64,000 nucleotides of DNA from the NCBI GenBank assembly GCA_004299845.1, contig CP036201.1:1860001-1924000 (forward strand). The letters run 5' to 3'. Under the pieces are notes generated by a model, which did not search any database, was not told the origin of the DNA, and was given only the letters and a program-made list of their open reading frames with translations. Numbering within the stretch: position 1 is the stretch's first letter; every line of letters starts with the position of its first letter. Both the position numbers and the translations under genes were made by a program. This DNA comes from Verrucomicrobia bacterium S94. Its GTDB lineage: Bacteria; Verrucomicrobiota; Kiritimatiellia; Kiritimatiellales; Pontiellaceae. This document shows positions 1-64,000 of this stretch, one piece after another.

Positions 1-660
1 AGTACAGATGCCCGCCGCCCGGAACGGGATCTGCAGAAAAACCGGATTTCCAATCCCGCTTCCGTTTACGTTCCGGCTCAGAAAGCCATGCAGATGAGCA
101 GGTCCGACTATGATGCCGCATGCACATCTCTCTTAACCCGCGCCTCCGAACACGCAGGGGAAGGTGAAATGCTGGACGCCGCATGCCTGTTTTTAAGCGC
201 CGGACTTGCAACCGGTATACAGGATATGCCCGCCGCCTTTTTCGACTGGAAGGAAAGCATCATCGCCGACCCGGATGTGACAGCCATGTTTTCCGCACTC
301 TCCCCCCGGTCAGAGGAAGAAGCTGAAAAAGCCCTTGAAACCCTGGATAGACTCTATAACAAAACCGCTGACGGAAAATTCACACTCCTGATCTTTAAAG
401 CCAACATCCTTGAATCACTGGGAAAACCCGAAGAAGCGACCGAATGTTTTATCAAAGCACTCGGTCAGGAACCGGCCATTGTCGGCGCATGGAAAGACCT
501 TGGCAACATCTACTACAACATGTTCAACACACAGGAGGCATGGACATGCTGGGATACCGCACGCGCGCTCAATCCGCAACATCCCTTCCTCAAGGAAATC
601 CGGGAACTCGAACGATCCCTCGAAAAACAAAACCCCGGTTTCTTTCCGCCTTCCCCGTAA
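1..660 (+). CDS. TPR-repeat protein, C-terminal part (5' end outside window)
   Basis: The reading frame is open from the first base of the window, so this is the 3' end of a longer gene; an ATG at 88 is the first internal Met but has no clear Shine-Dalgarno. The last roughly 90 residues hold two tetratricopeptide-like helical pairs, seen as LGKPEEATECFIKAL and NIYYNMFNTQEAW followed by ALNP. TPRs mediate protein-protein contacts. The tail is Pro- and Phe-rich. No catalytic domain is visible in this part, so the role cannot be given. The neighbouring sulfatases are 0.5 kb away and probably form a separate unit. Confidence 0.7.
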   Translation, partial: STDARRPERDLQKNRISNPASVYVPAQKAMQMSRSDYDAACTSLLTRASEHAGEGEMLDAACLFLSAGLATGIQDMPAAFFDWKESIIADPDVTAMFSALSPRSEEEAEKALETLDRLYNKTADGKFTLLIFKANILESLGKPEEATECFIKALGQEPAIVGAWKDLGNIYYNMFNTQEAWTCWDTARALNPQHPFLKEIRELERSLEKQNPGFFPPSP

Positions 661-852
661 CCGCACCCTTGAAAGAGCATCATCGATAAAATCCGGCCCT
701 TTTCACACTTTCATATACAGAATCCGTACTTTTCAATATTTATCTTCCGCATTCACAGCCCCTTTCTCTTCCGGAATATCCCGTGTCTGAATGTCCACAC
801 ACAAATGCGTAAATAATTTCCAATCTCAGGAAAAATGAGAGATCATCGCTGA

Positions 853-1047
853 ATGATCACACTCACAAAAGTTTCCTATGTTCACGAAGCCGATTTTCTG
901 CGAATGAGACTCGAAGAAGCTGGTATCGAGTGTTTTATTCCGGACGAAAATTTAGCCGCTATTTATCCGCTTTACTCCGGGGCCATTGGCGGAATCCGCA
1001 TACAGGTTCATGAGAAAGATCTGGAGCGGGCAAGACAGCTCCTTTAA
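853..1047 (+). CDS. DUF2007-type small protein
   Basis: A 64-residue protein with the pattern of the DUF2007 family (putative signal-transducing, PII-like small fold): ITLTKVSYVHEADFLRMRLEEAGIECFI at the N-terminus, a GGIRIQV strand in the middle and a DLERARQLL helix at the end. Family members are single ferredoxin-like domains of 60-80 residues, so the length fits. The start overlaps an in-frame stop (TGAATG), which rules out a longer protein. A palindrome lies at 817-833 just upstream. Biochemical function is unknown. Confidence 0.7.
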   Translation: MITLTKVSYVHEADFLRMRLEEAGIECFIPDENLAAIYPLYSGAIGGIRIQVHEKDLERARQLL

Positions 1048-1157
1048 AGCCAGCCAACCCGTGGCAAAAAACTGCATGCATTTTACGGAATGCCGCATTT
1101 CGGGCTCGGTTTCATTTGCTATCTTTCAACCTTTGTAAAACCGGATTAAGGAATGGG

Positions 1158-2675
1158 ATGATGAAACACGCTCTGATTTTTACCGCCCTGCTGGCCACAG
1201 CCGGACTCGGCCGGGCAGCCGGCGATGAACGGCCGAACATTATCTGGCTGATGGCCGAGGATATGGGAACCGATCTGGAATGTTACGGCATGCCGGCCGT
1301 CAGAACACCGAACCTCAATAAAATGGCCGAAGAGGGTATTCTTTTTAAGCACGCCTACGTCGCCAACCCCATCTGCTCACCAAGCCGCTCCTCCATGATG
1401 GTCGGCTGCAACCAGACACTCTTCGACGCTCATCACCATCGCTCCAACCGCGACAAACCGATTCCGGAACCCTATAAACCGTTCACAGTTTTTCTGCGAG
1501 ATGCCGGCTATACCTGTATTCTCGGCAGCGAATATGTTCTCAGCAACGGCCGTAAAATCGACTGCAATTTCAAGCATGAACCAACCGGACCTTACGATGG
1601 AGTTGAGCACTTCGGCCTCTTTGACAAACTGGATGTGGCCACGCCTGAAGATCAGCCGTTTTTCCAGCAGATTCAGCACAAAGTGACGCATCGCGGTGAC
1701 TGGTGGAATAAAATCCGCAAGGAATCCAAACATCCGGTTTCCGTTGATGACGTGGTTCTGCCGCCCTGGATTGCGGATACGCCGGAAACGCGTTACGACT
1801 GGGCCGCCTATCTCGATACCGTTGAATATATGGACAACGAGGTCGGTATTATCCTTGAGGATTTAAAAACCAAAGGACTGGATAAAAATACCATCGTTGT
1901 TTTCATCGCCGACAACGGCCGCTGTAATCTCCGCGGCAAAGGCTATCTCCACGATACCGGAACCCATGTTCCCATGATTGTCTGGGGACCGGGACTCATT
2001 AAACCGGGTCAGGTTGTGGAGGACATTGTAATGACCACCGATATTACAGCAACCATTCTCAAACTGGCCGAAGCCGAAATGCCGGACTATCTCGATGGGA
2101 ACCCGATTTTCGGCGTCGAAACCCCGGTCTACCGCGAATATGCCCGTTCCGCCCGCGATATCTGGGACGAAATTGACGAATGCTCCCGCAGTATCACCAC
2201 TCGTAAATTCGCCTATATTAAAAACCATATGCCTGAAGTTCCGTGGGATGCCCACCAGGCCTATCTTGATTTGAACCGACCGGCAATCCACGTCATGCGC
2301 CGGCTCAAGGCCGAAGGAAAGCTCAGCGGCGCACCGCTGGCCTATATGGCGGACTCCAAGCCCCCGGAAGAACTCTACGATCTCGAAAAGGATCCGGATC
2401 AGCTCAATAACCTTGCCACAAACCCGGAATACGCCGAAGTGCTCAAAAAAATGCGTTCAATTGAACAAGAGTGGCAGGCCGCCAACCATGATATGGGACT
2501 GGCCGACCTAGGGCAACGCGTTCCGGAAATGACCATGGAATGGGCGGCGCAGACCGAAGCCGGTGTAAAAAAACGGGCCCCCGAACTCTGGAAACGACTG
2601 GAAGCCGGCGAGCTGATGGAAACCCAGCAATTTAAAAAATACCGCGATGACCACCAGAAAAAGAAAAAACAGTAA
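1158..2675 (+). CDS. Sulfatase 1, exported (heparan N-sulfatase-like S1 family)
   Basis: Formylglycine-dependent type I sulfatase of about 505 residues, predicted to remove sulfate esters or sulfamates from a polysaccharide outside the cytoplasm. It has a cleavable signal peptide (MMKHALIF... to about residue 20), the N-terminal metal site AEDMG, and the maturation motif C-S-P-S-R with the catalytic Cys near residue 73. The second metal site is ADNG, and the LYDLEKDPDQLNNL tail is typical of the family. The start was set at ATG 1158 (or 1161) because AAGGAA lies at 1148-1153; a longer reading from a TTG at 1116 has no ribosome site. The C-terminal PPEELYDLE pattern resembles sulfamidase-type (S1_8-like) members, which is tentative. 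It is first in a tight run of four genes. Confidence 0.9.
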   Translation: MMKHALIFTALLATAGLGRAAGDERPNIIWLMAEDMGTDLECYGMPAVRTPNLNKMAEEGILFKHAYVANPICSPSRSSMMVGCNQTLFDAHHHRSNRDKPIPEPYKPFTVFLRDAGYTCILGSEYVLSNGRKIDCNFKHEPTGPYDGVEHFGLFDKLDVATPEDQPFFQQIQHKVTHRGDWWNKIRKESKHPVSVDDVVLPPWIADTPETRYDWAAYLDTVEYMDNEVGIILEDLKTKGLDKNTIVVFIADNGRCNLRGKGYLHDTGTHVPMIVWGPGLIKPGQVVEDIVMTTDITATILKLAEAEMPDYLDGNPIFGVETPVYREYARSARDIWDEIDECSRSITTRKFAYIKNHMPEVPWDAHQAYLDLNRPAIHVMRRLKAEGKLSGAPLAYMADSKPPEELYDLEKDPDQLNNLATNPEYAEVLKKMRSIEQEWQAANHDMGLADLGQRVPEMTMEWAAQTEAGVKKRAPELWKRLEAGELMETQQFKKYRDDHQKKKKQ

Positions 2676-2676
2676 A

Positions 2677-4182
2677 ATGAAAACCATCATTAAATCCACC
2701 CTGCTCTCACTGTTTACGCTGTCAGCCGTTGCTCAATCGGCAGCGCCCCCGAATATTCTGTTCATTATTGCCGATGATGCATCAATGAACACCTTCGGGG
2801 CATATGGCGGCACCATGATTGAAACCCCGGCGTTTGACCGCCTCGCAGAAGGAGGTGCGATATTCAAACAGGCCTATAACTGCAATCCAAAATGTGCACC
2901 GGCACGGGCCTGTCTGGTCACCGGGCGCTACAGCTGGCAGCTTGGCGCTGCCGCGAACCACTGGCCGGAATTCCCTGCCGAATTCAAATTCTATCCACAC
3001 CTGCTGATGAAACACGGATTCCATGTGGGTTACACCGGAAAGGGCTGGGGACCGGGCTCCTATGCTACCGAACACAACCCGGCCGGACCGGCATATAACA
3101 ACCTTAAAGAAAAACCGCCGTATAAAGGAATCAATCCGGTCAATTATGCTGCAAATTTCGAAGTCTTTCTGGATGAGAAACCGGCGGAAACGCCGTTCTG
3201 CTTCTGGCTCGGAACCTATGAACCTCACCGGTTTTATGAAAAGGATTCCTGGAAACGTGCAGGCATGAAGCTGGAACAGGCGGAAGTACCGCCCTTCTAT
3301 CCGGACAATGAAACCATCCGTGGCGACCTGCTGGACTACGCGCTGGAAGTAAAACATTTCGATAAACACATCGGCCTGGCCATACGGGCCCTGGAAGAGC
3401 GGGGGCTTCTGGAAAACACCCTGATTCTGGTCACATCCGACCACGGAATGCCTTTCCCGCGGATAAAAGGCCAGATCTATGAAGAAGGTTTTCACGTTCC
3501 GCTCGTCGCCTATTGGAAAGGTGTCGTGAAACCCGGGCGGATCATTGATGATTTTGTCAGCTTCCCGGACGTCGCCCCGACCATCATGGAAGCTGTCGGA
3601 ATGCAGCCGCATGAACAGATGACCGGGAAAAGTTTTCTCGATCTACTGAAATCGGAGAAATCCGGACAGATTGACCCCTCCCGGAATTTCGTACTTCTTG
3701 GCAAAGAACGGCACGATACCGGCCGTGCCGATGGAAAAGGCGGAACCGATCTCGCCTATCCGGTGCGGGCTATCCGCACAAAAGATTTTCTCTATGTGCA
3801 TAATATCAAACCGGACCTCTGGCCCGCCGGAAATCCGGAATACGGCTGGCGTAATGTCGACAATAGCCCGACCAAATCCTATCTCACTGCGCTGCAGCCG
3901 GATGATCCTGAATATAAATTCTACGAAATGAGCTTCGGCAAACGCCCGGAGGAAGAACTCTACCAGATCCGGAAAGATCCGAACTGCATGAACAATCTCG
4001 CCGGGAACCCGGAATACGATGCCGTCAGAAAAGAACTGAGAGAACGTATGGAGAAAAAACTGACCGTGCAGGGTGATCCACGCACGCTGGGACAGGGCGA
4101 CATCTTTGATGCGTTTCCATATGCGGGAAAACAATTTGATTATCAAACCGGCAAACCGGTCCAGAACAGAAAGAAAAAATGA
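2677..4182 (+). CDS. Sulfatase 2, exported (N-sulfoglucosamine sulfohydrolase-like)
   Basis: Type I sulfatase of 501 residues with signal peptide (MKTIIKSTLLSLFTLSAVAQSA). The metal site is IADDA and the maturation motif C-A-P-A-R has its Cys near residue 73. It is followed by TGRYSWQLGAAANHWPEFP and TGKGWGPG, both very like heparan N-sulfatases (S1_8). The second metal site is SDHG. The start at 2677 lies one base past the stop of sulfatase 1, which implies translational coupling; an upstream in-frame ATG at 2647 is less likely because it would put a basic, lysine-rich stretch before the signal peptide. The substrate class (N- or O-sulfated amino sugar) is inferred from motif similarity only. 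Confidence 0.9.
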   Translation: MKTIIKSTLLSLFTLSAVAQSAAPPNILFIIADDASMNTFGAYGGTMIETPAFDRLAEGGAIFKQAYNCNPKCAPARACLVTGRYSWQLGAAANHWPEFPAEFKFYPHLLMKHGFHVGYTGKGWGPGSYATEHNPAGPAYNNLKEKPPYKGINPVNYAANFEVFLDEKPAETPFCFWLGTYEPHRFYEKDSWKRAGMKLEQAEVPPFYPDNETIRGDLLDYALEVKHFDKHIGLAIRALEERGLLENTLILVTSDHGMPFPRIKGQIYEEGFHVPLVAYWKGVVKPGRIIDDFVSFPDVAPTIMEAVGMQPHEQMTGKSFLDLLKSEKSGQIDPSRNFVLLGKERHDTGRADGKGGTDLAYPVRAIRTKDFLYVHNIKPDLWPAGNPEYGWRNVDNSPTKSYLTALQPDDPEYKFYEMSFGKRPEEELYQIRKDPNCMNNLAGNPEYDAVRKELRERMEKKLTVQGDPRTLGQGDIFDAFPYAGKQFDYQTGKPVQNRKKK

Positions 4183-5561
4183 TGAAAAAAACACTTCTCC
4201 TCTCCCTGCTGGCACTATCCTCTCAGACTTTTTCCGGGGCCAACCCGCCCCGTCCACAGCCCAACATTGTTCTGTTTTTTGTGGACGATATGGGCTGGGC
4301 CGACCTCGGCTACCGGCAGCCTGAAGTATTTGAAACCCCCAACATCGACCGGCTGGCCGAACAGAGCGTCGATTTTCAGCAGGCCTATATCGCCTGCCCC
4401 ACCTGCAGCCCCAGCCGCAGCACACTCGTGACCGGCAAACACCCGGCCCGCCTCGAAATCGTGCGCCATATTCCCACCGGCTCCCGTAAACACCCTGAAT
4501 TCGATAAATACGGCCGCACCGAACAGGAGTACAGCTTCTGGGAAACAGACCCCGCACATTTCCCGGTCCGGAACTGGCTGCCCAAAGAACACATCACCTA
4601 TGCCGAAGCCCTGCAAGAACTCGGTTATTACAACCTGTTTGTTGGCAAATGGCATCTCGGCCATGAACCTTATCATCCCGTCCATCAAGGCTGGGATAAA
4701 CAGATCGGCACTTCCAACTGGGGTCATCCTAATTCCGGGTACAACGCTCCCTTCTTTAAAAATTCCGATGTTTATGCCGATGTTAAAGAAGGCTATCTCA
4801 CAGACAAACTGACCGAAGACACCATTCAGTGGCTTGAAAATTATGATCAGAAAAAACCCTTCATGATTTCGCTCTGGTATTATGCGGTCCACAGTCCGTT
4901 TGACGGTCGTCCGGATTACGTAAAACACTTTGAGGCCAAAGGGATTGAAGGAAAATATGCGCATTACGCCGCCATGGTCAAATCCGTCGATGACTCGATC
5001 GGTCGGATCCGCAAGGTCCTGAAAGACAAAGGGGTCGACGACAACACCATTATCATTTTCCTGTCTGACCAGGGCGGTGCATTCGATAACCCGCCTTTCC
5101 ACGGCGGAAAAAAACTCGATACCCTTTATGAGGGCGGCGCACGCGTTCCCTTCCTGTTCTACTGGCCGGGCGTAACCAAAGCCGGAAAAAATCAGAGTAT
5201 CGTACAGTCTACCGATCTTTTCCCGACACTGATCGAAATCGCCGGCGGAAATCCGGATAAATTTGATGATCTGGACGGGGTTTCACTGAAAGAGACCATC
5301 GAGAAAAACAGCACATTGAACCGCGGCGAACCCATCTTCGGCTTCCGCGCCTACGAAGACCTCTATGCTTCCGTACGCGAAGGCGACTGGAAACTGCTCG
5401 CCTACCGCTCCGGTACCCTCAAGCTGTACAATATTGCACAGGATACCGGAGAGACTAACGATCTCGCCTCTTCCCTTCCCGAAAAGGTGAAAGAACTCAA
5501 AGCCAAGCTGATTGACTGGGAAAAGGAGATGAACGTCGAAAAATATTCCGGTGTACAGTAG
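4179..5561 (+). CDS. Sulfatase 3, exported (arylsulfatase A-like, S1_16-like)
   Basis: Type I sulfatase of 460 residues overlapping the previous gene by four bases (ATGA), so translation is coupled. Signal peptide to about residue 20; metal site FVDDMGW; maturation motif C-S-P-S-R with Cys near residue 76; GKWHLGH and the LYEGGARVPFLFYWPG strand are family hallmarks. Odd point: the second metal/active-site segment reads SDQGG where most sulfatases have SDNGG or DHG, an Asn-to-Gln change. The rest of the site, including the following HGGKK segment, is kept, so the enzyme may still be active. The exact sulfated substrate is unknown. Confidence 0.9.
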   Translation: MMKKTLLLSLLALSSQTFSGANPPRPQPNIVLFFVDDMGWADLGYRQPEVFETPNIDRLAEQSVDFQQAYIACPTCSPSRSTLVTGKHPARLEIVRHIPTGSRKHPEFDKYGRTEQEYSFWETDPAHFPVRNWLPKEHITYAEALQELGYYNLFVGKWHLGHEPYHPVHQGWDKQIGTSNWGHPNSGYNAPFFKNSDVYADVKEGYLTDKLTEDTIQWLENYDQKKPFMISLWYYAVHSPFDGRPDYVKHFEAKGIEGKYAHYAAMVKSVDDSIGRIRKVLKDKGVDDNTIIIFLSDQGGAFDNPPFHGGKKLDTLYEGGARVPFLFYWPGVTKAGKNQSIVQSTDLFPTLIEIAGGNPDKFDDLDGVSLKETIEKNSTLNRGEPIFGFRAYEDLYASVREGDWKLLAYRSGTLKLYNIAQDTGETNDLASSLPEKVKELKAKLIDWEKEMNVEKYSGVQ

Positions 5562-6452
5562 ATGAAACTGCTTTCCTCAATCTTTATCATGGCCAGTGCC
5601 TGTACCTTTGCCGGAGGCCCCGTTCAAGTGCTTTTTCTTGGCGGACAATCCAATATGGGCGGGCACGGAAACTATGATGCGCTCTCTGAAAACGACCGGA
5701 GCCGCATCGAAGCTGTCGCCCCCCGCGTAATGCTCAGTCGGAACGGCGGCCCTGCAACCCCACTTGCCCCGCTTGCATCTGAATATGCGCTGAAAAAACG
5801 CGGATTCATCAATTGTTTTGGCCCGGAGATGTTTATCGGTCTGACACTGGCTGAAAAAAATCCTGATCAGGAATTTCTGTTGATTAAAATCGCTCAAGGC
5901 GGAACTGCGCTCTATGGAGCCTGGAATCCGGAATGGTCAGAGGAAAAAGCAAAAGCCGTCGAGGCCGGACCCCGCAAACAGCAGATGAAACTCTATCAGC
6001 AGCATATCAGTGTCATCCAAGAAAACCTGGCGCAGCTGGAGGCTCAAGGACGGAAATATAACCTCATCGGCATGGTCTGGATGCAGGGTGAAAATGATGC
6101 GGCAAAAGAAATCTCTGCGCGCAGCTATAAGGCCAATTTGAAAAAATTAATCGCCGGTTACCGCAACACTTTCAACCAGCCCGACCTGCCGTTTATTGCC
6201 GGACAAATCAACTCCCGCTATGGAGATTTTGAAGAAGGCCCCGCCATGGTACGACAAGCGTTTATCGATGTTGCTGACGATGATGCTCTGGTGAAAGTCA
6301 TCCGAACTGTGCCCCGTCCACCGTGGAACGATTTCCCGAAGCATGAGGACCAGGTTCACTACAATACTATCGGTCAGAAGCGCCTTGGCCTGGCCATGGC
6401 CGACGCGCTGCTTGCACTCCAGCAGGAGCAAATAGAATCAACCAATCAATAA
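5562..6452 (+). CDS. SASA-domain carbohydrate esterase (sialate O-acetylesterase-like), exported
   Basis: A 296-residue SGNH-type esterase of the SASA family. It shows a short signal peptide (to about residue 18), the nucleophile block GGQSNM at about residue 27, the middle block WMQGENDA, and the catalytic Asp-His block DQVHYN near residue 265. Such enzymes remove O-acetyl groups from sugars. It starts directly after the stop of sulfatase 3 with no spacer, so it is the fourth gene of one operon; the context points to joint removal of sulfate and acyl groups from the same glycan. The 230 bases that follow hold no gene I can support. Confidence 0.85.
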   Translation: MKLLSSIFIMASACTFAGGPVQVLFLGGQSNMGGHGNYDALSENDRSRIEAVAPRVMLSRNGGPATPLAPLASEYALKKRGFINCFGPEMFIGLTLAEKNPDQEFLLIKIAQGGTALYGAWNPEWSEEKAKAVEAGPRKQQMKLYQQHISVIQENLAQLEAQGRKYNLIGMVWMQGENDAAKEISARSYKANLKKLIAGYRNTFNQPDLPFIAGQINSRYGDFEEGPAMVRQAFIDVADDDALVKVIRTVPRPPWNDFPKHEDQVHYNTIGQKRLGLAMADALLALQQEQIESTNQ

Positions 6453-6682
6453 ACCTGAGCTCTCACCCTCGACATCCGTTACCAAAACACGTCATCCGAT
6501 AAGACCGTTGGTCACAACAACATCCGATCTTTTCCGGGTGGCCGCATTTTTAACGATCTTAAAGAAACGCGAGGAAACAGCCCATCTACGCCGTTATCGG
6601 ACATAATCTTTACGTGATATCTGATATTTTGATCTCTGCTCTTCGGTTATTCTGACACACTTAATCAATATAAAGGATTGTC

Positions 6683-8107
6683 ATGAAAACATTACATCTT
6701 GTGGTGATTGTTCTGATTACATGTATTCAGACCATGGCCGAAAAACCGAATATTATCCTATTCGTCTCCGATGACCACGGTCTTGATGCACTAGGTTGTT
6801 ATGGTAATCCTATTATTAAAACGCCCAATATGGACCGACTTGCAGCCGATGGTGTCCGTTTCACCCGGGCCTACTGCACCAGCGCCAGCTGTGCGGCCAG
6901 CCGCTCCGTCATCCTGACCGGGCAATTCGGTCATGCCTCCGGCTCCTACGGTCATGTGCACGATTATCACCACTTCAGCACGTTCGACACTGTAAAGTCA
7001 CTGCCTGTTATGCTCTCCGAAGCGGGTTATCATACCGCTCAGATCGGCAAATACCACGTGGCGCCCGAATCGGTATATAAATTTGATATCCGCTATGAAT
7101 GTGATCCGAGATCCACTATCGAAATGGCGGAAACCGTCACACCCTCCATACAGCAGAATAAACCGTTCTTTCTCTATTTCTGCCCCGACGACCCCCATCG
7201 CGGTCATCCGTTCACCCCCGACCCCTGGGATGCACCGAATTCTTTTGGAAACAAAGCAGAACCCTATCCCGGCGAAACCATCGTTAAATATGATCCGAAA
7301 GAAGTCATAGTCCCTCCCTTTCTGCCGGATACCCGCGAATGCCGTGAAGAACTGGCCCAGTATTATCAATCCATCAGCCGCATCGATCAGGGACTCGGCA
7401 GACTGCTGAAGATCCTTGAAGAATCCGGAAAAGCTGATAACACCGTTATTATTTATATCTCCGATAACGGTATCGCTTTCCCCGGGGCCAAAACAACGGT
7501 ATACGAACCAGGCATTAAACTCCCCTGTATCGTCAAGGATCCCCGAAGCGATTTTAAAGGCCGGATCAACAACTGCATGATCTCCTGGGTCGATCTCACC
7601 CCCACCATTCTCGACTTCGCTAACGTGGCTTTTGACAAAAAGCGTTTCCACGGTCGATCCTTTGTTCCCGTTCTCGGCAAACAAAACGACAAGGATTGGA
7701 ACACCATTTATGCCGCACATAATTTCCATGAACTGACCATGTACTATCCCATGCGCGTCATTCGCGAAAACAACATGAAGCTGATCTGGAATATCGCCTA
7801 TGGCCTGAAATACCCGTTTGCATCCGATCTATGGGCGGCCTCCACCTGGCAGAGCGTATACCGGAATAAGGGCGAATACTTCGGGCACCGAAAAGTGCAG
7901 GACTATCTCTACCGTCCTGAGTTTGAACTTTATGATCTGGAAAAAGATCCGGAGGAAAGCAATAACCTTGCTGACAACCCGGAGTATGCCGACCAACTGG
8001 AAAGTATGAAGAAAAAAATACAGGCCTTCCAGCTGGACACCAATGATCCCTGGCAGATTATCTGGGGGAACAAATCCAGGATGCAGGGCACCGGTGTGAA
8101 TTTATAG
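6683..8107 (+). CDS. Sulfatase 4, exported
   Basis: Type I sulfatase of 474 residues with signal peptide (cleavage near residue 19). Metal site VSDDHG; maturation motif C-A-A-S-R with Cys near residue 70, the Ala-containing variant of C-x-P/A-x-R; second metal site SDNG; tail FELYDLEKDPEESNNL. A good ribosome site (AAAGGA, 6672-6677) precedes the ATG, and the 230-base gap before it suggests its own promoter. The CAASR motif and the GQFGHASGSYGH segment resemble sulfamidase-like members, but the substrate is not certain. It converges with the next gene with only 33 bases between stops. Confidence 0.9.
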   Translation: MKTLHLVVIVLITCIQTMAEKPNIILFVSDDHGLDALGCYGNPIIKTPNMDRLAADGVRFTRAYCTSASCAASRSVILTGQFGHASGSYGHVHDYHHFSTFDTVKSLPVMLSEAGYHTAQIGKYHVAPESVYKFDIRYECDPRSTIEMAETVTPSIQQNKPFFLYFCPDDPHRGHPFTPDPWDAPNSFGNKAEPYPGETIVKYDPKEVIVPPFLPDTRECREELAQYYQSISRIDQGLGRLLKILEESGKADNTVIIYISDNGIAFPGAKTTVYEPGIKLPCIVKDPRSDFKGRINNCMISWVDLTPTILDFANVAFDKKRFHGRSFVPVLGKQNDKDWNTIYAAHNFHELTMYYPMRVIRENNMKLIWNIAYGLKYPFASDLWAASTWQSVYRNKGEYFGHRKVQDYLYRPEFELYDLEKDPEESNNLADNPEYADQLESMKKKIQAFQLDTNDPWQIIWGNKSRMQGTGVNL

Positions 8108-8140
8108 GTCTTTCCGGAAATCACCGGATCGGCCCGTCCT

Positions 8141-9298
8141 TCAAACCGGAGCCAACGCCACCTTCCGCCCGACCACCTGCAGATTATCGTTCAGCTCCGT
8201 TTCATTTTCCATCTGGGAAACACAGCAGGAAAGATGCGGGTTCTGCAGCGCCCAGAGATAGGATTTGGCAAACAGAGAAAGGTGTTCATCCGGGAGCGTG
8301 GCATTCAGCTTTTCTGCCCGCCACGGCGGCTGATTTCTCATACTGAACAGTTTTGCCACTTTCATGGCAATGAGACCCATGCCGGACTGATGAGCACTAT
8401 AAATCGCCGAATCCAATGCCGCATGGTTGGCAATGTTATAGGCAAACATCGCCACATCATAAAAACCGACCCGCGAAGCATTCAGCAGATTCCCGGTGAC
8501 ATCGTTATGAAAAGATACTGCCGATGCCCGGATCATTCCTTTCTGCTTAAATTCAGAAAAAAGCTCTTCCACAAGGTCATCCATCAGTTCCGGCAGAGCG
8601 GAACCGTGCGGCAGATACAGCACATCAACATAATCGCTCTGCAGCCGTTGCAGCGATTCTTCCAACAGCTTATGCGCGTTCGCCTTGATGCGTTTCCGCC
8701 ACGCATCGGTCATACCGTATTCTTTGAGAACCACATAGCGCAGATAGGCCTTATCAAACTGCTTCTCCTGACCTCCGAAATAGTTGATATGATATCCCGG
8801 CCGCTTCACCGTTCGTTCTGCCAGCAGATCCTGCGATGCTTTCCGCAGTTGCTCCTGCCGGGCGGCAGGCAGTCCCTTCAGAATTTCCTGAACACACCGC
8901 TCAACCATGCCGTAATAGGCACTCAGTTTGGTGGACACAAAGATACGGTCCCGGTTCCCGGACTGCCTTAAATAGCGCCCGATATTTGCCTCCACTCCAC
9001 CCTGACTATAGGCCGAAGCGCAATCGAAATAGTTAACCCCGCGCTCCAGACTCCGGTCAAACAGCGGATAGCTGTCCGGCGAGGTAAACGGAAAAGTCCC
9101 CAGAACGATTTCCGAAACCATGAACCCGGTACGGCCCAATGGCCGATAACTCATGCCTTCGATTTTATTCCGCCACTCCACGGCACCGGCATCTGCCGGA
9201 GTCGCACGGACTGCAGTAGGGCTGATCGACCCGATCAGCGGGATCGAAGAAGCGGATGTTCGTAAAAATGACCGACGGGTTTCAGGTGACAGGCTCAT
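8141..9298 (-). CDS. Aldo/keto reductase with Tat signal
   Basis: A 385-residue aldo/keto reductase. The N-terminus carries a twin-arginine signal (RRSFLRT followed by a short hydrophobic stretch), so a periplasmic location is likely. The catalytic tetrad is visible: Asp and Tyr in DCASAYSQGG, Lys in STKLSAYYG, His in YLPHG. Between Lys and His there is an insert of roughly 70 residues (helical, Lys/Arg-rich) not present in minimal AKRs. Tat export fits delivery of a folded NAD(P)-binding enzyme. The substrate is unknown; next to a GH2 enzyme it probably acts on a sugar or sugar derivative. Confidence 0.8.
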   Translation of the reverse strand: MSLSPETRRSFLRTSASSIPLIGSISPTAVRATPADAGAVEWRNKIEGMSYRPLGRTGFMVSEIVLGTFPFTSPDSYPLFDRSLERGVNYFDCASAYSQGGVEANIGRYLRQSGNRDRIFVSTKLSAYYGMVERCVQEILKGLPAARQEQLRKASQDLLAERTVKRPGYHINYFGGQEKQFDKAYLRYVVLKEYGMTDAWRKRIKANAHKLLEESLQRLQSDYVDVLYLPHGSALPELMDDLVEELFSEFKQKGMIRASAVSFHNDVTGNLLNASRVGFYDVAMFAYNIANHAALDSAIYSAHQSGMGLIAMKVAKLFSMRNQPPWRAEKLNATLPDEHLSLFAKSYLWALQNPHLSCCVSQMENETELNDNLQVVGRKVALAPV

Positions 9299-9334
9299 AA
9301 AGGGAAGCTAATCGATCACCTTTTACACATCAAC

Positions 9335-11797
9335 TCATCTTATGGCCAGTTTCACCTGATCCGGCTGCAGCCCCTCCGATTCCGCGATTACCCGGACTTT
9401 TCCACTCTGTTTTCCGGCTTTTACAATCAGCAGACACATCCCGCTGAAGGCCTCTCGGTAATTCGCCTGAAACGGAGCGGTTGTTGAAGCATTTCCGTTT
9501 CCTACCGCGGCAATGGTTCCCGCACCCTCCACACTGAACTTCACAGTATTGTCCGCCAACGGACACAAGCTACCTTCCGCATCTTCAATGCGGACTGTCA
9601 CATAACAGAGATCAGAACCGTCTGCAGCCAATCTGGTTCGGTCCGGAATCAATCTGATTTTCGCCGGTGCTCCGGCCGTTCTGATTTCCTTATCGGCAAC
9701 TGCTTTTCCTCCGATATAACCCACCACCCGGATCGAACCGGGTTCATAGGGAACATCCCAGGAGAGGCGATACGGCGAATCAAAATAATCTTTTTCATAC
9801 CGGTTGAATTTCACCGGCAGACGCGTCAGATCTTTGCCTTTCACTTTCCGACCCTGCGACACTCCGTTTACGAACAGCTCAGCCTCTTCGCAATTCGTAT
9901 AGGCCATTACCGGAATCATTTCATGCCCGGACTCCTCCCAGTTCCAGTGCGGCAGCACATGCACCATCGGTTCCTGCGTCCACTGACTCTGATAGAGATA
10001 AAACCGGTCTTTCGGAAAACCGCAGAGATCCACCGCCCCGAAATAGGAGCTCCGGCACGGCCAGTCATCATTCCAATACCCATTCGTACTGTTATCCCGG
10101 CCGCCATACGGAGTCGGCTCTCCCAGATAATCAAACCCCGTCCAGACATATTCCCCGTAAACTTCCGGATTCAGCTTCAACTGGTGGAATTCCACATCCG
10201 GCGGATACGCCCACGGCGGGCCGATAATGTCGTAACTGGTAACCTGTTTTGATTCATGCGTCTTATATTTTTCAATCGGAAGATGATAGACGCCTCGACT
10301 GCTCGTACACGAAGACGTTTCAGAACCAACCACGGGATTATTCGGCAGATATTCATTTACCGGATCACCGTAAGCCAGCGGTTTATAATTCATTCCGGCA
10401 ATATCAACCTGCGCCGCCATACCGGTTTCATAAGGTCCCGGCCACCAGTTGAATCCACAGGTCGTCGGCCGCGTGGTATCCATTTCCTTCACCCAGTCAT
10501 TCAGCTTTTTCGCCATTTCCGGGCCGATTTTCGCATCGCGCTGTTCCAGTATTTCATTACCGATGCTCCACATGAAAACCGAAGGATGATTCCGGTCCCG
10601 CCTGATCATATCCTTCAGATCCCGCTCACCCCATTCCGCAAAAAACGTATTATAGCCATTGGGTACCTTTGCAATTTCCCAGACATCGAACGCCTCGTCC
10701 TGAACCAGAATGCCCATCTCATCGCAAAGGTCCAGCAGTTCGTTCGATGGCGGATTATGGCTGGTACGGATCGAATTCACCCCCATCTTCTTCATGATCT
10801 GAAGCTTCCGCTCATCCGCACGCCGATTCACGATCGCACCCAGCGGGCCGTTATCATGATGCAGACAGACGCCCTGAATCCGCACCGGGCGACCGTTCAG
10901 CCTGAATTCCTTTTTGGTGAATTCCAGCGTCCGGAAACCAAAACGGTTTTCAACCCGATCAATCTCTTCACCCGCTTTTCTGACCGTGGTCACCAGTGTA
11001 TACAGATTCGGCGTATCAAGATCCCAGCGCTTCGGCTTTTCCACCGTCATCGTCTGAAAACCGGTTACTGTTCCCGGAAGTTCAAGCTGCGCCACCGTTT
11101 TACCGGAGGGACTGACCACCTCATGCATTACCGAAAGCGTCTGATCTTCCGGCACATCGCCGGCGAGTTCCGTGCGAACCGCGACTTTTCCAATGCGATC
11201 GCTGATCTCCGGCGTTTCAATCGTTACACCCCATTGCTTCACATGAACGGGATTACGATAATCCAGCCACACATTGCGGTAAATACCGGCACCGGGATAC
11301 CAGCGTGTAGACAAATCTTCAGGTTGCAGACGAACCGCGATCACATTCGCAGCACCAAACTTCAGAAATTTTGAAATGTCGTATTGAAACTCAATGTATC
11401 CATACGGACGGTTACCGACAAAATGTCCATTCACCCACACATGTGCATTATACATCGCCCCATCAAAGGTAATCAGGACCTTCTTATCCGCAGCGGACGC
11501 CGGCACATTAAATGTTTTCCGGTACCAGCCTGTACCATGAAACGGCAAGCCGCCGGAGCGGGCATTATATTTTACGTCAAAAGGTCCTTCAATCGCCCAA
11601 TCGTGCGGCAAATCGAGACTGCGCCACCCCGAATCATCAAATGCCGCAGTTTCTGCCCCTTCAGCTTTGCCTTTATGAAATTTCCACCCCTCGTTGAAGG
11701 ACTCATGCATCTTAAAACCGGAAAGTTTACGCGAAGACATCGCCCCGACCGACGCCGTCATTGCCACAGTTGCACCCACAAAATACCGTCTGTTCAT
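9335..11797 (-). CDS. Glycoside hydrolase family 2 (beta-galactosidase/beta-glucuronidase-like) with Tat signal
   Basis: An 820-residue GH2 enzyme. A twin-arginine-like leader (NRRYFV plus hydrophobic stretch) starts the protein. A sugar-binding jelly-roll (about 25-210), an immunoglobulin-like domain, a TIM barrel (about 290-600) and C-terminal beta domains of the DUF4982/Big type follow. The acid/base Glu is in MWSIGNE and the probable nucleophile Glu in VVGSETSS. Start set at 11797 because GGAG (11804-11807) gives six bases of spacing; the ATG at 11803 would abut it. GH2 specificity (galactoside, glucuronide or other) cannot be read from sequence alone. It sits 40 bases from the Tat AKR. 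Confidence 0.88.
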   Translation of the reverse strand: MNRRYFVGATVAMTASVGAMSSRKLSGFKMHESFNEGWKFHKGKAEGAETAAFDDSGWRSLDLPHDWAIEGPFDVKYNARSGGLPFHGTGWYRKTFNVPASAADKKVLITFDGAMYNAHVWVNGHFVGNRPYGYIEFQYDISKFLKFGAANVIAVRLQPEDLSTRWYPGAGIYRNVWLDYRNPVHVKQWGVTIETPEISDRIGKVAVRTELAGDVPEDQTLSVMHEVVSPSGKTVAQLELPGTVTGFQTMTVEKPKRWDLDTPNLYTLVTTVRKAGEEIDRVENRFGFRTLEFTKKEFRLNGRPVRIQGVCLHHDNGPLGAIVNRRADERKLQIMKKMGVNSIRTSHNPPSNELLDLCDEMGILVQDEAFDVWEIAKVPNGYNTFFAEWGERDLKDMIRRDRNHPSVFMWSIGNEILEQRDAKIGPEMAKKLNDWVKEMDTTRPTTCGFNWWPGPYETGMAAQVDIAGMNYKPLAYGDPVNEYLPNNPVVGSETSSCTSSRGVYHLPIEKYKTHESKQVTSYDIIGPPWAYPPDVEFHQLKLNPEVYGEYVWTGFDYLGEPTPYGGRDNSTNGYWNDDWPCRSSYFGAVDLCGFPKDRFYLYQSQWTQEPMVHVLPHWNWEESGHEMIPVMAYTNCEEAELFVNGVSQGRKVKGKDLTRLPVKFNRYEKDYFDSPYRLSWDVPYEPGSIRVVGYIGGKAVADKEIRTAGAPAKIRLIPDRTRLAADGSDLCYVTVRIEDAEGSLCPLADNTVKFSVEGAGTIAAVGNGNASTTAPFQANYREAFSGMCLLIVKAGKQSGKVRVIAESEGLQPDQVKLAIR

Positions 11798-11879
11798 ACC
11801 CATCTCCTGCCATTAAAAACAGCGGTGATCGTCGCACAAACCGTCCACAGAGTAACGCGCAGATGACTAGATCTTTCGG

Positions 11880-13358
11880 TCAGAACTTCAGGCCGTCGAA
11901 GGCCGAAAGACATTCACACACCGCCGCTTTGAGCGGCTCCGCTCCACCCGCCACATCCGATTCGATATTAATCGGAATCTGCGGATCATGAAGGGATTTA
12001 CGCGCAAGAATCCAGCCGTCGGCCGTCGTGACATGCACACCTTCAAAGTTGTTCGGCGTCAGCGACCAGCCCTCCTGTTTTTCAACAAAAGCGCTAAAGG
12101 TGTCCAGCACCCTGTCGGCATAAGCCGAAAAATCATCCACCAGAATCTGTGGACGGAACTCAATAGCTTCAGCCGGTTCCGGCAGTTCGGCAATCAGTTC
12201 ATCCACGGTGCCCGCACCCGCCGCCTTGAGTCTGGCGATTTTGATCAGAATTTTGGCGATCTGATAGGCACCGTCGTCGAGAAAATAGTTTTCCTTCAGC
12301 GCCCCGTGACCCGAGGTTTCCAATGCCAGAAAACTCGGAGTCCCGGATGCATTCAGACGAACCGCCTCGTTAATCACATTTTTATAGCCGCGTTTGAAAC
12401 GATGATGCACCCCGCCCAGTTTTTCCTCTATCCACCATTTCAGACCGGTGGACGTCACGGAATCCGTCACAATCGTGGAACCCGGATGCTCTTCGAGCAC
12501 AATCGCCGCCATCAGCGCAATAAAACGGTTCCGGTTGATCGGTTTTCCGTTTTTGTCCACTGCACCGGCACGGTCCACATCGGTATCAAAAATGATGCCG
12601 AAGTCCGCTTCATTCTTTTTCACAGCGGAAATAATCGCTTCCATCGCAGTTGCATCTTCCGGATTCGGAATATGATTCGGAAACGATCCGTCAGGTTCCA
12701 GAAACTGACTGCCTTCAGTATCAGCCCCCAAAGGCTGAAGAACATGATCCACAAAATAACCGCCCGCGCCGTTACCGGCATCCACCACGATTTTCAATCC
12801 CTCCAGCGGTTTTTCAGCACCGGCCCCTTCCCGGATAATCTTCACCAGGTGCGCCGCATAATCCGCCATCAGATTGATTTTATGAACATGGGAATTTTCC
12901 AACGGCTTAAATGCTCCGGTCTCTGCCGCAATCGTGAGAATCTCTTTAATATCCTCTTTGCCGAGTCCGCCTTCACGGGTAAAAAATTTCAGCCCATTGC
13001 GGTTGAACGGAAGATGGCTGGCCGTCAGCATGATGGATCCGTCGTAGCCGTGATTTTCAAAAACCGTGGACATAAACATCGCCGGAGTCGATGAAAGGCC
13101 ACTGTCGAAACAGGCAACGCCCGCTTTTTCCAGGCCCTGGAAGACTCCGGTTTTAATCGCTTCCGCCGAAAGACGGGAATCATTGCCTACCGCAACCCTC
13201 AATTCGGTTTTATCCAGCTTCTTCTCCAGCCATTTTGCAAATGCAAAACCGATCGTCCGGGCGATCTCCGGCGTCAGATTCACCGGTTCGCCGTCAACGC
13301 CCTCAAGGGCAACTCCACGCACATCGCTGCCATTCTGCAATCTAAAATAGGTATCCAT
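11880..13358 (-). CDS. Phosphomannomutase/phosphoglucomutase (alpha-D-phosphohexomutase family)
   Basis: A 492-residue cytoplasmic phosphohexomutase interconverting hexose 1- and 6-phosphates. The phosphoserine loop reads TASHLPFNRNG (usual TASHNP), the metal loop DTDVDRAG (usual DGDxDR), and the sugar-binding loop ETSGHGALKE. The His next to the phosphoserine and the three metal-loop Asp residues are kept; N-to-L and G-to-T changes are lineage variants seen in longer mutases. A GGGGA ribosome site lies upstream. It could supply mannose 1-phosphate for the gmd/fcl pathway or channel sugars from catabolism; which one is not shown by sequence. Confidence 0.87.
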   Translation of the reverse strand: MDTYFRLQNGSDVRGVALEGVDGEPVNLTPEIARTIGFAFAKWLEKKLDKTELRVAVGNDSRLSAEAIKTGVFQGLEKAGVACFDSGLSSTPAMFMSTVFENHGYDGSIMLTASHLPFNRNGLKFFTREGGLGKEDIKEILTIAAETGAFKPLENSHVHKINLMADYAAHLVKIIREGAGAEKPLEGLKIVVDAGNGAGGYFVDHVLQPLGADTEGSQFLEPDGSFPNHIPNPEDATAMEAIISAVKKNEADFGIIFDTDVDRAGAVDKNGKPINRNRFIALMAAIVLEEHPGSTIVTDSVTSTGLKWWIEEKLGGVHHRFKRGYKNVINEAVRLNASGTPSFLALETSGHGALKENYFLDDGAYQIAKILIKIARLKAAGAGTVDELIAELPEPAEAIEFRPQILVDDFSAYADRVLDTFSAFVEKQEGWSLTPNNFEGVHVTTADGWILARKSLHDPQIPINIESDVAGGAEPLKAAVCECLSAFDGLKF

Positions 13359-13447
13359 CTTTCATCCCCGATTAAACAATCAAAAGGTTACAACGCTAAA
13401 GAGCCGTTCTCCTTAAACGATGCAACCTTTCAATCCGAACATCTGCT

Positions 13448-15430
13448 TCAGCCCAACAGAGCTTTGGCTTTCTCGTAGACATTTTCAGCGGTAAAACCAA
13501 ACGCTTTCTGGAGCACCTTAAACGGTCCCGATGCACCGAAGTCATCTTTGGTTATCTTAACCCCACTCATGCCAACATAGCGTTCCCAGCCGAATGAAGT
13601 TCCCGCCTCAACCACAATACGTTTGCTGCAGGCTTCCGGAATAACAGTTTTTTTATACTCGGCGTCCTGCTGTTCAAACAGCTCCCAGGAAGGCATATTC
13701 ACGACACGAACATGGACTCCTTCTCCGCCCAGTTTTTCAGCTGCTTCCAACGTAATCTCCACCTCGGACCCGGTGGCAATCATCAGCAGATCCGGTTCAC
13801 CATCCCCGTTCTGCCAGAGCGTGTAGGCCCCCTTCTTCAGGTTATCGGCCGCCGGATATTCATCGCGATCAATCACCGGCAGGTTCTGGCGCGTCAGCAG
13901 CAGCGCGGTCGGGCCCGACTTATTCTCCAGCGCCGCCACCCAGGCCGCCGCCGTTTCAGTCGGATCCGCCGGACGGATTACGGTCATATTCGGAATCATG
14001 CGCAGACTCGCACAGGTTTCAATCGGCTGATGTGTCGGTCCGTCTTCACCCACACAGAAACTGTCATGCGTAAAGACATAAATCACCGGCAGCCCCATCA
14101 GTGCCGCCAGTCGAGCCGCCGGGCGCACATAATCGGCAAACACCAGAAACGTTCCGCCGAAAATACGGAAACCGCCGTGCAGCTGCACCCCGTTCATAAT
14201 GGCGCCCATCGCCAGTTCACGAACACCGAAGTGGAAGTTACGCCCTTCAAACGCATTTTTTCCGATATCGCCCATATCAGCCATATACGTATTGTTCGAA
14301 GGTGCAAGGTCGGCCGAACCGCCCACCAGAAACGGCAGTTTCTCTGCGATCGCATTGATCGTTTTTCCGGAAGCGGAACGAGTCGCCAGCGAAGTGCCTT
14401 TTTCAAACTCCGGCAGCACATCCTGCAGATCAGGCAGTTCACCTTTCTGCCCGATATCCCACTCCAATGCCTTTTCCGGATTCTGTTGAGCAAACAACGC
14501 AAAAGAAGCATTCCAGAGTGCTTCCGTTTCCGCATTTTTCTGCGCGACCGCTTTAAACCCTTCATACACCTCGGCCGGCACGTAGAATTTATCTTCCGGC
14601 ATGCCGAGGTTTTTCTTCGTGAGCAGAATCTCCTCGTCCCCCAGCGGAGCGCCATGGCATTCATGACCGCCCTCTTTATTCGGGGAACCGAATCCGATTT
14701 TGGTATTGCAGATAATTACGGACGGTTTTTCCGTTTCCGCCTGCGCGGCCTCGATGGCGGCGGAAATTTCCTCATGATTATGACCGTCGACCTCCAGCAC
14801 CTGCCAGTTATAGGCCTCCATGCGTTTGGTCACATCATCCGTATACGTGATATGCGTATCGCCCTCAATCGAAATGAAATTCTGATCGTAAAAAACGATC
14901 AGCTTTCCAAGCCCGTGATTACCGGCCAGCGAAAACGCCTCATGCGATACGCCCTCTTCGAACTCACCTTCGGATGCAATAACATAGGTATAGTGATCAA
15001 CAATCGTGCGGTTATCGGTATTAAAACGGGCTTCAAGCATTTTTTCCGCAATCGCCATACCCACCCCGTTGGTCACGCCCTGTCCCAGCGGACCCGTGGT
15101 GGTTTCCACCCCGACCGTATGACCGTACTCCGGGTGACCGGCCGTTTTGGAACCGAACTGACGGAAATTCTTCAGCTCTTCAATCGGCAGGTCATAACCG
15201 GCCAGATGCAGGAGCGAATAATGGAGCATCGAACCATGTCCGGCGGAGAGGATAAACCGGTCGCGGTCCGGCCACTGCGGATTCACCGGATTGTGCTTCA
15301 GATACTTTGCCCAGAGAACCGCCGCCACATCGGCCATTCCCATCGGCATCCCCGGATGTCCGGATTTGGCGGCCTGAACACCGTCCATCGCCAATCCACG
15401 AATCGTATTTGCTACAAGTTTTAGATCCAT
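13448..15430 (-). CDS. tkt: Transketolase
   Basis: A full-length 660-residue thiamine-diphosphate enzyme of the pentose phosphate pathway that moves two-carbon units between sugar phosphates. It shows the substrate and cofactor signature SGHPGMPMGMADV near the N-terminus, TGPLGQGVTNGVGMA, the ThDP motif region with GDTHITYTDD, the pyrimidine-domain block FGVRELAMGA with its catalytic Glu, and HDSFCVGEDGPTHQPIE. A GGAAAG ribosome site precedes the ATG. It is separated from the upstream fucose-type operon by a terminator, so it is a separate transcription unit in the same direction. Confidence 0.96.
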   Translation of the reverse strand: MDLKLVANTIRGLAMDGVQAAKSGHPGMPMGMADVAAVLWAKYLKHNPVNPQWPDRDRFILSAGHGSMLHYSLLHLAGYDLPIEELKNFRQFGSKTAGHPEYGHTVGVETTTGPLGQGVTNGVGMAIAEKMLEARFNTDNRTIVDHYTYVIASEGEFEEGVSHEAFSLAGNHGLGKLIVFYDQNFISIEGDTHITYTDDVTKRMEAYNWQVLEVDGHNHEEISAAIEAAQAETEKPSVIICNTKIGFGSPNKEGGHECHGAPLGDEEILLTKKNLGMPEDKFYVPAEVYEGFKAVAQKNAETEALWNASFALFAQQNPEKALEWDIGQKGELPDLQDVLPEFEKGTSLATRSASGKTINAIAEKLPFLVGGSADLAPSNNTYMADMGDIGKNAFEGRNFHFGVRELAMGAIMNGVQLHGGFRIFGGTFLVFADYVRPAARLAALMGLPVIYVFTHDSFCVGEDGPTHQPIETCASLRMIPNMTVIRPADPTETAAAWVAALENKSGPTALLLTRQNLPVIDRDEYPAADNLKKGAYTLWQNGDGEPDLLMIATGSEVEITLEAAEKLGGEGVHVRVVNMPSWELFEQQDAEYKKTVIPEACSKRIVVEAGTSFGWERYVGMSGVKITKDDFGASGPFKVLQKAFGFTAENVYEKAKALLG

Positions 15431-15736
15431 TCTTCTTTCCTTTTTTTGACTAAAATAAATAGGAATACTAGTGCGGCTATCGGCCCGCTAACAGCCTGAA
15501 TTACGCAATATATTCCGGATTATCCACCATAAATACTACCAACAGCCCCTATCAGCCCGCTTCAAACCGACAGGAGGGCGCAGAATCACATAAACGCCTT
15601 CATTCCGCCACAAACTTATTCCCAAAAATAAGGACGATAATCCAAGGCCCGCCATGAGAGCGGAAACACGGCATTATTAACATAAAAAGCCGATCCCCGA
15701 AGGAACCGGCTGTTGCAGAAGATCCTGAGTACGGAA
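15431..15736. other. Intergenic region before tkt
   Basis: About 300 bases with no gene I can support. The side next to 15736 carries the terminator of the sugar operon. The A+T-rich stretch next to tkt (15440-15470) is the likely promoter area of tkt on the minus strand, but no clear -35/-10 pair is asserted. Confidence 0.5.
15684..15711 (-). terminator. Rho-independent terminator of the sugar operon
   Basis: On the minus strand a ten-pair stem (AGCCG+GTTCC against GGGAT+CGGCT, with G-U pairs) closed by a UUCG tetraloop is followed by a run of T. It lies 25 bases past the stop of the GatZ/KbaZ gene and defines the 3' end of the seven-gene operon. Confidence 0.85.
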
Positions 15737-17050
15737 CTATTTTGCCATCTTGCAGGCACGCGCATAAATGCCGATAACGTCCTGCGTACGGTTGATAATG
15801 ATCTGCTCCACATCGTTTTCAATGAGGCCTTCCGACACCGCATAATACTGGTTCGGCATGTACTGACTCAGCAGCGACAGCGAAATCGGATTTTCCTTCA
15901 GATTAGAGATCAGTTTTGCAACCGCCGCCTGAATTTTTTCATTCGGCCAATAATAACGCGAACGGTCGGAGAAGCTGTATTTACGCTTATACGCCTGCTC
16001 TACGGCATCACCCGGATAATATTTCTTCCAGTATTTCGGCTCTTCCACCATGACGGAGTCAATCACTTCACGCAGTTTCGAGGTTTCAATCCCGCGCGGT
16101 GCAAGCATTTCCTCTTCGATCATCGCCAGTGCAAAAAGTGCTTCACGGTAACCGAACGTCAGCCACGGACCGACTTTCAGAATGCAGAAATGGTCCTCCA
16201 CCAGTTTCGTCAGACCGCTTTCAGACTGATAGTCGGTGGAGTGCGCTTCATAGACAAAACGCTCCTGCTTCATGATCTCTTCGCTCAAACCTTTGGCCGC
16301 TTCGCGGTCATAATGGAAAACCTGATCATCTCCGAATTCCACCCCCGGCTGAACCACAACGCCATAAACCCGGTTCCAGGCTTCGGAAAGCCCTTCAGCC
16401 TCAAATGCGGCTTTAGTGACTTCGATGGTTTTGATCGCATCCGCCGGTGTAGTCGGTATAACCGTCTCTTCCTCCTCCTGGGCACCGCCCGGAATCGGGA
16501 CCTCAGTACCGATAATGTAAACCGGAGCCGGCTGATCCGCGCGGAATTCCTTATGGGTCTCCTCCGCAACTTTAGCCATGGCCGCCGCACGGGAGGCCAC
16601 AATCTCATCCGCCAGCGGCTGATGCCGGTCGCCCTCGTCGTCCGCGCAGAACATCGATGCATCGAGATGGATTTTCTGATATCCGGCCTTCACATATTCC
16701 TTAATCAGGGTAAGAGCCTTTTCCATGGCCGGTTCGGCATTTTCATTCTGCCACGCATTCGGCCCCAGATGGTCGCCGCCCAGCAGGATATTGTCTTTAT
16801 TAAACCCGACCTTGTCAGCAATACCGTGCACATAAGCCACAAAATCCGCCGGTTTCATACCGGTGTATCCGCCAAACTGATCCACCTGATTTGATGTGGA
16901 TTCGATCAGCAGGATGGATTCATCTTTTTTAGCCTGAAGCATGGAAGCCTCCAGCACGGTCGCCTGGGCGGAACAGACCGAATAGATTCCGGTTCCTTTT
17001 CCGGCCCGGTTATCAGCCAGAATCTGCACATATTTTTCTACAGCGTTCAT
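15737..17050 (-). CDS. GatZ/KbaZ-family protein (tagatose-bisphosphate aldolase subunit-like or ketose-6-phosphate epimerase)
   Basis: A 437-residue protein of the D-tagatose-bisphosphate aldolase class II accessory-subunit family (PF08013). Visible family blocks are GIYSVCSAQATVLEA, STSNQVDQFGGYTGM, GGDHLGPNAWQ, HLDASMFCADD and EAHSTDYQ. Start set at 17050: AAAGGAG lies seven bases upstream; a longer in-frame start at 17074 has none. In enterobacteria the subunit works with catalytic GatY/KbaY, but none is present here. Some stand-alone relatives act as tagatose-6-phosphate 4-epimerases, from my memory of work on Agrobacterium. It is last in the fucose-type operon, so an aldol or epimerase step on the kinase product is the likely role (inference). 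Confidence 0.85.
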   Translation of the reverse strand: MNAVEKYVQILADNRAGKGTGIYSVCSAQATVLEASMLQAKKDESILLIESTSNQVDQFGGYTGMKPADFVAYVHGIADKVGFNKDNILLGGDHLGPNAWQNENAEPAMEKALTLIKEYVKAGYQKIHLDASMFCADDEGDRHQPLADEIVASRAAAMAKVAEETHKEFRADQPAPVYIIGTEVPIPGGAQEEEETVIPTTPADAIKTIEVTKAAFEAEGLSEAWNRVYGVVVQPGVEFGDDQVFHYDREAAKGLSEEIMKQERFVYEAHSTDYQSESGLTKLVEDHFCILKVGPWLTFGYREALFALAMIEEEMLAPRGIETSKLREVIDSVMVEEPKYWKKYYPGDAVEQAYKRKYSFSDRSRYYWPNEKIQAAVAKLISNLKENPISLSLLSQYMPNQYYAVSEGLIENDVEQIIINRTQDVIGIYARACKMAK

Positions 17051-17067
17051 TTTTAACTCCTTTGGAG

Positions 17068-17102
17068 ATTTCAAATTTCAGATTTCAGATTTCAGATTTC
17101 AA
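17068..17102. repeat. Five-unit 7-bp tandem repeat
   Basis: Five consecutive heptamers, ATTTCAA, three ATTTCAG, then ATTTCAA, just upstream of the ribosome site of the GatZ-like gene. Such a tract can vary in length by slippage. Whether it affects expression is unknown. Confidence 0.85.
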
Positions 17103-17131
17103 ATCCTCTAATTCAGAACAGTTGTTCTGCA

Positions 17132-18166
17132 TTAGAAGTTGATCATCACTTTCGCCCACAGCTCTTCATTCTTATAAATGACATCGTAGGCATCCTGAAT
17201 CTGCTCAATCGGGAAGGTATGGGTTTTCAGCGGATCAACATTAATCAGCCCGGCTTCCATCATCCATACGGCAGTGGTCCATTCTGCACCGGGGAACGGC
17301 GCAGAATAATTCATCCACGAACCGATAACCTCCAGCTCCTGACGGCTGATCCGTTCAAACTCAGGTCCTGTAAAAGTGATCGGCGCATGGGACGTACCGA
17401 CCAAAAGGATCTTTCCGCGGCCTTTTGCCACATTGATGGCAGAGATCTTGGCCGGAGCCGCACCGGAGGATTCGAACACCACGTGCGCACCGTCTTCCAG
17501 TTCGCGTTCACAAACCTCTTCCAGCGGCTCCTTCATCGGATTGCAGACAATCGTCGCCCCCATTGCACGCGCCATTTCCAGTTTGCCGTCGGAAATATCC
17601 GAAGCAACGATTTCACGGCAGCCCATGGCCTTGAAAATCTGAATGGCCAGCAGGCCGATGGTTCCGGCACCGGTGACCACCACATCTTTACCGAGCAGAT
17701 TTTCCAGCCGCAGAATCGGATGCAGACAGACCGTAATCGGCTCAATAAATGCAGCCTGATCATACGACAGATCCCCGATGGCAACGAGGTTCCGGGCAGG
17801 TACCCGGAGAAATTCACCAAAGGCTCCCTGCACGCGCGATCCGATGAAACTGTAGCTTTTACAGAGCGAATAGTTGCCCTGAGCACATTTATCGCATTTC
17901 ATACACGGCATCAGCGGCGCAGCCGAAGCCCGGTCGCCCACGTTCCAGCCTTCGACCCCTTCACCGACCGCAACAATTTCACCGGCAAATTCATGGCCCA
18001 GAACAATTTTATCCCATTTCGGATTATCTTCCTGAATACGGACAATGTCCGACCCGCAGATTCCACAGGATTTAACCGCAATCAGAACTTCGTTCGCCTG
18101 CGGCTCGGGTTTTTCCATTTCAATTACGTCGACTTTTTTAATGCCGTTACGCAGTGCAGCTTTCAT
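17132..18166 (-). CDS. Zinc-dependent medium-chain alcohol (polyol) dehydrogenase
   Basis: A 344-residue MDR-family dehydrogenase of the sorbitol/galactitol-1-phosphate dehydrogenase type. The catalytic zinc ligands are Cys in SCGICGSD, His-Glu in GHEFAG and Glu in FIEPI. The structural zinc lobe has four cysteines (CMKCDKCAQGNYSLC). The NAD(P)-binding Rossmann motif is GAGTIGLL at about residue 165. The start at 18166 follows GGAG by ten bases; an in-frame start at 18196 would add ten residues with no support. In the operon it sits between a kinase and a GatZ-like protein, which fits oxidation of an alditol to a ketose (inference). Confidence 0.87.
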   Translation of the reverse strand: MKAALRNGIKKVDVIEMEKPEPQANEVLIAVKSCGICGSDIVRIQEDNPKWDKIVLGHEFAGEIVAVGEGVEGWNVGDRASAAPLMPCMKCDKCAQGNYSLCKSYSFIGSRVQGAFGEFLRVPARNLVAIGDLSYDQAAFIEPITVCLHPILRLENLLGKDVVVTGAGTIGLLAIQIFKAMGCREIVASDISDGKLEMARAMGATIVCNPMKEPLEEVCERELEDGAHVVFESSGAAPAKISAINVAKGRGKILLVGTSHAPITFTGPEFERISRQELEVIGSWMNYSAPFPGAEWTTAVWMMEAGLINVDPLKTHTFPIEQIQDAYDVIYKNEELWAKVMINF

Positions 18167-18205
18167 TGTATTATTTCTCCAGGGGTTGATTTCCACTTAT
18201 CTAAA

Positions 18206-19717
18206 TTATGCACGTTTCTTTCCGTATTTCTTATCAATTTCAGCGAGCATATCGAATTCGTTAACGAGGTTGTTGTAGAGGTTACGGAACACCTTATACA
18301 TCTCACTATAATAGGCATGATTATGAGCATCCGGTGAGAAACTTTTGCGGATCGGAATCTTCTCGATGGCTTCATCAAAGCTCTTGATCGCTCCGACACC
18401 GTAAGCGGCGGCAATCGCCACGCCCAGCGGAGGCAGGTCCACCGCACCGGGTATTTCAATCGGCTGCCCGAGCACATCCGAAAAGATCTGAACCCAGACG
18501 GCCGAATTAGCAACCCCGCCGGTAATCTTCACGTTTTTAATCTCCACGCCTTCTTCTTCCGCAATACTCAATACGTGCCGCGATCCATAGGTGGTTCCTT
18601 CAATCACAGCCCGGGTAAAATCGCGGCGGCTCGTATTCGGCTTGAGCCCCATCACCACACCGGTGGTATTATCGTTCCAGATCGGGCAGCGCTGCCCCAC
18701 CATGTACGGCAGAAAAATCACCGAACTTTCCGCAGTCACGGAAGTATCAATGAGCTTATCGAGCTCCTGATAACCATCCAGCTCCAGAATCTCCTCATTA
18801 AACCAGCGGATAACCGCCCCGCCGAAGTCCACCCCGCCGGCAGTGATCCAGGTGCCCGGAACGATGTGCGGATATACATGCAGATTTTTGTTATATTTCG
18901 GTTCATCCAGACAGACGTTATTGGTGGTAACCGTTCCGCCCGAAATAAACACTTCACCGCCTTTGGAAACACCGGCCCCCAGCCCTGCAGCCACATTATC
19001 CATCGAGCCGGCGATAACCGGAGTCCCTTCAGCAAGACCGGTCAGTTTCGCCGCTTCGGCCGTCACCTTACCGACCACATCGGTACAGTTGAAAACCGGC
19101 GGAAGCTTGGCCCGGTCGATCCCGCAGCCTTCAAGCAGAACATCGGAATACTCTCCCGTCTTCGTATTACAGAACTGCGACAGTCCGGCCTCGGAAATAT
19201 CCATCGAATACTCACCCGTCAGCTGATGCACCAGATACCCGTTGGCATGCAGAAACATATGGGTCTTTTCATAAATTTCCGGCTCATTCTTTTTAATCCA
19301 CATAATCTTCGGCGCCGGATTGCCCGCATCCGAAACATTGCCGTTGATTTCCCAGAGTTCCTCGCCCAGATGTTCTCGAATCCAGTCCGCCTCCTCTGTC
19401 GCCCGGCGATCCATCCAGATCAGCCCCGGACGAAGCGCGTTTCCGTTTTCGTCCACCGGAACAACCGTGGTGGAAAAGGCATCAATACCTACCGCGATAA
19501 TCTCTTCCGCATTCACGCCGCTCTCGGCCAGCATGTTTTGAGTATTCTCTTTCAACGCATCCCACCACTGCTCCGCCGGCTGTTCAGCCCAGCCCGCATG
19601 CGGATAGAAAGTGTCATATTTTTTACGCGCAGTGGCCACCACATTAAAGTCGCCATCGAACAGCACCGTCTTGGTGCTTGAGGTACCCACATCGATACTC
19701 AGAATATATTCAGCCAT
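18206..19717 (-). CDS. FGGY-family carbohydrate kinase (xylulokinase-like)
   Basis: A 503-residue sugar kinase. The phosphate-1 loop is DVGTSSTKTVLFD at residue 8, the substrate lid block GWAEQPAEQWW follows, then IWMDRRA and SMDNVAAGLGAG. The adenosine site is at ITGGVANSAVW near residue 400. It is full length for FGGY kinases. It resembles the XylB branch more than E. coli FucK, so a ketose (xylulose, fuculose or tagatose) is likely the acceptor, but which one cannot be read. Located between the phosphatase and dehydrogenase genes in the FucP/FucU operon. Confidence 0.88.
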   Translation of the reverse strand: MAEYILSIDVGTSSTKTVLFDGDFNVVATARKKYDTFYPHAGWAEQPAEQWWDALKENTQNMLAESGVNAEEIIAVGIDAFSTTVVPVDENGNALRPGLIWMDRRATEEADWIREHLGEELWEINGNVSDAGNPAPKIMWIKKNEPEIYEKTHMFLHANGYLVHQLTGEYSMDISEAGLSQFCNTKTGEYSDVLLEGCGIDRAKLPPVFNCTDVVGKVTAEAAKLTGLAEGTPVIAGSMDNVAAGLGAGVSKGGEVFISGGTVTTNNVCLDEPKYNKNLHVYPHIVPGTWITAGGVDFGGAVIRWFNEEILELDGYQELDKLIDTSVTAESSVIFLPYMVGQRCPIWNDNTTGVVMGLKPNTSRRDFTRAVIEGTTYGSRHVLSIAEEEGVEIKNVKITGGVANSAVWVQIFSDVLGQPIEIPGAVDLPPLGVAIAAAYGVGAIKSFDEAIEKIPIRKSFSPDAHNHAYYSEMYKVFRNLYNNLVNEFDMLAEIDKKYGKKRA

Positions 19718-19759
19718 GATTCAGCCCTTTTGATGTTAAATTGATGATTGCGTATCTGC

Positions 19760-20377
19760 TTATGCTCGTGATACGGCGGCTTTACTGCCGCCTAAAAAAA
19801 TGGATTCCACCTGATGTTTTTTTCCGAAGCCGACAAATTCGGTCTTCCAGATTTCACCGTTTCTGGCGATTTCGCGGGGATACTCCGGCAATGTCTGTTC
19901 CAGGTGCGCTTTAATCAGCCGCATGGTCACTGCATGCGTCACAAAAAGAACACACTCGCTCTTCATCGGATCCAGAGATTGAAAAAAAGGCTCCAGCCGT
20001 TCAGCGATCATTTCATAGGACTCGCCGCCGCCCTCCGGAACCCAGTTCCAGCGCTTTGAACGCTCATGCATATAATCCGGCCGGTCTTCGAGTTCCGCAT
20101 AGGTCATTCCGGAAAAAACACCCAGCTCCTGCTCGATGAGCCGTTCATCGGTTTCAACCTCCACCCCGAACGCTTTGGCAATCGGTTCCGCAGTCTGCTG
20201 CGCACGCAACAGCGACGAACTGACCACCCGGTCGAGTTCGGCGATTTCCCGGAACTCTGCAGCAATCGTCTCCGCATCCGCCCGGCCCTTTTCCGTAAGC
20301 GGAAAATCCTGGCGGGACGCCAGAATATCCTTCAGATTGGCCTCACTCTGTGCGTGCCGTATAAAATAAACAGTCAT
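19760..20377 (-). CDS. Histidine phosphatase family protein (phosphoglycerate mutase-like)
   Basis: A 205-residue phosphatase of the RHG family. The catalytic motif is FIRHAQSEAN near residue 6, with Arg in SSLLRAQQTAEP, the acid residue near EQELGVFSGM, and the second His in VTHAVTMR. Start taken at MTVYFIRH (20377), as in the family; an upstream extension from 20407 is not homologous in look. A sugar-phosphate phosphatase role is plausible from its place among fucose-uptake and kinase genes, but members of the family act on many substrates. Confidence 0.82.
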   Translation of the reverse strand: MTVYFIRHAQSEANLKDILASRQDFPLTEKGRADAETIAAEFREIAELDRVVSSSLLRAQQTAEPIAKAFGVEVETDERLIEQELGVFSGMTYAELEDRPDYMHERSKRWNWVPEGGGESYEMIAERLEPFFQSLDPMKSECVLFVTHAVTMRLIKAHLEQTLPEYPREIARNGEIWKTEFVGFGKKHQVESIFLGGSKAAVSRA

Positions 20378-20399
20378 TTTCAAACCCACGGAATACACA

Positions 20400-20441
20400 G
20401 AATACACGGAACCCGCACCTTTCTGCGCATTCCGTGTATTC
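20400..20441. repeat. Perfect 12-bp inverted repeat between fucU and the phosphatase gene
   Basis: GAATACACGGAA (20400-20411) pairs perfectly with TTCCGTGTATTC (20430-20441) around an 18-base loop. A second partial copy of the left arm word lies at 20388-20398. There is no T run, so it is not a simple terminator; it may stabilise or process the operon mRNA, or be a dispersed repeat. Confidence 0.7.
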
Positions 20442-20454
20442 AGCGGTTAATGAA

Positions 20455-20889
20455 CTAGGCGGTCGGTGTTACCCCTTTTTTCAGGATAATATTGCCGTAT
20501 TTCGCCGTTGTACCGGTAACCACGCAGGCGAAGGCCTTTTCCGCACGATCGTAAAACTCGAACCGGCCGATACGTTTCGGCGCCGGCGCATCCGGAGCGG
20601 CTTTTCTGATGGCCGCCATGTAATCCGCTTCCACCTGCGGGTCGAGCTCGTCACCTTCAACCGCCGCCATCATAATCAGCGGATCGTCATAGCTGTCGAG
20701 TTCGAAGAGCGGAATAATCCCCTCAAGAAGATCCGGAATCTGCAGTCCGTCGCCACGCAGTACATTTTTCGGACAGAATGTGTGCCCCGGAAAATGCGCA
20801 TCCGACAGAACGATTTCGTCGCCGTGCCCCATTTCGGCGAGAATTTTCAACAGTTCGGGGCTGATAATCGGATCAATTCCTTTAAGCAT
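20455..20889 (-). CDS. fucU: L-fucose mutarotase FucU
   Basis: A 144-residue RbsD/FucU-family mutarotase that equilibrates the anomers of L-fucose in the cytoplasm. It is very close in wording to E. coli FucU across its length: [19 protein letters not shown]-type N-terminus with the catalytic His, [30 protein letters not shown], and the C-terminal [19 protein letters not shown] lies seven bases before the ATG. The 14-base gap to fucP fixes it in the same operon. This is the strongest evidence that L-fucose is the operon's sugar. Confidence 0.93.
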
Positions 20890-20903
20890 GATTTTTCTCC
20901 TGG

Positions 20904-22289
20904 TTATGCTTTTTCTTTATGATGAATCGCAAACGTGCGGTAGCCGAAAACGGCAATAACGACAAAACAGATGAACGGCATGAAAAAGGCCAGACTTACC
21001 GCATTGAGCGGCCCGAGCCCATCGCCATCCATCACGAATCCCATCGCCAGCGGCATCAGTGCACCGCCGACAATGGCGAATACGAGACCGGCGGAACCGA
21101 TTTTGGCATCTTCGCCGGTTCCATCGAGGGCAATACCGTAAATGGTCGGAAACATAAGCGACATACAGCCGGAAATGGCTACCAGACAGAGCAACCCGAT
21201 GTAGTTCTGTAAAAAGATCGTACAAAGCATCAGCACTGCCGCCAAACCCGCCAGCTGCATCAGCAGCTTGCTGGGCGTCAGGAACTTAAGCAGGAATGTG
21301 CAGATAAAACGGCTGACCAGGAAAAGTCCCATTGCAGCGATGTTATAGTTCTGTGCCTTCGACATGGTCATCCCCGATACATTTTCCATGGCATACTGAA
21401 TAATGAACGTCCAGCAGGTGATCTGAGCGGCAACATAGAAGGTCTGAGCAATAACACCCTCCCACCAGCAACGATTTTTGAACAGCCGTTTCGCACTTTC
21501 CAAAGGATGGATTTTTGCATCTTTATGCGAATCAACCGGCATTTTTTTGATGGCAAAGATGATAAACATGACCAGAACAACGATGCCGAGAATGGCATAC
21601 GGATTACGAATGACTGCAACGTCGGCAATCTGATTGGCCGCATATACATCCGGTTCCGCAGCTTTAAAGGCGTCATAAGCCGCGCCGATTTTCGCATTAA
21701 ATTCGTCAACCCCCATGGTTTCCCAGTCCGGATGAGCCATTTTCCAGTCTGTCCGGAACTGCTCTGTGGAAAGTTTTGCCAGGACCAGTTTGGAAGCCAC
21801 AACCATCCCCATCAGCGATCCGATCGGATTGAAAGCCTGAGCAAGATTCAGACGCTGTGTGGCCGTCTCTTCCGGCCCCATGGAAAGAATAAACGGATTG
21901 GCTGTGGTCTCAAGAAACGCAAGGCCGAAGGTCAGAATATACAGTGAAACCGGGAACCAGAAAAACTGCATGGTATTGGCCGCCGGGATAAACAGCAAAG
22001 CACCGGTGGCGTATAGAGCCAGTCCCACCAGAATGCCCGCTTTATAGGAAAATTTCTGAATAAAAAGTGCCGCAGGAATAGCCATCGTGGCATAGCCTCC
22101 GTAGAAGGCAAACTGAATGGTACTGCTCTGCCAGTTCTTGAGATCTGTGAAAATGGCTTTAAAGGCCGCAACCAGCGGATTGGTAATATCATTGGCAAAC
22201 CCCCACAGCGCAAACAGTGTGGTCACCAGAATAAACGATCCCAGCAATGCTTTCGGCACCACGGGACTTTTCTGCGCATCCTTACTCAT
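20904..22289 (-). CDS. fucP: L-fucose:proton symporter FucP (MFS)
   Basis: A 461-residue major facilitator with about twelve membrane segments. The FucP signature is clear: [15 protein letters not shown] at the first helix, [27 protein letters not shown] with the conserved Glu, and [16 protein letters not shown]. FucP imports L-fucose with protons; close relatives take other hexoses, but pairing with fucU supports fucose. AAAGGAGAG precedes the ATG. It lies second in the operon after the AKR gene. Confidence 0.92.
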
Positions 22290-22387
22290 CTTTAACTCTC
22301 TCCTTTATGTCCGCAACAAACCCCTCTGCTGGAAACAGGTTGGAACCCGGCCGGAGCCGGGTTCCGTTTTCTTCCCTTGGCTGATAA

Positions 22388-23431
22388 CTACTGGGCAATG
22401 GTGCCGTCTTCGTCCCAGAGGTCTTCCCACCCCTTACTACCTTCCCAGAGGAATACCTGACCTTTGATCAGGCGGCAGTTTTTATCGATCGTTGCCAGCT
22501 CGGCCATTTCTTCGTCGGTAATGCGCATGTAATCCGGAAGCGCACACTTCAGATTACTGCGGTATTCCGCTTCATAGATCGAGAAAGGAATCGGAATCTG
22601 GCCGCGCTGTACCGCCCATTTAATGCAGACCACAGCCGGGTGCACGCCAAGGCGCTCAGCGATTTTCTTCACCACCGGATCTTCGATATCCACGGTATCG
22701 TTTTCCGTTTTATCGCGGTCCGGACGGGTCGGGGAGCCGATCGGGCAGAAGGCAATCGGCTGAATTTCATTTTCAACATAATAGTTGAACAGTTCCGTCT
22801 GCTGGAAGTGCGGGTGCATCTCCATTTCTGTAACGACCGGCTTGATTTTGCAGTCGCGCAGCAGCAGCTCCATCTTAGCCTTCGTCATGTTGGAAGTACC
22901 GATGGATTTAACAAGTCCCATCTCAACCAGCTTTTCCATCTGCGCCCAGGTTTTCATGAAATCTTCATGAATATACGGTTTCGCATTCGGATCGCGCGAA
23001 TCCACGGAAACACCCTTCGCATGGAAATTCGGGAACGGCCAGTGAACCAGATAAAGATCCAGATAATCCAGCTGCAGATCTTCAAGCGACTGTTTGCACG
23101 ATTCAATCACCCGATCATGCGCATCATTCCAGACTTTGGAAGTAATATAAAGTTCCTCGCGCGGAACGCCGCCGTCCTGAATGGTTTTCAGTGCAACACC
23201 GATTTCCTTTTCGTTTCCGTATACGGAAGCGCAGTCGAACGCACGCTGGCCGTATTCCGCCGCGCCGACCACCGCATTGGCAATCTGCACGTTATCAAAA
23301 CGGTCGGAACCGAACGTGCCCATACCGATAGCCGGAATCTCCTCGCCGTTATTCAGTTTCTTTTTCGGAACAATGTTCGGATCGACACCGTCTTCGGCCA
23401 TTACGAATGTAGTTTTCAGTTCTTCGGACAT
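22388..23431 (-). CDS. Aldo/keto reductase (aldose reductase-like), first gene of the fucose-type operon
   Basis: A 347-residue cytoplasmic aldo/keto reductase. Tetrad residues: Asp and Tyr in FDCASVYGNE, Lys in ITSKVWN, His in LVHWPFP; the GTSNMTKAKMELLL block and the C-terminal coenzyme region are typical of aldose/aldehyde reductases. Start set at 23431, four bases past a strong AAGGAGGG; the longer reading to 23497 lacks a site. As first gene of the fucP-fucU operon it may reduce an aldose such as L-fucose to its alditol (inference). It could also be a general aldehyde or lactaldehyde reductase. Confidence 0.87.
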   Translation of the reverse strand: MSEELKTTFVMAEDGVDPNIVPKKKLNNGEEIPAIGMGTFGSDRFDNVQIANAVVGAAEYGQRAFDCASVYGNEKEIGVALKTIQDGGVPREELYITSKVWNDAHDRVIESCKQSLEDLQLDYLDLYLVHWPFPNFHAKGVSVDSRDPNAKPYIHEDFMKTWAQMEKLVEMGLVKSIGTSNMTKAKMELLLRDCKIKPVVTEMEMHPHFQQTELFNYYVENEIQPIAFCPIGSPTRPDRDKTENDTVDIEDPVVKKIAERLGVHPAVVCIKWAVQRGQIPIPFSIYEAEYRSNLKCALPDYMRITDEEMAELATIDKNCRLIKGQVFLWEGSKGWEDLWDEDGTIAQ

Positions 23432-23450
23432 AAAGCCCTCCTTCTGGTTG

Positions 23451-23521
23451 GTTAACGTTACTCTCTCAAAACGTTGCGCGGTGCAGACACCGCACATATG
23501 AAGGATATAAGTTAACGATAC
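23451..23521. promoter_or_regulatory. Candidate operator pair GTTAACG(T/A)TAC
   Basis: The 11-mers GTTAACGTTAC (23451-23461) and GTTAACGATAC (23511-23521) match at 10 of 11 positions and lie exactly 60 bp apart upstream of the AKR start. Spaced direct repeats are usual for AraC-type regulators, and an AraC gene lies 2 kb away. Binding is inferred. Confidence 0.4.
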
Positions 23522-23625
23522 CTATCGCTTCCGCCAATGTATCAACTTGACTGCATAATGGATATATTTGACTTTATATAACTCAATATCAATAATACCC
23601 TGATTTTCAGGGATAAGGAATAAGC

Positions 23626-23676
23626 ATGAAAAAACAAAAGAAAAAACCGCATCAGGCTTTATTTTCGCCCAAATAA
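23626..23676 (+). CDS. Possible 16-residue basic peptide (uncertain)
   Basis: ATG at 23626 follows AAGGAA by five bases and opens a 16-codon frame with seven Lys, ending in TAA at 23674. The ribosome site is good for such a short frame, so it may be a leader peptide upstream of sulfatase 5. Without comparative data it could equally be chance. Confidence 0.2.
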   Translation: MKKQKKKPHQALFSPK

Positions 23677-23882
23677 TGCCGGAAAAGGTCTCTTATCTAA
23701 ATTTGACCGGATCAAAAGGAGGTCCGCCTTCAGAAAATTCATTAAAAAATCTGTCCAGCCGAAATTCCGGAACCTCTCCTTTTTATTAATTAATCCGGAT
23801 TCACAACCGTTTTTTTCAACGTAGAATCTCCCCTCAAAAACCTACCCCTATTGTTCATATTCAATGCAGAAAGGATCCCGTT

Positions 23883-25373
23883 ATGAACAGGATTATATTA
23901 GCCGCAGCCCTCCTGACACTGAGCACAGTCACCGCACAGGCCGGAACCGACAAACCGAATATCCTCTTTATTTTCGCCGACGACCTCTCCTACGAAACCA
24001 TCGGTGCCCACGGCATGCTGGATATTGATACCCCTCACCTCGACACCCTCGTTGAGGAAGGCACCAGTTTCACCCATGCCTACAATATGGGCGCGTATAA
24101 CGGAGCTGTTTGCGCCGCCAGCCGGGCCATGCTCAACTCCGGCCGTTTTTTATGGAATTCCTGCTGGCTGGGAAAAAGTAATTTTAAAATGTCCCGCGAG
24201 CGCGATGCACAGCATATGTGGTCGCAGCAAATGAAAAAAGCGGGCTACAAAACCTATATGACCGGGAAATGGCACGTGAATGTTCCTCCGTCACAGGTTT
24301 TCGATGTTGTAGAAGATCCGCGCGGCGGCATGCCGGAAGATTTCTGGAACAAAGGATCGGATGACGGAACCAAACCCCGTTATTACGGCTACTTTCGGCC
24401 CGCTGACGAAGAGGACTACAAAAACGGCTGGAAACCGTGGGATAAATCAAACGGCGGATACTGGAAAGGCGGAAAACACTGGAGCGAAGTCGTTGCAGAC
24501 CACGGCATCGAATTTCTGAAAGATGCCGCAAAGCAGGACAAACCCTTCTTTATCTACCTGGCCTTCAACGCCGCACACGATCCCCGCCAGGCCCCGAAGG
24601 AATATATCGACCGCTATCCCCTCGACCGCATTAAACTTCCGGAAAATTTCAGACCGGAATATGAATTCAAGGACGAAATCGGATGCGGAAAAAACCTGCG
24701 GGATGCCGCACTGGCCCCTTTTCCCCGCACTGAATTCGCCGTAAAAGTTCATCGTCAGGAATACTTCGCCCTGATCACACACATGGACGACCAGATCGGC
24801 CGCGTTCTTCAAACCCTGAAAGATACCGGTCAGCTCGATAACACCTATATTGTATTTACAGCCGACCACGGCCTCGCTGTCGGCCACCACGGACTGATCG
24901 GCAAACAGAATATGTATGATCACAGCGTACGCGTACCCTTCCTCATTGTCGGACCCGATGTAAAACCCGGCGCCAGCAACGACACACCGATCTACCTGCA
25001 GGATGCCATGCCAACCGCTCTGGAGATCGCCGGCGAACCGGTACCGGACTACGTGGAATTCAAAAGCCTGCTTCCGCTGCTGGACGGATCGGAAACCCGG
25101 CACTACGATTCCATTTACGGGGCCTACAAAGGCCTCCAGCGCATGATCTGTAAAAACGGATGGAAACTGATTCACTATCCAACGATCAATAAAAACCGGC
25201 TCTACAACATGAAAGCCGACCCGATGGAAATGAACGACCTTTCCGCCAATCCGGAATATGCCGCAAAAATCCATGAATTGCAGACCGAACTGCAGAACTT
25301 AAGCACTGCAATGAACGATCCGCTCGATTATGATGATCCCGTTGGAAGCTGGGAGAAAGCATCCTCCCCGTAA
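23883..25373 (+). CDS. Sulfatase 5, exported
   Basis: Type I sulfatase of 496 residues with signal peptide (cleavage after AQA, residue 20). Metal site FADDLS; maturation motif C-A-A-S-R with Cys near residue 77; second metal site ADHGLAVGHHGLIGKQNMYDHSVRVP, a form common in choline-sulfatase-like and several algal-glycan sulfatases. AAAGGA precedes the ATG. It is divergent from the fucose-type operon and followed by an AraC regulator, so it probably acts on a sulfated fucose-containing glycan (inference from context). Confidence 0.9.
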   Translation: MNRIILAAALLTLSTVTAQAGTDKPNILFIFADDLSYETIGAHGMLDIDTPHLDTLVEEGTSFTHAYNMGAYNGAVCAASRAMLNSGRFLWNSCWLGKSNFKMSRERDAQHMWSQQMKKAGYKTYMTGKWHVNVPPSQVFDVVEDPRGGMPEDFWNKGSDDGTKPRYYGYFRPADEEDYKNGWKPWDKSNGGYWKGGKHWSEVVADHGIEFLKDAAKQDKPFFIYLAFNAAHDPRQAPKEYIDRYPLDRIKLPENFRPEYEFKDEIGCGKNLRDAALAPFPRTEFAVKVHRQEYFALITHMDDQIGRVLQTLKDTGQLDNTYIVFTADHGLAVGHHGLIGKQNMYDHSVRVPFLIVGPDVKPGASNDTPIYLQDAMPTALEIAGEPVPDYVEFKSLLPLLDGSETRHYDSIYGAYKGLQRMICKNGWKLIHYPTINKNRLYNMKADPMEMNDLSANPEYAAKIHELQTELQNLSTAMNDPLDYDDPVGSWEKASSP

Positions 25374-25472
25374 AAAACGGACATTAAATACAGGTTTCCG
25401 GAGAGATTTGCGGGAAACCGTTGAATCCCGCAGATTTCACCGGCACCAGAAAGACAAAACCCGGCAGATCAT

Positions 25473-26345
25473 ATGGAAAAAACAACCGCCCCATTCATTT
25501 CAACACAGGTCAGTTCGGGGGAATACTACTACCTCAATTTAACCCCGGAAAAAGACGCGACCGAAGTTGTGGTCTGCGGCGGCCGCGAACAGTGCGCACC
25601 GAGTTACCGCATTGAACGGAACAGCTTCCGCTTTTTCTCCATTGAGTTTGTCTCGTCCGGCCGCGGATCCCTCACCATAAACAATCAAACCTATCCGCTG
25701 CGCCCCGGCGCCATCTATTGCTACGGACCGCGAACAAAGCACATCATCGAAACCGATGCCGAAAACCCCATGCTGAAGCATTTTATCGACTTCACAGGCA
25801 GCTCGCTGGCTGCTCTTCTGAAACGCACCGGTTTTGCAAAAGGAGAACCGCTCTTTGTCTCCCGCCCGTTCCGCATTCGGAACATCTTCGAAAACCTCAT
25901 CACCACCGGCAATACCGAAAGCCGGAACCGGAATGAACTTTGCGCCCTGCTGCTGCGCCAGCTCATTCTCACGGCCGACGATAATTCCATGGATGCCGAT
26001 GCCGCATTTTCGCCCGCGTGGCAGACCTATATGCGATGCCGCCAATACATTGAACGCAACTACCTTGATCTGCCGAACATCGGGAAAACCGCCGAAGCCT
26101 GCTTTATTGATCAGGCCTATCTCTCACGCCTTTTCAAGCGGTTTGCCGAAGAATCTCCTCTCCAGCTGCTGACCCGCCTGAAAATGAGTAAGGCCGCCGA
26201 CCTGCTCAGCAGCGGTGATTTTCTGATCAAACAGGTCGGCGAGCAGGTGGGCTTTCCCGATCCCTACCATTTTTCCCGCGTTTTTAAACGCGTCTACGGA
26301 ATCCCGCCCGAAACCTTCACCCGTGCAGCCCGACGACAGGGATAA
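25473..26345 (+). CDS. AraC-family transcriptional regulator
   Basis: A 290-residue regulator. Residues about 30-130 form an N-terminal cupin-like effector domain (SSGRGSLTINNQTYPLRPGAIYCYGP). The C-terminal 100 residues hold two helix-turn-helix motifs: IGKTAEACFIDQAYLSRLFKR and VGEQVGFPDPYHFSRVFKRVYGIPPETF, the AraC signature. It lies 100 bases after sulfatase 5 in the same direction and 2 kb from the divergent fucose-type operon, so control of both by a sugar is likely. The effector is not known. Confidence 0.9.
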   Translation: MEKTTAPFISTQVSSGEYYYLNLTPEKDATEVVVCGGREQCAPSYRIERNSFRFFSIEFVSSGRGSLTINNQTYPLRPGAIYCYGPRTKHIIETDAENPMLKHFIDFTGSSLAALLKRTGFAKGEPLFVSRPFRIRNIFENLITTGNTESRNRNELCALLLRQLILTADDNSMDADAAFSPAWQTYMRCRQYIERNYLDLPNIGKTAEACFIDQAYLSRLFKRFAEESPLQLLTRLKMSKAADLLSSGDFLIKQVGEQVGFPDPYHFSRVFKRVYGIPPETFTRAARRQG

Positions 26346-26386
26346 AAAAACGGCGCACAGGAAAAGAGGAGAAAACCTGCGCGCCG
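26344..26386 (-). terminator. Rho-independent terminator (minus strand), possibly bidirectional
   Basis: An 11-pair stem with one mismatch (26351-26361 with 26376-26386) around an A-rich loop. On the minus strand it is followed by seven T (26344-26350), so it ends transcripts from the DUF6941 gene side. It starts five bases after the AraC stop and may also help end that gene. Confidence 0.75.
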
Positions 26387-26407
26387 CAGACACCGGAGTG
26401 TCTTATA

Positions 26408-26550
26408 ATACCAAACGTTAAAACTATCCGGTATAAATTTGATCCCTCGCAGAGGCGCCGAGGACGCAGAGAAATTCCGTCATAAACGGCCCGCGCTCTC
26501 TGCGCGGAATAACGCTGTCGTTAAGACCGGAATGTTTTAGTAAATGGTAT
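26408..26550. mobile_element. MITE-like dispersed repeat, copy A
   Basis: A 143-bp element almost identical in layout to 58051-58201. Its ends are imperfect inverted repeats (TACCAAACGTTAAAAC against GTTTTAGTAAATGGTA) bounded by TA on both sides, as for elements that target TA. The inside contains CGCAGAGG..GACGCAGAGAA and CTCTCTGCGCGGAATAA words. It has no coding capacity. It lies between the AraC and DUF6941 genes; the rest of 26551-26701 shows no gene. Confidence 0.7.
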
Positions 26551-26701
26551 AAAATGTGATTCACTCTGCGCTCCGCTTCCCGTCCATCACCCGGCGCAGT
26601 GTGTTCCGGTGTTTCCGAAGGTAAAATGACCGGTTATTCAGAAAATTGCACCTGCACTTCAAAAAAACGTACGGCAACGCGCATTATCATTCAGCAAACC
26701 G

Positions 26702-27109
26702 CTATACCGGAGTTGGGCGCTGCATTTTCCGGACGCGCAGCGGAAGCGAGGCCATCGCCACATCATCAATGGAAAGATTGATCTGATAATCGGTGAACTC
26801 ATCGAATTTCACATTCTGGAAATTGAGAATCAGATTCACCGCCACCGAACCGATATCCGACCCCATCCGGGGATGAACCTCCCCCTCCATGGTCTGAAAA
26901 ACCGGAATCCCGTCTGGATTCACCAGCTGAAGCTTTACGGCATGCCGACCCTCCTCCATTTTATCGAACCGAAGCCGGAGCGCAATGGCACAGGCCGGAT
27001 GAACAACCGGAAGCCGGGCCGCATAAATCTGATCGAATGTGCCCAGCAGATTCAGTTTTCCGTGGTTATCGGTGGCAGCATCGCAAAGTGCAAAAACTTC
27101 AACTTTCAT
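26702..27109 (-). CDS. Conserved hypothetical protein (DUF6941-like)
   Basis: A 135-residue protein starting KVEVFALCDAATDNHGKLNLLGTFD, a pattern I associate with the DUF6941 family: small beta-rich proteins found widely in bacteria. PVVHPACAIALRLRF and a SIDDVAMASLPLRV strand near the end fit a compact beta-sandwich. No signal peptide or catalytic motif is seen. GGAG lies before the ATG. It is transcribed in the same direction as ilvD, with 71 bases between them. Function unknown. Confidence 0.7.
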   Translation of the reverse strand: MKVEVFALCDAATDNHGKLNLLGTFDQIYAARLPVVHPACAIALRLRFDKMEEGRHAVKLQLVNPDGIPVFQTMEGEVHPRMGSDIGSVAVNLILNFQNVKFDEFTDYQINLSIDDVAMASLPLRVRKMQRPTPV

Positions 27110-27180
27110 AATCAGTCTCCGTCACTGAAGTTAGGCGAAGGCCCCTTCCGGAAAAAGAAAGAAGTTCCGGAGATTGGAAA

Positions 27181-28872
27181 TCAACCTGTCACCGCCCCTT
27201 CAGAAGCAGGCCCGACCAGCTTGGCATATTTGGCCAGCACACCGGTTTTATGTTTCGGACGCGGCTGTTTCCAGGCGCTTGAACGCCGGGAAAGTTCCGC
27301 TGCCGAAAGCTTTACCTCAATAGAACGTCTGGAAGCATCAATGGAAATAATATCCCCGTTTTTCACCAGTGCCAGCGGACCGCCCACATAGGCTTCCGGC
27401 GTAATGTGACCGATCACAAAACCATGGCTTCCGCCGGAAAACCGACCGTCGGTAATCAGCGCCACCTCTTTACCCAGCCCGCGCCCCATAATCGCCGATG
27501 TCGGCGAAAGCATTTCACGCATACCGGGTCCGCCCTGTGGACCTTCATAACGAATCACCACCACATGCCCCGCCTTAACTGAACCGTCGAGAATTTTTTT
27601 CAACGCCTGCTCCTCGGAATTGAACACTACGGCTTTTCCTTCAAAAAAAAGTCCCTCTTTACCCGAAATTTTAGCGACGGCTCCGTCAGGAGCCAGGTTC
27701 CCTTTCAGAATGACCAGATGCCCCTCCTTTTTAACCGGACGGTTCATGGGCCGGATAATCTCCTGCTTTTTCGGATAAGGCTTCACCAGAGCAAGATTCT
27801 GCTTCAGTGTTTTACCGGTAACCGTCATGCAGTTTCCATCAATCAGCCCCTCCTTCATCAGTCGGGCCATCAACGGAGCCACCCCCCCGATCTGCGCCAG
27901 ATCATTCATCACATATTTTCCGCTCGGCTTCAGATCCGCCAGCACCGGCACCCTTTTTCCAACCGCAGTAAAATCGGACAGCCGAAGCCGGACCTTGGCC
28001 GCTTTGGCCATAGCCAGCAGATGCAGCACCGCATTGGTGGATCCTCCCAAAGCCATAACCACGGTTATGGCATTGAGAAATGCCGTCCGCGTAAGAATAT
28101 CGGAGGGTTTAATCCCCTTTTCCACCAGATGCATCACCGCCCGCCCGGCAGCATGCGCCTCCTCTTTTTTATCCTTCGAAACCGCTACGCGCGAAGAACT
28201 GTTCGGCAGCGCCATCCCCAGCGCCTCAATGGCTGAAGCCATTGTGTTGGCCGTGTACATGCCGCCGCACGATCCCGCACCCGGAATGGCACAGCGTTCG
28301 ATTTCCGCAAGCTCCGCTGAACTGATTTCGCCTTTGGCATGCTGCCCGACGGCTTCGAATACAGAGACAATATCCACATCCTTTCCGCAATAGCACCCGG
28401 GTTTAATGCTTCCGCCATATACAAAAACCGATGGTCGGTTCAGCCGGGCCAGCGCCATCAGACAGCCCGGCATATTTTTATCGCACCCACCGAAAGCCAC
28501 CACGCCATCAAACCCTTCGCAGGCCGTAACGGCTTCAATAGAATCCGCGATGATTTCGCGCGAAACCAGAGAATATTTCATCCCCTCAGTGCCCATGGAA
28601 ATGCCGTCGGAAATAGATATCGTATTGAACTGCACTGCTTTGCCGCCGGCAACGGAAACCCCCTTTTCCGCCTCATCAGCCAACCGGTTGATGTGCATAT
28701 TGCACGGGGTCACCATACTCCAGGTGGACGCGATGCCGATCTGCGGTTTTTTAAAGTCGGCATCCGAAAATCCCACCGCACGAAGCATCGACCGGCTGGG
28801 GGCCCGCTCTACACCGTCGACAATGGTGGATGAATACGATCGCTGCTCTTTCCCGAATTTTCTTGCGCTCAT
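27181..28872 (-). CDS. ilvD: Dihydroxy-acid dehydratase
   Basis: A 563-residue iron-sulfur enzyme that dehydrates 2,3-dihydroxy acids to 2-oxo acids in valine and isoleucine synthesis. Cluster cysteines are visible in [18 protein letters not shown] and [34 protein letters not shown] and [15 protein letters not shown] are diagnostic. GGAGGG lies before the ATG. No other ilv genes are in the window. The palindrome TTCCGGAGATTGGAA sits right at its 3' end. Confidence 0.96.
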
Positions 28873-29052
28873 ATATTGCCCTCCGAGGTTAACGGCAGTT
28901 TAAAAGGCTTTCATCCGGTTGCAACCCATTAAACCGTATTTCACCTACGAGAAAAGGTGCTTTCCGGGCTCCCGTAAATTCGCATTTTCCGGAAACCGGA
29001 AAAAAGTTCCATAGGCTGAAACCGGTATTTTTACCTGAAATCAACCGCCATT

Positions 29053-29084
29053 CGCCAACTCCCCGTAAAGTTGGCGCATTTTTT
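29053..29084 (+). terminator. Hairpin with T run ahead of the small membrane peptide (terminator or attenuator)
   Basis: A perfect 8-bp stem, CGCCAACT with AGTTGGCG, is followed by CA and six T on the plus strand, about 30 bases before the ribosome site of the 30-residue ORF. No plus-strand gene lies upstream (ilvD points away), so a transcript crossing it could only be the leader of that ORF. This makes attenuation possible. A second hairpin (TTTTCCGG/CCGGAAAA, 28985-29003) lies upstream. Confidence 0.6.
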
Positions 29085-29125
29085 GCATAAAGTGCGAAAG
29101 TAACTTTTAAAAGAAGGAGCTTAAT

Positions 29126-29218
29126 ATGAAAACGTGGTCAATTGTTGCAGTGGAAATTTCAATGGCTCTGACGGGAATCGCCATGATCGGTCTGATGGTC
29201 ATCGTGGCATTCGATTAA
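29126..29218 (+). CDS. 30-residue single-span membrane peptide
   Basis: ATG at 29126 follows AGAAGGAGC with ideal spacing. The frame encodes 30 residues: a short KTW start, then a hydrophobic span (IVAVEISMALTGIAMIGLMV, residues 5-24) and a short tail VAFD. It is followed by a very strong terminator, so it forms a complete monocistronic unit. It resembles small one-helix membrane proteins that modulate larger complexes, but I recognise no family. The strong signals at both ends argue that it is real. Confidence 0.6.
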   Translation: MKTWSIVAVEISMALTGIAMIGLMVIVAFD

Positions 29219-29247
29219 TCTGATTTAAAAAAGGGATATTCTCCCGT

Positions 29248-29304
29248 GGTTCCAATGGCTGGAAAAATCCTCCTCCCGGGATCCAGTCATTGGAACCTTT
29301 TTTT
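29248..29304 (+). terminator. Strong terminator overlapping the 3' end of the convergent deaminase gene
   Basis: Stem GGTTCCAATG-g-CTGGA pairs with TCCAG-t-CATTGGAACC, followed by seven T (29298-29304). The 3' arm and T run encode the last codons (KKRFQ, stop) of the convergent amidohydrolase gene on the other strand, so two genes share these bases. Confidence 0.88.
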
Positions 29305-30534
29305 ATAGGTACGTGCCGCGGCGATAATCTCTTCTTCGCCATCGACATAACCATGCCGCATAACCACCCGACCGTTGCAGATCACCGTATCAACACACGA
29401 TGAATCCGCGCTGTAGACCATATCTGAAATAAGATCGTATCCGGGAACAAGGCGCGGATTCTCCAGATCCACCAGAACGCAGTCGGCCAGCCGCCCCTCC
29501 GCAATCACGCCCGCTTCCAGCCCCAGCGCTTCAGCCCCGTTAACCGTAGCCATATCAAACACCGTCTTTGCCGGCATTAACGTCGGATCAGCATGAACCA
29601 CTTTAGCCTGCAGCGCGGCCAGCTTCATCTCCTCCAGCATACAGAGATTATTGTTCGAAGACGCACCATCGGTCCCCAGTGAAAGCTTCACCCCCGCCTG
29701 CAGCATCTTCTGAAACGGGAAACTGCCGGAAGCCAGTTTCATATTCGATCCCGGATTGTGAACCACCTGCACACCGCGATCCGCAAGAATCCCGATTTCC
29801 TCGTCGCTTACATGCACAACATGTGCGGCAAGCGTCTGCTCATCAAGCACACCGTTTTTTTCAAGCCACTGGACCGGCCCCAGCCCATGCTCCGCCAGGC
29901 AGTCCTCCACTTCTTTCTCCGTTTCCGAAAGGTGGATATGAAAAAGCAGTCCGTGTTCACGGGCAAAACGCTTCGCCCATTTCAGCGATGATTCGGAAAC
30001 CGTATAAATGGCATGCGGCCCCAGCGAAAAACCGATGCGGTCGGAATAGCGTACAGATTCTCCATACAGCTTTTCCGCAAGTTTACGTTCTTTTTCCGCC
30101 CGCCCCTCATCGTTGAGATCGATGAATACCGATGACAGTACGGCGCGCAGCCCCATTTCCTCAACGGCACGCGCCACACCGTGATAGTGCCAGTACATAT
30201 CCGCAAAACAGGTTGTCCCGGATTTAATCATCTCCAGGCAGGCCAGCCTCGCCCCGTGGTAAATATCCTCTTCCGTCATTCCGGCTTCAAGCGGCCAGAT
30301 ATGATTGTTCAGCCAGTCGTGCAGATGCAGATCATCAGCATAACCGCGCAGCAGCGTCATCGAAGCATGCGTATGCATATTGATGAGCCCCGGAATAATC
30401 GCCATTCCCTTCCCGTCCAGCACCTCATCCGCCCCGGTTTCAATATCCGGAGCAATGGACTCAAAGCGGTTTCCTTTAATCAGAACATCTGTACACGCCC
30501 CGTTCAGCTCTACATTTTTAATCAGTAAACTCAT
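29287..30534 (-). CDS. mtaD: Amidohydrolase, 5'-methylthioadenosine/S-adenosylhomocysteine deaminase type
   Basis: A 415-residue metal-dependent deaminase of the TrzN/MtaD group. Metal ligands are visible: the HTHASMTLLRG block (family HxHxxxxxxRG) near residue 55, His in LGPHAIYTVS and IHLSET, His in HVVHV and Asp in LGTDGASSNN. The likely role is deaminating MTA or SAH for methionine salvage. The start at 30534 follows GGAG; an ORF from 30546 adds MENC without support. The final codons lie inside the opposing terminator. Other purine or cytosine-type deaminations cannot be excluded. Confidence 0.85.
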   Translation of the reverse strand: MSLLIKNVELNGACTDVLIKGNRFESIAPDIETGADEVLDGKGMAIIPGLINMHTHASMTLLRGYADDLHLHDWLNNHIWPLEAGMTEEDIYHGARLACLEMIKSGTTCFADMYWHYHGVARAVEEMGLRAVLSSVFIDLNDEGRAEKERKLAEKLYGESVRYSDRIGFSLGPHAIYTVSESSLKWAKRFAREHGLLFHIHLSETEKEVEDCLAEHGLGPVQWLEKNGVLDEQTLAAHVVHVSDEEIGILADRGVQVVHNPGSNMKLASGSFPFQKMLQAGVKLSLGTDGASSNNNLCMLEEMKLAALQAKVVHADPTLMPAKTVFDMATVNGAEALGLEAGVIAEGRLADCVLVDLENPRLVPGYDLISDMVYSADSSCVDTVICNGRVVMRHGYVDGEEEIIAAARTYKKRFQ

Positions 30535-30650
30535 ACAATTCTCCAATCACCGGAAACTCTAAACACCCCGCCGCAAATAGTCATTCCCCTTTTGGCTTCC
30601 AACCACTGAAAAACCATGGCTTTAATTAGGTTTTGGATAAGGGGAATTTC

Positions 30651-32573
30651 ATGAAGCTATTTGTTCCGGGCAGAATCTGTCTTTTTGGAGAGCACTCCGA
30701 CTGGGCAGGCGGATACCGCCGCATAAATGCAGACATCGAAAAAGGTACGGCACTGATCGTGGGAACCAATCAGGGTCTGTATGCCGAAGTAAAACCGCAT
30801 CCGGATAAACTGATTCTCAAAGCCTGTTTTGAAGACGGCCGTCGGGCAGAGCCCATTGAACTCCCTATGGAGCGTGATGCCCTGCTGAACGAAGCGGTTA
30901 AAGGCGGATTCGCCAGCTATGCCGCCGGTGTGGCCTATCAGATTCTTACCCACTACCGCGTCCGGGGCCTGGAAATCGATAATTACCACACCGACCTTCC
31001 GGTCCAGAAAGGGCTTTCCTCCTCGGCAGCCATTACCGTGCTGGTGGCGCGGGCGTTCAACCGGATCTATGATCTGAAAATGACCGTACGCGGGGAAATG
31101 GAATACGCCTATCTCGGCGAAATTACAACGCCGTCTCGCTGCGGCCGCCTGGACCAGGGCTGCGCATACGGAAACCGACCCGTCAAAATGACCTTCGACG
31201 GCGACCGGCTCGACGTAGAGGAACTGAACGTTCCGGTTCCGCTCCATTACGTCATCGTTGATCTGAAAGCGCACAAGGATACGGTCGAAATCCTCGCCAA
31301 ACTGAATCAGTGCTATCCTTTCGCTGAAAATGAAACCCAGAAAAAGGTTCAGGAATACCTCGGCCCGATCAATGCCGATATAAATGCCCGTGCTGCAGAA
31401 GCCATCCGTCACGGCGATGCGGAAACCGTCGGCAGGCTTATGGTAGAAGCACAGGCCAGGTTCGATGAACATCTGCAACCGGCCTGCCCTTCCCAGCTGA
31501 CATCACCCGTACTGCATAAACTGCTGGCCTATGAACCGATTCAGAACTACATCCTCGGCGGAAAGGGCGTCGGCTCGCAGGGCGACGGCACCGCACAGTT
31601 TCTGGTTAAAAACCGGGAAGCTCAGGACAAGGTGATTGAAATTATCGAACGCGACCTGCAGATGCCCTGCATGAAACTGGATATTGAATCCGTCAACCAG
31701 CTCCGCAAAGCGGTCATTCCGGCCGCCGGTTTCGGCGACCAGCTCTTCCCCTCTTCCAAAACACTGAAGAAAGAAATGTTCCCGATCATTGATCACGACG
31801 GCCGCGCCAAACCGGTTATTATGGTGATTGTTGAACAGGTACTGAATGCAGGTGTCGACGAAGTCGGCATTGTTATTCAGGAATCGGACCGCGAACTGTT
31901 CGAAGATTTTTTTCATCAGCGACTGCCGATTGAACATCTGCACAAACTGCCGCAGGAAGACCAGCGCTATATGCAGCACATCATGGACATCGGAAATAAA
32001 GTTTCGTTCATCGTGCAGGAGGGGCAGGAAGGCTTCGGACACGCGGTCTATTCGGCCAGAGAATGGGTGGGGAACGAACCGTTCATCCTGATGCTGGGCG
32101 ACCACCTATTTGCTTCAGAAACCGACAAACCCTGCATTCAGCAGTTGATTGAAGTGTATGAAAAAACCGGTCGAAGCGTGGTCGGCCTGCGGGAAACCCC
32201 GGAAGAAAAAATCAAACACTTCGGCTGTGCCACCGGCATTTGGGAATCGGACTGCGATATGCTTTCCATCACGGAGTTTGTGGAAAAACCGACGGTGGAA
32301 TATGCCCGCAAACATCTGGATACACAGGGCGTTCCCGAAGGTCATTTCCTCGCCATTTTCGGGCAGTACATTCTCACCCCGCACATCTTCCAGCTGCTGG
32401 AGGATCATATTTCACGGAATGTTCGCGAAGGCGGCGCGTTTCAGCTGACTTCCTGTCTCGACCGACTGCGCCAGGAGGAAGGCTTCCTCGGTCTGCGGAT
32501 TAAAGGACGGCGTTTCGACATTGGAAATCCGGAAGATTATCGTCAGACCCTGATCGAGTATCAGAACAGTTAG
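30651..32573 (+). CDS. Fused GHMP sugar kinase and GalU-like nucleotidyltransferase
   Basis: A 640-residue two-domain protein. Residues about 1-340 are a GHMP kinase: GRICLFGEHSDWAGGY (galactokinase-like GEHxDW), the ATP loop LPVQKGLSSSAA, and GGKGVGSQGDGTAQF as third motif. Residues about 350-640 resemble UTP-glucose-1-phosphate uridylyltransferase: PAAGFGDQLFPSSKTLKKEMFPI, MLGDHLF, EFVEKP and KGRRFDIGNPEDY. In GalU the loop reads GxGTRxxP; here T-R is D-Q, an unusual change in the nucleotide-binding loop. Start at 30651 from AAGGGGAA spacing. A kinase plus pyrophosphorylase would turn a free sugar into an NDP-sugar in one protein, as Fkp does for fucose with another domain order. Substrate unknown. 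Confidence 0.85.
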   Translation: MKLFVPGRICLFGEHSDWAGGYRRINADIEKGTALIVGTNQGLYAEVKPHPDKLILKACFEDGRRAEPIELPMERDALLNEAVKGGFASYAAGVAYQILTHYRVRGLEIDNYHTDLPVQKGLSSSAAITVLVARAFNRIYDLKMTVRGEMEYAYLGEITTPSRCGRLDQGCAYGNRPVKMTFDGDRLDVEELNVPVPLHYVIVDLKAHKDTVEILAKLNQCYPFAENETQKKVQEYLGPINADINARAAEAIRHGDAETVGRLMVEAQARFDEHLQPACPSQLTSPVLHKLLAYEPIQNYILGGKGVGSQGDGTAQFLVKNREAQDKVIEIIERDLQMPCMKLDIESVNQLRKAVIPAAGFGDQLFPSSKTLKKEMFPIIDHDGRAKPVIMVIVEQVLNAGVDEVGIVIQESDRELFEDFFHQRLPIEHLHKLPQEDQRYMQHIMDIGNKVSFIVQEGQEGFGHAVYSAREWVGNEPFILMLGDHLFASETDKPCIQQLIEVYEKTGRSVVGLRETPEEKIKHFGCATGIWESDCDMLSITEFVEKPTVEYARKHLDTQGVPEGHFLAIFGQYILTPHIFQLLEDHISRNVREGGAFQLTSCLDRLRQEEGFLGLRIKGRRFDIGNPEDYRQTLIEYQNS

Positions 32574-32627
32574 CACGAGTTTCCTGTTTACTGAACTGAA
32601 CTCATCCTCCGCACAGGCCCGGAAATC

Positions 32628-34061
32628 TTAATATGCACCATCCTGTTTAAAGACCGCCTTGAACGTACGGAAGATGATAACGACATCAAGCCAGATGGAC
32701 CAGTTCCGCACATAGTACGGATCCCATTTTTCCATGCCGGCGGTACCGGCCTCACTCCGGCCGGAAACCTGCCAGAGACCGGTAATACCCGGCTGCACCT
32801 TATCACGGAGAAAACGGACCTGTTCCGGCAGTTCATCGAAATGGTATTGGGGCAGCGGCCGCGGCCCCACCAATGACATCGTTCCGCGAAGTACATTGAA
32901 CAGCTGCGGGATTTCATCCAGCGAGGTTTTTCGCAGAAAATTTCCAACCTTTGTTATCCGCGGATCCTTCTTCAGCTTAAAGTGCTTTTCCCATTCCGCC
33001 CTCAGTGCGGCATCCTTTTTCAGCGCACGTTCCAGCACTTCTTCAGCATTCGGCACCATGGTCCGGAACTTCACGGTACGGAACGTCCCCCCCGTCCGAC
33101 CGACACGTTTCTGCAGAAAAATCGGATTTTCCCGGTCCTCCAGCCAGATCAGAATGTACAGCAGAAGCATCAGCGGAGCCCATAACGGCGATGTCCCGAG
33201 AACCAGCACCAGATCCATAAACCGTTTAAAAAACCGGGAAAACGGATTCAGCAGATTTTTTGTAATCTCCAGTCCCAGAATCCCCTGCAGATCGCGGGGA
33301 ACCACCCAGAGCGAAGGCGCATCTTCCAGGTCAGGAATCAGAATGACCCGGCGGTAATAGGCCAACGGTCCTTCGAGCATTTCGACCACCTGATGCCGGG
33401 AACGCCGCGTTCCCGAAGTCACAATCGCTACCGGTGTTCTGCTGGTGATGTTATGAAGATCTCCCCTCACGGATACCCCGCGAATAATCGACCCCTGCGC
33501 CGCCTCATCCGAAAAAACGGCCGCCGGAATATAGCCAAGCCCCGGCTCCCCACGCAGCGCATCAATCACCGTTATCACCGATCGGCGGTCCCCGTACACC
33601 GAAACCGGGACGCCCCACGCAGCATGCCGGATAATAAAACCGCGCATGAACGCCCGTCCCAGCGGAATCAGCACCGCACTGAACAAATAGGTGAAAAGAA
33701 AAACGATACGACTCTGAACAATGGTTACTTTGGCAAAAAACGAAGCAACCAGAACAAGGGTCAGCATGATGAACAAGGCATACTGAATCCGGCGGAGCTC
33801 ATCCACCACCCCGATGCCCCAGCCGGGCAGCAGCCGGAAAACCGCAGCAATAACAAGCCAGACCGGTACAATCAGATACCCATGTTCCAATTTTAGCGGC
33901 AGATCATTGATCCATAACAGAATCAGCTTTGCCCATACAACCGCAATACTCACCACAAACGCATCGGAAAAGGCCACGGCCATGGCATTGAATACGGCAC
34001 GACGGTAATAACTGGATGGTTTCGCTCCCGCAGAATCAACATTAACAATACTTTTTTTCAA
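32628..34061 (-). CDS. WbaP-type polyprenyl glycosylphosphotransferase (initiating enzyme)
   Basis: A 477-residue membrane protein that puts the first sugar phosphate onto undecaprenyl phosphate. It has about five N-terminal membrane spans (30-150), a cytoplasmic CoA-binding-like domain (YGDRRSVITVIDAL), one more hydrophobic hairpin near 290, and the C-terminal catalytic domain with KRFMDLVLVLG, VKFRTMVPNAEE, LRKTSLDEIPQLFNVLRG and SLVGPRPLP. The KFR, D-E and GPRP blocks are the hallmarks. Galactose or glucose 1-phosphate is usual. It is the most distal gene of the polysaccharide locus in transcription order. Confidence 0.93.
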   Translation of the reverse strand: MKKSIVNVDSAGAKPSSYYRRAVFNAMAVAFSDAFVVSIAVVWAKLILLWINDLPLKLEHGYLIVPVWLVIAAVFRLLPGWGIGVVDELRRIQYALFIMLTLVLVASFFAKVTIVQSRIVFLFTYLFSAVLIPLGRAFMRGFIIRHAAWGVPVSVYGDRRSVITVIDALRGEPGLGYIPAAVFSDEAAQGSIIRGVSVRGDLHNITSRTPVAIVTSGTRRSRHQVVEMLEGPLAYYRRVILIPDLEDAPSLWVVPRDLQGILGLEITKNLLNPFSRFFKRFMDLVLVLGTSPLWAPLMLLLYILIWLEDRENPIFLQKRVGRTGGTFRTVKFRTMVPNAEEVLERALKKDAALRAEWEKHFKLKKDPRITKVGNFLRKTSLDEIPQLFNVLRGTMSLVGPRPLPQYHFDELPEQVRFLRDKVQPGITGLWQVSGRSEAGTAGMEKWDPYYVRNWSIWLDVVIIFRTFKAVFKQDGAY

Positions 34062-34146
34062 ATAAACTCCCTGAATATTGAAAAACTCATACCAAACTAG
34101 TACAATATACTAGATCAACTAATATGATTACAAATAATGTTAACGA

Positions 34147-36315
34147 CTAATGCTCCATCAGCCTGAAGAGCTCATCAAGCGAACGGTCACCCTCCGCCTC
34201 TTCCGGCTCGCCGGAGAACTGGTTAATCACAGCTTTCACATCAACTTTTTCAGTTGGTGCCGGAGCTTCAGAAGCCGGATCATTCTCTCCCCGCAGCTGC
34301 CTTTCCAGCCATTGGATATTTCTGCGTGATGACGGAGAACGCCGGATCGTCTCCATATGCCGGAAGGCCGCAAGCGAAGCCTCAAACGCCTCCGCTTTAC
34401 GAAGTTCCGCTCCCAGAATCCACCAGTATTCATCGTTGAACTTCCGGTAATTACAAGCTTCACGAATCAGCTGCAGCCCTGCGGATTCCAGCACTGTATC
34501 CCGCTCAAACTCCCGGGCATCAGGAGCATGATAGCGACTCAGAAATATTAATGTTCGCCCCAGCGATATCAGCGACTCAGGATCTTTAGGATTATGCACG
34601 ACCGCTTCTTCAAAAGCATCCCGAGCTTTTTCCGCCCAGGCGATTTTTTCATCCGGAACCAGACAGTGACGGCACTCTTCATGCGCGATCTGCCCCAGGC
34701 CGCGATGCGCCTTCCAGTTATCCGGTGCCAGCCTGACCGCCATTCGATATTTTTCAGCAATGCGCTCTGCATTCCCCGTCGGGTCAGACTGTTTCGCCGA
34801 TATATAATCCCCCGCAGCATTGAAAAAGGCCGACCCCATCACCGGCACAGCCGCAATCGCCAGCAGAAGAAATCCCAAAGCCGGTATCCCTTGAAAAATA
34901 CCGCTCAACACATTGCGTTTTCCGGCCGTTCTTCGCTCAGCATCAGCACGTTGCTCATCCCCATCATCGACTCGACGTTGCGACCGGTTCTTTCTGCGGT
35001 TTTCTGAATGCTTCGATCTGCGGTCCGACCCCGCAATCGGCCCCACTGCCAGCGCCGCCAGCAGCGCAAACATCATGGCATTCGGAAAAACATGCATTTG
35101 AAAATCAAAGAATGAATGCACCATCGTACCGGCCACCGCCCCGAGAAACGCAAAACCCATAAAGGCATGACGCGTCTCCTCAGCCCGCAGCGACTTTACC
35201 AGCAGCCAAAGGCAGCCCCACAGCCAGGCCAGTGCAAACAGAATGAACCCGACCAGACCGAATTCGGAAATCAGCTCAAGATATTCATTGTGCGGATGTC
35301 CCGTCAGAATTCGCTTCCCTTTAAACCGCTTCCTGAACTCCGGATAAGCATACCGATAAGATCCCGGCCCGTATCCCGTCATTGGATTCGCCGAAATCAT
35401 ATCCAGCGTATCCATCCAGGTCTGCGGACGGAAATCCGGCGCATCGCTGCCGATCCCTTCCTTTGCCTGCCCCTCAATAAATTCCACCACCGGCTCCATG
35501 CGCCGCTGGAAGGTCTCCGAATAGCGCCAGGCTCCCACGAGCAGCAGCACAGAAGAGAGCGGCACCAGAATCACCAGCCCCGCAAACAGTTTTTTACTTT
35601 TCCGCAACGCCATCAGACAAAGCACAACCCCGACCCCGGCAATACTGCCCAGCCAGCCCGCACGCGACTCCGTCAGAAACAGCGGCGGAAGCATCGCCAC
35701 AAAGCTGTACGCCGCCAGAATTTTCAAATAGATCCCGCTCTGAGGAATAAACAGCAGCGCCAGACAGAACGGCAGCAGCATCTGCATCAGATGCGCAAAA
35801 TGATTGGGACAGATATACGTCGAAGCCAGCCGTTTTGAAGAAGTCAGATAATGATCCGTATACCGTTCCGTCCAGAGAATGGACATCGGCGATTTGAAAT
35901 GAATAATCATACCGTACAGCGCCAGCAGCATGACGATAAAAATCAGTACGCCGAGAATAATACGATTATCCTTAAAGGCTGTAAGTTCCCGTCCCCAGAC
36001 CATGAAAGAACCGATGACTGTTGCCAAAAACAGCATCCGCACCTTGGCCTCAAACGTCATCAACGCATCCGGAATCATGGCCATACCCCACAACACAAAC
36101 AGCACCCAAAGCCATGACGAAACCGGAAATTTCACATCCGCTTCCCGCTCATCCGCCCGCCGGAACGCCCCCGCCGCCCCCCGCAGCAGCGCCGCCGCCA
36201 CCGCAAACAGCCCGACCACAAAAACCGGAGCCAGCAGCAGATGCTTATCCTGACCGACCACACCGTAGAGCAGGAAACAGACAATTGTAATAATCAGAAG
36301 AAGTAACGAACTCAT
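34147..36315 (-). CDS. O-antigen ligase/polymerase-like membrane protein with C-terminal TPRs
   Basis: A 722-residue protein. The first 430 residues have about twelve membrane spans with the Wzy_C/O-antigen ligase loop TESRAGWLGS and GHPHNEYLELISEFGLVGF. A charged linker (KHSENRRKNRSQRR...) leads to one more span near 480. TPR-like helices follow (AEKYRMAVRLAPDNWKAHRGLGQ, AFEEAVVHNPKDPESLISLGRTL), exposed outside the membrane. This layout is common in PVC bacteria for polysaccharide or glycan ligases. It lies just past the GME terminator, so it may have its own promoter. Confidence 0.88.
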   Translation of the reverse strand: MSSLLLLIITIVCFLLYGVVGQDKHLLLAPVFVVGLFAVAAALLRGAAGAFRRADEREADVKFPVSSWLWVLFVLWGMAMIPDALMTFEAKVRMLFLATVIGSFMVWGRELTAFKDNRIILGVLIFIVMLLALYGMIIHFKSPMSILWTERYTDHYLTSSKRLASTYICPNHFAHLMQMLLPFCLALLFIPQSGIYLKILAAYSFVAMLPPLFLTESRAGWLGSIAGVGVVLCLMALRKSKKLFAGLVILVPLSSVLLLVGAWRYSETFQRRMEPVVEFIEGQAKEGIGSDAPDFRPQTWMDTLDMISANPMTGYGPGSYRYAYPEFRKRFKGKRILTGHPHNEYLELISEFGLVGFILFALAWLWGCLWLLVKSLRAEETRHAFMGFAFLGAVAGTMVHSFFDFQMHVFPNAMMFALLAALAVGPIAGSDRRSKHSENRRKNRSQRRVDDGDEQRADAERRTAGKRNVLSGIFQGIPALGFLLLAIAAVPVMGSAFFNAAGDYISAKQSDPTGNAERIAEKYRMAVRLAPDNWKAHRGLGQIAHEECRHCLVPDEKIAWAEKARDAFEEAVVHNPKDPESLISLGRTLIFLSRYHAPDAREFERDTVLESAGLQLIREACNYRKFNDEYWWILGAELRKAEAFEASLAAFRHMETIRRSPSSRRNIQWLERQLRGENDPASEAPAPTEKVDVKAVINQFSGEPEEAEGDRSLDELFRLMEH

Positions 36316-36355
36316 ATAGATATTTATTTAAACGGATTCACTTCCATTGGAACAC

Positions 36356-36388
36356 AAAAAAAGCGCACACAACTTTTGTGTGCGCTTT
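36356..36388 (-). terminator. Terminator after the GDP-mannose 3,5-epimerase gene
   Basis: A perfect 13-bp stem (36360-36372 with 36376-36388) and three-base loop followed by seven T on the minus strand, 16 bases past the epimerase stop. It splits the polysaccharide locus into two transcription units. Confidence 0.9.
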
Positions 36389-36404
36389 AACGCAGATCCA
36401 TAGC

Positions 36405-37370
36405 TTACCGGCAGCCCCGAACCTGTTGTTCAATCCATGCATATGTTTTTTCCATACCGATATGCAATGGCAGAGAAGGAGCCCAGCCAAGCCTCCCCCG
36501 AATCATTGAATTTTCTGAATTGCGCCCCCTCACCCCGAGCGGTCCCGGAATATGCTTCAGATGAATTTCTTTCCCCGCAATAGTTGCAATCATTTCAGCC
36601 AAACCGTTAATCGATATCATCTCATCCGATCCAATATTCACCGGATCCATACAGTCGGATTCCATTAGCCTCCGTACCCCTTCAAGACACTCATCAATAT
36701 ACAGAAACGAACGCGTTTGTTTCCCATCACCCCACACCTCAATCTCTCCGCCATTTTCTACTTCGGCAATTTTACGACACATGGCTGCCGGGGCTTTTTC
36801 TTTACCGCCGGACCACGCTCCTTCGGGTCCGAAAATGTTATGAAACCGGGCAATATGCACCTCGATCCCATAATTACGGGCATAAGCCATATAGAGCCGT
36901 TCACTGAACAGTTTTTCCCAACCGTAATCCGAATCCGGCTGAGCCGGATAAGCATACACCTCCTTTAAACCCGGATTATCGGGATCAGTCTGTATCGTTT
37001 CCGGATAAATACAGGCCGAAGAAGAATAAAATATTTTGCCGACTTTTTTCCGCACAGCTTCTTCCACCACATTCAGATTACAGAGAGATGAATTATGCAT
37101 TACTGCGGCATCATGCTCGCCGGTAAAAATATATCCTGCTCCTCCCATATCCGCAGCCAGCTGATATATTTCATCTATCCCTTCATCTACTACTGAAGCC
37201 ACCAGTCGCGGATCACGTAGATCTCCAACAATAAATTCATCCGCAGGTACGGCAGAAAATTCATGCCTTTTAAGATCCACTCCCCGAACCCAATATCCTT
37301 CATTTTTCAGTCGCTTAACCAAATGCCCGCCAATAAAACCGCCCGCTCCGCATACCAATGCTTTTTTCAT
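36405..37370 (-). CDS. GDP-mannose 3,5-epimerase-like NAD-dependent epimerase
   Basis: A 321-residue extended short-chain dehydrogenase. Rossmann motif GAGGFIGGHLVKRLK; AADMGGAGYIF; YSSSACIYPE; YGWEKLFSER with the catalytic Tyr-x3-Lys; RFHNIFGPEGAWSGGKEKAPAAMCRK. These blocks match GDP-D-mannose 3,5-epimerase (GME), best known from plants, giving GDP-L-galactose. The start overlaps the upstream stop (TGATG), and a TTG one codon earlier is less likely. The product would feed a glycosyltransferase of the locus. Confidence 0.85.
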   Translation of the reverse strand: MKKALVCGAGGFIGGHLVKRLKNEGYWVRGVDLKRHEFSAVPADEFIVGDLRDPRLVASVVDEGIDEIYQLAADMGGAGYIFTGEHDAAVMHNSSLCNLNVVEEAVRKKVGKIFYSSSACIYPETIQTDPDNPGLKEVYAYPAQPDSDYGWEKLFSERLYMAYARNYGIEVHIARFHNIFGPEGAWSGGKEKAPAAMCRKIAEVENGGEIEVWGDGKQTRSFLYIDECLEGVRRLMESDCMDPVNIGSDEMISINGLAEMIATIAGKEIHLKHIPGPLGVRGRNSENSMIRGRLGWAPSLPLHIGMEKTYAWIEQQVRGCR

Positions 37371-38944
37371 CAATTACCCTGCCTTTCTAAAATATATACT
37401 CCACCAAACGGATCATCCTCAACAAGCCGGACATGCTCTTTAATCACATTGGAAAACTGTTCAATAGCAGCGGTCTTTCGTGGAAAACGAATTCGTAATG
37501 ACGAGGGTTGATTAAACACGTCACCCAAAATAAAGACTTCACCCTCTGTCTCCGGAAGTTCAAATGCAAGCAGCCTATCTTCAGACCATTCGTGTAAATA
37601 AAGCACATCTCCTTTGAAATGATATCTTAAATACCGTTCAAAAACCGGATTTCCCGCAGTCACCACCAGATCGGATGCCCGGGCAATTTTCAATACACTT
37701 TCCGCTTTGTTCTGCTGATAATCTTTATCCGCATCATAGAGCTGCTGTAACGCGCCCGAATTATGAACAAACAGCAGCACCGTCATCAGAAACGGTAACC
37801 AGAGACGGTTATCAACGGTTAAAGGCAATAATACCACACCGCACAGCAACAGACAAAACGGCATCATTCCCATTACCCACAACTCCGGATTTCCGGGTTC
37901 TATAAACAGAAGCAGGAAACCATAACCTGAAAAAAATAAAGCGGGGGGAATCAATGCCCGGATACCGAAAGGGAGTCTATATCGTTTCCTCTCTGAAATG
38001 ATATTTTTCCAAATCCATACCGCCCGGCCGATACACACGGCGAACACTCCGAAAAAAAGAAAAAAAGTACATGTGGAAAAAAGAACATGATAACGGGACA
38101 GACGTACACCGAGGTAGAATTCCTCCTGTAACATACGTCCGGCAAACAACTCCCCAAGAAAAGCCCTTATTGACCGAAATCCCAGCAAAAACTCATTAGA
38201 AATAAGACACTGGAAAAAACCGACCGCAGCCTTAACCAAACTGCCTAATCCGATCATCGAAAACTGAGTTCGTCCGCTGAGATGTATATGAACCAGCTGA
38301 TCGGTTACAAAGTAGATCCCGCTTATGAAAAGAAAACTCAAACCGATATGCAGACTCATAAGTTTCGGTCGGCGCTGAACCAAATAAAATGCAGGAATTG
38401 CAATAAAAACCGCAATCGCATTCATGATATGCATCATCACCGCTGCAATGGAAAAAATTACCGACAAGATAAAACTGCGTTTCCCCAAAACCTCATCTGT
38501 AGAATAGTATAATGCCGCTGTAATAAAAAAAGAAGCTATAAGCGGTATTTCCGATTCAGCCGAATACCGCCAGAACCCATAACTCACCCCCATAAAAAGA
38601 GTGGAAATCAGAGAGCTGACAGGACGCAGGCTGTACCGCTTATAACAGAATAAAAAAAAGAAAAATAAAGTCCCGGCCGCAGAAAGCGCACTGAACAGGC
38701 GCATCACGGATATTGCCCGCCCTTCATAGCCTAATGTTCCCGCCGCCGTAAAAACCGACCGCATCAATGGTGCATACAAAAGATGATGCTCGTGATAAAA
38801 CCATAGGTGCTCACTTCCCTGCTCCACCATTAACGCATATTCAAATACGTCTTCTGCTTCCGTTCGGTTCTCTATCTTATTTCCTGTTTCCCAGTAAAAC
38901 AGAAACGACCCGACGAATAACAGAATGTAAAAAAGACGTTTCAT
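37370..38944 (-). CDS. Polytopic membrane protein, probable GT-C type glycosyltransferase
   Basis: A 524-residue membrane protein with about eleven hydrophobic spans and a soluble tail of roughly 120 residues. The first loop has ENRTEAEDVFEYA and YHEHHLLYAPLMR, acidic and His-rich residues placed as in GT-C/PMT-like transferases that use a lipid-linked sugar. Full family assignment is not safe. Start at 38944 (MKRLFYI); an ORF beginning at 38974 adds ten polar residues. It overlaps the GME gene by one base, so they are co-translated. Confidence 0.65.
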   Translation of the reverse strand: MKRLFYILLFVGSFLFYWETGNKIENRTEAEDVFEYALMVEQGSEHLWFYHEHHLLYAPLMRSVFTAAGTLGYEGRAISVMRLFSALSAAGTLFFFFLFCYKRYSLRPVSSLISTLFMGVSYGFWRYSAESEIPLIASFFITAALYYSTDEVLGKRSFILSVIFSIAAVMMHIMNAIAVFIAIPAFYLVQRRPKLMSLHIGLSFLFISGIYFVTDQLVHIHLSGRTQFSMIGLGSLVKAAVGFFQCLISNEFLLGFRSIRAFLGELFAGRMLQEEFYLGVRLSRYHVLFSTCTFFLFFGVFAVCIGRAVWIWKNIISERKRYRLPFGIRALIPPALFFSGYGFLLLFIEPGNPELWVMGMMPFCLLLCGVVLLPLTVDNRLWLPFLMTVLLFVHNSGALQQLYDADKDYQQNKAESVLKIARASDLVVTAGNPVFERYLRYHFKGDVLYLHEWSEDRLLAFELPETEGEVFILGDVFNQPSSLRIRFPRKTAAIEQFSNVIKEHVRLVEDDPFGGVYILERQGN

Positions 38945-39029
38945 ATCAATCTCAATCCGGCGTTCGAGCAACATGCGGAATCACAAGCTGCGAAAAGTCC
39001 TGCCAAGTTGCCCAACAGACTTCCAGGCA

Positions 39030-41414
39030 TCATGGCAGACGCACTCTGACCTTAAAAAATCCCTGATCAGTATCCACCAACTCATTCTCCTGAATCATGC
39101 CTTCAGTCGTTGTTGAATTCGTACGAACAGCACTCCATCCCGTTGCACCTTCCGCTAAGTTGGTTGAAAAAAACACGGTATAAATGCGCCCACTGATAAC
39201 GTTGTAAGAAAGCGAACTCTCATTCAGACTCATGGAAAAATATGAATACCGGTCAACGGGATCAGTTCCTGCAATAAACTCATCCATATTGCGCATCCCA
39301 TCGGCATCATCATCCGCATCGCTCATAGCACAGCTTATATTATTAAAATAAGTTGTTTCCCATGCATCCGGTAATTGATCTGCATCCATGTCATTCGCAG
39401 CAACTAAAGGATTTATAGCATAAACAGCGTAAGCATATTCATTCCAGGTCATCCCTTCATCCGCTTCAAAGTGCAAAACACTACGGGTTTTACCGGCAGT
39501 ATATTCAAACGGGACATAAAATTCCCCTTGTACCCACCGAGTCACCTCATTCGAAAAACCGGCATCAGCAAAGTACCATTCACCGACCTCCGCATCATCC
39601 ACAAAAACACGCGCCTTCTGCCGACCACTTCCGGCATCAAAAATACGGCGGATCAATAATCCGTCGTTCATTGAAGGAATATTCACTGCAAACGTTGAAC
39701 CGGTACAAATATACCCCGTATTCTCCAGAAAAACGTCCTGATGATCTCCCGTAAAAGAGAAGGTATTTGTAACACTTCCCTCATTGGATCCATAACACTG
39801 ATATTCAGATAACGCCTCATCTTCGGCATTTCCCAGATCAATGTTTCCGCAGTGTGATAAACCGGAGGACTGCCCAAGCTGCTTATAATAATAGACCACC
39901 GAAGACATCCTGCAGCCCACTTCATTCACCCTCCCGTGCTCCATCCCGATTTTAATAGAAGAATTAAAGGGAATTACATCCCCCACATGAATCCGATACG
40001 CACTAATCCAGTTATTCTCCGCACTCATACTAAAAGGATTGGAGCGTATTGGCGTCCCATGATACGGCAATAAATCGGAACCCTGATTATAATACCACCC
40101 GCAATTAAAATAGTCCTCATTCCCCGTTCCATGCAATTGAGGGGTCAGGCATCCATCAATATAAAACCGCTCATCCCCTTCCAGAAAAGCCAATCCGTTA
40201 TTTCCTGATTTTTCGCCCCCCGTACTTGCCAGATTAATGCCGACATAATGCCCTCGGCCCACTTCATTCAAAGCAATAAAATCGGATGTGATAATGCCGT
40301 TTGTATACGAACCGACCGCATGATGAGCCATAAAATAACCGGCGAGCTGTGAAGAGAACTGATTTGTTCCGACCCCAATGCGGAACGGAACATTGCCCAC
40401 AGCAGAACTTCCTCTGTTTTCCAAAGAGATCGTTGCTGAATTCCAATAAGGCATCGGGAAATAACAATAACAGGTCCGATTACTCATCCCGACCATCAAA
40501 CCGTTTACCGACACCTGTCCGAACCCGGATCCGAAAAATTCTCCCAAAGGCACCGACCACGAAGATTCGATCTGCCCATCCCAAGTGACAGACAACCAAA
40601 GATTTGACCAGCTCTGCTTATTAATAACCGGCATCTCAAACACCAAACTGTTTACGACACCGCTTCCTTCTAAATCAGCAACTAAACAGTTCGTATCCGC
40701 CCCAAGCGTCAACTCGCCCGCATAATATATATTTTCATCCGTCGGCTTCGGGTCCTGTCCAACGGCATTAAACTGAGCCAGAACCGATTCATTATCTTCA
40801 GTCCCCGTCCATGAAACCACTTCATCAGAAGACGAAAATCGATGATAGGTTATATTATAATACATCCAATACGTATCATCACTCCATGCCTGACGCATCT
40901 CCTCACCGGGAATATCATCCAACGTAATACGACACCGAGTCGCATATGCAATCGGAACATAGGAGTACAACCCACCGCTCGAGTCTTTTTTATCTCCCAC
41001 AAACGGTTTTATAAAAGGATCAACGGTTCCGGAAAACAGATCCGCTATAGAACACGAAAAACGGGGAACAACATCATCATCGATATAAATTTTTACCCAG
41101 GTGTTGGATGCATAATTTTCTTTATAATCTGGATGAGGGCCACCATGTGTCATCCAAATTCGATAAATACACCCCGCCCCAATCTCATCAAAAATCACGT
41201 AGTCGCCCTGATCATCCCGATAAAGCCAGCTATTGCGATCTGCATTTCCCCCATTCCGCTCAAAACTTGAAACCTGATGGGCAGACACACCACGACGAAT
41301 TAAAGGCAGTTCTTCAATGTGCTCCAAGGCGGCCAAACCATAATTTCCAATCCCCGCCCAGGCACCTCCTAACAAAGTAATCCACGCCGAAAAAACACAA
41401 AACACCTTCCCCAT
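39030..41414 (-). CDS. Secreted DUF2961 (GH172-type) protein
   Basis: A 794-residue protein with signal peptide (to about residue 20). The catalytic DUF2961/GH172 domain spans about 35-600: FDEIGAGCIYRIWMTHG, the acidic motif HGTGNEDYFNCGWYY, and GMEHGRVNE. A short calcium-binding thrombospondin-3-like stretch (DMDADQLPDAWE, DADDDADGMRN) follows, then a beta module with SGRIYTVFFSTNLAEGATGW..GFFKV. Known GH172 enzymes act on fructofuranoside or D-arabinofuranoside linkages, so a furanose in the locus polymer is possible. A hydrolase within a biosynthetic locus may trim or release the polymer. Confidence 0.82.
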   Translation of the reverse strand: MGKVFCVFSAWITLLGGAWAGIGNYGLAALEHIEELPLIRRGVSAHQVSSFERNGGNADRNSWLYRDDQGDYVIFDEIGAGCIYRIWMTHGGPHPDYKENYASNTWVKIYIDDDVVPRFSCSIADLFSGTVDPFIKPFVGDKKDSSGGLYSYVPIAYATRCRITLDDIPGEEMRQAWSDDTYWMYYNITYHRFSSSDEVVSWTGTEDNESVLAQFNAVGQDPKPTDENIYYAGELTLGADTNCLVADLEGSGVVNSLVFEMPVINKQSWSNLWLSVTWDGQIESSWSVPLGEFFGSGFGQVSVNGLMVGMSNRTCYCYFPMPYWNSATISLENRGSSAVGNVPFRIGVGTNQFSSQLAGYFMAHHAVGSYTNGIITSDFIALNEVGRGHYVGINLASTGGEKSGNNGLAFLEGDERFYIDGCLTPQLHGTGNEDYFNCGWYYNQGSDLLPYHGTPIRSNPFSMSAENNWISAYRIHVGDVIPFNSSIKIGMEHGRVNEVGCRMSSVVYYYKQLGQSSGLSHCGNIDLGNAEDEALSEYQCYGSNEGSVTNTFSFTGDHQDVFLENTGYICTGSTFAVNIPSMNDGLLIRRIFDAGSGRQKARVFVDDAEVGEWYFADAGFSNEVTRWVQGEFYVPFEYTAGKTRSVLHFEADEGMTWNEYAYAVYAINPLVAANDMDADQLPDAWETTYFNNISCAMSDADDDADGMRNMDEFIAGTDPVDRYSYFSMSLNESSLSYNVISGRIYTVFFSTNLAEGATGWSAVRTNSTTTEGMIQENELVDTDQGFFKVRVRLP

Positions 41415-41564
41415 TTATAATTCCCCCGTATCCACAATTTATATTCTTCCGGAAAAATGACGGCACAACGACACAGAGTCACTTTTCCATCGACCAAACC
41501 CTATTCGCAGAAAACAACATCATCCGGTCATTCACGAAAAATTCAAAAGAATGAACGCCCTGAT

Positions 41565-42581
41565 TCATTCAGAGGATATTTCGTACGTTTTAATTCCTAA
41601 AACCTGAAGCGTCGCCAGCCAGAGAAACACCGGAACAATATAAAGGTACCGTCGCCAGAGTCGTTTAGGATCCTGACATAACCGATAAAGCCACTGTAAC
41701 CCGGAATTTTTAATCCATTCCGGCGCATCCTTCTGCAATCCGGCATGAATAGGAAACGCCGCTCCAACCCCAAGCATAATGCCGGCCTCCAAAGGGTGTT
41801 CGTTTAACCCGGAACGATGAGGCCTATAATTTGGATCAGACAGACGGGGATCATGACTCGACATGAATTTTTCCTGCTTGGGCGTCGAAAGTCCTACCCA
41901 GAAAAAATCAGGTTTACATTCAGAAACGATTTTCCGGAGCTCCTCTTCCTCCCCCTCATTCAAGGCTCTGAATGGAGGCGCATACATACCGACAATCTGA
42001 ACCCCGGGAAAACGGGTTTCCAGGTTTCTTTTCAAGCGGACCAACACCTCCTCGGTTGCGCCATATAAAAAATGGGTGCGCAATCGAGGAGACTTCATCA
42101 TTTCATCCTCCACAGCAGCACCAACATCCAACCCCCCCGTTTCATCCTGAGAGGGATAGAGGTAGTTCGATTCCAACGCCCCCGAACCTCGCTTAACGCC
42201 TTCAGCTTCAGGCTTTAACCCTTGCCGATCCATCCCCTCACAACTCCGGCCCGACACAGGATTAGCAGTCGCCTCAAAAACCCTAAGCATTAAATCCGGC
42301 CCATACACCCGGCCCATTTTTGTAAACCCCTGTTCCCGGCCCATCCAAACCGTTGGCATACCATCCGGCACCGTTAAAAAAGATCGGTTATGGATTTTCC
42401 GCAACTCAGGATCACGTTGCGACTCAATCACCCCATGCACTCCGGTCACACAAACATATCCCTTCTGACCCCGAGCCCGGGCAACCAACAAATCCTGAAC
42501 CGCATCATTCATGTTGAGAGAAGACACCCCGACACCCAACACATTAGTACGTCGCCGCTCAGTATGTTCTTTATCTAACAC
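41565..42581 (-). CDS. WecB/TagA/CpsF-family glycosyltransferase (GT26) with two in-frame inserts
   Basis: A 338-residue GT26 enzyme that transfers a sugar onto a lipid-linked acceptor. Family blocks: VTGVHGVIESQRDPEL, VPDGMPTVWMGR, RVYGPDLML, HFLYGATEEVL, MYAPPFRALNEGEEEEL, VGLSTPKQEKFM, GVGAAFPIHAG. It starts at GTG. Compared with the second GT26 at 44771 it carries about 60 extra residues (107-168, bases 42078-42263) and about 17 extra residues near 245-262. Both inserts look polar and unstructured and may derive from repeats. Activity may still be kept because the core blocks are intact. Confidence 0.85.
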   Translation of the reverse strand: MLDKEHTERRRTNVLGVGVSSLNMNDAVQDLLVARARGQKGYVCVTGVHGVIESQRDPELRKIHNRSFLTVPDGMPTVWMGREQGFTKMGRVYGPDLMLRVFEATANPVSGRSCEGMDRQGLKPEAEGVKRGSGALESNYLYPSQDETGGLDVGAAVEDEMMKSPRLRTHFLYGATEEVLVRLKRNLETRFPGVQIVGMYAPPFRALNEGEEEELRKIVSECKPDFFWVGLSTPKQEKFMSSHDPRLSDPNYRPHRSGLNEHPLEAGIMLGVGAAFPIHAGLQKDAPEWIKNSGLQWLYRLCQDPKRLWRRYLYIVPVFLWLATLQVLGIKTYEISSE

Positions 42582-42611
42582 ACAAACCCCATTCCAAAAT
42601 ATACAGCCGAT

Positions 42612-43580
42612 TCACCCATCATACTCATGCAGCCATCGAACCGTTTTTTCCACGCCTGCTTTCAGGCTGAAAGGCGGCTCTCCGAAAACATCAAAGGTTT
42701 TTTCAATCGGAGTCAGATAATCCTGTGTCATACTTTCATACCGGGAAGAAGTTAAAGCAAACTTTCTACCCGTAACAGCCGTAATCACATCCCCGACCCA
42801 TCCTATCAATTGCAAAAAAAACCGAGGAACTTTTCGCGCCCTTTTACCGGTCAACTGTAACGAAAATTCATTCACCCAGTCATAAATATCTTCAGCTCGG
42901 TCGCCCACATAAAATACAGCTTTATGCACCTGAGCCTTCGGAGCTTTAAAAATTTCATCCATCTGCCAAATAATATTTCCCACATATCCATAGCAACGGA
43001 TAACAGGCTTCCCCCCCGGATGCAGATAAAGCCCCTTTCGAATTATCCTCCAGGCTTCGGAACGATAGCGCATATGCCAAGGCCCCCAAATATTTTCCGG
43101 ACGGATCAACGTCCAGATGCAATTCAACCCCGCCTCCCGTGTCAACTGCTCCGTAATAACCTTACTTTGGCCATAAACCGTATGCGGACCATAATCAGTA
43201 TCATTCTCAGGAAAATGTTCCGGGCCACAGACATATTGAGAAGAAGTAATAATTACCCGTTCAATACAAGAGCATGCCTTGATCGCCTCCAGCACATGCT
43301 GTGTACCTGTAATATTTACATCATACTCCACATGAACATCCACATCCTCAACACAATCCGTCCGGGCCGCCAAATGAATCACATGCGTCGGAGCAAATGC
43401 AGCAACAGATGCAGAAAGCATCGAGGCATCCATAATATCCACACGTTTCCAGAATGCCCGATCTTCAGGATTCAAAGGTTCCGCAATATCCAAATTCAAA
43501 ATGGCATCCGCCGACTCCCGATAAAAATGAATCAGGTTCGTTCCGATAAATCCCGAGCCTCCTGTCAAAAGCAATCTCAC
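42612..43580 (-). CDS. NAD-dependent epimerase/dehydratase (extended SDR)
   Basis: A 322-residue SDR. Rossmann motif GGSGFIGTNLIHFY, HLAARTD, ITSSQYVCGPEH with the catalytic Ser, and YGQSKVITEQ with Tyr-x3-Lys. The RPENIWGPWH block is typical of nucleotide-sugar epimerases; a hydrophobic segment near 250 (FFLQLIGWVGDVITAV) is less usual and suggests membrane contact. It starts at GTG and overlaps the upstream GT4 gene by four bases. The nucleotide-sugar substrate is unknown. Confidence 0.85.
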   Translation of the reverse strand: MRLLLTGGSGFIGTNLIHFYRESADAILNLDIAEPLNPEDRAFWKRVDIMDASMLSASVAAFAPTHVIHLAARTDCVEDVDVHVEYDVNITGTQHVLEAIKACSCIERVIITSSQYVCGPEHFPENDTDYGPHTVYGQSKVITEQLTREAGLNCIWTLIRPENIWGPWHMRYRSEAWRIIRKGLYLHPGGKPVIRCYGYVGNIIWQMDEIFKAPKAQVHKAVFYVGDRAEDIYDWVNEFSLQLTGKRARKVPRFFLQLIGWVGDVITAVTGRKFALTSSRYESMTQDYLTPIEKTFDVFGEPPFSLKAGVEKTVRWLHEYDG

Positions 43581-44737
43581 CCAATCACCTCTTTATAAAC
43601 CTGCATCATCTTCGAATAAAACGCTTCAAATTCAAAATTCATCTCAAACCGCTTACGCCCGGCTTTCCCCATGCGAATTCGAAGCTTTTCATCAGTCAGC
43701 AGTTTCCCCATCGCCTCAGCCAGAGCATTTGAATCCCTGGCCGGCACCAGAAAACCGGTTTCACCCTCAACGATCTGCTCAGCTGTCCCCCCGATATCTG
43801 TTCCTATAACAGGAAGCCCCATGGCCATCGATTCAATCACCACGCCGCCAAAAGGCTCCGGCAAACCAGACGGCACCACCGAAACATCCAGCGCGGCATA
43901 CGCCGCTTTAATATCCTCAACATCCCCCGTCAGAATAAATTGATTCTCAACACCCAGCCGAACAATCAATTCCTCCAACTGTTTCCGGTGCACCTCATTC
44001 CCCGGAAAAGGACTGCCGATAATCAGATAGCGTACATGTGGAAATTCGGGTTTAAGTCTGGCAGCAGCTTCAACTAAATACTCCTGGCCCTTACGCTCAA
44101 ATTTAATGCGGCCTACCACACCGACCGTCAAATCATCTTTCAAATCAAAACGTTCTCGAAAAGCCCGAATCCGATCCTCGGAAACAACAGAGAACTCCGC
44201 CAAAGGAAACCCATTGTAAATCGTTTGAACCTTATGGGCAGCCGCACCTTGAAACTGATCCGCCACCGCATTCGAAACCGCAATCACACGCCCCGCCAAC
44301 AAACCGATCAGCTTTTGATACCCCCACCAAAGCCTACCGAATTCAGAAAAAGATTCCCGCATGTGCCAAACCACCGGAACCCGGCAAATACGCCCTGCTA
44401 AAGGAGCAATAGGCAACAAAGCCGCATTAACATGAATCACATGGGGACGAAATTTTCGAATCATCTTCATGCAGAACAAAAATGAAGGAAGAAAGCCTGT
44501 CAAGAATTTCAATTTCCCCCGTAGCGAAGACCATGTTGCGCGCTCGATGAATTGATTGCGTATCGAGTGAAAAACGGGAATCCCCGCGCTAGCCAGGCAT
44601 TCCGATAAAGGTCCCTCATCCCGCAAGATAACGTGAACATCGTGCCCTTCCTCTTGTAACCGAGACGACAGTCTCAGCAAAGATCTGGAGGCTCCGTAAA
44701 GGTCACATCCATTATGAAAAAAGAGAATTCGCATCAT
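43577..44737 (-). CDS. GT4-family glycosyltransferase
   Basis: A 386-residue GT-B enzyme. The N-terminal domain begins ILFFHNGCDLYGASRSLLRL; the donor domain shows VGVVGRIKFERKGQEYLVEAA and the EPFGGVVIESMAMGLPVIGTDIGGTAEQIV block with the E-x7-E pair. The sugar and linkage cannot be read. Start has two ATG codons in tandem at 44737 and 44734. It overlaps the SDR gene by four bases, so the two are coupled. Confidence 0.9.
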   Translation of the reverse strand: MMRILFFHNGCDLYGASRSLLRLSSRLQEEGHDVHVILRDEGPLSECLASAGIPVFHSIRNQFIERATWSSLRGKLKFLTGFLPSFLFCMKMIRKFRPHVIHVNAALLPIAPLAGRICRVPVVWHMRESFSEFGRLWWGYQKLIGLLAGRVIAVSNAVADQFQGAAAHKVQTIYNGFPLAEFSVVSEDRIRAFRERFDLKDDLTVGVVGRIKFERKGQEYLVEAAARLKPEFPHVRYLIIGSPFPGNEVHRKQLEELIVRLGVENQFILTGDVEDIKAAYAALDVSVVPSGLPEPFGGVVIESMAMGLPVIGTDIGGTAEQIVEGETGFLVPARDSNALAEAMGKLLTDEKLRIRMGKAGRKRFEMNFEFEAFYSKMMQVYKEVIG

Positions 44738-44770
44738 TCAAAATTCAGTCCCAAATATTCGGAACACAAA

Positions 44771-45631
44771 TTATGCACCAGAAGACCTCCGGAAAACGGG
44801 AAAAACTGTTGGAAGCAGATTTTTACAAATTACTAACCAGATAAAACGCGGATTGCCTATTAAATACCGACGCCATAAACGCCTGGGCTCTATACAAAGC
44901 CGAAACAACCACTCCAACCCACAAGACATCATCCAACGTGGAGCCTGACGAATATTTCCTGCATGAAAATTAAAAGCCGCTCCAACGGCCAACAAAGCAT
45001 TTGCATTGAGCCTAGGAGCAAACTTACCAACCCAATAATCCTGTTTGGGCGTACCTAAACCACACCACACAATATGAGCCCCTGACTCATTGATCATATT
45101 AACGACACTCTCCTCCTCTTGATCTGTCAAAGGTCGAAAAGGTGGAGAATACATTCCCGCAATCTTAAGCTGTGGAAACTGACGAAGCAAATTAGCTTTC
45201 AGCTTCTCCAAAACATCATCCGTAGCTCCATAAAAAAAATGGGAAATATTTTTTCCATTGGTTTTCCTGCAAAGATCCAGCATGAGATCTGGACCATACA
45301 CACGTTTACTCTTGTTCAGACCATAAAAATGAGCCATCCAAACCAACGGCATCCCATCGGTAGTCGCCATGCCCGCATTATTAATAATTTCCGCAACCTC
45401 GGGGTGATCATATGCATACACACATGTATCCGCTGTACAGAAATTCACATGATGCCTGACTCCTGATTCAATCCAACCCAAAACTCGATCACCTGCGGAC
45501 TCCAACGTCATCGAAGAAAGAGAAACCACTCCTACAGGGAAACGATGATAACCCTCCGCATCTCGGAATGGAGTTTGTTTTCGCTTCTTTTTCATAAAAG
45601 ACATTTTCCACACCCTAATTAATTTCAGCAT
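44771..45631 (-). CDS. WecG/TagA-family glycosyltransferase (GT26)
   Basis: A GT26 enzyme of up to 286 residues with the normal, uninterrupted family layout: CTADTCVYAYDHPEV, TTDGMPLVWMA, RVYGPDLMLDL, HFFYGATDDVLEKL, MYSPPFRPLTDQEEE, GLGTPKQDYW, AVGAAFNFHAG. The start is uncertain: 45631 or an internal ATG at 45604 (MSFMKKK) with a weak GTGGAAA. The basic N-terminus and the C-terminal hydrophobic stretch fit peripheral membrane binding. Two GT26 genes in one locus suggest two different lipid-linked acceptors or an ancient duplication. Confidence 0.88.
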   Translation of the reverse strand: MLKLIRVWKMSFMKKKRKQTPFRDAEGYHRFPVGVVSLSSMTLESAGDRVLGWIESGVRHHVNFCTADTCVYAYDHPEVAEIINNAGMATTDGMPLVWMAHFYGLNKSKRVYGPDLMLDLCRKTNGKNISHFFYGATDDVLEKLKANLLRQFPQLKIAGMYSPPFRPLTDQEEESVVNMINESGAHIVWCGLGTPKQDYWVGKFAPRLNANALLAVGAAFNFHAGNIRQAPRWMMSCGLEWLFRLCIEPRRLWRRYLIGNPRFIWLVICKNLLPTVFPVFRRSSGA

Positions 45632-45640
45632 ATCGACTTC

Positions 45641-46858
45641 TTAATCGATAGTCCCTCTATATACTTGCCTCTCATCAGGTCTCCTCATAGCCTTCTTATA
45701 AATCCCCACCAACTGATGATAATTAGCTCCAGCGGAATACTTTGCCTCAAAAAGTAAACGCGCAGCTCTACCCATCGCCTCCATCTCACGAGGATTTTCT
45801 AATGCGAACACCAATTTCTCACCCAAAGATTGAACATTCCCTGCCTCAAAAAGAAGCCCAGTTTTCCCATCTTGAATCAACTCTTCAATAGCCCCAATAC
45901 GGCTGGCAATAACCGGCACCCCTTTTCCATAAGCCTCAATGGCTACCCTCCCGAATGTTTCATACCATTCTGAAGGAAAGATGAGACATTTTGATTCTCC
46001 AATTATATTCAACGTTTCCTCCGCATCTAACCGCCCCATAAACTTGATCGATTTTAAATCAACCTTCATTTCGAGTGCCTGCCGGTCGGGGCCATCTCCA
46101 ATAATAACCAACTCATACCCCTGCAACTGTCCCTGTGCAGAGAGCGTCTCCCAGGCTTCGAGTAAAGTATTCACTCCTTTTTCCGGCGAAAGCCTCCCGA
46201 CAAAAACGAAACGTTTTTTATCCGCATCTCCCCGCCCAGGATCCGGGTTGACAAAATTTGGTTTAACAATTATCCGCTCTTGTGGAATTCCTGCCTCTAA
46301 CAATTTGGTTTTAACAAATGCAGATAATGCGATGAAATAGTCTACTTTTTTGGAAAAGCTACGCAAAATATGATGGTGTGTGAATTGCATGCTGGCGACT
46401 ACAAATGATGCCAATTTACTGTCGCGATAGCATGCGTACTTTATCCCCGGCCAAGCAAAAGTTTTATTAAAGCAGAGCTCACAAATCTTACCTTCTCTAT
46501 GAAAAAAAGCATTCAAACAAAATAAACGATAGTTTCGAACCGATTGCACAACGGGCACTCCGCACTTTTTTGCCGCGAAATAAACTGATGGTGAAATAAG
46601 CGGGAAAAAATTCTGAACATGCATGACCTCAATCTGCTGTTCAGAAATAATACGCTTGATCTCTCGATACGACGTAACCGACCAAATGGTCCGGAAGGCA
46701 ATGCGGAAACGTCCAATTCGGCCAATTGAATCATTATGCATGCTATACAGCTCCACAGAATGTCCATGCTCCTTCAACAAGGCGACTTCGGACTCCATCG
46801 AAACATCTTCCCCACCCCGTTGCTGATAATAATTATGAACCATTAAAATTCGTATCAT
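45641..46858 (-). CDS. GT4-family glycosyltransferase
   Basis: A 405-residue GT-B enzyme. N-terminal glycine loop YYQQRGGEDV, HVQNFFPLISPSVYFAAKKCGVPVV, then a Cys-rich stretch (CLNAFF, CELCF, YACY) common in this subgroup, VGRLSPEKGVNTLLEAW and SEWYETFGRVAIEAYGKGVPVIAS with the E-x7-E pair. The four cysteines at about 124-150 could bind a metal. Sugar and linkage unknown. It follows the GT2 gene by 69 bases. Confidence 0.9.
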   Translation of the reverse strand: MIRILMVHNYYQQRGGEDVSMESEVALLKEHGHSVELYSMHNDSIGRIGRFRIAFRTIWSVTSYREIKRIISEQQIEVMHVQNFFPLISPSVYFAAKKCGVPVVQSVRNYRLFCLNAFFHREGKICELCFNKTFAWPGIKYACYRDSKLASFVVASMQFTHHHILRSFSKKVDYFIALSAFVKTKLLEAGIPQERIIVKPNFVNPDPGRGDADKKRFVFVGRLSPEKGVNTLLEAWETLSAQGQLQGYELVIIGDGPDRQALEMKVDLKSIKFMGRLDAEETLNIIGESKCLIFPSEWYETFGRVAIEAYGKGVPVIASRIGAIEELIQDGKTGLLFEAGNVQSLGEKLVFALENPREMEAMGRAARLLFEAKYSAGANYHQLVGIYKKAMRRPDERQVYRGTID

Positions 46859-46927
46859 TCAAAACCTTCAATTTTTTATATGTACAGGGCTTCACCTGTA
46901 TGTATTGCGAATCCGTAAAGAACTTTC

Positions 46928-47833
46928 CTAATCAGCTCGATAGTGACTGTGAATGCCCCACGCCTTAGAGCGAGCCCCATAAACTTTGCGCAATACAGAA
47001 ACGGGAACCAATGTTCGGACAAATGCGATCAGAAGAAACTTCACATATGGTGTTACAAACAAAATACCCCCCCACGGCCCCCAATGTCTTAAATAAAAAG
47101 TGAACATTGGACCAAATGAGCGAGAACTTTTTTTCCCAAAAAAACCGTTCCAAATTTTAGCGGGCGGAATATCACCAAGCAACCAAGACTGCTGCTCATC
47201 GCTCAAGTTATCATCATTTTCAAATCGAGCCGTTCCTACAACAAAAGCTTGAATCCCCTTTCGCCGTGCCCTTAGCCCATAATCTGCATCGGCGGGAGCC
47301 ATTGGTATGCGCTTGGCATCGAGATATCCGATCGCATCAACCACTTTGCGGGGCAGGCAAACCGCATTCCCACCAAATGCATCACAGGGAACAACATCGC
47401 TTTCAGAACAAGACAAAAGCCTCAATCCCAACCATGTTTTTTTATGCCCCCCATAATAATGTCCCGAAGGACAAAAAGCCTGACCTACCGCAATAACATC
47501 ATGCTTCAAACTGTATTTATAAAGGGCTGATATTGCATTTCCTCTAGGCACACAGTCATCATTCAACCAAAGCAGATACTCAGCACCAAAATCATAAGCA
47601 TATTGCATCCCCATATTGATGCCACCCGCCCACCATAAGTCGCCATTCCCCTCTAACAAAATTACCTGAGGAAATTGACTGCATATCGCATCCGCAGTTC
47701 CATCCGTTGATTGATCATCCACCACGATGACATCCGCCCAGTCAAAAATCCGACATTCTGCCAGGTGATTCAAACAGGTCAAAGTAACTTTAACACGATT
47801 GTATACAGGGATTATTATGGCCACATTTTTCAT
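46928..47833 (-). CDS. GT2-family glycosyltransferase (rhamnosyltransferase-like)
   Basis: A 301-residue GT-A enzyme. IIIPVYNRVKVTLTCL, VVDDQSTDGT, GDLWWAGGINMGMQYA, LLWLNDDCVPR (the D-x-D-like site) and CDAFGGNAVCLPRK fit the GT2 branch that includes rhamnosyltransferases. A hydrophobic C-terminal helix (WGGILFVTPYVKFLLIAFV) would hold it to the membrane. dTDP-rhamnose genes lie 15 kb away, which suits this role. A decayed relative of its N-terminus lies at 48648-48791. Confidence 0.88.
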   Translation of the reverse strand: MKNVAIIIPVYNRVKVTLTCLNHLAECRIFDWADVIVVDDQSTDGTADAICSQFPQVILLEGNGDLWWAGGINMGMQYAYDFGAEYLLWLNDDCVPRGNAISALYKYSLKHDVIAVGQAFCPSGHYYGGHKKTWLGLRLLSCSESDVVPCDAFGGNAVCLPRKVVDAIGYLDAKRIPMAPADADYGLRARRKGIQAFVVGTARFENDDNLSDEQQSWLLGDIPPAKIWNGFFGKKSSRSFGPMFTFYLRHWGPWGGILFVTPYVKFLLIAFVRTLVPVSVLRKVYGARSKAWGIHSHYRAD

Positions 47834-47842
47834 ACCATTCCC

Positions 47843-48595
47843 TCAAGATTCATTCGTGGAGGAAAAAGCAAACTCATCCCGTAATCGACGATACAGTTCC
47901 GTATCCAACAAATTCGCCTTTTCGATTTGCTTGCGCTCCTCATGAGAAAGTTGTCCAGGTTTTCCACAGCCGACATTAAGCCGTTGTTCTCCTAACGGAC
48001 CACGAAAACCTGCCATCATGCGCAAACGATCCATAAAAACATCCAATTGATCAAGAAATCCAACAAGATCATAAGTTTCTTTTATTACCCTAAACGCTTT
48101 CTCTACAGCATCGCTTGGCGCCGCTTCGGCCTCATCTGCTTTCAATCCTGAAAAATGAGTCACATACCAATTTCGGTGGGCGTCAGACCGGACGTACTCC
48201 TCTAATGAACAAGTAATCCCATGTTTATCTCTAGTATAGTAATAGTGAGAAATCACACGTTCTACAGGCTCCCTGAACACGGTTATCTTCAGGCAATCGG
48301 GATGCGCCTCTCCAACCAAATAATGTGCATTATGGCCAAAAACCAGATCATATCCATATCGTCTCGACTCCGATAATTCCCGAAAGCCCCTTACCGAATC
48401 ATCTCCATTACGATCCGTTGGATATCGCTTACGGTATGGATAATACTGTTTCAAGGAATCCCGAAAAGTCGTACCTCCGCACTTTGGCAGATGCTCAAAC
48501 AGCACTTTTCGCGCTCGCGAAGAACGATAAAAATCATATCTGAACTCCGCACATAACTCCTTAAAAAACCTTCTCCTGAAACAAGAAAACCTCAC
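47843..48595 (-). CDS. Sulfotransferase family protein (carbohydrate 2-O-sulfotransferase-like)
   Basis: A 250-residue protein. The 5'-phosphosulfate loop for PAPS is HLPKCGGTTFRDSL near residue 35 and the 3'-phosphate site is VFREPVERVISHYYY near residue 105. This arrangement is that of the Sulfotransfer_2/heparan sulfate 2-O-sulfotransferase-like group. There is no signal peptide, so it acts in the cytoplasm on lipid-linked glycan or precursor. It starts at GTG after AGAGG. It suggests that the polymer made by this locus is sulfated. Confidence 0.85.
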   Translation of the reverse strand: MRFSCFRRRFFKELCAEFRYDFYRSSRARKVLFEHLPKCGGTTFRDSLKQYYPYRKRYPTDRNGDDSVRGFRELSESRRYGYDLVFGHNAHYLVGEAHPDCLKITVFREPVERVISHYYYTRDKHGITCSLEEYVRSDAHRNWYVTHFSGLKADEAEAAPSDAVEKAFRVIKETYDLVGFLDQLDVFMDRLRMMAGFRGPLGEQRLNVGCGKPGQLSHEERKQIEKANLLDTELYRRLRDEFAFSSTNES

Positions 48596-48647
48596 AAAAA
48601 CCTCTCAAAGTATACCGCTCGCCAACTAACGTTCAGCTCCAACACAA

Positions 48648-48791
48648 TTACAGCATACGCCACAGCAACCTTAATAACCGTAAGGATAAAAATATACCCT
48701 CCGCCAGACATTCTAAATAATTTAGCATCACCTTGGCCCGATTGTGCACCGGAATGACAAAGGCATTCTTTCTTAAAGATTCACCCTTCAA
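48648..48791 (-). pseudogene. GT2 glycosyltransferase N-terminal remnant
   Basis: A 48-codon frame from TTG 48791 to the stop at 48648 reads NAFVIPVHNRAKVMLNYLE and LAEG, matching about 13 of 24 positions of the GT2 protein at 46928 (VAIIIPVYNRVKVTL..LAEC). After about 34 residues the similarity ends. It is the leftover of a second GT2 gene between the sulfotransferase and GT4 genes. Confidence 0.75.
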
Positions 48792-48799
48792 AAAACCTT

Positions 48800-49945
48800 T
48801 TACCGCACCGGGTCCTTCAGTAGCTCAATAATTTCCCCGGCAGCCCGATCCCAACTGGCCTCTCCGTGAACTAAAGCTAACCCAGCCAAAGACATCCTTT
48901 CATACAGATCCTTATCCAACAAAATCTTTTCCATTGCTTTGGCAGCGGCGATGGGGTCCAATGGATCAACAATATAGCCAGTTTCCCCATCGATAACAGC
49001 CTCTGGAACTCCTCCATGATCTCCGCCGACCACGGGCTTCCCACAGGCATTCGCCTCTAGGAATGTGAGTCCAAACCCCTCAACATACGCCCCATCTTTT
49101 CGGGATAGCATGATGTAAAGTGAGGATGCATGATACCAGAGAGCAATCTCTTCGTCCGGAACATAGCCAGTAAAAACCACGGATTCCCCGAGATCCAAAC
49201 GAGCGACCAGCTCTTTCAGCCGGACCTCTTCCGGCCCAGTCCCCGCGATGACCAAAACTGCATCAGGGACGGAGGTGCGCAATTTGGAAAAAGCGATGAT
49301 CGCCTGATCCACGCCCTTTCTCGGAACCAGACGGCATAGCGAAAGAATAATCCGTTTCCTTTGCAACTGATATCGAGCAATCAGAGCCTCAACGCGCTCT
49401 CGGGGCACATCAGAAAATTGTTCTGCATTAATTCCATTTTTAATCACAACCGTCTTGTCCGCGTACTGAGGGAGACCTTCAACAATAATTTTATGCGTGT
49501 AGTCACTAATCGCAATAATCCGCCATGCGCGGCGATAAACCGGCATGGCAAATAGGCGCAAAAAAAATGAATCGTTTTGATCTAGAAACTCTGTGCCATG
49601 AATGGTGATCATCATTTTCCGTCGAAACAAAAACGACAGCAAGGCCGTCACCATCCCAGACCGCCACTCAGCGGCCCACAAAACCGCATCACGGTCCAGC
49701 GACAAGCACTTGATCATTTGAATTGCTCTGAAAAAATGACGGATAACTGGAATGCGCTGATATGCCCTGTGAACGGGAAACGGCAATGTTGCATCATACG
49801 CGTCATCCATCTTCGTTTTTCGCGCCGCGACGACCCGCACTCGCACACCACGTCGAACAAGCGCCGAAGCAAATCCCAGACAATAACTCCCCACTCCACC
49901 GCTTATCGGCGGAAACTCATTGGTTTGAATCAGGACTCCGTTCAT
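48800..49945 (-). CDS. GT4-family glycosyltransferase
   Basis: A 381-residue GT-B enzyme. FPPISGGVGSYCLGFASALV at the N-terminus, ITIHGTEFLD, VIKNGINAEQF, SLCRLVPRKGVDQAIIAF and EGFGLTFLEANACGKPVVGG with the E-x7-E pair. The subgroup resembles PimB-like mannosyltransferases. The acceptor and sugar are not determined. The remnant GT2 lies 8 bases downstream. Confidence 0.9.
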   Translation of the reverse strand: MNGVLIQTNEFPPISGGVGSYCLGFASALVRRGVRVRVVAARKTKMDDAYDATLPFPVHRAYQRIPVIRHFFRAIQMIKCLSLDRDAVLWAAEWRSGMVTALLSFLFRRKMMITIHGTEFLDQNDSFFLRLFAMPVYRRAWRIIAISDYTHKIIVEGLPQYADKTVVIKNGINAEQFSDVPRERVEALIARYQLQRKRIILSLCRLVPRKGVDQAIIAFSKLRTSVPDAVLVIAGTGPEEVRLKELVARLDLGESVVFTGYVPDEEIALWYHASSLYIMLSRKDGAYVEGFGLTFLEANACGKPVVGGDHGGVPEAVIDGETGYIVDPLDPIAAAKAMEKILLDKDLYERMSLAGLALVHGEASWDRAAGEIIELLKDPVR

Positions 49946-50040
49946 ATCACACTTTTTTCTCGCCAGTTATCAGATGGCAAACAAGGTTAACGACTACTGT
50001 AGATTGAACTCCAGCACACCGCAAAGCCACACGATATTCT

Positions 50041-50757
50041 TTATGCTGAAATAGCTTCATACTTTTCAGCAAGATTGGAAACAGCCTCCACGGACGCTTC
50101 AACTTCTCGCTTACGAAGAAAAGCGAAAACCAGATAAACACCCAACATAGAAAAAGTCATCATAGGCAGGTTTCTTTGGAAAAAACCGGTGTACCAAAAG
50201 TTAATATTGGCGGAGTAAAAATTGAGGATGCACCACACCATCCATCCCTCCAGCCGGTGACTTTGTTTATGTAAAATGGAGACCGATAAAATAAAGGTCG
50301 CAAGCTGAGCGATGCCCAACAAGACCGCCCCGACAATGCCCACCATATCCAACGCCGAAGCCAGCCCCGAGTGCCACAGCTGGGTGACCTCAAAATACAA
50401 GAATTTATCTCGAGCCACCGATTCAGCCATCATCCAGAAATCACCCACCTGGCCGCGTCCAAACCAAGGGTGCTTCCAAAATTCATTCGCAAAAAACCGC
50501 CGAACCAACTCGGCTCGCCAGTCAATTCCGCCCATCGCAGAAATAGCCACCTTGGTTTGATAAACCCCAGGCAAAGAGCCCAACACACGCTGAACAGGCA
50601 GGGGCAGAATTTCGATAGAATCGCCCAACCCGATCGCCAGCCCCCAAATCCCCGCTCCGCTTATCAGGCTCATGATAGCCCATTTTTTACAATAAATCCC
50701 AAAAAAGACCAAGATCACAACCGCAAAGCGAATGAGGAAGCCACGATAACCACTCAT
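50041..50757 (-). CDS. O-antigen polymerase (Wzy-like), C-terminal half
   Basis: A 238-residue membrane protein with about five spans. It contains the large periplasmic loop of O-antigen polymerases (WRAELVRRFFANEFWKHPWFGRGQVGDFW, with HSGLAS further on) that matches the Wzy_C pattern. Its ATG overlaps the stop of the upstream half (TTTTAATGAG). One extra G in the G7 tract at 50769-50775 would join both frames into a single protein of about 512 residues, the usual Wzy size. As written it is a separated C-terminal half, perhaps made by re-initiation. Confidence 0.8.
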   Translation of the reverse strand: MSGYRGFLIRFAVVILVFFGIYCKKWAIMSLISGAGIWGLAIGLGDSIEILPLPVQRVLGSLPGVYQTKVAISAMGGIDWRAELVRRFFANEFWKHPWFGRGQVGDFWMMAESVARDKFLYFEVTQLWHSGLASALDMVGIVGAVLLGIAQLATFILSVSILHKQSHRLEGWMVWCILNFYSANINFWYTGFFQRNLPMMTFSMLGVYLVFAFLRKREVEASVEAVSNLAEKYEAISA

Positions 50758-51578
50758 TAAAACCAGTACCCCCCCAGCGCAATCCAGATTAAATAGCGGA
50801 AAGGTAACCCGGCACGAAACTTGACGTCTCGATGCGTCACATATTGGGCAATTACAAAGAGTGTCAAATAGATTCCAAACTCACGAAAACTGGCTAGCCG
50901 CAACACCGAATCAGCGGTCCCGCGCAACACATCCATCACCTCAAAGTTAATGTCCGTCGTAAAATAATAGGTAATAAAGGCTGTTTGGGGACTCACATAA
51001 TTCAAGCCATCAATCAGCGTCGCAAATATGGCGGTACCCAGGGCTACATGAGGAATTTTATTGAGCTTTATCAGGGGAATTTTACCTTCGAAGAGAAGCC
51101 AACCAAATAACAGCAACAGAATATATTTGGCCGCATACTTCAAACCGCCTGCAGGTCCATAATTGTAGCCAGAAAGAATCCCTTTTTTCTTTAAGATGGT
51201 AATAATCACAAAAATGGAAAAGACACCCACCAACGCACCTATTCCGATCCGGGCTGAAGGGGGCAAATCATCGGGACGCTGCTCCACCGTTTGCCGTAAC
51301 GCAACGCTCAGAAGAGCAATGCCCACCGCCGCCGCAACCGCATAGTAGACATAGGGAACATTTTGAACAAAAGGGGAACCGCCTTCATACCACATCATGC
51401 CAAAAACAAAAGCAGGTAACATCGTTTTGAAGCGGAACGCCAGATATACCGCAAAAATAACCACCAACGGCAAAATTGCCATCACAATGTTTCCGCCAGC
51501 AAGGGTACGCGCTAACAGCATGGCTAGGACTAAACCACCCAACACCACCAGAAACTCAACAAACTTTCGATCTAACAT
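50757..51578 (-). CDS. O-antigen polymerase (Wzy-like), N-terminal half
   Basis: A 273-residue membrane protein with about eight hydrophobic spans (from VEFLVVLGGLVLAMLLA) and no own catalytic loop. It ends in WIALGGYWF right after a G7 tract. With eight G the frame would go on as LGGVLVL and into the downstream half. N-terminal halves of Wzy polymerases look like this. So the gene is either phase-variable, a fresh pseudogene or a one-base sequence error. Confidence 0.8.
   Translation of the reverse strand: MLDRKFVEFLVVLGGLVLAMLLARTLAGGNIVMAILPLVVIFAVYLAFRFKTMLPAFVFGMMWYEGGSPFVQNVPYVYYAVAAAVGIALLSVALRQTVEQRPDDLPPSARIGIGALVGVFSIFVIITILKKKGILSGYNYGPAGGLKYAAKYILLLLFGWLLFEGKIPLIKLNKIPHVALGTAIFATLIDGLNYVSPQTAFITYYFTTDINFEVMDVLRGTADSVLRLASFREFGIYLTLFVIAQYVTHRDVKFRAGLPFRYLIWIALGGYWF
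50769..50775. repeat. G7 homopolymer at the wzy frame break
   Basis: Seven C on the plus strand (G7 in the coding strand). It lies a few codons before the stop of the N-terminal Wzy half. G8 restores one continuous frame through the C-terminal half, consistent with slipped-strand switching or with an assembly error. Confidence 0.85.
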
Positions 51579-51716
51579 ACAAAATTCCCGACTGTTATTT
51601 TAACAGATGTATTAAAAGTATTTCTCAACAACAAATTTGAACACATAGCATTGAGCTAAGGAAAATACAAAAACATGCTGAACATAGTTCATCGCTTGAG
51701 GGCAGAAACGTCGGCA

Positions 51717-52778
51717 TTACTCTTCCGCAGAACAGGAACTTAACAGTTCAACAGCGGCCTGATACACCTGTCCGGGTGTTACCGCAGTAATGCAATGCGC
51801 ATGCTCCATCATGCAACAATCGATGCAGGGCGCCATGGCTTTTTCAGGCCGGCAAATTCGATGCGGCACACCATACGGACCAAACCGCTCCGGCGCGTTG
51901 GCGTGGTTTGGATCACCGCCCTGTACATGGCACGAAATCTCCACCACCGGAACACCTACCGCAGCCGCCATGTGCATCGGCCCCGAATCATTCCCAATAA
52001 ACAAAATGGCATCTTTCATCAATGCAGCTGTCTCTAATAACGAGAATTTTCCAGCTGCAGAAGTCACATAAGATCCCGTGAGTTTAATCAAAGCCTCCGC
52101 TACTGCAACATCATCGCCAGCACCAACTATCACAAACTTCAGATCAGGACTTCGTGCTTTAAGTTGCCGAACTACGTTTGCGTAATAATCCACAGGCCAA
52201 GACCGGCGTCCTATTCGAGCCGCATTACAGCCAACTATGATATAAACCTCTCCCTCTAACCCCATAATTTCTTTAGGCTTACCTGCATTGTCTTCATTAA
52301 TCTCAACCGAATATTCGTATTCAGAAGGTTCCGCCACCTCGAATAAGTTCATCATTTGAAGAACTTCATGCACTCCGGACTCGACAGGCTTCTGGAGGGC
52401 ATACATCCAATTCCATCCCGAATCATTCCACGAAATTCGATGTTTTGTGAGCGATAGCAAACAAAGAAGTTTATCGCCCAAGGTTCCTTTGCGTCGAGGC
52501 AGATAGACTCGATCATAAAAAATTAGATTGTTTAAAAGTATCCATTTTATCGTACGAACTGAGGCGCTCACCTTTTCCAAGCCCGTTAATTTTCGGTCAG
52601 GCCGGTCAAAAACCAACACGCGATCGACACAAGCAACAGTCTCTAACCATCCCTTCGAAAACGACGAAACTACGACAGTAATAGAACAGCTAGCATTCTG
52701 TTGCTTTAACGCAACTAAAACCGGAACTAATAAGATTAAGTCCCCTATTCCATCAGGTTTTATAACTAATATTTTCAC
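51717..52778 (-). CDS. GT9-family glycosyltransferase (LPS heptosyltransferase-like)
   Basis: A 353-residue GT-B enzyme of the ADP-heptose:LPS heptosyltransferase family. KPDGIGDLILLVPVL at the N-terminus, GCNAARIGRRSWPVDYYANVV, and FIGNDSGPMHMAAAVGVPVVEI are diagnostic. The tail has a Cys/His cluster (CIDCCMMEHAHC) seen in a number of GT9 proteins, possibly metal binding. It starts at GTG, overlapping the stop of the acetyltransferase gene (GTGA), so translation is coupled. The sugar may be heptose or another. Confidence 0.88.
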   Translation of the reverse strand: MKILVIKPDGIGDLILLVPVLVALKQQNASCSITVVVSSFSKGWLETVACVDRVLVFDRPDRKLTGLEKVSASVRTIKWILLNNLIFYDRVYLPRRKGTLGDKLLCLLSLTKHRISWNDSGWNWMYALQKPVESGVHEVLQMMNLFEVAEPSEYEYSVEINEDNAGKPKEIMGLEGEVYIIVGCNAARIGRRSWPVDYYANVVRQLKARSPDLKFVIVGAGDDVAVAEALIKLTGSYVTSAAGKFSLLETAALMKDAILFIGNDSGPMHMAAAVGVPVVEISCHVQGGDPNHANAPERFGPYGVPHRICRPEKAMAPCIDCCMMEHAHCITAVTPGQVYQAAVELLSSCSAEE

Positions 52779-53443
52779 AATGTTCTCTTACTGCACTGAA
52801 CAACCCTTGCTGGATTTCCCGCAAGAACAGAACCTGCCGGATAGTGCCCTTTTTTAACAACTGCACCCGCACCGACCACACAACAATCTCCCAGCTCAAC
52901 CCCTTTTAGAATGATAGCGCGAGAGCCTATAAAACATTTTTTTCCGATCTTTACTGCAACAGGATTAGTTTTATCTACGCGACACCAATCATCGTCTTTC
53001 CATATGTGAAAATCATTGTCCATAATCATCGCACCTGCACCAAAAAGGACTCCGTCTTCGATATGGATTTCTTTCGCCGCACAAATACTGGTAGCACTAC
53101 AGCCAACATTATTTCCGATATAAATTTTTGCCTGCTCTAGTATTGTCCGGATAATGACCGGTTGATTACAGCCTAGCGGATTCGAATTCACCGAACTACG
53201 CAATGTCAAATTATCTCCAATCACAATACTGGAATCTTTATAGAGTGAAATTAATGGTCGGCCGCAATAGAGTCCGCCTTTACCCACCCAAACCCCTCTA
53301 AGACGCAACATAGCACTAAAACACCAAGAAAAAAGTAAACGATATAAGGATATGGTTTTACATTTAGCAACACGAAAAATTCTAAATAAAAACTGCATTA
53401 CAAACCTTCTACAAGCTTTCATTACACGAAACACATTCAACAC
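52775..53443 (-). CDS. Hexapeptide-repeat acetyltransferase
   Basis: A 222-residue protein with a left-handed beta-helix of hexapeptide repeats: IVIGDN, IYIGNNVGCSATSICAAKEIHIEDGVLFGAGAMIMDN, VKIGKKCFIGSRAIILKGVELGDCCVVGAGAVVKKGHYPAGSVLAGNPARVV. The DNDFHIW block holds the catalytic His of WcaF/MAT-type O-acetyltransferases. The N-terminal 45 residues are basic and hydrophobic. It probably O-acetylates a sugar of the repeating unit. Confidence 0.87.
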   Translation of the reverse strand: MLNVFRVMKACRRFVMQFLFRIFRVAKCKTISLYRLLFSWCFSAMLRLRGVWVGKGGLYCGRPLISLYKDSSIVIGDNLTLRSSVNSNPLGCNQPVIIRTILEQAKIYIGNNVGCSATSICAAKEIHIEDGVLFGAGAMIMDNDFHIWKDDDWCRVDKTNPVAVKIGKKCFIGSRAIILKGVELGDCCVVGAGAVVKKGHYPAGSVLAGNPARVVQCSKRTL

Positions 53444-53452
53444 CAGGAATTA

Positions 53453-54577
53453 TTAATTTGCATCGAAAATAACGCCTCTAATACGTTCAACATAGTCCAA
53501 GAAAACGTTATCCGAAAGCGCAGTTAATCGATCGCGCTCAGCATCACGAGCCTTCAACATTCGCTCCAGATCTGAGCAGATTTGCTGAGCATCCGCATCT
53601 TTCACATAGTATACTGGCATGCTTAACTCCTTCACCATAAGCATGCGAGAATCTGTACCAACCGCAACTGATGGGATACCCATTCCTGCAAAAGCAACCG
53701 CAGCGTGCATCCGATTAAATACGCCTGCAATACCCAGCGCTGCCAAATTAAAGTATTCCTCTACCGTTCTAGGGAAAAAACGAGGAATATCAGGGAATAG
53801 CTGGCCAGCTAGATGGAACTCTTTTTGATCATGACAAATACAGGCCACTGGATGACTTTTTCGTACTTGCTCAATAATTGAACGTACCGTTGTTTCCCAT
53901 CTTTTAGTATCTATATTCTGACCAAAGTCAAAATGCCCGCCGCCCTGCATATAGTTAAAAAAAACAAACTTAGCATCTGCAGTTTTTTTCTTATACTTTC
54001 GACCGGCAAGAAATGCCGAACAGATCTGTTGCTGCGCCTCAAGTTGCATCTCCTCAAGCAATTGCTTTGAAAGGCGATCACGCACCATGGTCAATGCACA
54101 GGCTTTTGTAATTTTTTCAATAAAATAAGCATCATTAGTATTTAATTCTTTGTGATTTTCAGGAATTCTCTCCCACGGATAACATGAGCCAGCAGCAAGG
54201 TTCAAAACAGGTATACGTTTGCCTAACCGACAAAGGATATGTTCCCAAATAATTTTCGCCCATTCAGCCTGAGAGCATTTGTTAAAAAAAACAGGTGCTC
54301 CACACTGAATGACTAAATCACAGTCTTCAAAACGACTTCCATGAAATCGATTCATCACCCCATCAAGGAAGCGACTTGCTGTTACACGGCCTTTGGGCAA
54401 ATACTTCACCCAATATAATGGATGAAAACGCGGATAAATATCACCTGGAACGTGTTTGTTTACATACGTAATTTCCAGATCTTTGGAAATCGCTTCTCCT
54501 AATGCCAACAGGATGCCTTCACGAATGAAGTCATCCCCAATATTAGTATCCACCGTTGTAATCAGTCCTACTTTCAC
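53453..54577 (-). CDS. Polysaccharide pyruvyl transferase family protein
   Basis: A 374-residue protein of the polysaccharide pyruvyl transferase (CsaB/PS_pyruv_trans) family, which adds pyruvate ketals to glycans. Starts with VGLITTVDTNIGDDFIREG; VIQCGAPVFFN and the C-terminal FNRMHAAVAFAGMGIPSVAVGTDSR, with the family's R-x-H motif, are recognisable. Together with sulfation it would make the polymer acidic. It lies between the flippase and acetyltransferase genes. Some family members have other roles, so the assignment is by family. Confidence 0.82.
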   Translation of the reverse strand: MKVGLITTVDTNIGDDFIREGILLALGEAISKDLEITYVNKHVPGDIYPRFHPLYWVKYLPKGRVTASRFLDGVMNRFHGSRFEDCDLVIQCGAPVFFNKCSQAEWAKIIWEHILCRLGKRIPVLNLAAGSCYPWERIPENHKELNTNDAYFIEKITKACALTMVRDRLSKQLLEEMQLEAQQQICSAFLAGRKYKKKTADAKFVFFNYMQGGGHFDFGQNIDTKRWETTVRSIIEQVRKSHPVACICHDQKEFHLAGQLFPDIPRFFPRTVEEYFNLAALGIAGVFNRMHAAVAFAGMGIPSVAVGTDSRMLMVKELSMPVYYVKDADAQQICSDLERMLKARDAERDRLTALSDNVFLDYVERIRGVIFDAN

Positions 54578-54630
54578 ATTGATCCTTTCTTATAAAAAAT
54601 CTGTTTAAAAATCCGAATTGAAAAATTCAT

Positions 54631-55977
54631 TTAGTCGACCGCCCGCTTACGCACTGCGGAAGCGATGCTCCGCCATCCCGTAAAAATGGCGCGCCACTGG
54701 ATCGGCACAAGAAACCGATAAGGGCGAATTACGTGATGCGAAAAGAAGCCCGCACAGGCCACTGAAAGCACCATCGCTATCGCCGAGCCATGTATACCCC
54801 AGACCGGAATCAGCCACCAATTGAGACCTATGCTGACCACACACCCCATTAAGTTGCGCAGAATAACCCAGTTTTGAAGCCCTTCAATAATGATTAACTG
54901 GCCTGAGGCCGCCGCCAGCGCCATAAAAATGGAGCGCCATGCGGTAATTTGCAGCACCGGAATCGCGGATGCATATTCTCGCCCATATAGCACCAGAATG
55001 GCCGGATAGGCCAGAAGACTCATCGCAACGGCCATTCCGATTCCGCTCCAAACTATTAAATCCATAAACTGCTGCCGTTTGATGAGATAGCGCGTGCTAT
55101 CGGCTTCATGTACCTTGACAAGTATGGGGGTAATCGTTTGCGCAATCATCATGGGAATAAAGGTTGAAAATTCGGTCAATTTGGCAGCGGCAGAAAACTG
55201 TCCAAGCGCGGCATTGTCGAGCATGTTCCGAATCATGATGGCATTTATTTTTTGATAAACGACGATGGCGGCGCCCGAAAGCAACAGGGGAAACGAGGCT
55301 CGAATGAGCATTCCGGCGGTGGCCCGATCAAATCGCCAGGCCATGGAGTCGGGGGCTTTTTTGCGATAGGAGAGAACATATCCACCGGCCACGAGAACAA
55401 TATCGAAGGCGCTGGCCGCAATAAACCAGGTAAGAGAACAGTGTGCCCACAGCAACACCACTTTAATAAGAGCGCCCAGCACCGTTCTGGCAATCTCTGA
55501 CTTGACAACATATTCGTTCAGAATGATGGAGGTGAAATAGTTTCTGATCACATTTAAGGAGCTAAAGATGAGCGAGACGGAATAGACCATTACCATGGTA
55601 AAGGTGTATCGGTCTGACTCAAACAGGATCAGGGTGGTTAGAATGAGGACCAGCGCAATACTGGCAAAGAGTAGGCGCAGGCCAAAGGCAGTGCCAAGCA
55701 GTGCGCCTTTATCAGCCTCGTGTTTGGACAGCTCGCGAACCTCGATTCCATCCAGCCCAAACGTCGCTAAAATGGAGAAGAGCATCACATAGCTGATGAC
55801 ATAATTCATCAGACCAAATTGTTCCGGCCCTAGATAGCGGGCCACCAAAATGCCTACCAACAAACCACTGGCAATTTGAACAACCTTTCCGGAAACGGCC
55901 CAATAGACATTACGGACCACTTTTTCCCGATTACCCGAAAGCTTTAGTATCTTAAAAATGCTATTAATTAATCTCAT
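54631..55977 (-). CDS. Oligosaccharide flippase (Wzx-like)
   Basis: A 448-residue integral membrane protein of the MOP/polysaccharide-transport superfamily with about twelve to fourteen spans. SGKVVQIASGLLVGILVARYLGPEQFGLMNYVISYV is the classic start. The middle LSGAAIVVYQKINAIMIRNMLDNAALGQFSAAAKLTE matches Wzx. It moves the lipid-linked repeat unit across the membrane. It is the first gene of the 23-kb locus. Confidence 0.92.
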   Translation of the reverse strand: MRLINSIFKILKLSGNREKVVRNVYWAVSGKVVQIASGLLVGILVARYLGPEQFGLMNYVISYVMLFSILATFGLDGIEVRELSKHEADKGALLGTAFGLRLLFASIALVLILTTLILFESDRYTFTMVMVYSVSLIFSSLNVIRNYFTSIILNEYVVKSEIARTVLGALIKVVLLWAHCSLTWFIAASAFDIVLVAGGYVLSYRKKAPDSMAWRFDRATAGMLIRASFPLLLSGAAIVVYQKINAIMIRNMLDNAALGQFSAAAKLTEFSTFIPMMIAQTITPILVKVHEADSTRYLIKRQQFMDLIVWSGIGMAVAMSLLAYPAILVLYGREYASAIPVLQITAWRSIFMALAAASGQLIIIEGLQNWVILRNLMGCVVSIGLNWWLIPVWGIHGSAIAMVLSVACAGFFSHHVIRPYRFLVPIQWRAIFTGWRSIASAVRKRAVD

Positions 55978-56655
55978 AAAATCTTTATTTTCTGATGCGT
56001 CGCAGGCTGTCTTGTAAAAGGGTCGGCTTCTGGATTAAAGTACTTGAGCGGGCAGCTGAGCACCTGCGGCGCGGTTTTAGCCTGATCTATTCACGCGCCC
56101 GGTATTGAGTTTGTTTTTTTTGCGTTGGATGGGTGCTGGCAGGCCGCAAACGATTGATGCCTGCTTGTTTTTTCGGAGTTTGATCGGATTTGGGCAGACC
56201 TCCCCTTTACTCCTGTATTTTATTTGCGCAGGGGACCGCCGGTCTGCCGCCTATCCTGTATTTGGAAAGGTGTCAGTTCGTGGAAAGGTGTCAGTCCGAT
56301 TTTTCGTGATTCGATTAGCTCTGCAATGGCCAGGCCTACGAGTGCGATGAAACTTAAAACGAGCGAGCTCGTGAATCGCTTCGCCGTTAAAACCATCAAA
56401 AGAAAAGCGTTTCTCGGCGTTGTTTCTTCCGCAGCATAAATGCGTAGGTTAAGTGTTCCCGATGAAGCGAGAGTGCTGGCAATCAAGCCACCGTCTGCAA
56501 CCAATGCGATGCTTCACCCCTCCAGCACCAAATAGATTGCACTGTTCCCCAAAAGGCGCAAACGACATCCGGTTTTCCAATCATTGGAAGTGCCTGAATT
56601 AACCCAGGATATGCGACTTTGAGTTCTTCTTTCTATTCGTCTGCTTTTTCAAATA
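55978..56655. other. Intergenic region between wzx and the ligase gene
   Basis: About 680 bases without a gene I can support. It probably carries the promoter of the wzx-led locus. It includes an 18-bp tandem repeat (56263-56298), a short TTTTCCAATCATTGGAA palindrome at 56573-56589, and a 94-codon minus-strand frame (56220-56504) with a hydrophobic stretch but no ribosome site. Base composition resembles decayed sequence, maybe a mobile-element remnant. Confidence 0.55.
56263..56298. repeat. 18-bp tandem direct repeat
   Basis: TGGAAAGGTGTCAGTTCG is followed directly by TGGAAAGGTGTCAGTCCG, 17 of 18 bases identical. Origin unknown; such words occur at ends of mobile elements, but no transposase is present. 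Confidence 0.8.
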
Positions 56656-57936
56656 TTAGTTTTCCGGCACCGGTTTTTCCTTTCCGGTGCGGCGGTCGGT
56701 GCAGACACCGATGATTTCCGGGACGGATCCGCCGGCGCGGATGACCTGAATCCAGTCGCCGATCCGCAGATCAAGAGCCCGCAGGTGATTTTCATTATGC
56801 AGTGTGGCAGAACGCACAGTGGCACCGTTCATTTCTACCGGCTCGAAATGCGCTATCGGCGTCCATTTCCCGGTTTCACCCTGCGACCATTCAATCCGTA
56901 ATAATTTCGTCAACTTCGGCGGGTGTTTATATTTTCGTGCCAGTGCTCCTCGGGGATGGTGCGTGGTGGCTCCCAGCTCTTCATAACGGTCAAGATCATT
57001 GACTTTGATCACGATGCCGTCGGTTTCATAAGGCCATTGTGAGCGTCGGCCATTCAGACGGGTGATTTCACCGGGAACCTGATCCGCCGGAACAGCAACC
57101 GATTCAATAGTCGGCAATCCGAATGCCCGCAAACGTTCCAGAGCCTTCTGATGGGTTTCCGGCCGGCCATCGCCTTCGATCCATTCAAAGATGCGTAAAC
57201 TCAGACCGCGCCGCGAAATTTCAGCATAATCGGCAAGCCGCAGGGTTCCCGCGGCGGAATTGCGGGCACTTTTCAGTCTGGGCTGACCCTGTGCAGCTCT
57301 TCGGTTATTCAGTTTTTCAAATGCGGCCCGCGTTAGAAAAAGCTCACCGCGCACCCGGAGCTCCCGCGGTTGTTCTGCAAGCACGGTCGGAATACAGCCG
57401 GCCGCCAGAGCAGCCCGCGTCACATCCTGTCCTTTTTCTCCATCGCCTCGGGTCAGGGCCCGGACCAGCACCCCATTCTGATAGTGGAGTACGATGGTCA
57501 GTCCATCAATCTTCGGCTCAATACAAAAATACTGCCGGGTTCCACAGGTGTCGATAAATGCAGCCACTTCCTCGTCGGTATACGCCTTTTTGAGGCTCAA
57601 TACCGGCTTTTGATGCAGAACGGTATTACGCGGGTCTACAGCCCCGACCCCGCCCTCTCCTGCCAACTCCGGATAATCCGCAATCAGCTGTTCGTAGCGA
57701 CGGCGTAATTCATCATAGGCTTCATTGCCCATGATAGGATCCGCCCGGTTGAAATAGGCCTCGTCCGCCTGCGCCAGAATCGCCCTAAGATATCCGGCCT
57801 GCACCTTAATTTCCTCCGGAGCGGCAACGCTGAATCGGGCGAGGCAGAACAGCATTATAAGCAACTGAAAACAGCTTATGATTTCAGTCCGGGGTTTCCC
57901 CGGGAAATACCGCAGAACCAACATATGCATGATCAT
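56656..57936 (-). CDS. LigB-like NAD-dependent DNA ligase with signal peptide, lacking C-terminal domains
   Basis: A 426-residue protein. A hydrophobic leader (ISCFQLLIMLFCLARFSVAA, about residues 20-39) looks like a signal peptide. An N-terminal Ia-like part with PIMGNEAYDELRRRYEQL is next, then the adenylation domain with the active-site Lys in CIEPKIDGLTI, TRGDGEKGQDVT, ARNSAAGTLR and an OB domain (ATLHNENHLRALDLRIGDWIQVIRAGGSVPEI). It stops after the OB fold, so the zinc finger, helix-hairpin-helix and BRCT domains of LigA (about 670 residues) are absent. E. coli LigB also has a leader and lacks BRCT. Whether it works outside the cytoplasm is open. Confidence 0.85.
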   Translation of the reverse strand: MIMHMLVLRYFPGKPRTEIISCFQLLIMLFCLARFSVAAPEEIKVQAGYLRAILAQADEAYFNRADPIMGNEAYDELRRRYEQLIADYPELAGEGGVGAVDPRNTVLHQKPVLSLKKAYTDEEVAAFIDTCGTRQYFCIEPKIDGLTIVLHYQNGVLVRALTRGDGEKGQDVTRAALAAGCIPTVLAEQPRELRVRGELFLTRAAFEKLNNRRAAQGQPRLKSARNSAAGTLRLADYAEISRRGLSLRIFEWIEGDGRPETHQKALERLRAFGLPTIESVAVPADQVPGEITRLNGRRSQWPYETDGIVIKVNDLDRYEELGATTHHPRGALARKYKHPPKLTKLLRIEWSQGETGKWTPIAHFEPVEMNGATVRSATLHNENHLRALDLRIGDWIQVIRAGGSVPEIIGVCTDRRTGKEKPVPEN

Positions 57937-58050
57937 TTCAACGAGTCCGTCTGATTTTTTCGTTCAGGATCCAATCCTTGTTTTTTCTTCATGAAGCACC
58001 TGAAAACCGTGCGACCATTCCCAGACGTTCCGGCGACAAGGTATTGCCTT

Positions 58051-58201
58051 ATACCAAAGGTTAAAACGATCAGATATAAATTTGATCCCTCGCAGCGGCG
58101 CTGAGGACGCTGAGAAATTCAGTCATAAACGGCTCCGCGCTCTCTGCGTCGCTGCGCGGAATAACGCTGTCGTAAGACCGGAATGTTTTAGTAAATGGTA
58201 T
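58051..58201. mobile_element. MITE-like dispersed repeat, copy B
   Basis: A 151-bp relative of 26408-26550. Shared: start ATACCAAA(G/C)GTTAAAAC, TATAAATTTGATCCCTCGCAG, AGAAATTC.GTCATAAACGGC, CGGAATAACGCTGTCG, AAGACCGGAATGTTTTAGTAAATGGTAT. It has one short internal insertion, TCGCTGCG. It is flanked by TA and ends right at the stop codon of the sulfotransferase gene, so the element landed immediately after, or trimmed, that gene. The remaining bases 57937-58050 show no gene. Confidence 0.7.
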
Positions 58202-59025
58202 TAGACAGCAGCCTGGTGCAGATACGTTTTAAGTTTTTGCTTCGGCAGTGCCAGACCGAGGTCCGATGAAAGCCGGGTGAGCTGTTCCGACGGATTGTTC
58301 ATGATCTCGTTGAATTCGACGACGGTGACCCAGGGCTGCTCAGCGGCCCAGCGTTCACGCCCTTCATCACCGTTCAGCTTTTTCCAAAGTACAGCTTCTT
58401 TCAGTCTTTGCGGAATGAAGCGATAAAATCCCGTACCGCGTCCATAGGTTTTGAAGTATGATGCAATACACTGTCGTTTGTCGCGCCGCACAAGCACCAC
58501 ACGGGCTTCCGGAAACAGCTCGTGAATCACCGGCAGAAAACGCAGATGCTCGGCTGTTTTTTCGATAAGCGTCGAGCAGCCTATTCTCTTTTGGAATTCC
58601 TCAAAACAGCTTTCCGCCAGTTTTCCGAATCCGAAAATCTGTTCCGTATCCTCCAGTTTTTCCTTCAGTTTCTGCAGTTCATGCTCCCCGACCGGATCAA
58701 GTGCAGGTTCCCCTTCGCATTCCTCCGGAACGGCCTCCGTCACATGACCGCATTTCAACAGCATGTTTTTCAAAGACTGCTCCAGCCGATTCTTCCCGAA
58801 AAGCCGATCAGCAAACCCACGGCATTTAAAGTATACCCATGAATACGGAAAAACGCCGGTCGGATACATGAGACGCTGATAGAGGTGGATATCCGAACGG
58901 GCTCCGACGCGGCAGAACAGACCCGTATTCTCCAGACAGCCGGTATTTTCCGCCAGGGCCAGCGCTCGGGCCACAAAACTGGTTCCCGAACGAGGGGAGC
59001 CCACAATAAATATAAGTTCAGGCAT
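58201..59025 (-). CDS. Sulfotransferase family protein
   Basis: A 274-residue PAPS-dependent sulfotransferase. The 5'-phosphosulfate loop is VGSPRSGTSFVARAL near residue 9; the 3'-phosphate site is VLVRRDKRQCIASYFKT near residue 178. The ALAENTGCLENTG and TAEHLRFLPVIHELFP blocks fit the Sulfotransfer_3 group. The stop codon abuts a dispersed repeat, so a small C-terminal change is possible. It is a second sulfotransferase beside the glycan locus. Confidence 0.85.
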   Translation of the reverse strand: MPELIFIVGSPRSGTSFVARALALAENTGCLENTGLFCRVGARSDIHLYQRLMYPTGVFPYSWVYFKCRGFADRLFGKNRLEQSLKNMLLKCGHVTEAVPEECEGEPALDPVGEHELQKLKEKLEDTEQIFGFGKLAESCFEEFQKRIGCSTLIEKTAEHLRFLPVIHELFPEARVVLVRRDKRQCIASYFKTYGRGTGFYRFIPQRLKEAVLWKKLNGDEGRERWAAEQPWVTVVEFNEIMNNPSEQLTRLSSDLGLALPKQKLKTYLHQAAV

Positions 59026-59040
59026 GGTTTAACTGTCTTT

Positions 59041-59065
59041 CCGGGCATTTCCCGGCTGCCGGGAA
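59041..59065 (-). terminator. Hairpin after the small secreted protein gene
   Basis: TTCCCGG-ctg-CCGGGAA (59049-59065) starts at the base after the stop codon. A rival stem CCGGG/CCCGG (59041-59055) overlaps it. There is no T run, so termination is uncertain; it may protect the transcript end. Confidence 0.4.
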
Positions 59066-59818
59066 TTACTGCTCAACGACGCGGTAGAAGCCGGCCTCAT
59101 TGGTCGCGGAAAATGTCCAGTTGGTATTCATGCTGAATGACTCGGAAACAGCATTCCAGACATTGGAAGCGAGGTTCGTACTCGACTGCAGCACATAATT
59201 GGCTGCAGCGGTTCCATTGAATTCCGCCGCAATGTTTACCCAGTCGTTGGAGGTTTTCAGGCTGAGGGAAAGATCGCCGCTGCCGTCCAGCACGTCCAGA
59301 TCAATCGTTTGAAGTCCGATCACACTGTTGGTGTTGCCAACGTACAACGTTAATTCATTGTGAGCTTCGACGATAAGATTAGTTGAATAAAACTGGACGA
59401 CTTTGTTGGGAAGATCGCCATATGTGATATCAAACGGAGCTTTTCCGGCGACGGCTACCGTAAAAACCGAATTTGAATTAAAGCCGACCATATCGAACGC
59501 TTTGATCTGAACCTGTTTGTCAAATGACAGAATTATTGACTCCCCATATTCGAAGCGATCCGTGTCATCACCGGTTCCATGTACGGTTACGCCCAGACTG
59601 GTTGCCGTTGTATTGATTTTCTGACCCGCATCGCCCGAACGGGCCGTAATTTTCAAATCCGGTATTTCCACAACATTTGTGGTGATACCGGTCTTATCGG
59701 CTTCGTCCAGCAGATCCCCTGTTGTCAGAAAACCGCTTCCTCCATTATGCAAAATCAGGCTTTCCGCATTCACCGAAACACTGAACAAACCGATAACGAG
59801 CCAACTCCACGTTTTCAT
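59066..59818 (-). CDS. Small secreted protein with C-terminal 'STNL..W..FYRV' module
   Basis: A 250-residue protein with signal peptide (WLVIGLFSVSVNA, cleaved near residue 18). The middle is beta-strand-rich without catalytic motifs (DRFEYGESIILSFDKQVQIKAFDMVGF). The last 45 residues, YVLQSSTNLASNVWNAV ending in GFYRVVEQ, match the C-terminal module of the GH172 protein at 39030. It may be a cell-surface or matrix protein. GGAGAG precedes the ATG. Function unknown. Confidence 0.7.
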   Translation of the reverse strand: MKTWSWLVIGLFSVSVNAESLILHNGGSGFLTTGDLLDEADKTGITTNVVEIPDLKITARSGDAGQKINTTATSLGVTVHGTGDDTDRFEYGESIILSFDKQVQIKAFDMVGFNSNSVFTVAVAGKAPFDITYGDLPNKVVQFYSTNLIVEAHNELTLYVGNTNSVIGLQTIDLDVLDGSGDLSLSLKTSNDWVNIAAEFNGTAAANYVLQSSTNLASNVWNAVSESFSMNTNWTFSATNEAGFYRVVEQ

Positions 59819-59978
59819 TTTCTCTCCTTTTCCTGTTAATTAAACTTGCTATCAATAATTAACAGATTATCAGAAAAGAAAATGAAGCATCAACTTTGAG
59901 TGATCAATTTTTTCTTTATCACTTTAACTAAGTAAGAATGTTTTACTGAATCAGCGGCAGGAATCAGGTGACCGACAT

Positions 59979-60950
59979 TTATACTGTACAGTAGCGTTCC
60001 TTAAAGTCCTCATAGGCAAGGGCAATGCCTTCGCGCAGTTCGATTTTCGGTTCCCAGCCCAGTTTCCGGAGTTTGGAGGAATCCATCAGTTTACGCGGAG
60101 TACCGTCCGGTTTGGAGGAATCCCATTCAATGATGCCTTTGTAGCCCACAACGTCGGCAACCGTTTCGGCCAGTTCCTTAATGGAGACTTCTTTCCCGGA
60201 ACCTACATTAACGTGTGACTGCACCGTCCCGGTTTCATCCTCGAAAGCCACGTCGGCATAGCTGGTATGTTCCAGCAGAAAAACACACGCTTCGGCGAGA
60301 TCATCGCTATAGAGAAATTCACGCAGCGGCGAACCGCTTCCCCAGCATTCCACCTTTTCCAGCCCCTGCTCTTTCGCTTCATGAAAGCGGCGGATAAAGG
60401 CCGGCAGCACGTGGGAATTCTGCGGATGATAATTATCGCCGGGCCCATACATATTCGTCGGCATAGCTGAAATAAAATCGGTGCCGTACTGACGGTTATA
60501 AGCATCGCACAGGCGAATACCCGCAATCTTGGCAATGGCATAAGGCTCGTTGGTCGGCTCCAGCGGACCGGTCAGCAGATGCTCTTCCAGCATGGGCTGC
60601 GGGGCCATTTTCGGATAGATACAGCTCGACCCGAGAAAAAGCAGTTTTTTCACTCCGTGCTCTTTCGCCGCATGAATCACGTTCATCTCGATCATCATGT
60701 TTTCATAAATGAACTGCCCGCGGTAGGTACTGTTCGCGACAATACCGCCGACTTTTGCAGCCACCAGCACGACATACTCCGGTTTCTCGGCCGCGAAGAA
60801 ATCGTTCACAGCCTGCTGATTGATCAGATCCAGCTCATCATGCGTTTTCCCGATCAGGTTGGAATAACCATGACGTTCCAGCGCACGCCAGATTCCCGAT
60901 CCTACCAGTCCGCGGTGACCGGCAACGTAAATTTTTGAATGTAAGTCCAT
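59979..60950 (-). CDS. fcl: GDP-L-fucose synthase
   Basis: A 323-residue SDR that epimerises and reduces GDP-4-keto-6-deoxymannose to GDP-L-fucose. Rossmann motif [52 protein letters not shown] with Ser, [12 protein letters not shown] with Tyr-x3-Lys and [21 protein letters not shown] are diagnostic. AAAGG precedes the ATG. The partner gmd is upstream, separated by a GxxExxY cassette. Confidence 0.96.
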
Positions 60951-60975
60951 TTCAATACCTTTCCAGAAATATTAT

Positions 60976-61005
60976 CTCGCGCTGAGACGCTGAGAGCGCA
61001 GAAAA
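60976..61005. repeat. Left flank of GxxExxY cassette (inverted repeat)
   Basis: CTCGCGCTGAGACGCTGAGA and the following GCGCAGAAAA pair imperfectly with 61406-61436. The word CGCTGAG..ACGCTGAGA also occurs inside repeat copy B near 58097-58116. Confidence 0.6.
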
Positions 61006-61015
61006 AAGAGATGTA

Positions 61016-61399
61016 TCATTCTTCGAGTCCATTTACCGCTCGCCGAATACCGTCTTTCATAAGAACATCTCCAAAATTGAGCAGATAACCTAATCGCATA
61101 CCGGTCAGCCGAAGATAGGTTTGTAATTGCCTCATGTGAACAGGTGTAATCATCTCAAGGGATTTTAACTCCAGAATGATTTTGTTATTCACAACAATGT
61201 CAGCCCGAAAACCTTCATCGAACTCTATTCCGTTATAATTGATTGGAATTCCTACTTCAGTCTGAACATCCAGCCCCTGTAACACCAATTCATGAGCCAG
61301 AATCTTTTGATATACCGATTCCAATAATCCCGGTCCCAAAGCCTGATGAACCTGAATTGAACATTTAACAACAATTGTTCCTATTTCATTTTCAGTCAT
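61016..61399 (-). CDS. GxxExxY family protein
   Basis: A 127-residue protein with the family motif GPGLLESVY (residues 22-30) and the nuclease-like core FRADIVVNNKIILELKSLEMITPVHMRQLQTYLRLTGMRLGYLLNFG, a layout like small PD-(D/E)xK folds (D..ELK). Family members are widespread, often flanked by dispersed repeats or placed in unrelated operons. Here it interrupts the gmd-fcl pair, and both sides carry inverted repeats. Its activity is not established. Confidence 0.88.
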   Translation of the reverse strand: MTENEIGTIVVKCSIQVHQALGPGLLESVYQKILAHELVLQGLDVQTEVGIPINYNGIEFDEGFRADIVVNNKIILELKSLEMITPVHMRQLQTYLRLTGMRLGYLLNFGDVLMKDGIRRAVNGLEE

Positions 61400-61405
61400 C
61401 GATAG

Positions 61406-61436
61406 TTTTCTCTGCGAACACTGCGTCTCTGCGCGA
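61406..61436. repeat. Right flank of GxxExxY cassette (inverted repeat)
   Basis: TTTTCTCTGCGAACACTGCG and the following TCTCTGCGCGA are imperfectly complementary to 60976-61005. The word CTGCGT..CTGCGCGGAATA recurs in the dispersed repeat copies. Confidence 0.6.
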
Positions 61437-61440
61437 ATAT

Positions 61441-62493
61441 CTAGAAGCCGATTTCGTAGTTCGGATTGTCCAGCAGACGCAGATCGCCTTCCGTCATGAT
61501 TTTAACGAGCTCTTCAAACTTCACCGTCGGTTCCCAGCCCAGCTGTTTTTTGGCCTTCGCCGGATTACCGAGCAGCTGATCGACCTCGCACGGGCGGTAA
61601 TACCGCTTGTCCATGCGGACGACAACATCGCCGGTGGCTTTGTTCTTTCCGACTTCGTCGACGCCTTCACCTTCCCACTCAATTTCAATATCGACACAGG
61701 CAAATGATTTTTCAATGAATTCACGGACGGTATGCATTTCGTTGGTCGCCACCACGTAATCATCCGGCGTATCCTGCTGCAGCATCATCCACATCATTTT
61801 GACGTAATCCGGAGCATACCCCCAGTCGCGATATGCATTGATGTTGCCCATATAAAGACACTTCTGCAACCCGCGCGAAATACGGGCCACGGCCATTGTG
61901 ATTTTGCGGGTCACAAAGGTTTCCCCTCGCCGCGGTGATTCGTGATTAAACAGAATACCGTTGCTGGCATGCAGGCCGTAGGACTCGCGATAGTTCTTCA
62001 CAATCCAGAACCCGTACTGCTTGGCCACCGCGTACGGAGAACGCGGATAAAACGGTGTGGTTTCCGTCTGCGGAACTTCCATCACTTTTCCGTACAGCTC
62101 GGAGGTCGAAGCCTGATAGAAACGTGCCGGAACACCGGTTTCGCGGATGGCATCCAGCAGACGCAGCGTTCCGATGGCATCACATTCGGCCGTGTATTCC
62201 GGGACTTCGAAAGAAACCTGCACATGCGACTGCGCGGCCAGGTTGTAGATTTCCGCCGGCTCAACTTTTTCAATAATCCGGTTAAGGTTGGACGAATCGG
62301 TAAGGTCGCCGTAATGCAGAATCATCCGGGGATTGCCTTCAAGCTGATCCTCGTAAAGGTGATCAATCCGGTGCGTATTAAACGAACTTGCACGACGGAT
62401 AATCCCGTGAACCTCATACCCTTTTTCAATCAGCAGCTCGGTCAGATACGAACCGTCCTGCCCGGTAATTCCCGTAATCAGTGCTTTTTTCAT
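61441..62493 (-). CDS. gmd: GDP-mannose 4,6-dehydratase
   Basis: A 350-residue SDR making GDP-4-keto-6-deoxy-D-mannose, the first step to GDP-L-fucose. [27 protein letters not shown] at the N-terminus, [25 protein letters not shown] with Ser/Thr, [17 protein letters not shown] with Tyr-x3-Lys and the [16 protein letters not shown] block are diagnostic. Start at 62493 after AAAAGGAG. With fcl it provides GDP-fucose to the glycan locus. Confidence 0.97.
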
Positions 62494-62518
62494 GTACAAC
62501 TACTCCTTTTAATTAAAT

Positions 62519-63058
62519 TCAGAACGTTCGCGCATCTGCCATGCCCGGCAGCATTTTATCTTTATCAGAAATTATCATATCGGCACCTTCCGGCCATTCG
62601 ATCCCAATATCCGGATCGTTCCAGATCACTCCGTATTCATCCTCAGGGGCGTAAAATGCATCGCACTTATACATAAAATCCGCCGTATCGCTCAGCACAT
62701 AGAATCCATGGGCGAATCCCCGGGGAATAAAAAGCTGATGTCCGTTTTCTTCACTGAGCATAACGCCTCCCCATTTCCCGAAAGTCGGAGAATCCTTCCG
62801 CATATCCACCGCTACATCAAAAACTTCGCCTCGGATAACTGAAACCAGCTTCGCCTGCGGATTACGGTATTGATAATGAAGGCCACGCAATACTCCGACC
62901 GTTGACCGCGACCAGTTGTCCTGAACAAAACGCGTCTCAATCCCCGCTTCGGCATACTGCTGAAAATGATAGTTCTGCTGAAAAAAACCGCGTTCATCCG
63001 GGAAACGGCGGGGTTTTATCAGCTTCAACCCATCCAGTTTCAGATCAATGACGTCCAT
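62519..63058 (-). CDS. rfbC: dTDP-4-dehydrorhamnose 3,5-epimerase
   Basis: A 179-residue cupin epimerase. PRRFPDERGFFQQNYH, the catalytic His in LRGLHYQ, GEVFDVAVDMRKDSPTFGKW and IPRGFAHGFYVLSDTADFMYKC are diagnostic. The ATG overlaps the stop of rfbA by one base (TGATG), so translation is coupled. It makes the L-rhamno intermediate. The usual reductase rfbD is not visible in this window. Confidence 0.96.
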   Translation of the reverse strand: MDVIDLKLDGLKLIKPRRFPDERGFFQQNYHFQQYAEAGIETRFVQDNWSRSTVGVLRGLHYQYRNPQAKLVSVIRGEVFDVAVDMRKDSPTFGKWGGVMLSEENGHQLFIPRGFAHGFYVLSDTADFMYKCDAFYAPEDEYGVIWNDPDIGIEWPEGADMIISDKDKMLPGMADARTF

Positions 63059-63930
63059 CAGACAGCTCCCTCCGCCAAACGAAGTAAATACTGTCCATAC
63101 GGGTTCTTCTCCATCATCTGCCCGATTTCAACCAGCTGTTTCACACTGATATATCCCAACCGGAACGCAATTTCCTCGATGCAGGAAATTTTCAGACCCT
63201 GACGTTTTTCAATGGTTTCGACATAGTTCGAGGCCTCATGCAGGGCATCATGTGTGCCCGTATCCAGCCAGGCAAAACCGCGACCCAGATTCTTCACATT
63301 CAATTCGCCCCACTTGAGATAGGTCTTATTCACGTCCGTAATTTCCAGCTCACCGCGTGCCGAAGGTTTCATATTTTCTGCAATTCCGATGACACGGTTA
63401 TCATAGAAATAGAGCCCCGGAATGGCGAAATTTGATTCCGGTTTCTCCGGTTTTTCCTCCAGTGACAACGCTTTGCCGGATTCATCAAATTCAACAATAC
63501 CGTACCGTTCCGGATCCACCACCGGATACGCGAAGATGGTCGCCCCTTTTTCACGCGCGGCGGCCTCTCCAAGTATCTGCCGAAAACCATGCCCGTAAAA
63601 AATGTTATCGCCGAGCACGAGCGCCACGGAATCATCGCCAATAAACTCTTTTCCGATGATGAAGGCCTGCGCCAACCCGTCCGGACTCGGTTGTTCGGCA
63701 TAGGAAAACCGCAGACCGATCTGAGAACCATCACCGAGCAGCTGTTTAAACATCGGCAGATCCTGCGGTGTACTGATAATGAGCACTTCGCGAATTCCCG
63801 CCAGCATCAGCGTAGAAAGCGGATAATAGATCATCGGTTTATCATAAACCGGAAGCATCTGTTTACTGACCACCTGGGTCAGCGGGTACAGCCGCGAGCC
63901 GGATCCTCCGGCCAGAATTATGCCTTTCAT
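63058..63930 (-). CDS. rfbA: Glucose-1-phosphate thymidylyltransferase
   Basis: A 290-residue nucleotidyltransferase that forms dTDP-glucose. [41 protein letters not shown] at the N-terminus, [30 protein letters not shown] and [17 protein letters not shown] are diagnostic. Full length for RmlA. It starts six bases after the upstream stop. It begins the dTDP-rhamnose branch. Confidence 0.97.
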
Positions 63931-63936
63931 AACCGG

Positions 63937-64000
63937 TTATCCTTTCCCCAGACGTTCACCGGAATAACGGCCTTCGCGAAGCGGACGCCACCACCAGTCA
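63937..64000 (-). CDS. rfbB: dTDP-glucose 4,6-dehydratase, last 20 codons (5' part outside window)
   Basis: The 20 visible codons read DWWWRPLREGRYSGERLGKG then stop. The pattern W-W-x-P-L..G.Y..ERLG is typical of the C-terminus of RfbB/RmlB enzymes, and its place just before rfbA in the operon supports this. The rest lies beyond the window edge, so dTDP-4-dehydrorhamnose reductase (rfbD) cannot be ruled out. Confidence 0.65.
   Translation of the reverse strand, partial: DWWWRPLREGRYSGERLGKG

Follow-up and report, generated by a model that had tools for sequence, protein, structure and literature searches.

The question raised by this locus is whether a run of seven G that interrupts a putative surface-glycan gene of Verrucomicrobia bacterium S94 is a phase switch, as the preliminary description had proposed, or has another origin. 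The split is present in the assembled sequence of the window, the 64,000-nucleotide stretch that we analyzed. On the minus strand, ORF1 (273 aa) and ORF2 (238 aa) have one base in common, position 50757, which is both the last base of the ORF1 stop codon TAA (50759–50757) and the A of the ORF2 start codon ATG (Table 1). The minus-strand sequence at the break is GCG CTG GGG GGG TAC TGG TTT TAA TGA GTG, with nine bases between the G7 run (C7 on the plus strand) and the TAA of ORF1. The coding frame switches at this run, and a −1 frame change there fuses ORF1 and ORF2 into one open chain of 512 residues; the overlap, the position of the run and the length of the fusion had been given correctly in the preliminary description. 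Of 7080 places picked at random in long window ORFs, 14 (0.2%) have an alternative frame free of stops for at least 725 nt. Because a frame is open so far this rarely, the arrangement of ORF1 and ORF2 is not due to chance.

Table 1. Features of the split gene and of the glycan region around it (window coordinates; scores against the profile of relatives).
Feature	Position	Strand	Score
ORF1, N-terminal half of a Wzy/O-antigen-ligase-like membrane protein	50757–51578	−	22.9 bits
Short out-of-frame tail YWF at the end of ORF1, immediately 3′ of the G7 run		−	
G7 run on the coding strand, the frame break	50769–50775	−	
TAATG, ORF1 stop overlapping ORF2 start	50755–50759	−	
ORF2, C-terminal half with PF04932-like region	50041–50757	−	72.1 bits
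Undecaprenyl-phosphate sugar transferase (PF02397)	32628–34061	−	
Second O-antigen ligase/polymerase, intact, 722 aa, PF04932 + TPR-like	34147–36315	−	
Glycosyltransferases (GT1, GT2, GT9, two WecG/TagA), pyruvyl transferase and acyltransferase	41565–54577	−	
Wzx-type flippase (PF01943/PF13440)	54631–55977	−	

To establish how many genes are present, we compared the two frames with relatives in the class. We searched 288 genomes of the class and detected the family in 59; the search model took in the joined chain, and the frames of the relatives are independent of that. The gene is one open frame with no internal stops in all 58 other genomes and lies in two pieces in the S94 genome only. Eight other genomes of the class contain ORF2 homologues, mostly as single frames of more than 500 residues; one homologue has 354 residues and adjoins a contig end. 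The residues across the G7 run (GGVLVLMSGYRG) align with GGLALVMLSGFRS, GVILLMLSGFRR and similar stretches in relatives, the alignment has invariant columns before and after the break, and the start of ORF2 coincides with the conserved SG(F/Y)R motif of the family. Against a profile of 29 relatives that excludes S94, the score is 108.0 bits for the joined chain, compared with 72.1 for ORF2 and 22.9 for ORF1, and the ORF1 match is collinear with profile positions 8–263. In a null set of 59 other membrane ORFs, the highest score, 22.2 bits, belongs to a true PF04932 protein and the second is 12.0. ORF1 alone was not detected with a smaller relatives-only profile of seven sequences, so the N-terminal half is divergent. 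Since the split occurs in one of 59 genomes and the joined chain outscores both halves, sequence comparison identifies ORF1 and ORF2 as one gene, and the earlier proposal of one Wzy-like protein lying in two ORFs holds, with the break at the G7 run.

The same comparison bears on a two-part protein, in which re-initiation coupled at TAATG, with the G-run as ribosome-binding site, would yield two halves that assemble. The TAATG overlap and the G-rich stretch about 11 bases upstream of it fit such a mechanism, which the preliminary description had also suggested. However, none of the 58 relatives has two separate genes, and the break sits within a predicted membrane helix; therefore, ORF1 would be left without that helix. 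Re-initiation is the least probable of the explanations weighed here, and relatives lend the proposal no support.

Regarding its family, the joined protein is distantly related to the O-antigen ligase/polymerase superfamily (PF04932). Of the eight aligned family members, six match PF04932, and the window protein gives a weak match at 50317–50772, beginning inside the G7 run, of 22.7 bits, which is under the curated cut-off of 31.7; hmmscan of the joined chain gave no PF04932 match. Homology extends over the length of the protein, and the gene stands in a flippase and glycosyltransferase setting. The joined chain is polytopic, with about ten hydrophobic segments. The PF04932 proteins of the class are collinear with it and share the conserved SG(F/Y)R, LP..QR, R, G.G and HSG/HNG positions, whereas the S94 protein differs from these one-piece proteins in its low identity (15–19%), its score below the cut-off and its split at G7. 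No relative was found among solved structures.

The setting is a Wzx/Wzy-type surface-polysaccharide region, in which the PF02397 sugar transferase likely starts the glycan pathway. Because the split gene sits among this transferase, a flippase, glycosyltransferases and a pyruvyl transferase, its product likely polymerizes or ligates a lipid-linked glycan, ligase and polymerase being indistinguishable by sequence here. The WecG/TagA-type glycosyltransferase at 41565–42581 has about 55 residues, inserted in frame, that are absent from its paralogue at 44771–45631; the DNA of the insert (about 42070–42275) is unique in the genome and contains a G7 run. A short NAD-dependent DNA ligase (56656–57936) with adenylation and OB domains only and a signal-like N-terminus lies amid the glycan genes, and a DUF2961 protein of 794 aa (39030–41414) marks the edge of the region.

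Slipped-strand phase variation would have the G7 run gain and lose bases in the population and so turn a glycan polymerase on and off. A G/C run of seven lies in a surface-glycan gene whose frame is broken exactly there, and the locus thus resembles the Campylobacter phasome, where a G-run within a surface-glycan ORF sets the frame (PMC6321876). Seven is also the lower limit for G/C contingency tracts in that survey, which counted poly-G tracts from G/C ≥ 7; however, tracts of 9 and 10 predominate there (PMC6321876). The S94 run is short by comparison and is not conserved at the site: all eight relatives that were read lack a G-run there, their longest having 2–4 G. G7 runs are also rarer in the window than chance would give: there are six, and dinucleotide shuffles predict 17.4. 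G/C runs of eight or more number about 13 in the whole genome. A search for a second assembly of the species in genomic and viral contig collections, with ORF2 and with a run-spanning pattern, gave no match. The G7 tract carries none of the testable marks of a switch: it is not kept in relatives, and frame breaks in this genome are not confined to genes in which a switch is plausible, as described below. Phase variation at this gene is thus improbable, and the possible switch suggested in the preliminary description is not upheld.

The absence of the run from relatives also argues against ribosomal −1 (or transcript) slippage on G_GGG_GGG, which would produce some full-length protein from the present sequence. 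The phase of the run is suitable (CTG GGG GGG TAC), but the slippery site is not conserved and no stable RNA structure that could stimulate a programmed −1 frameshift lies downstream of the run (z = −0.84). Such slippage is highly improbable, although less so than re-initiation.

To place the break in a wider context, we looked for frame breaks at G/C runs in 1.26 Mb of the genome including the window, plus the regions around G/C runs of at least eight. Overlapping genes and G-rich ribosome-binding sites also give frame changes; therefore, breaks were confirmed by profile matches on either side of the run or by a position in mid-domain, and two genus-mates were used for comparison. G/C runs of 6–9 break thrC, flgI and genes for a GalA-type beta-galactosidase, a glycosyltransferase, a patatin, the receiver domain of a CckA-like kinase and a tyrosine autokinase, among others. 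The threonine synthase gene thrC is split at a G8 run (L080:17316–17323, genome 2357316–2357323), its fragments matching profile positions 10–70 and then 76–335, and it is the sole copy above the cut-off of its family. The only flgI, for the flagellar P-ring, is split at a G7 run (L073:14487–14493, about genome 1938487), with fragments matching profile positions 1–98 and then 100–342. FlgI is whole in two genus-mates, and two other genus-mates lack it.

The excess concerns G/C runs. Among clear-coding G/C runs of at least seven, the frame changes at 6 of 22 in S94 and at 0 of 21 in the two genus-mates (p = 0.012), and for runs of at least six the counts are 14 of 111 and 2 of 129 (p = 0.0006); these p values treat runs as independent, and the counted changes include a few natural gene junctions (such as L058, L074, L100 and probably L084). 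At A/T runs of at least six, frame changes are alike in S94 and the two genus-mates (p = 0.61). In a homology scan of 176 kb, the only frame break lies at a G6 run; the 243 A/T runs of at least six have none. Most G7 runs and some G8–G9 runs sit in intact frames in the S94 assembly, so errors are not universal. One IS4/5-type transposase (L080) with a frame change at an A8 run presumably belongs to a known programmed kind, which it resembles, and was left uncounted. Two identical sequences (L087:11640 and L096:5899) change frame at an A9 run and may be a mobile element that uses programmed slippage.

A mutator was considered as the cause of these breaks and rejected: MutS and MutL are both intact, so no mutator is evident, and their presence also counts against phase variation at the Wzy-like gene. 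Against such a switch stands, in addition, the breakage of thrC, flgI and other genes without a surface-glycan role; such breaks in housekeeping genes also set the S94 case apart from the Campylobacter phasome (PMC6321876). A broader form of the same idea is that G/C runs of 6–9 are truly variable in S94, in a genome-wide contingency state that extends to glycan and flagellar genes and to threonine synthase, although the mismatch repair genes are intact, and that the genus-mates do not have. We regard this as very unlikely, somewhat more so than a switch at this gene taken by itself.

A true one-base indel, fixed or recent, would leave the strain with a Wzy-like gene that is broken. Real indels are commonest at homopolymers, and a second PF04932 protein is encoded intact in the same region and may cover part of the role. 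However, many like breaks occur in one genome, including that in thrC, and each would need a separate explanation. A true indel is accordingly unlikely, and it ranks with phase variation among the minor alternatives.

An error in the length of the G-run in the assembly, which splits one gene, is the probable explanation. An assembly counting error is most likely because many unrelated genes, including thrC, are cut alike at G/C runs. Gene-breaking indels at homopolymers have been amply documented for long-read consensus assemblies (PMC9262707), and errors of this kind are favored here because the S94 breaks show the same pattern: they are at homopolymers, are blind to gene function and differ between the assemblies of related organisms. 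Unlike the published case, the S94 excess is at G/C and not A/T runs and is read from the assembled sequence (PMC9262707); true slippage would produce an identical pattern. With a miscalled run, the gene would only appear split; the run in the real chromosome would differ in length from that in the assembly, and the gene would encode one polytopic membrane protein of about 512 residues in the O-antigen ligase/polymerase (Wzy_C) superfamily. The intact protein would then act on a lipid-linked glycan, by polymerization or ligation.

These results carry a caution, as a surface-glycan gene split at a poly-G run mimics a contingency locus, and a check of runs across the assembly shows that the breaks are blind to function. 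Annotation of the split gene as a contingency locus is unwarranted, and S94 gene calls near G/C runs of at least six, among them those of flgI and thrC, are best regarded as uncertain.
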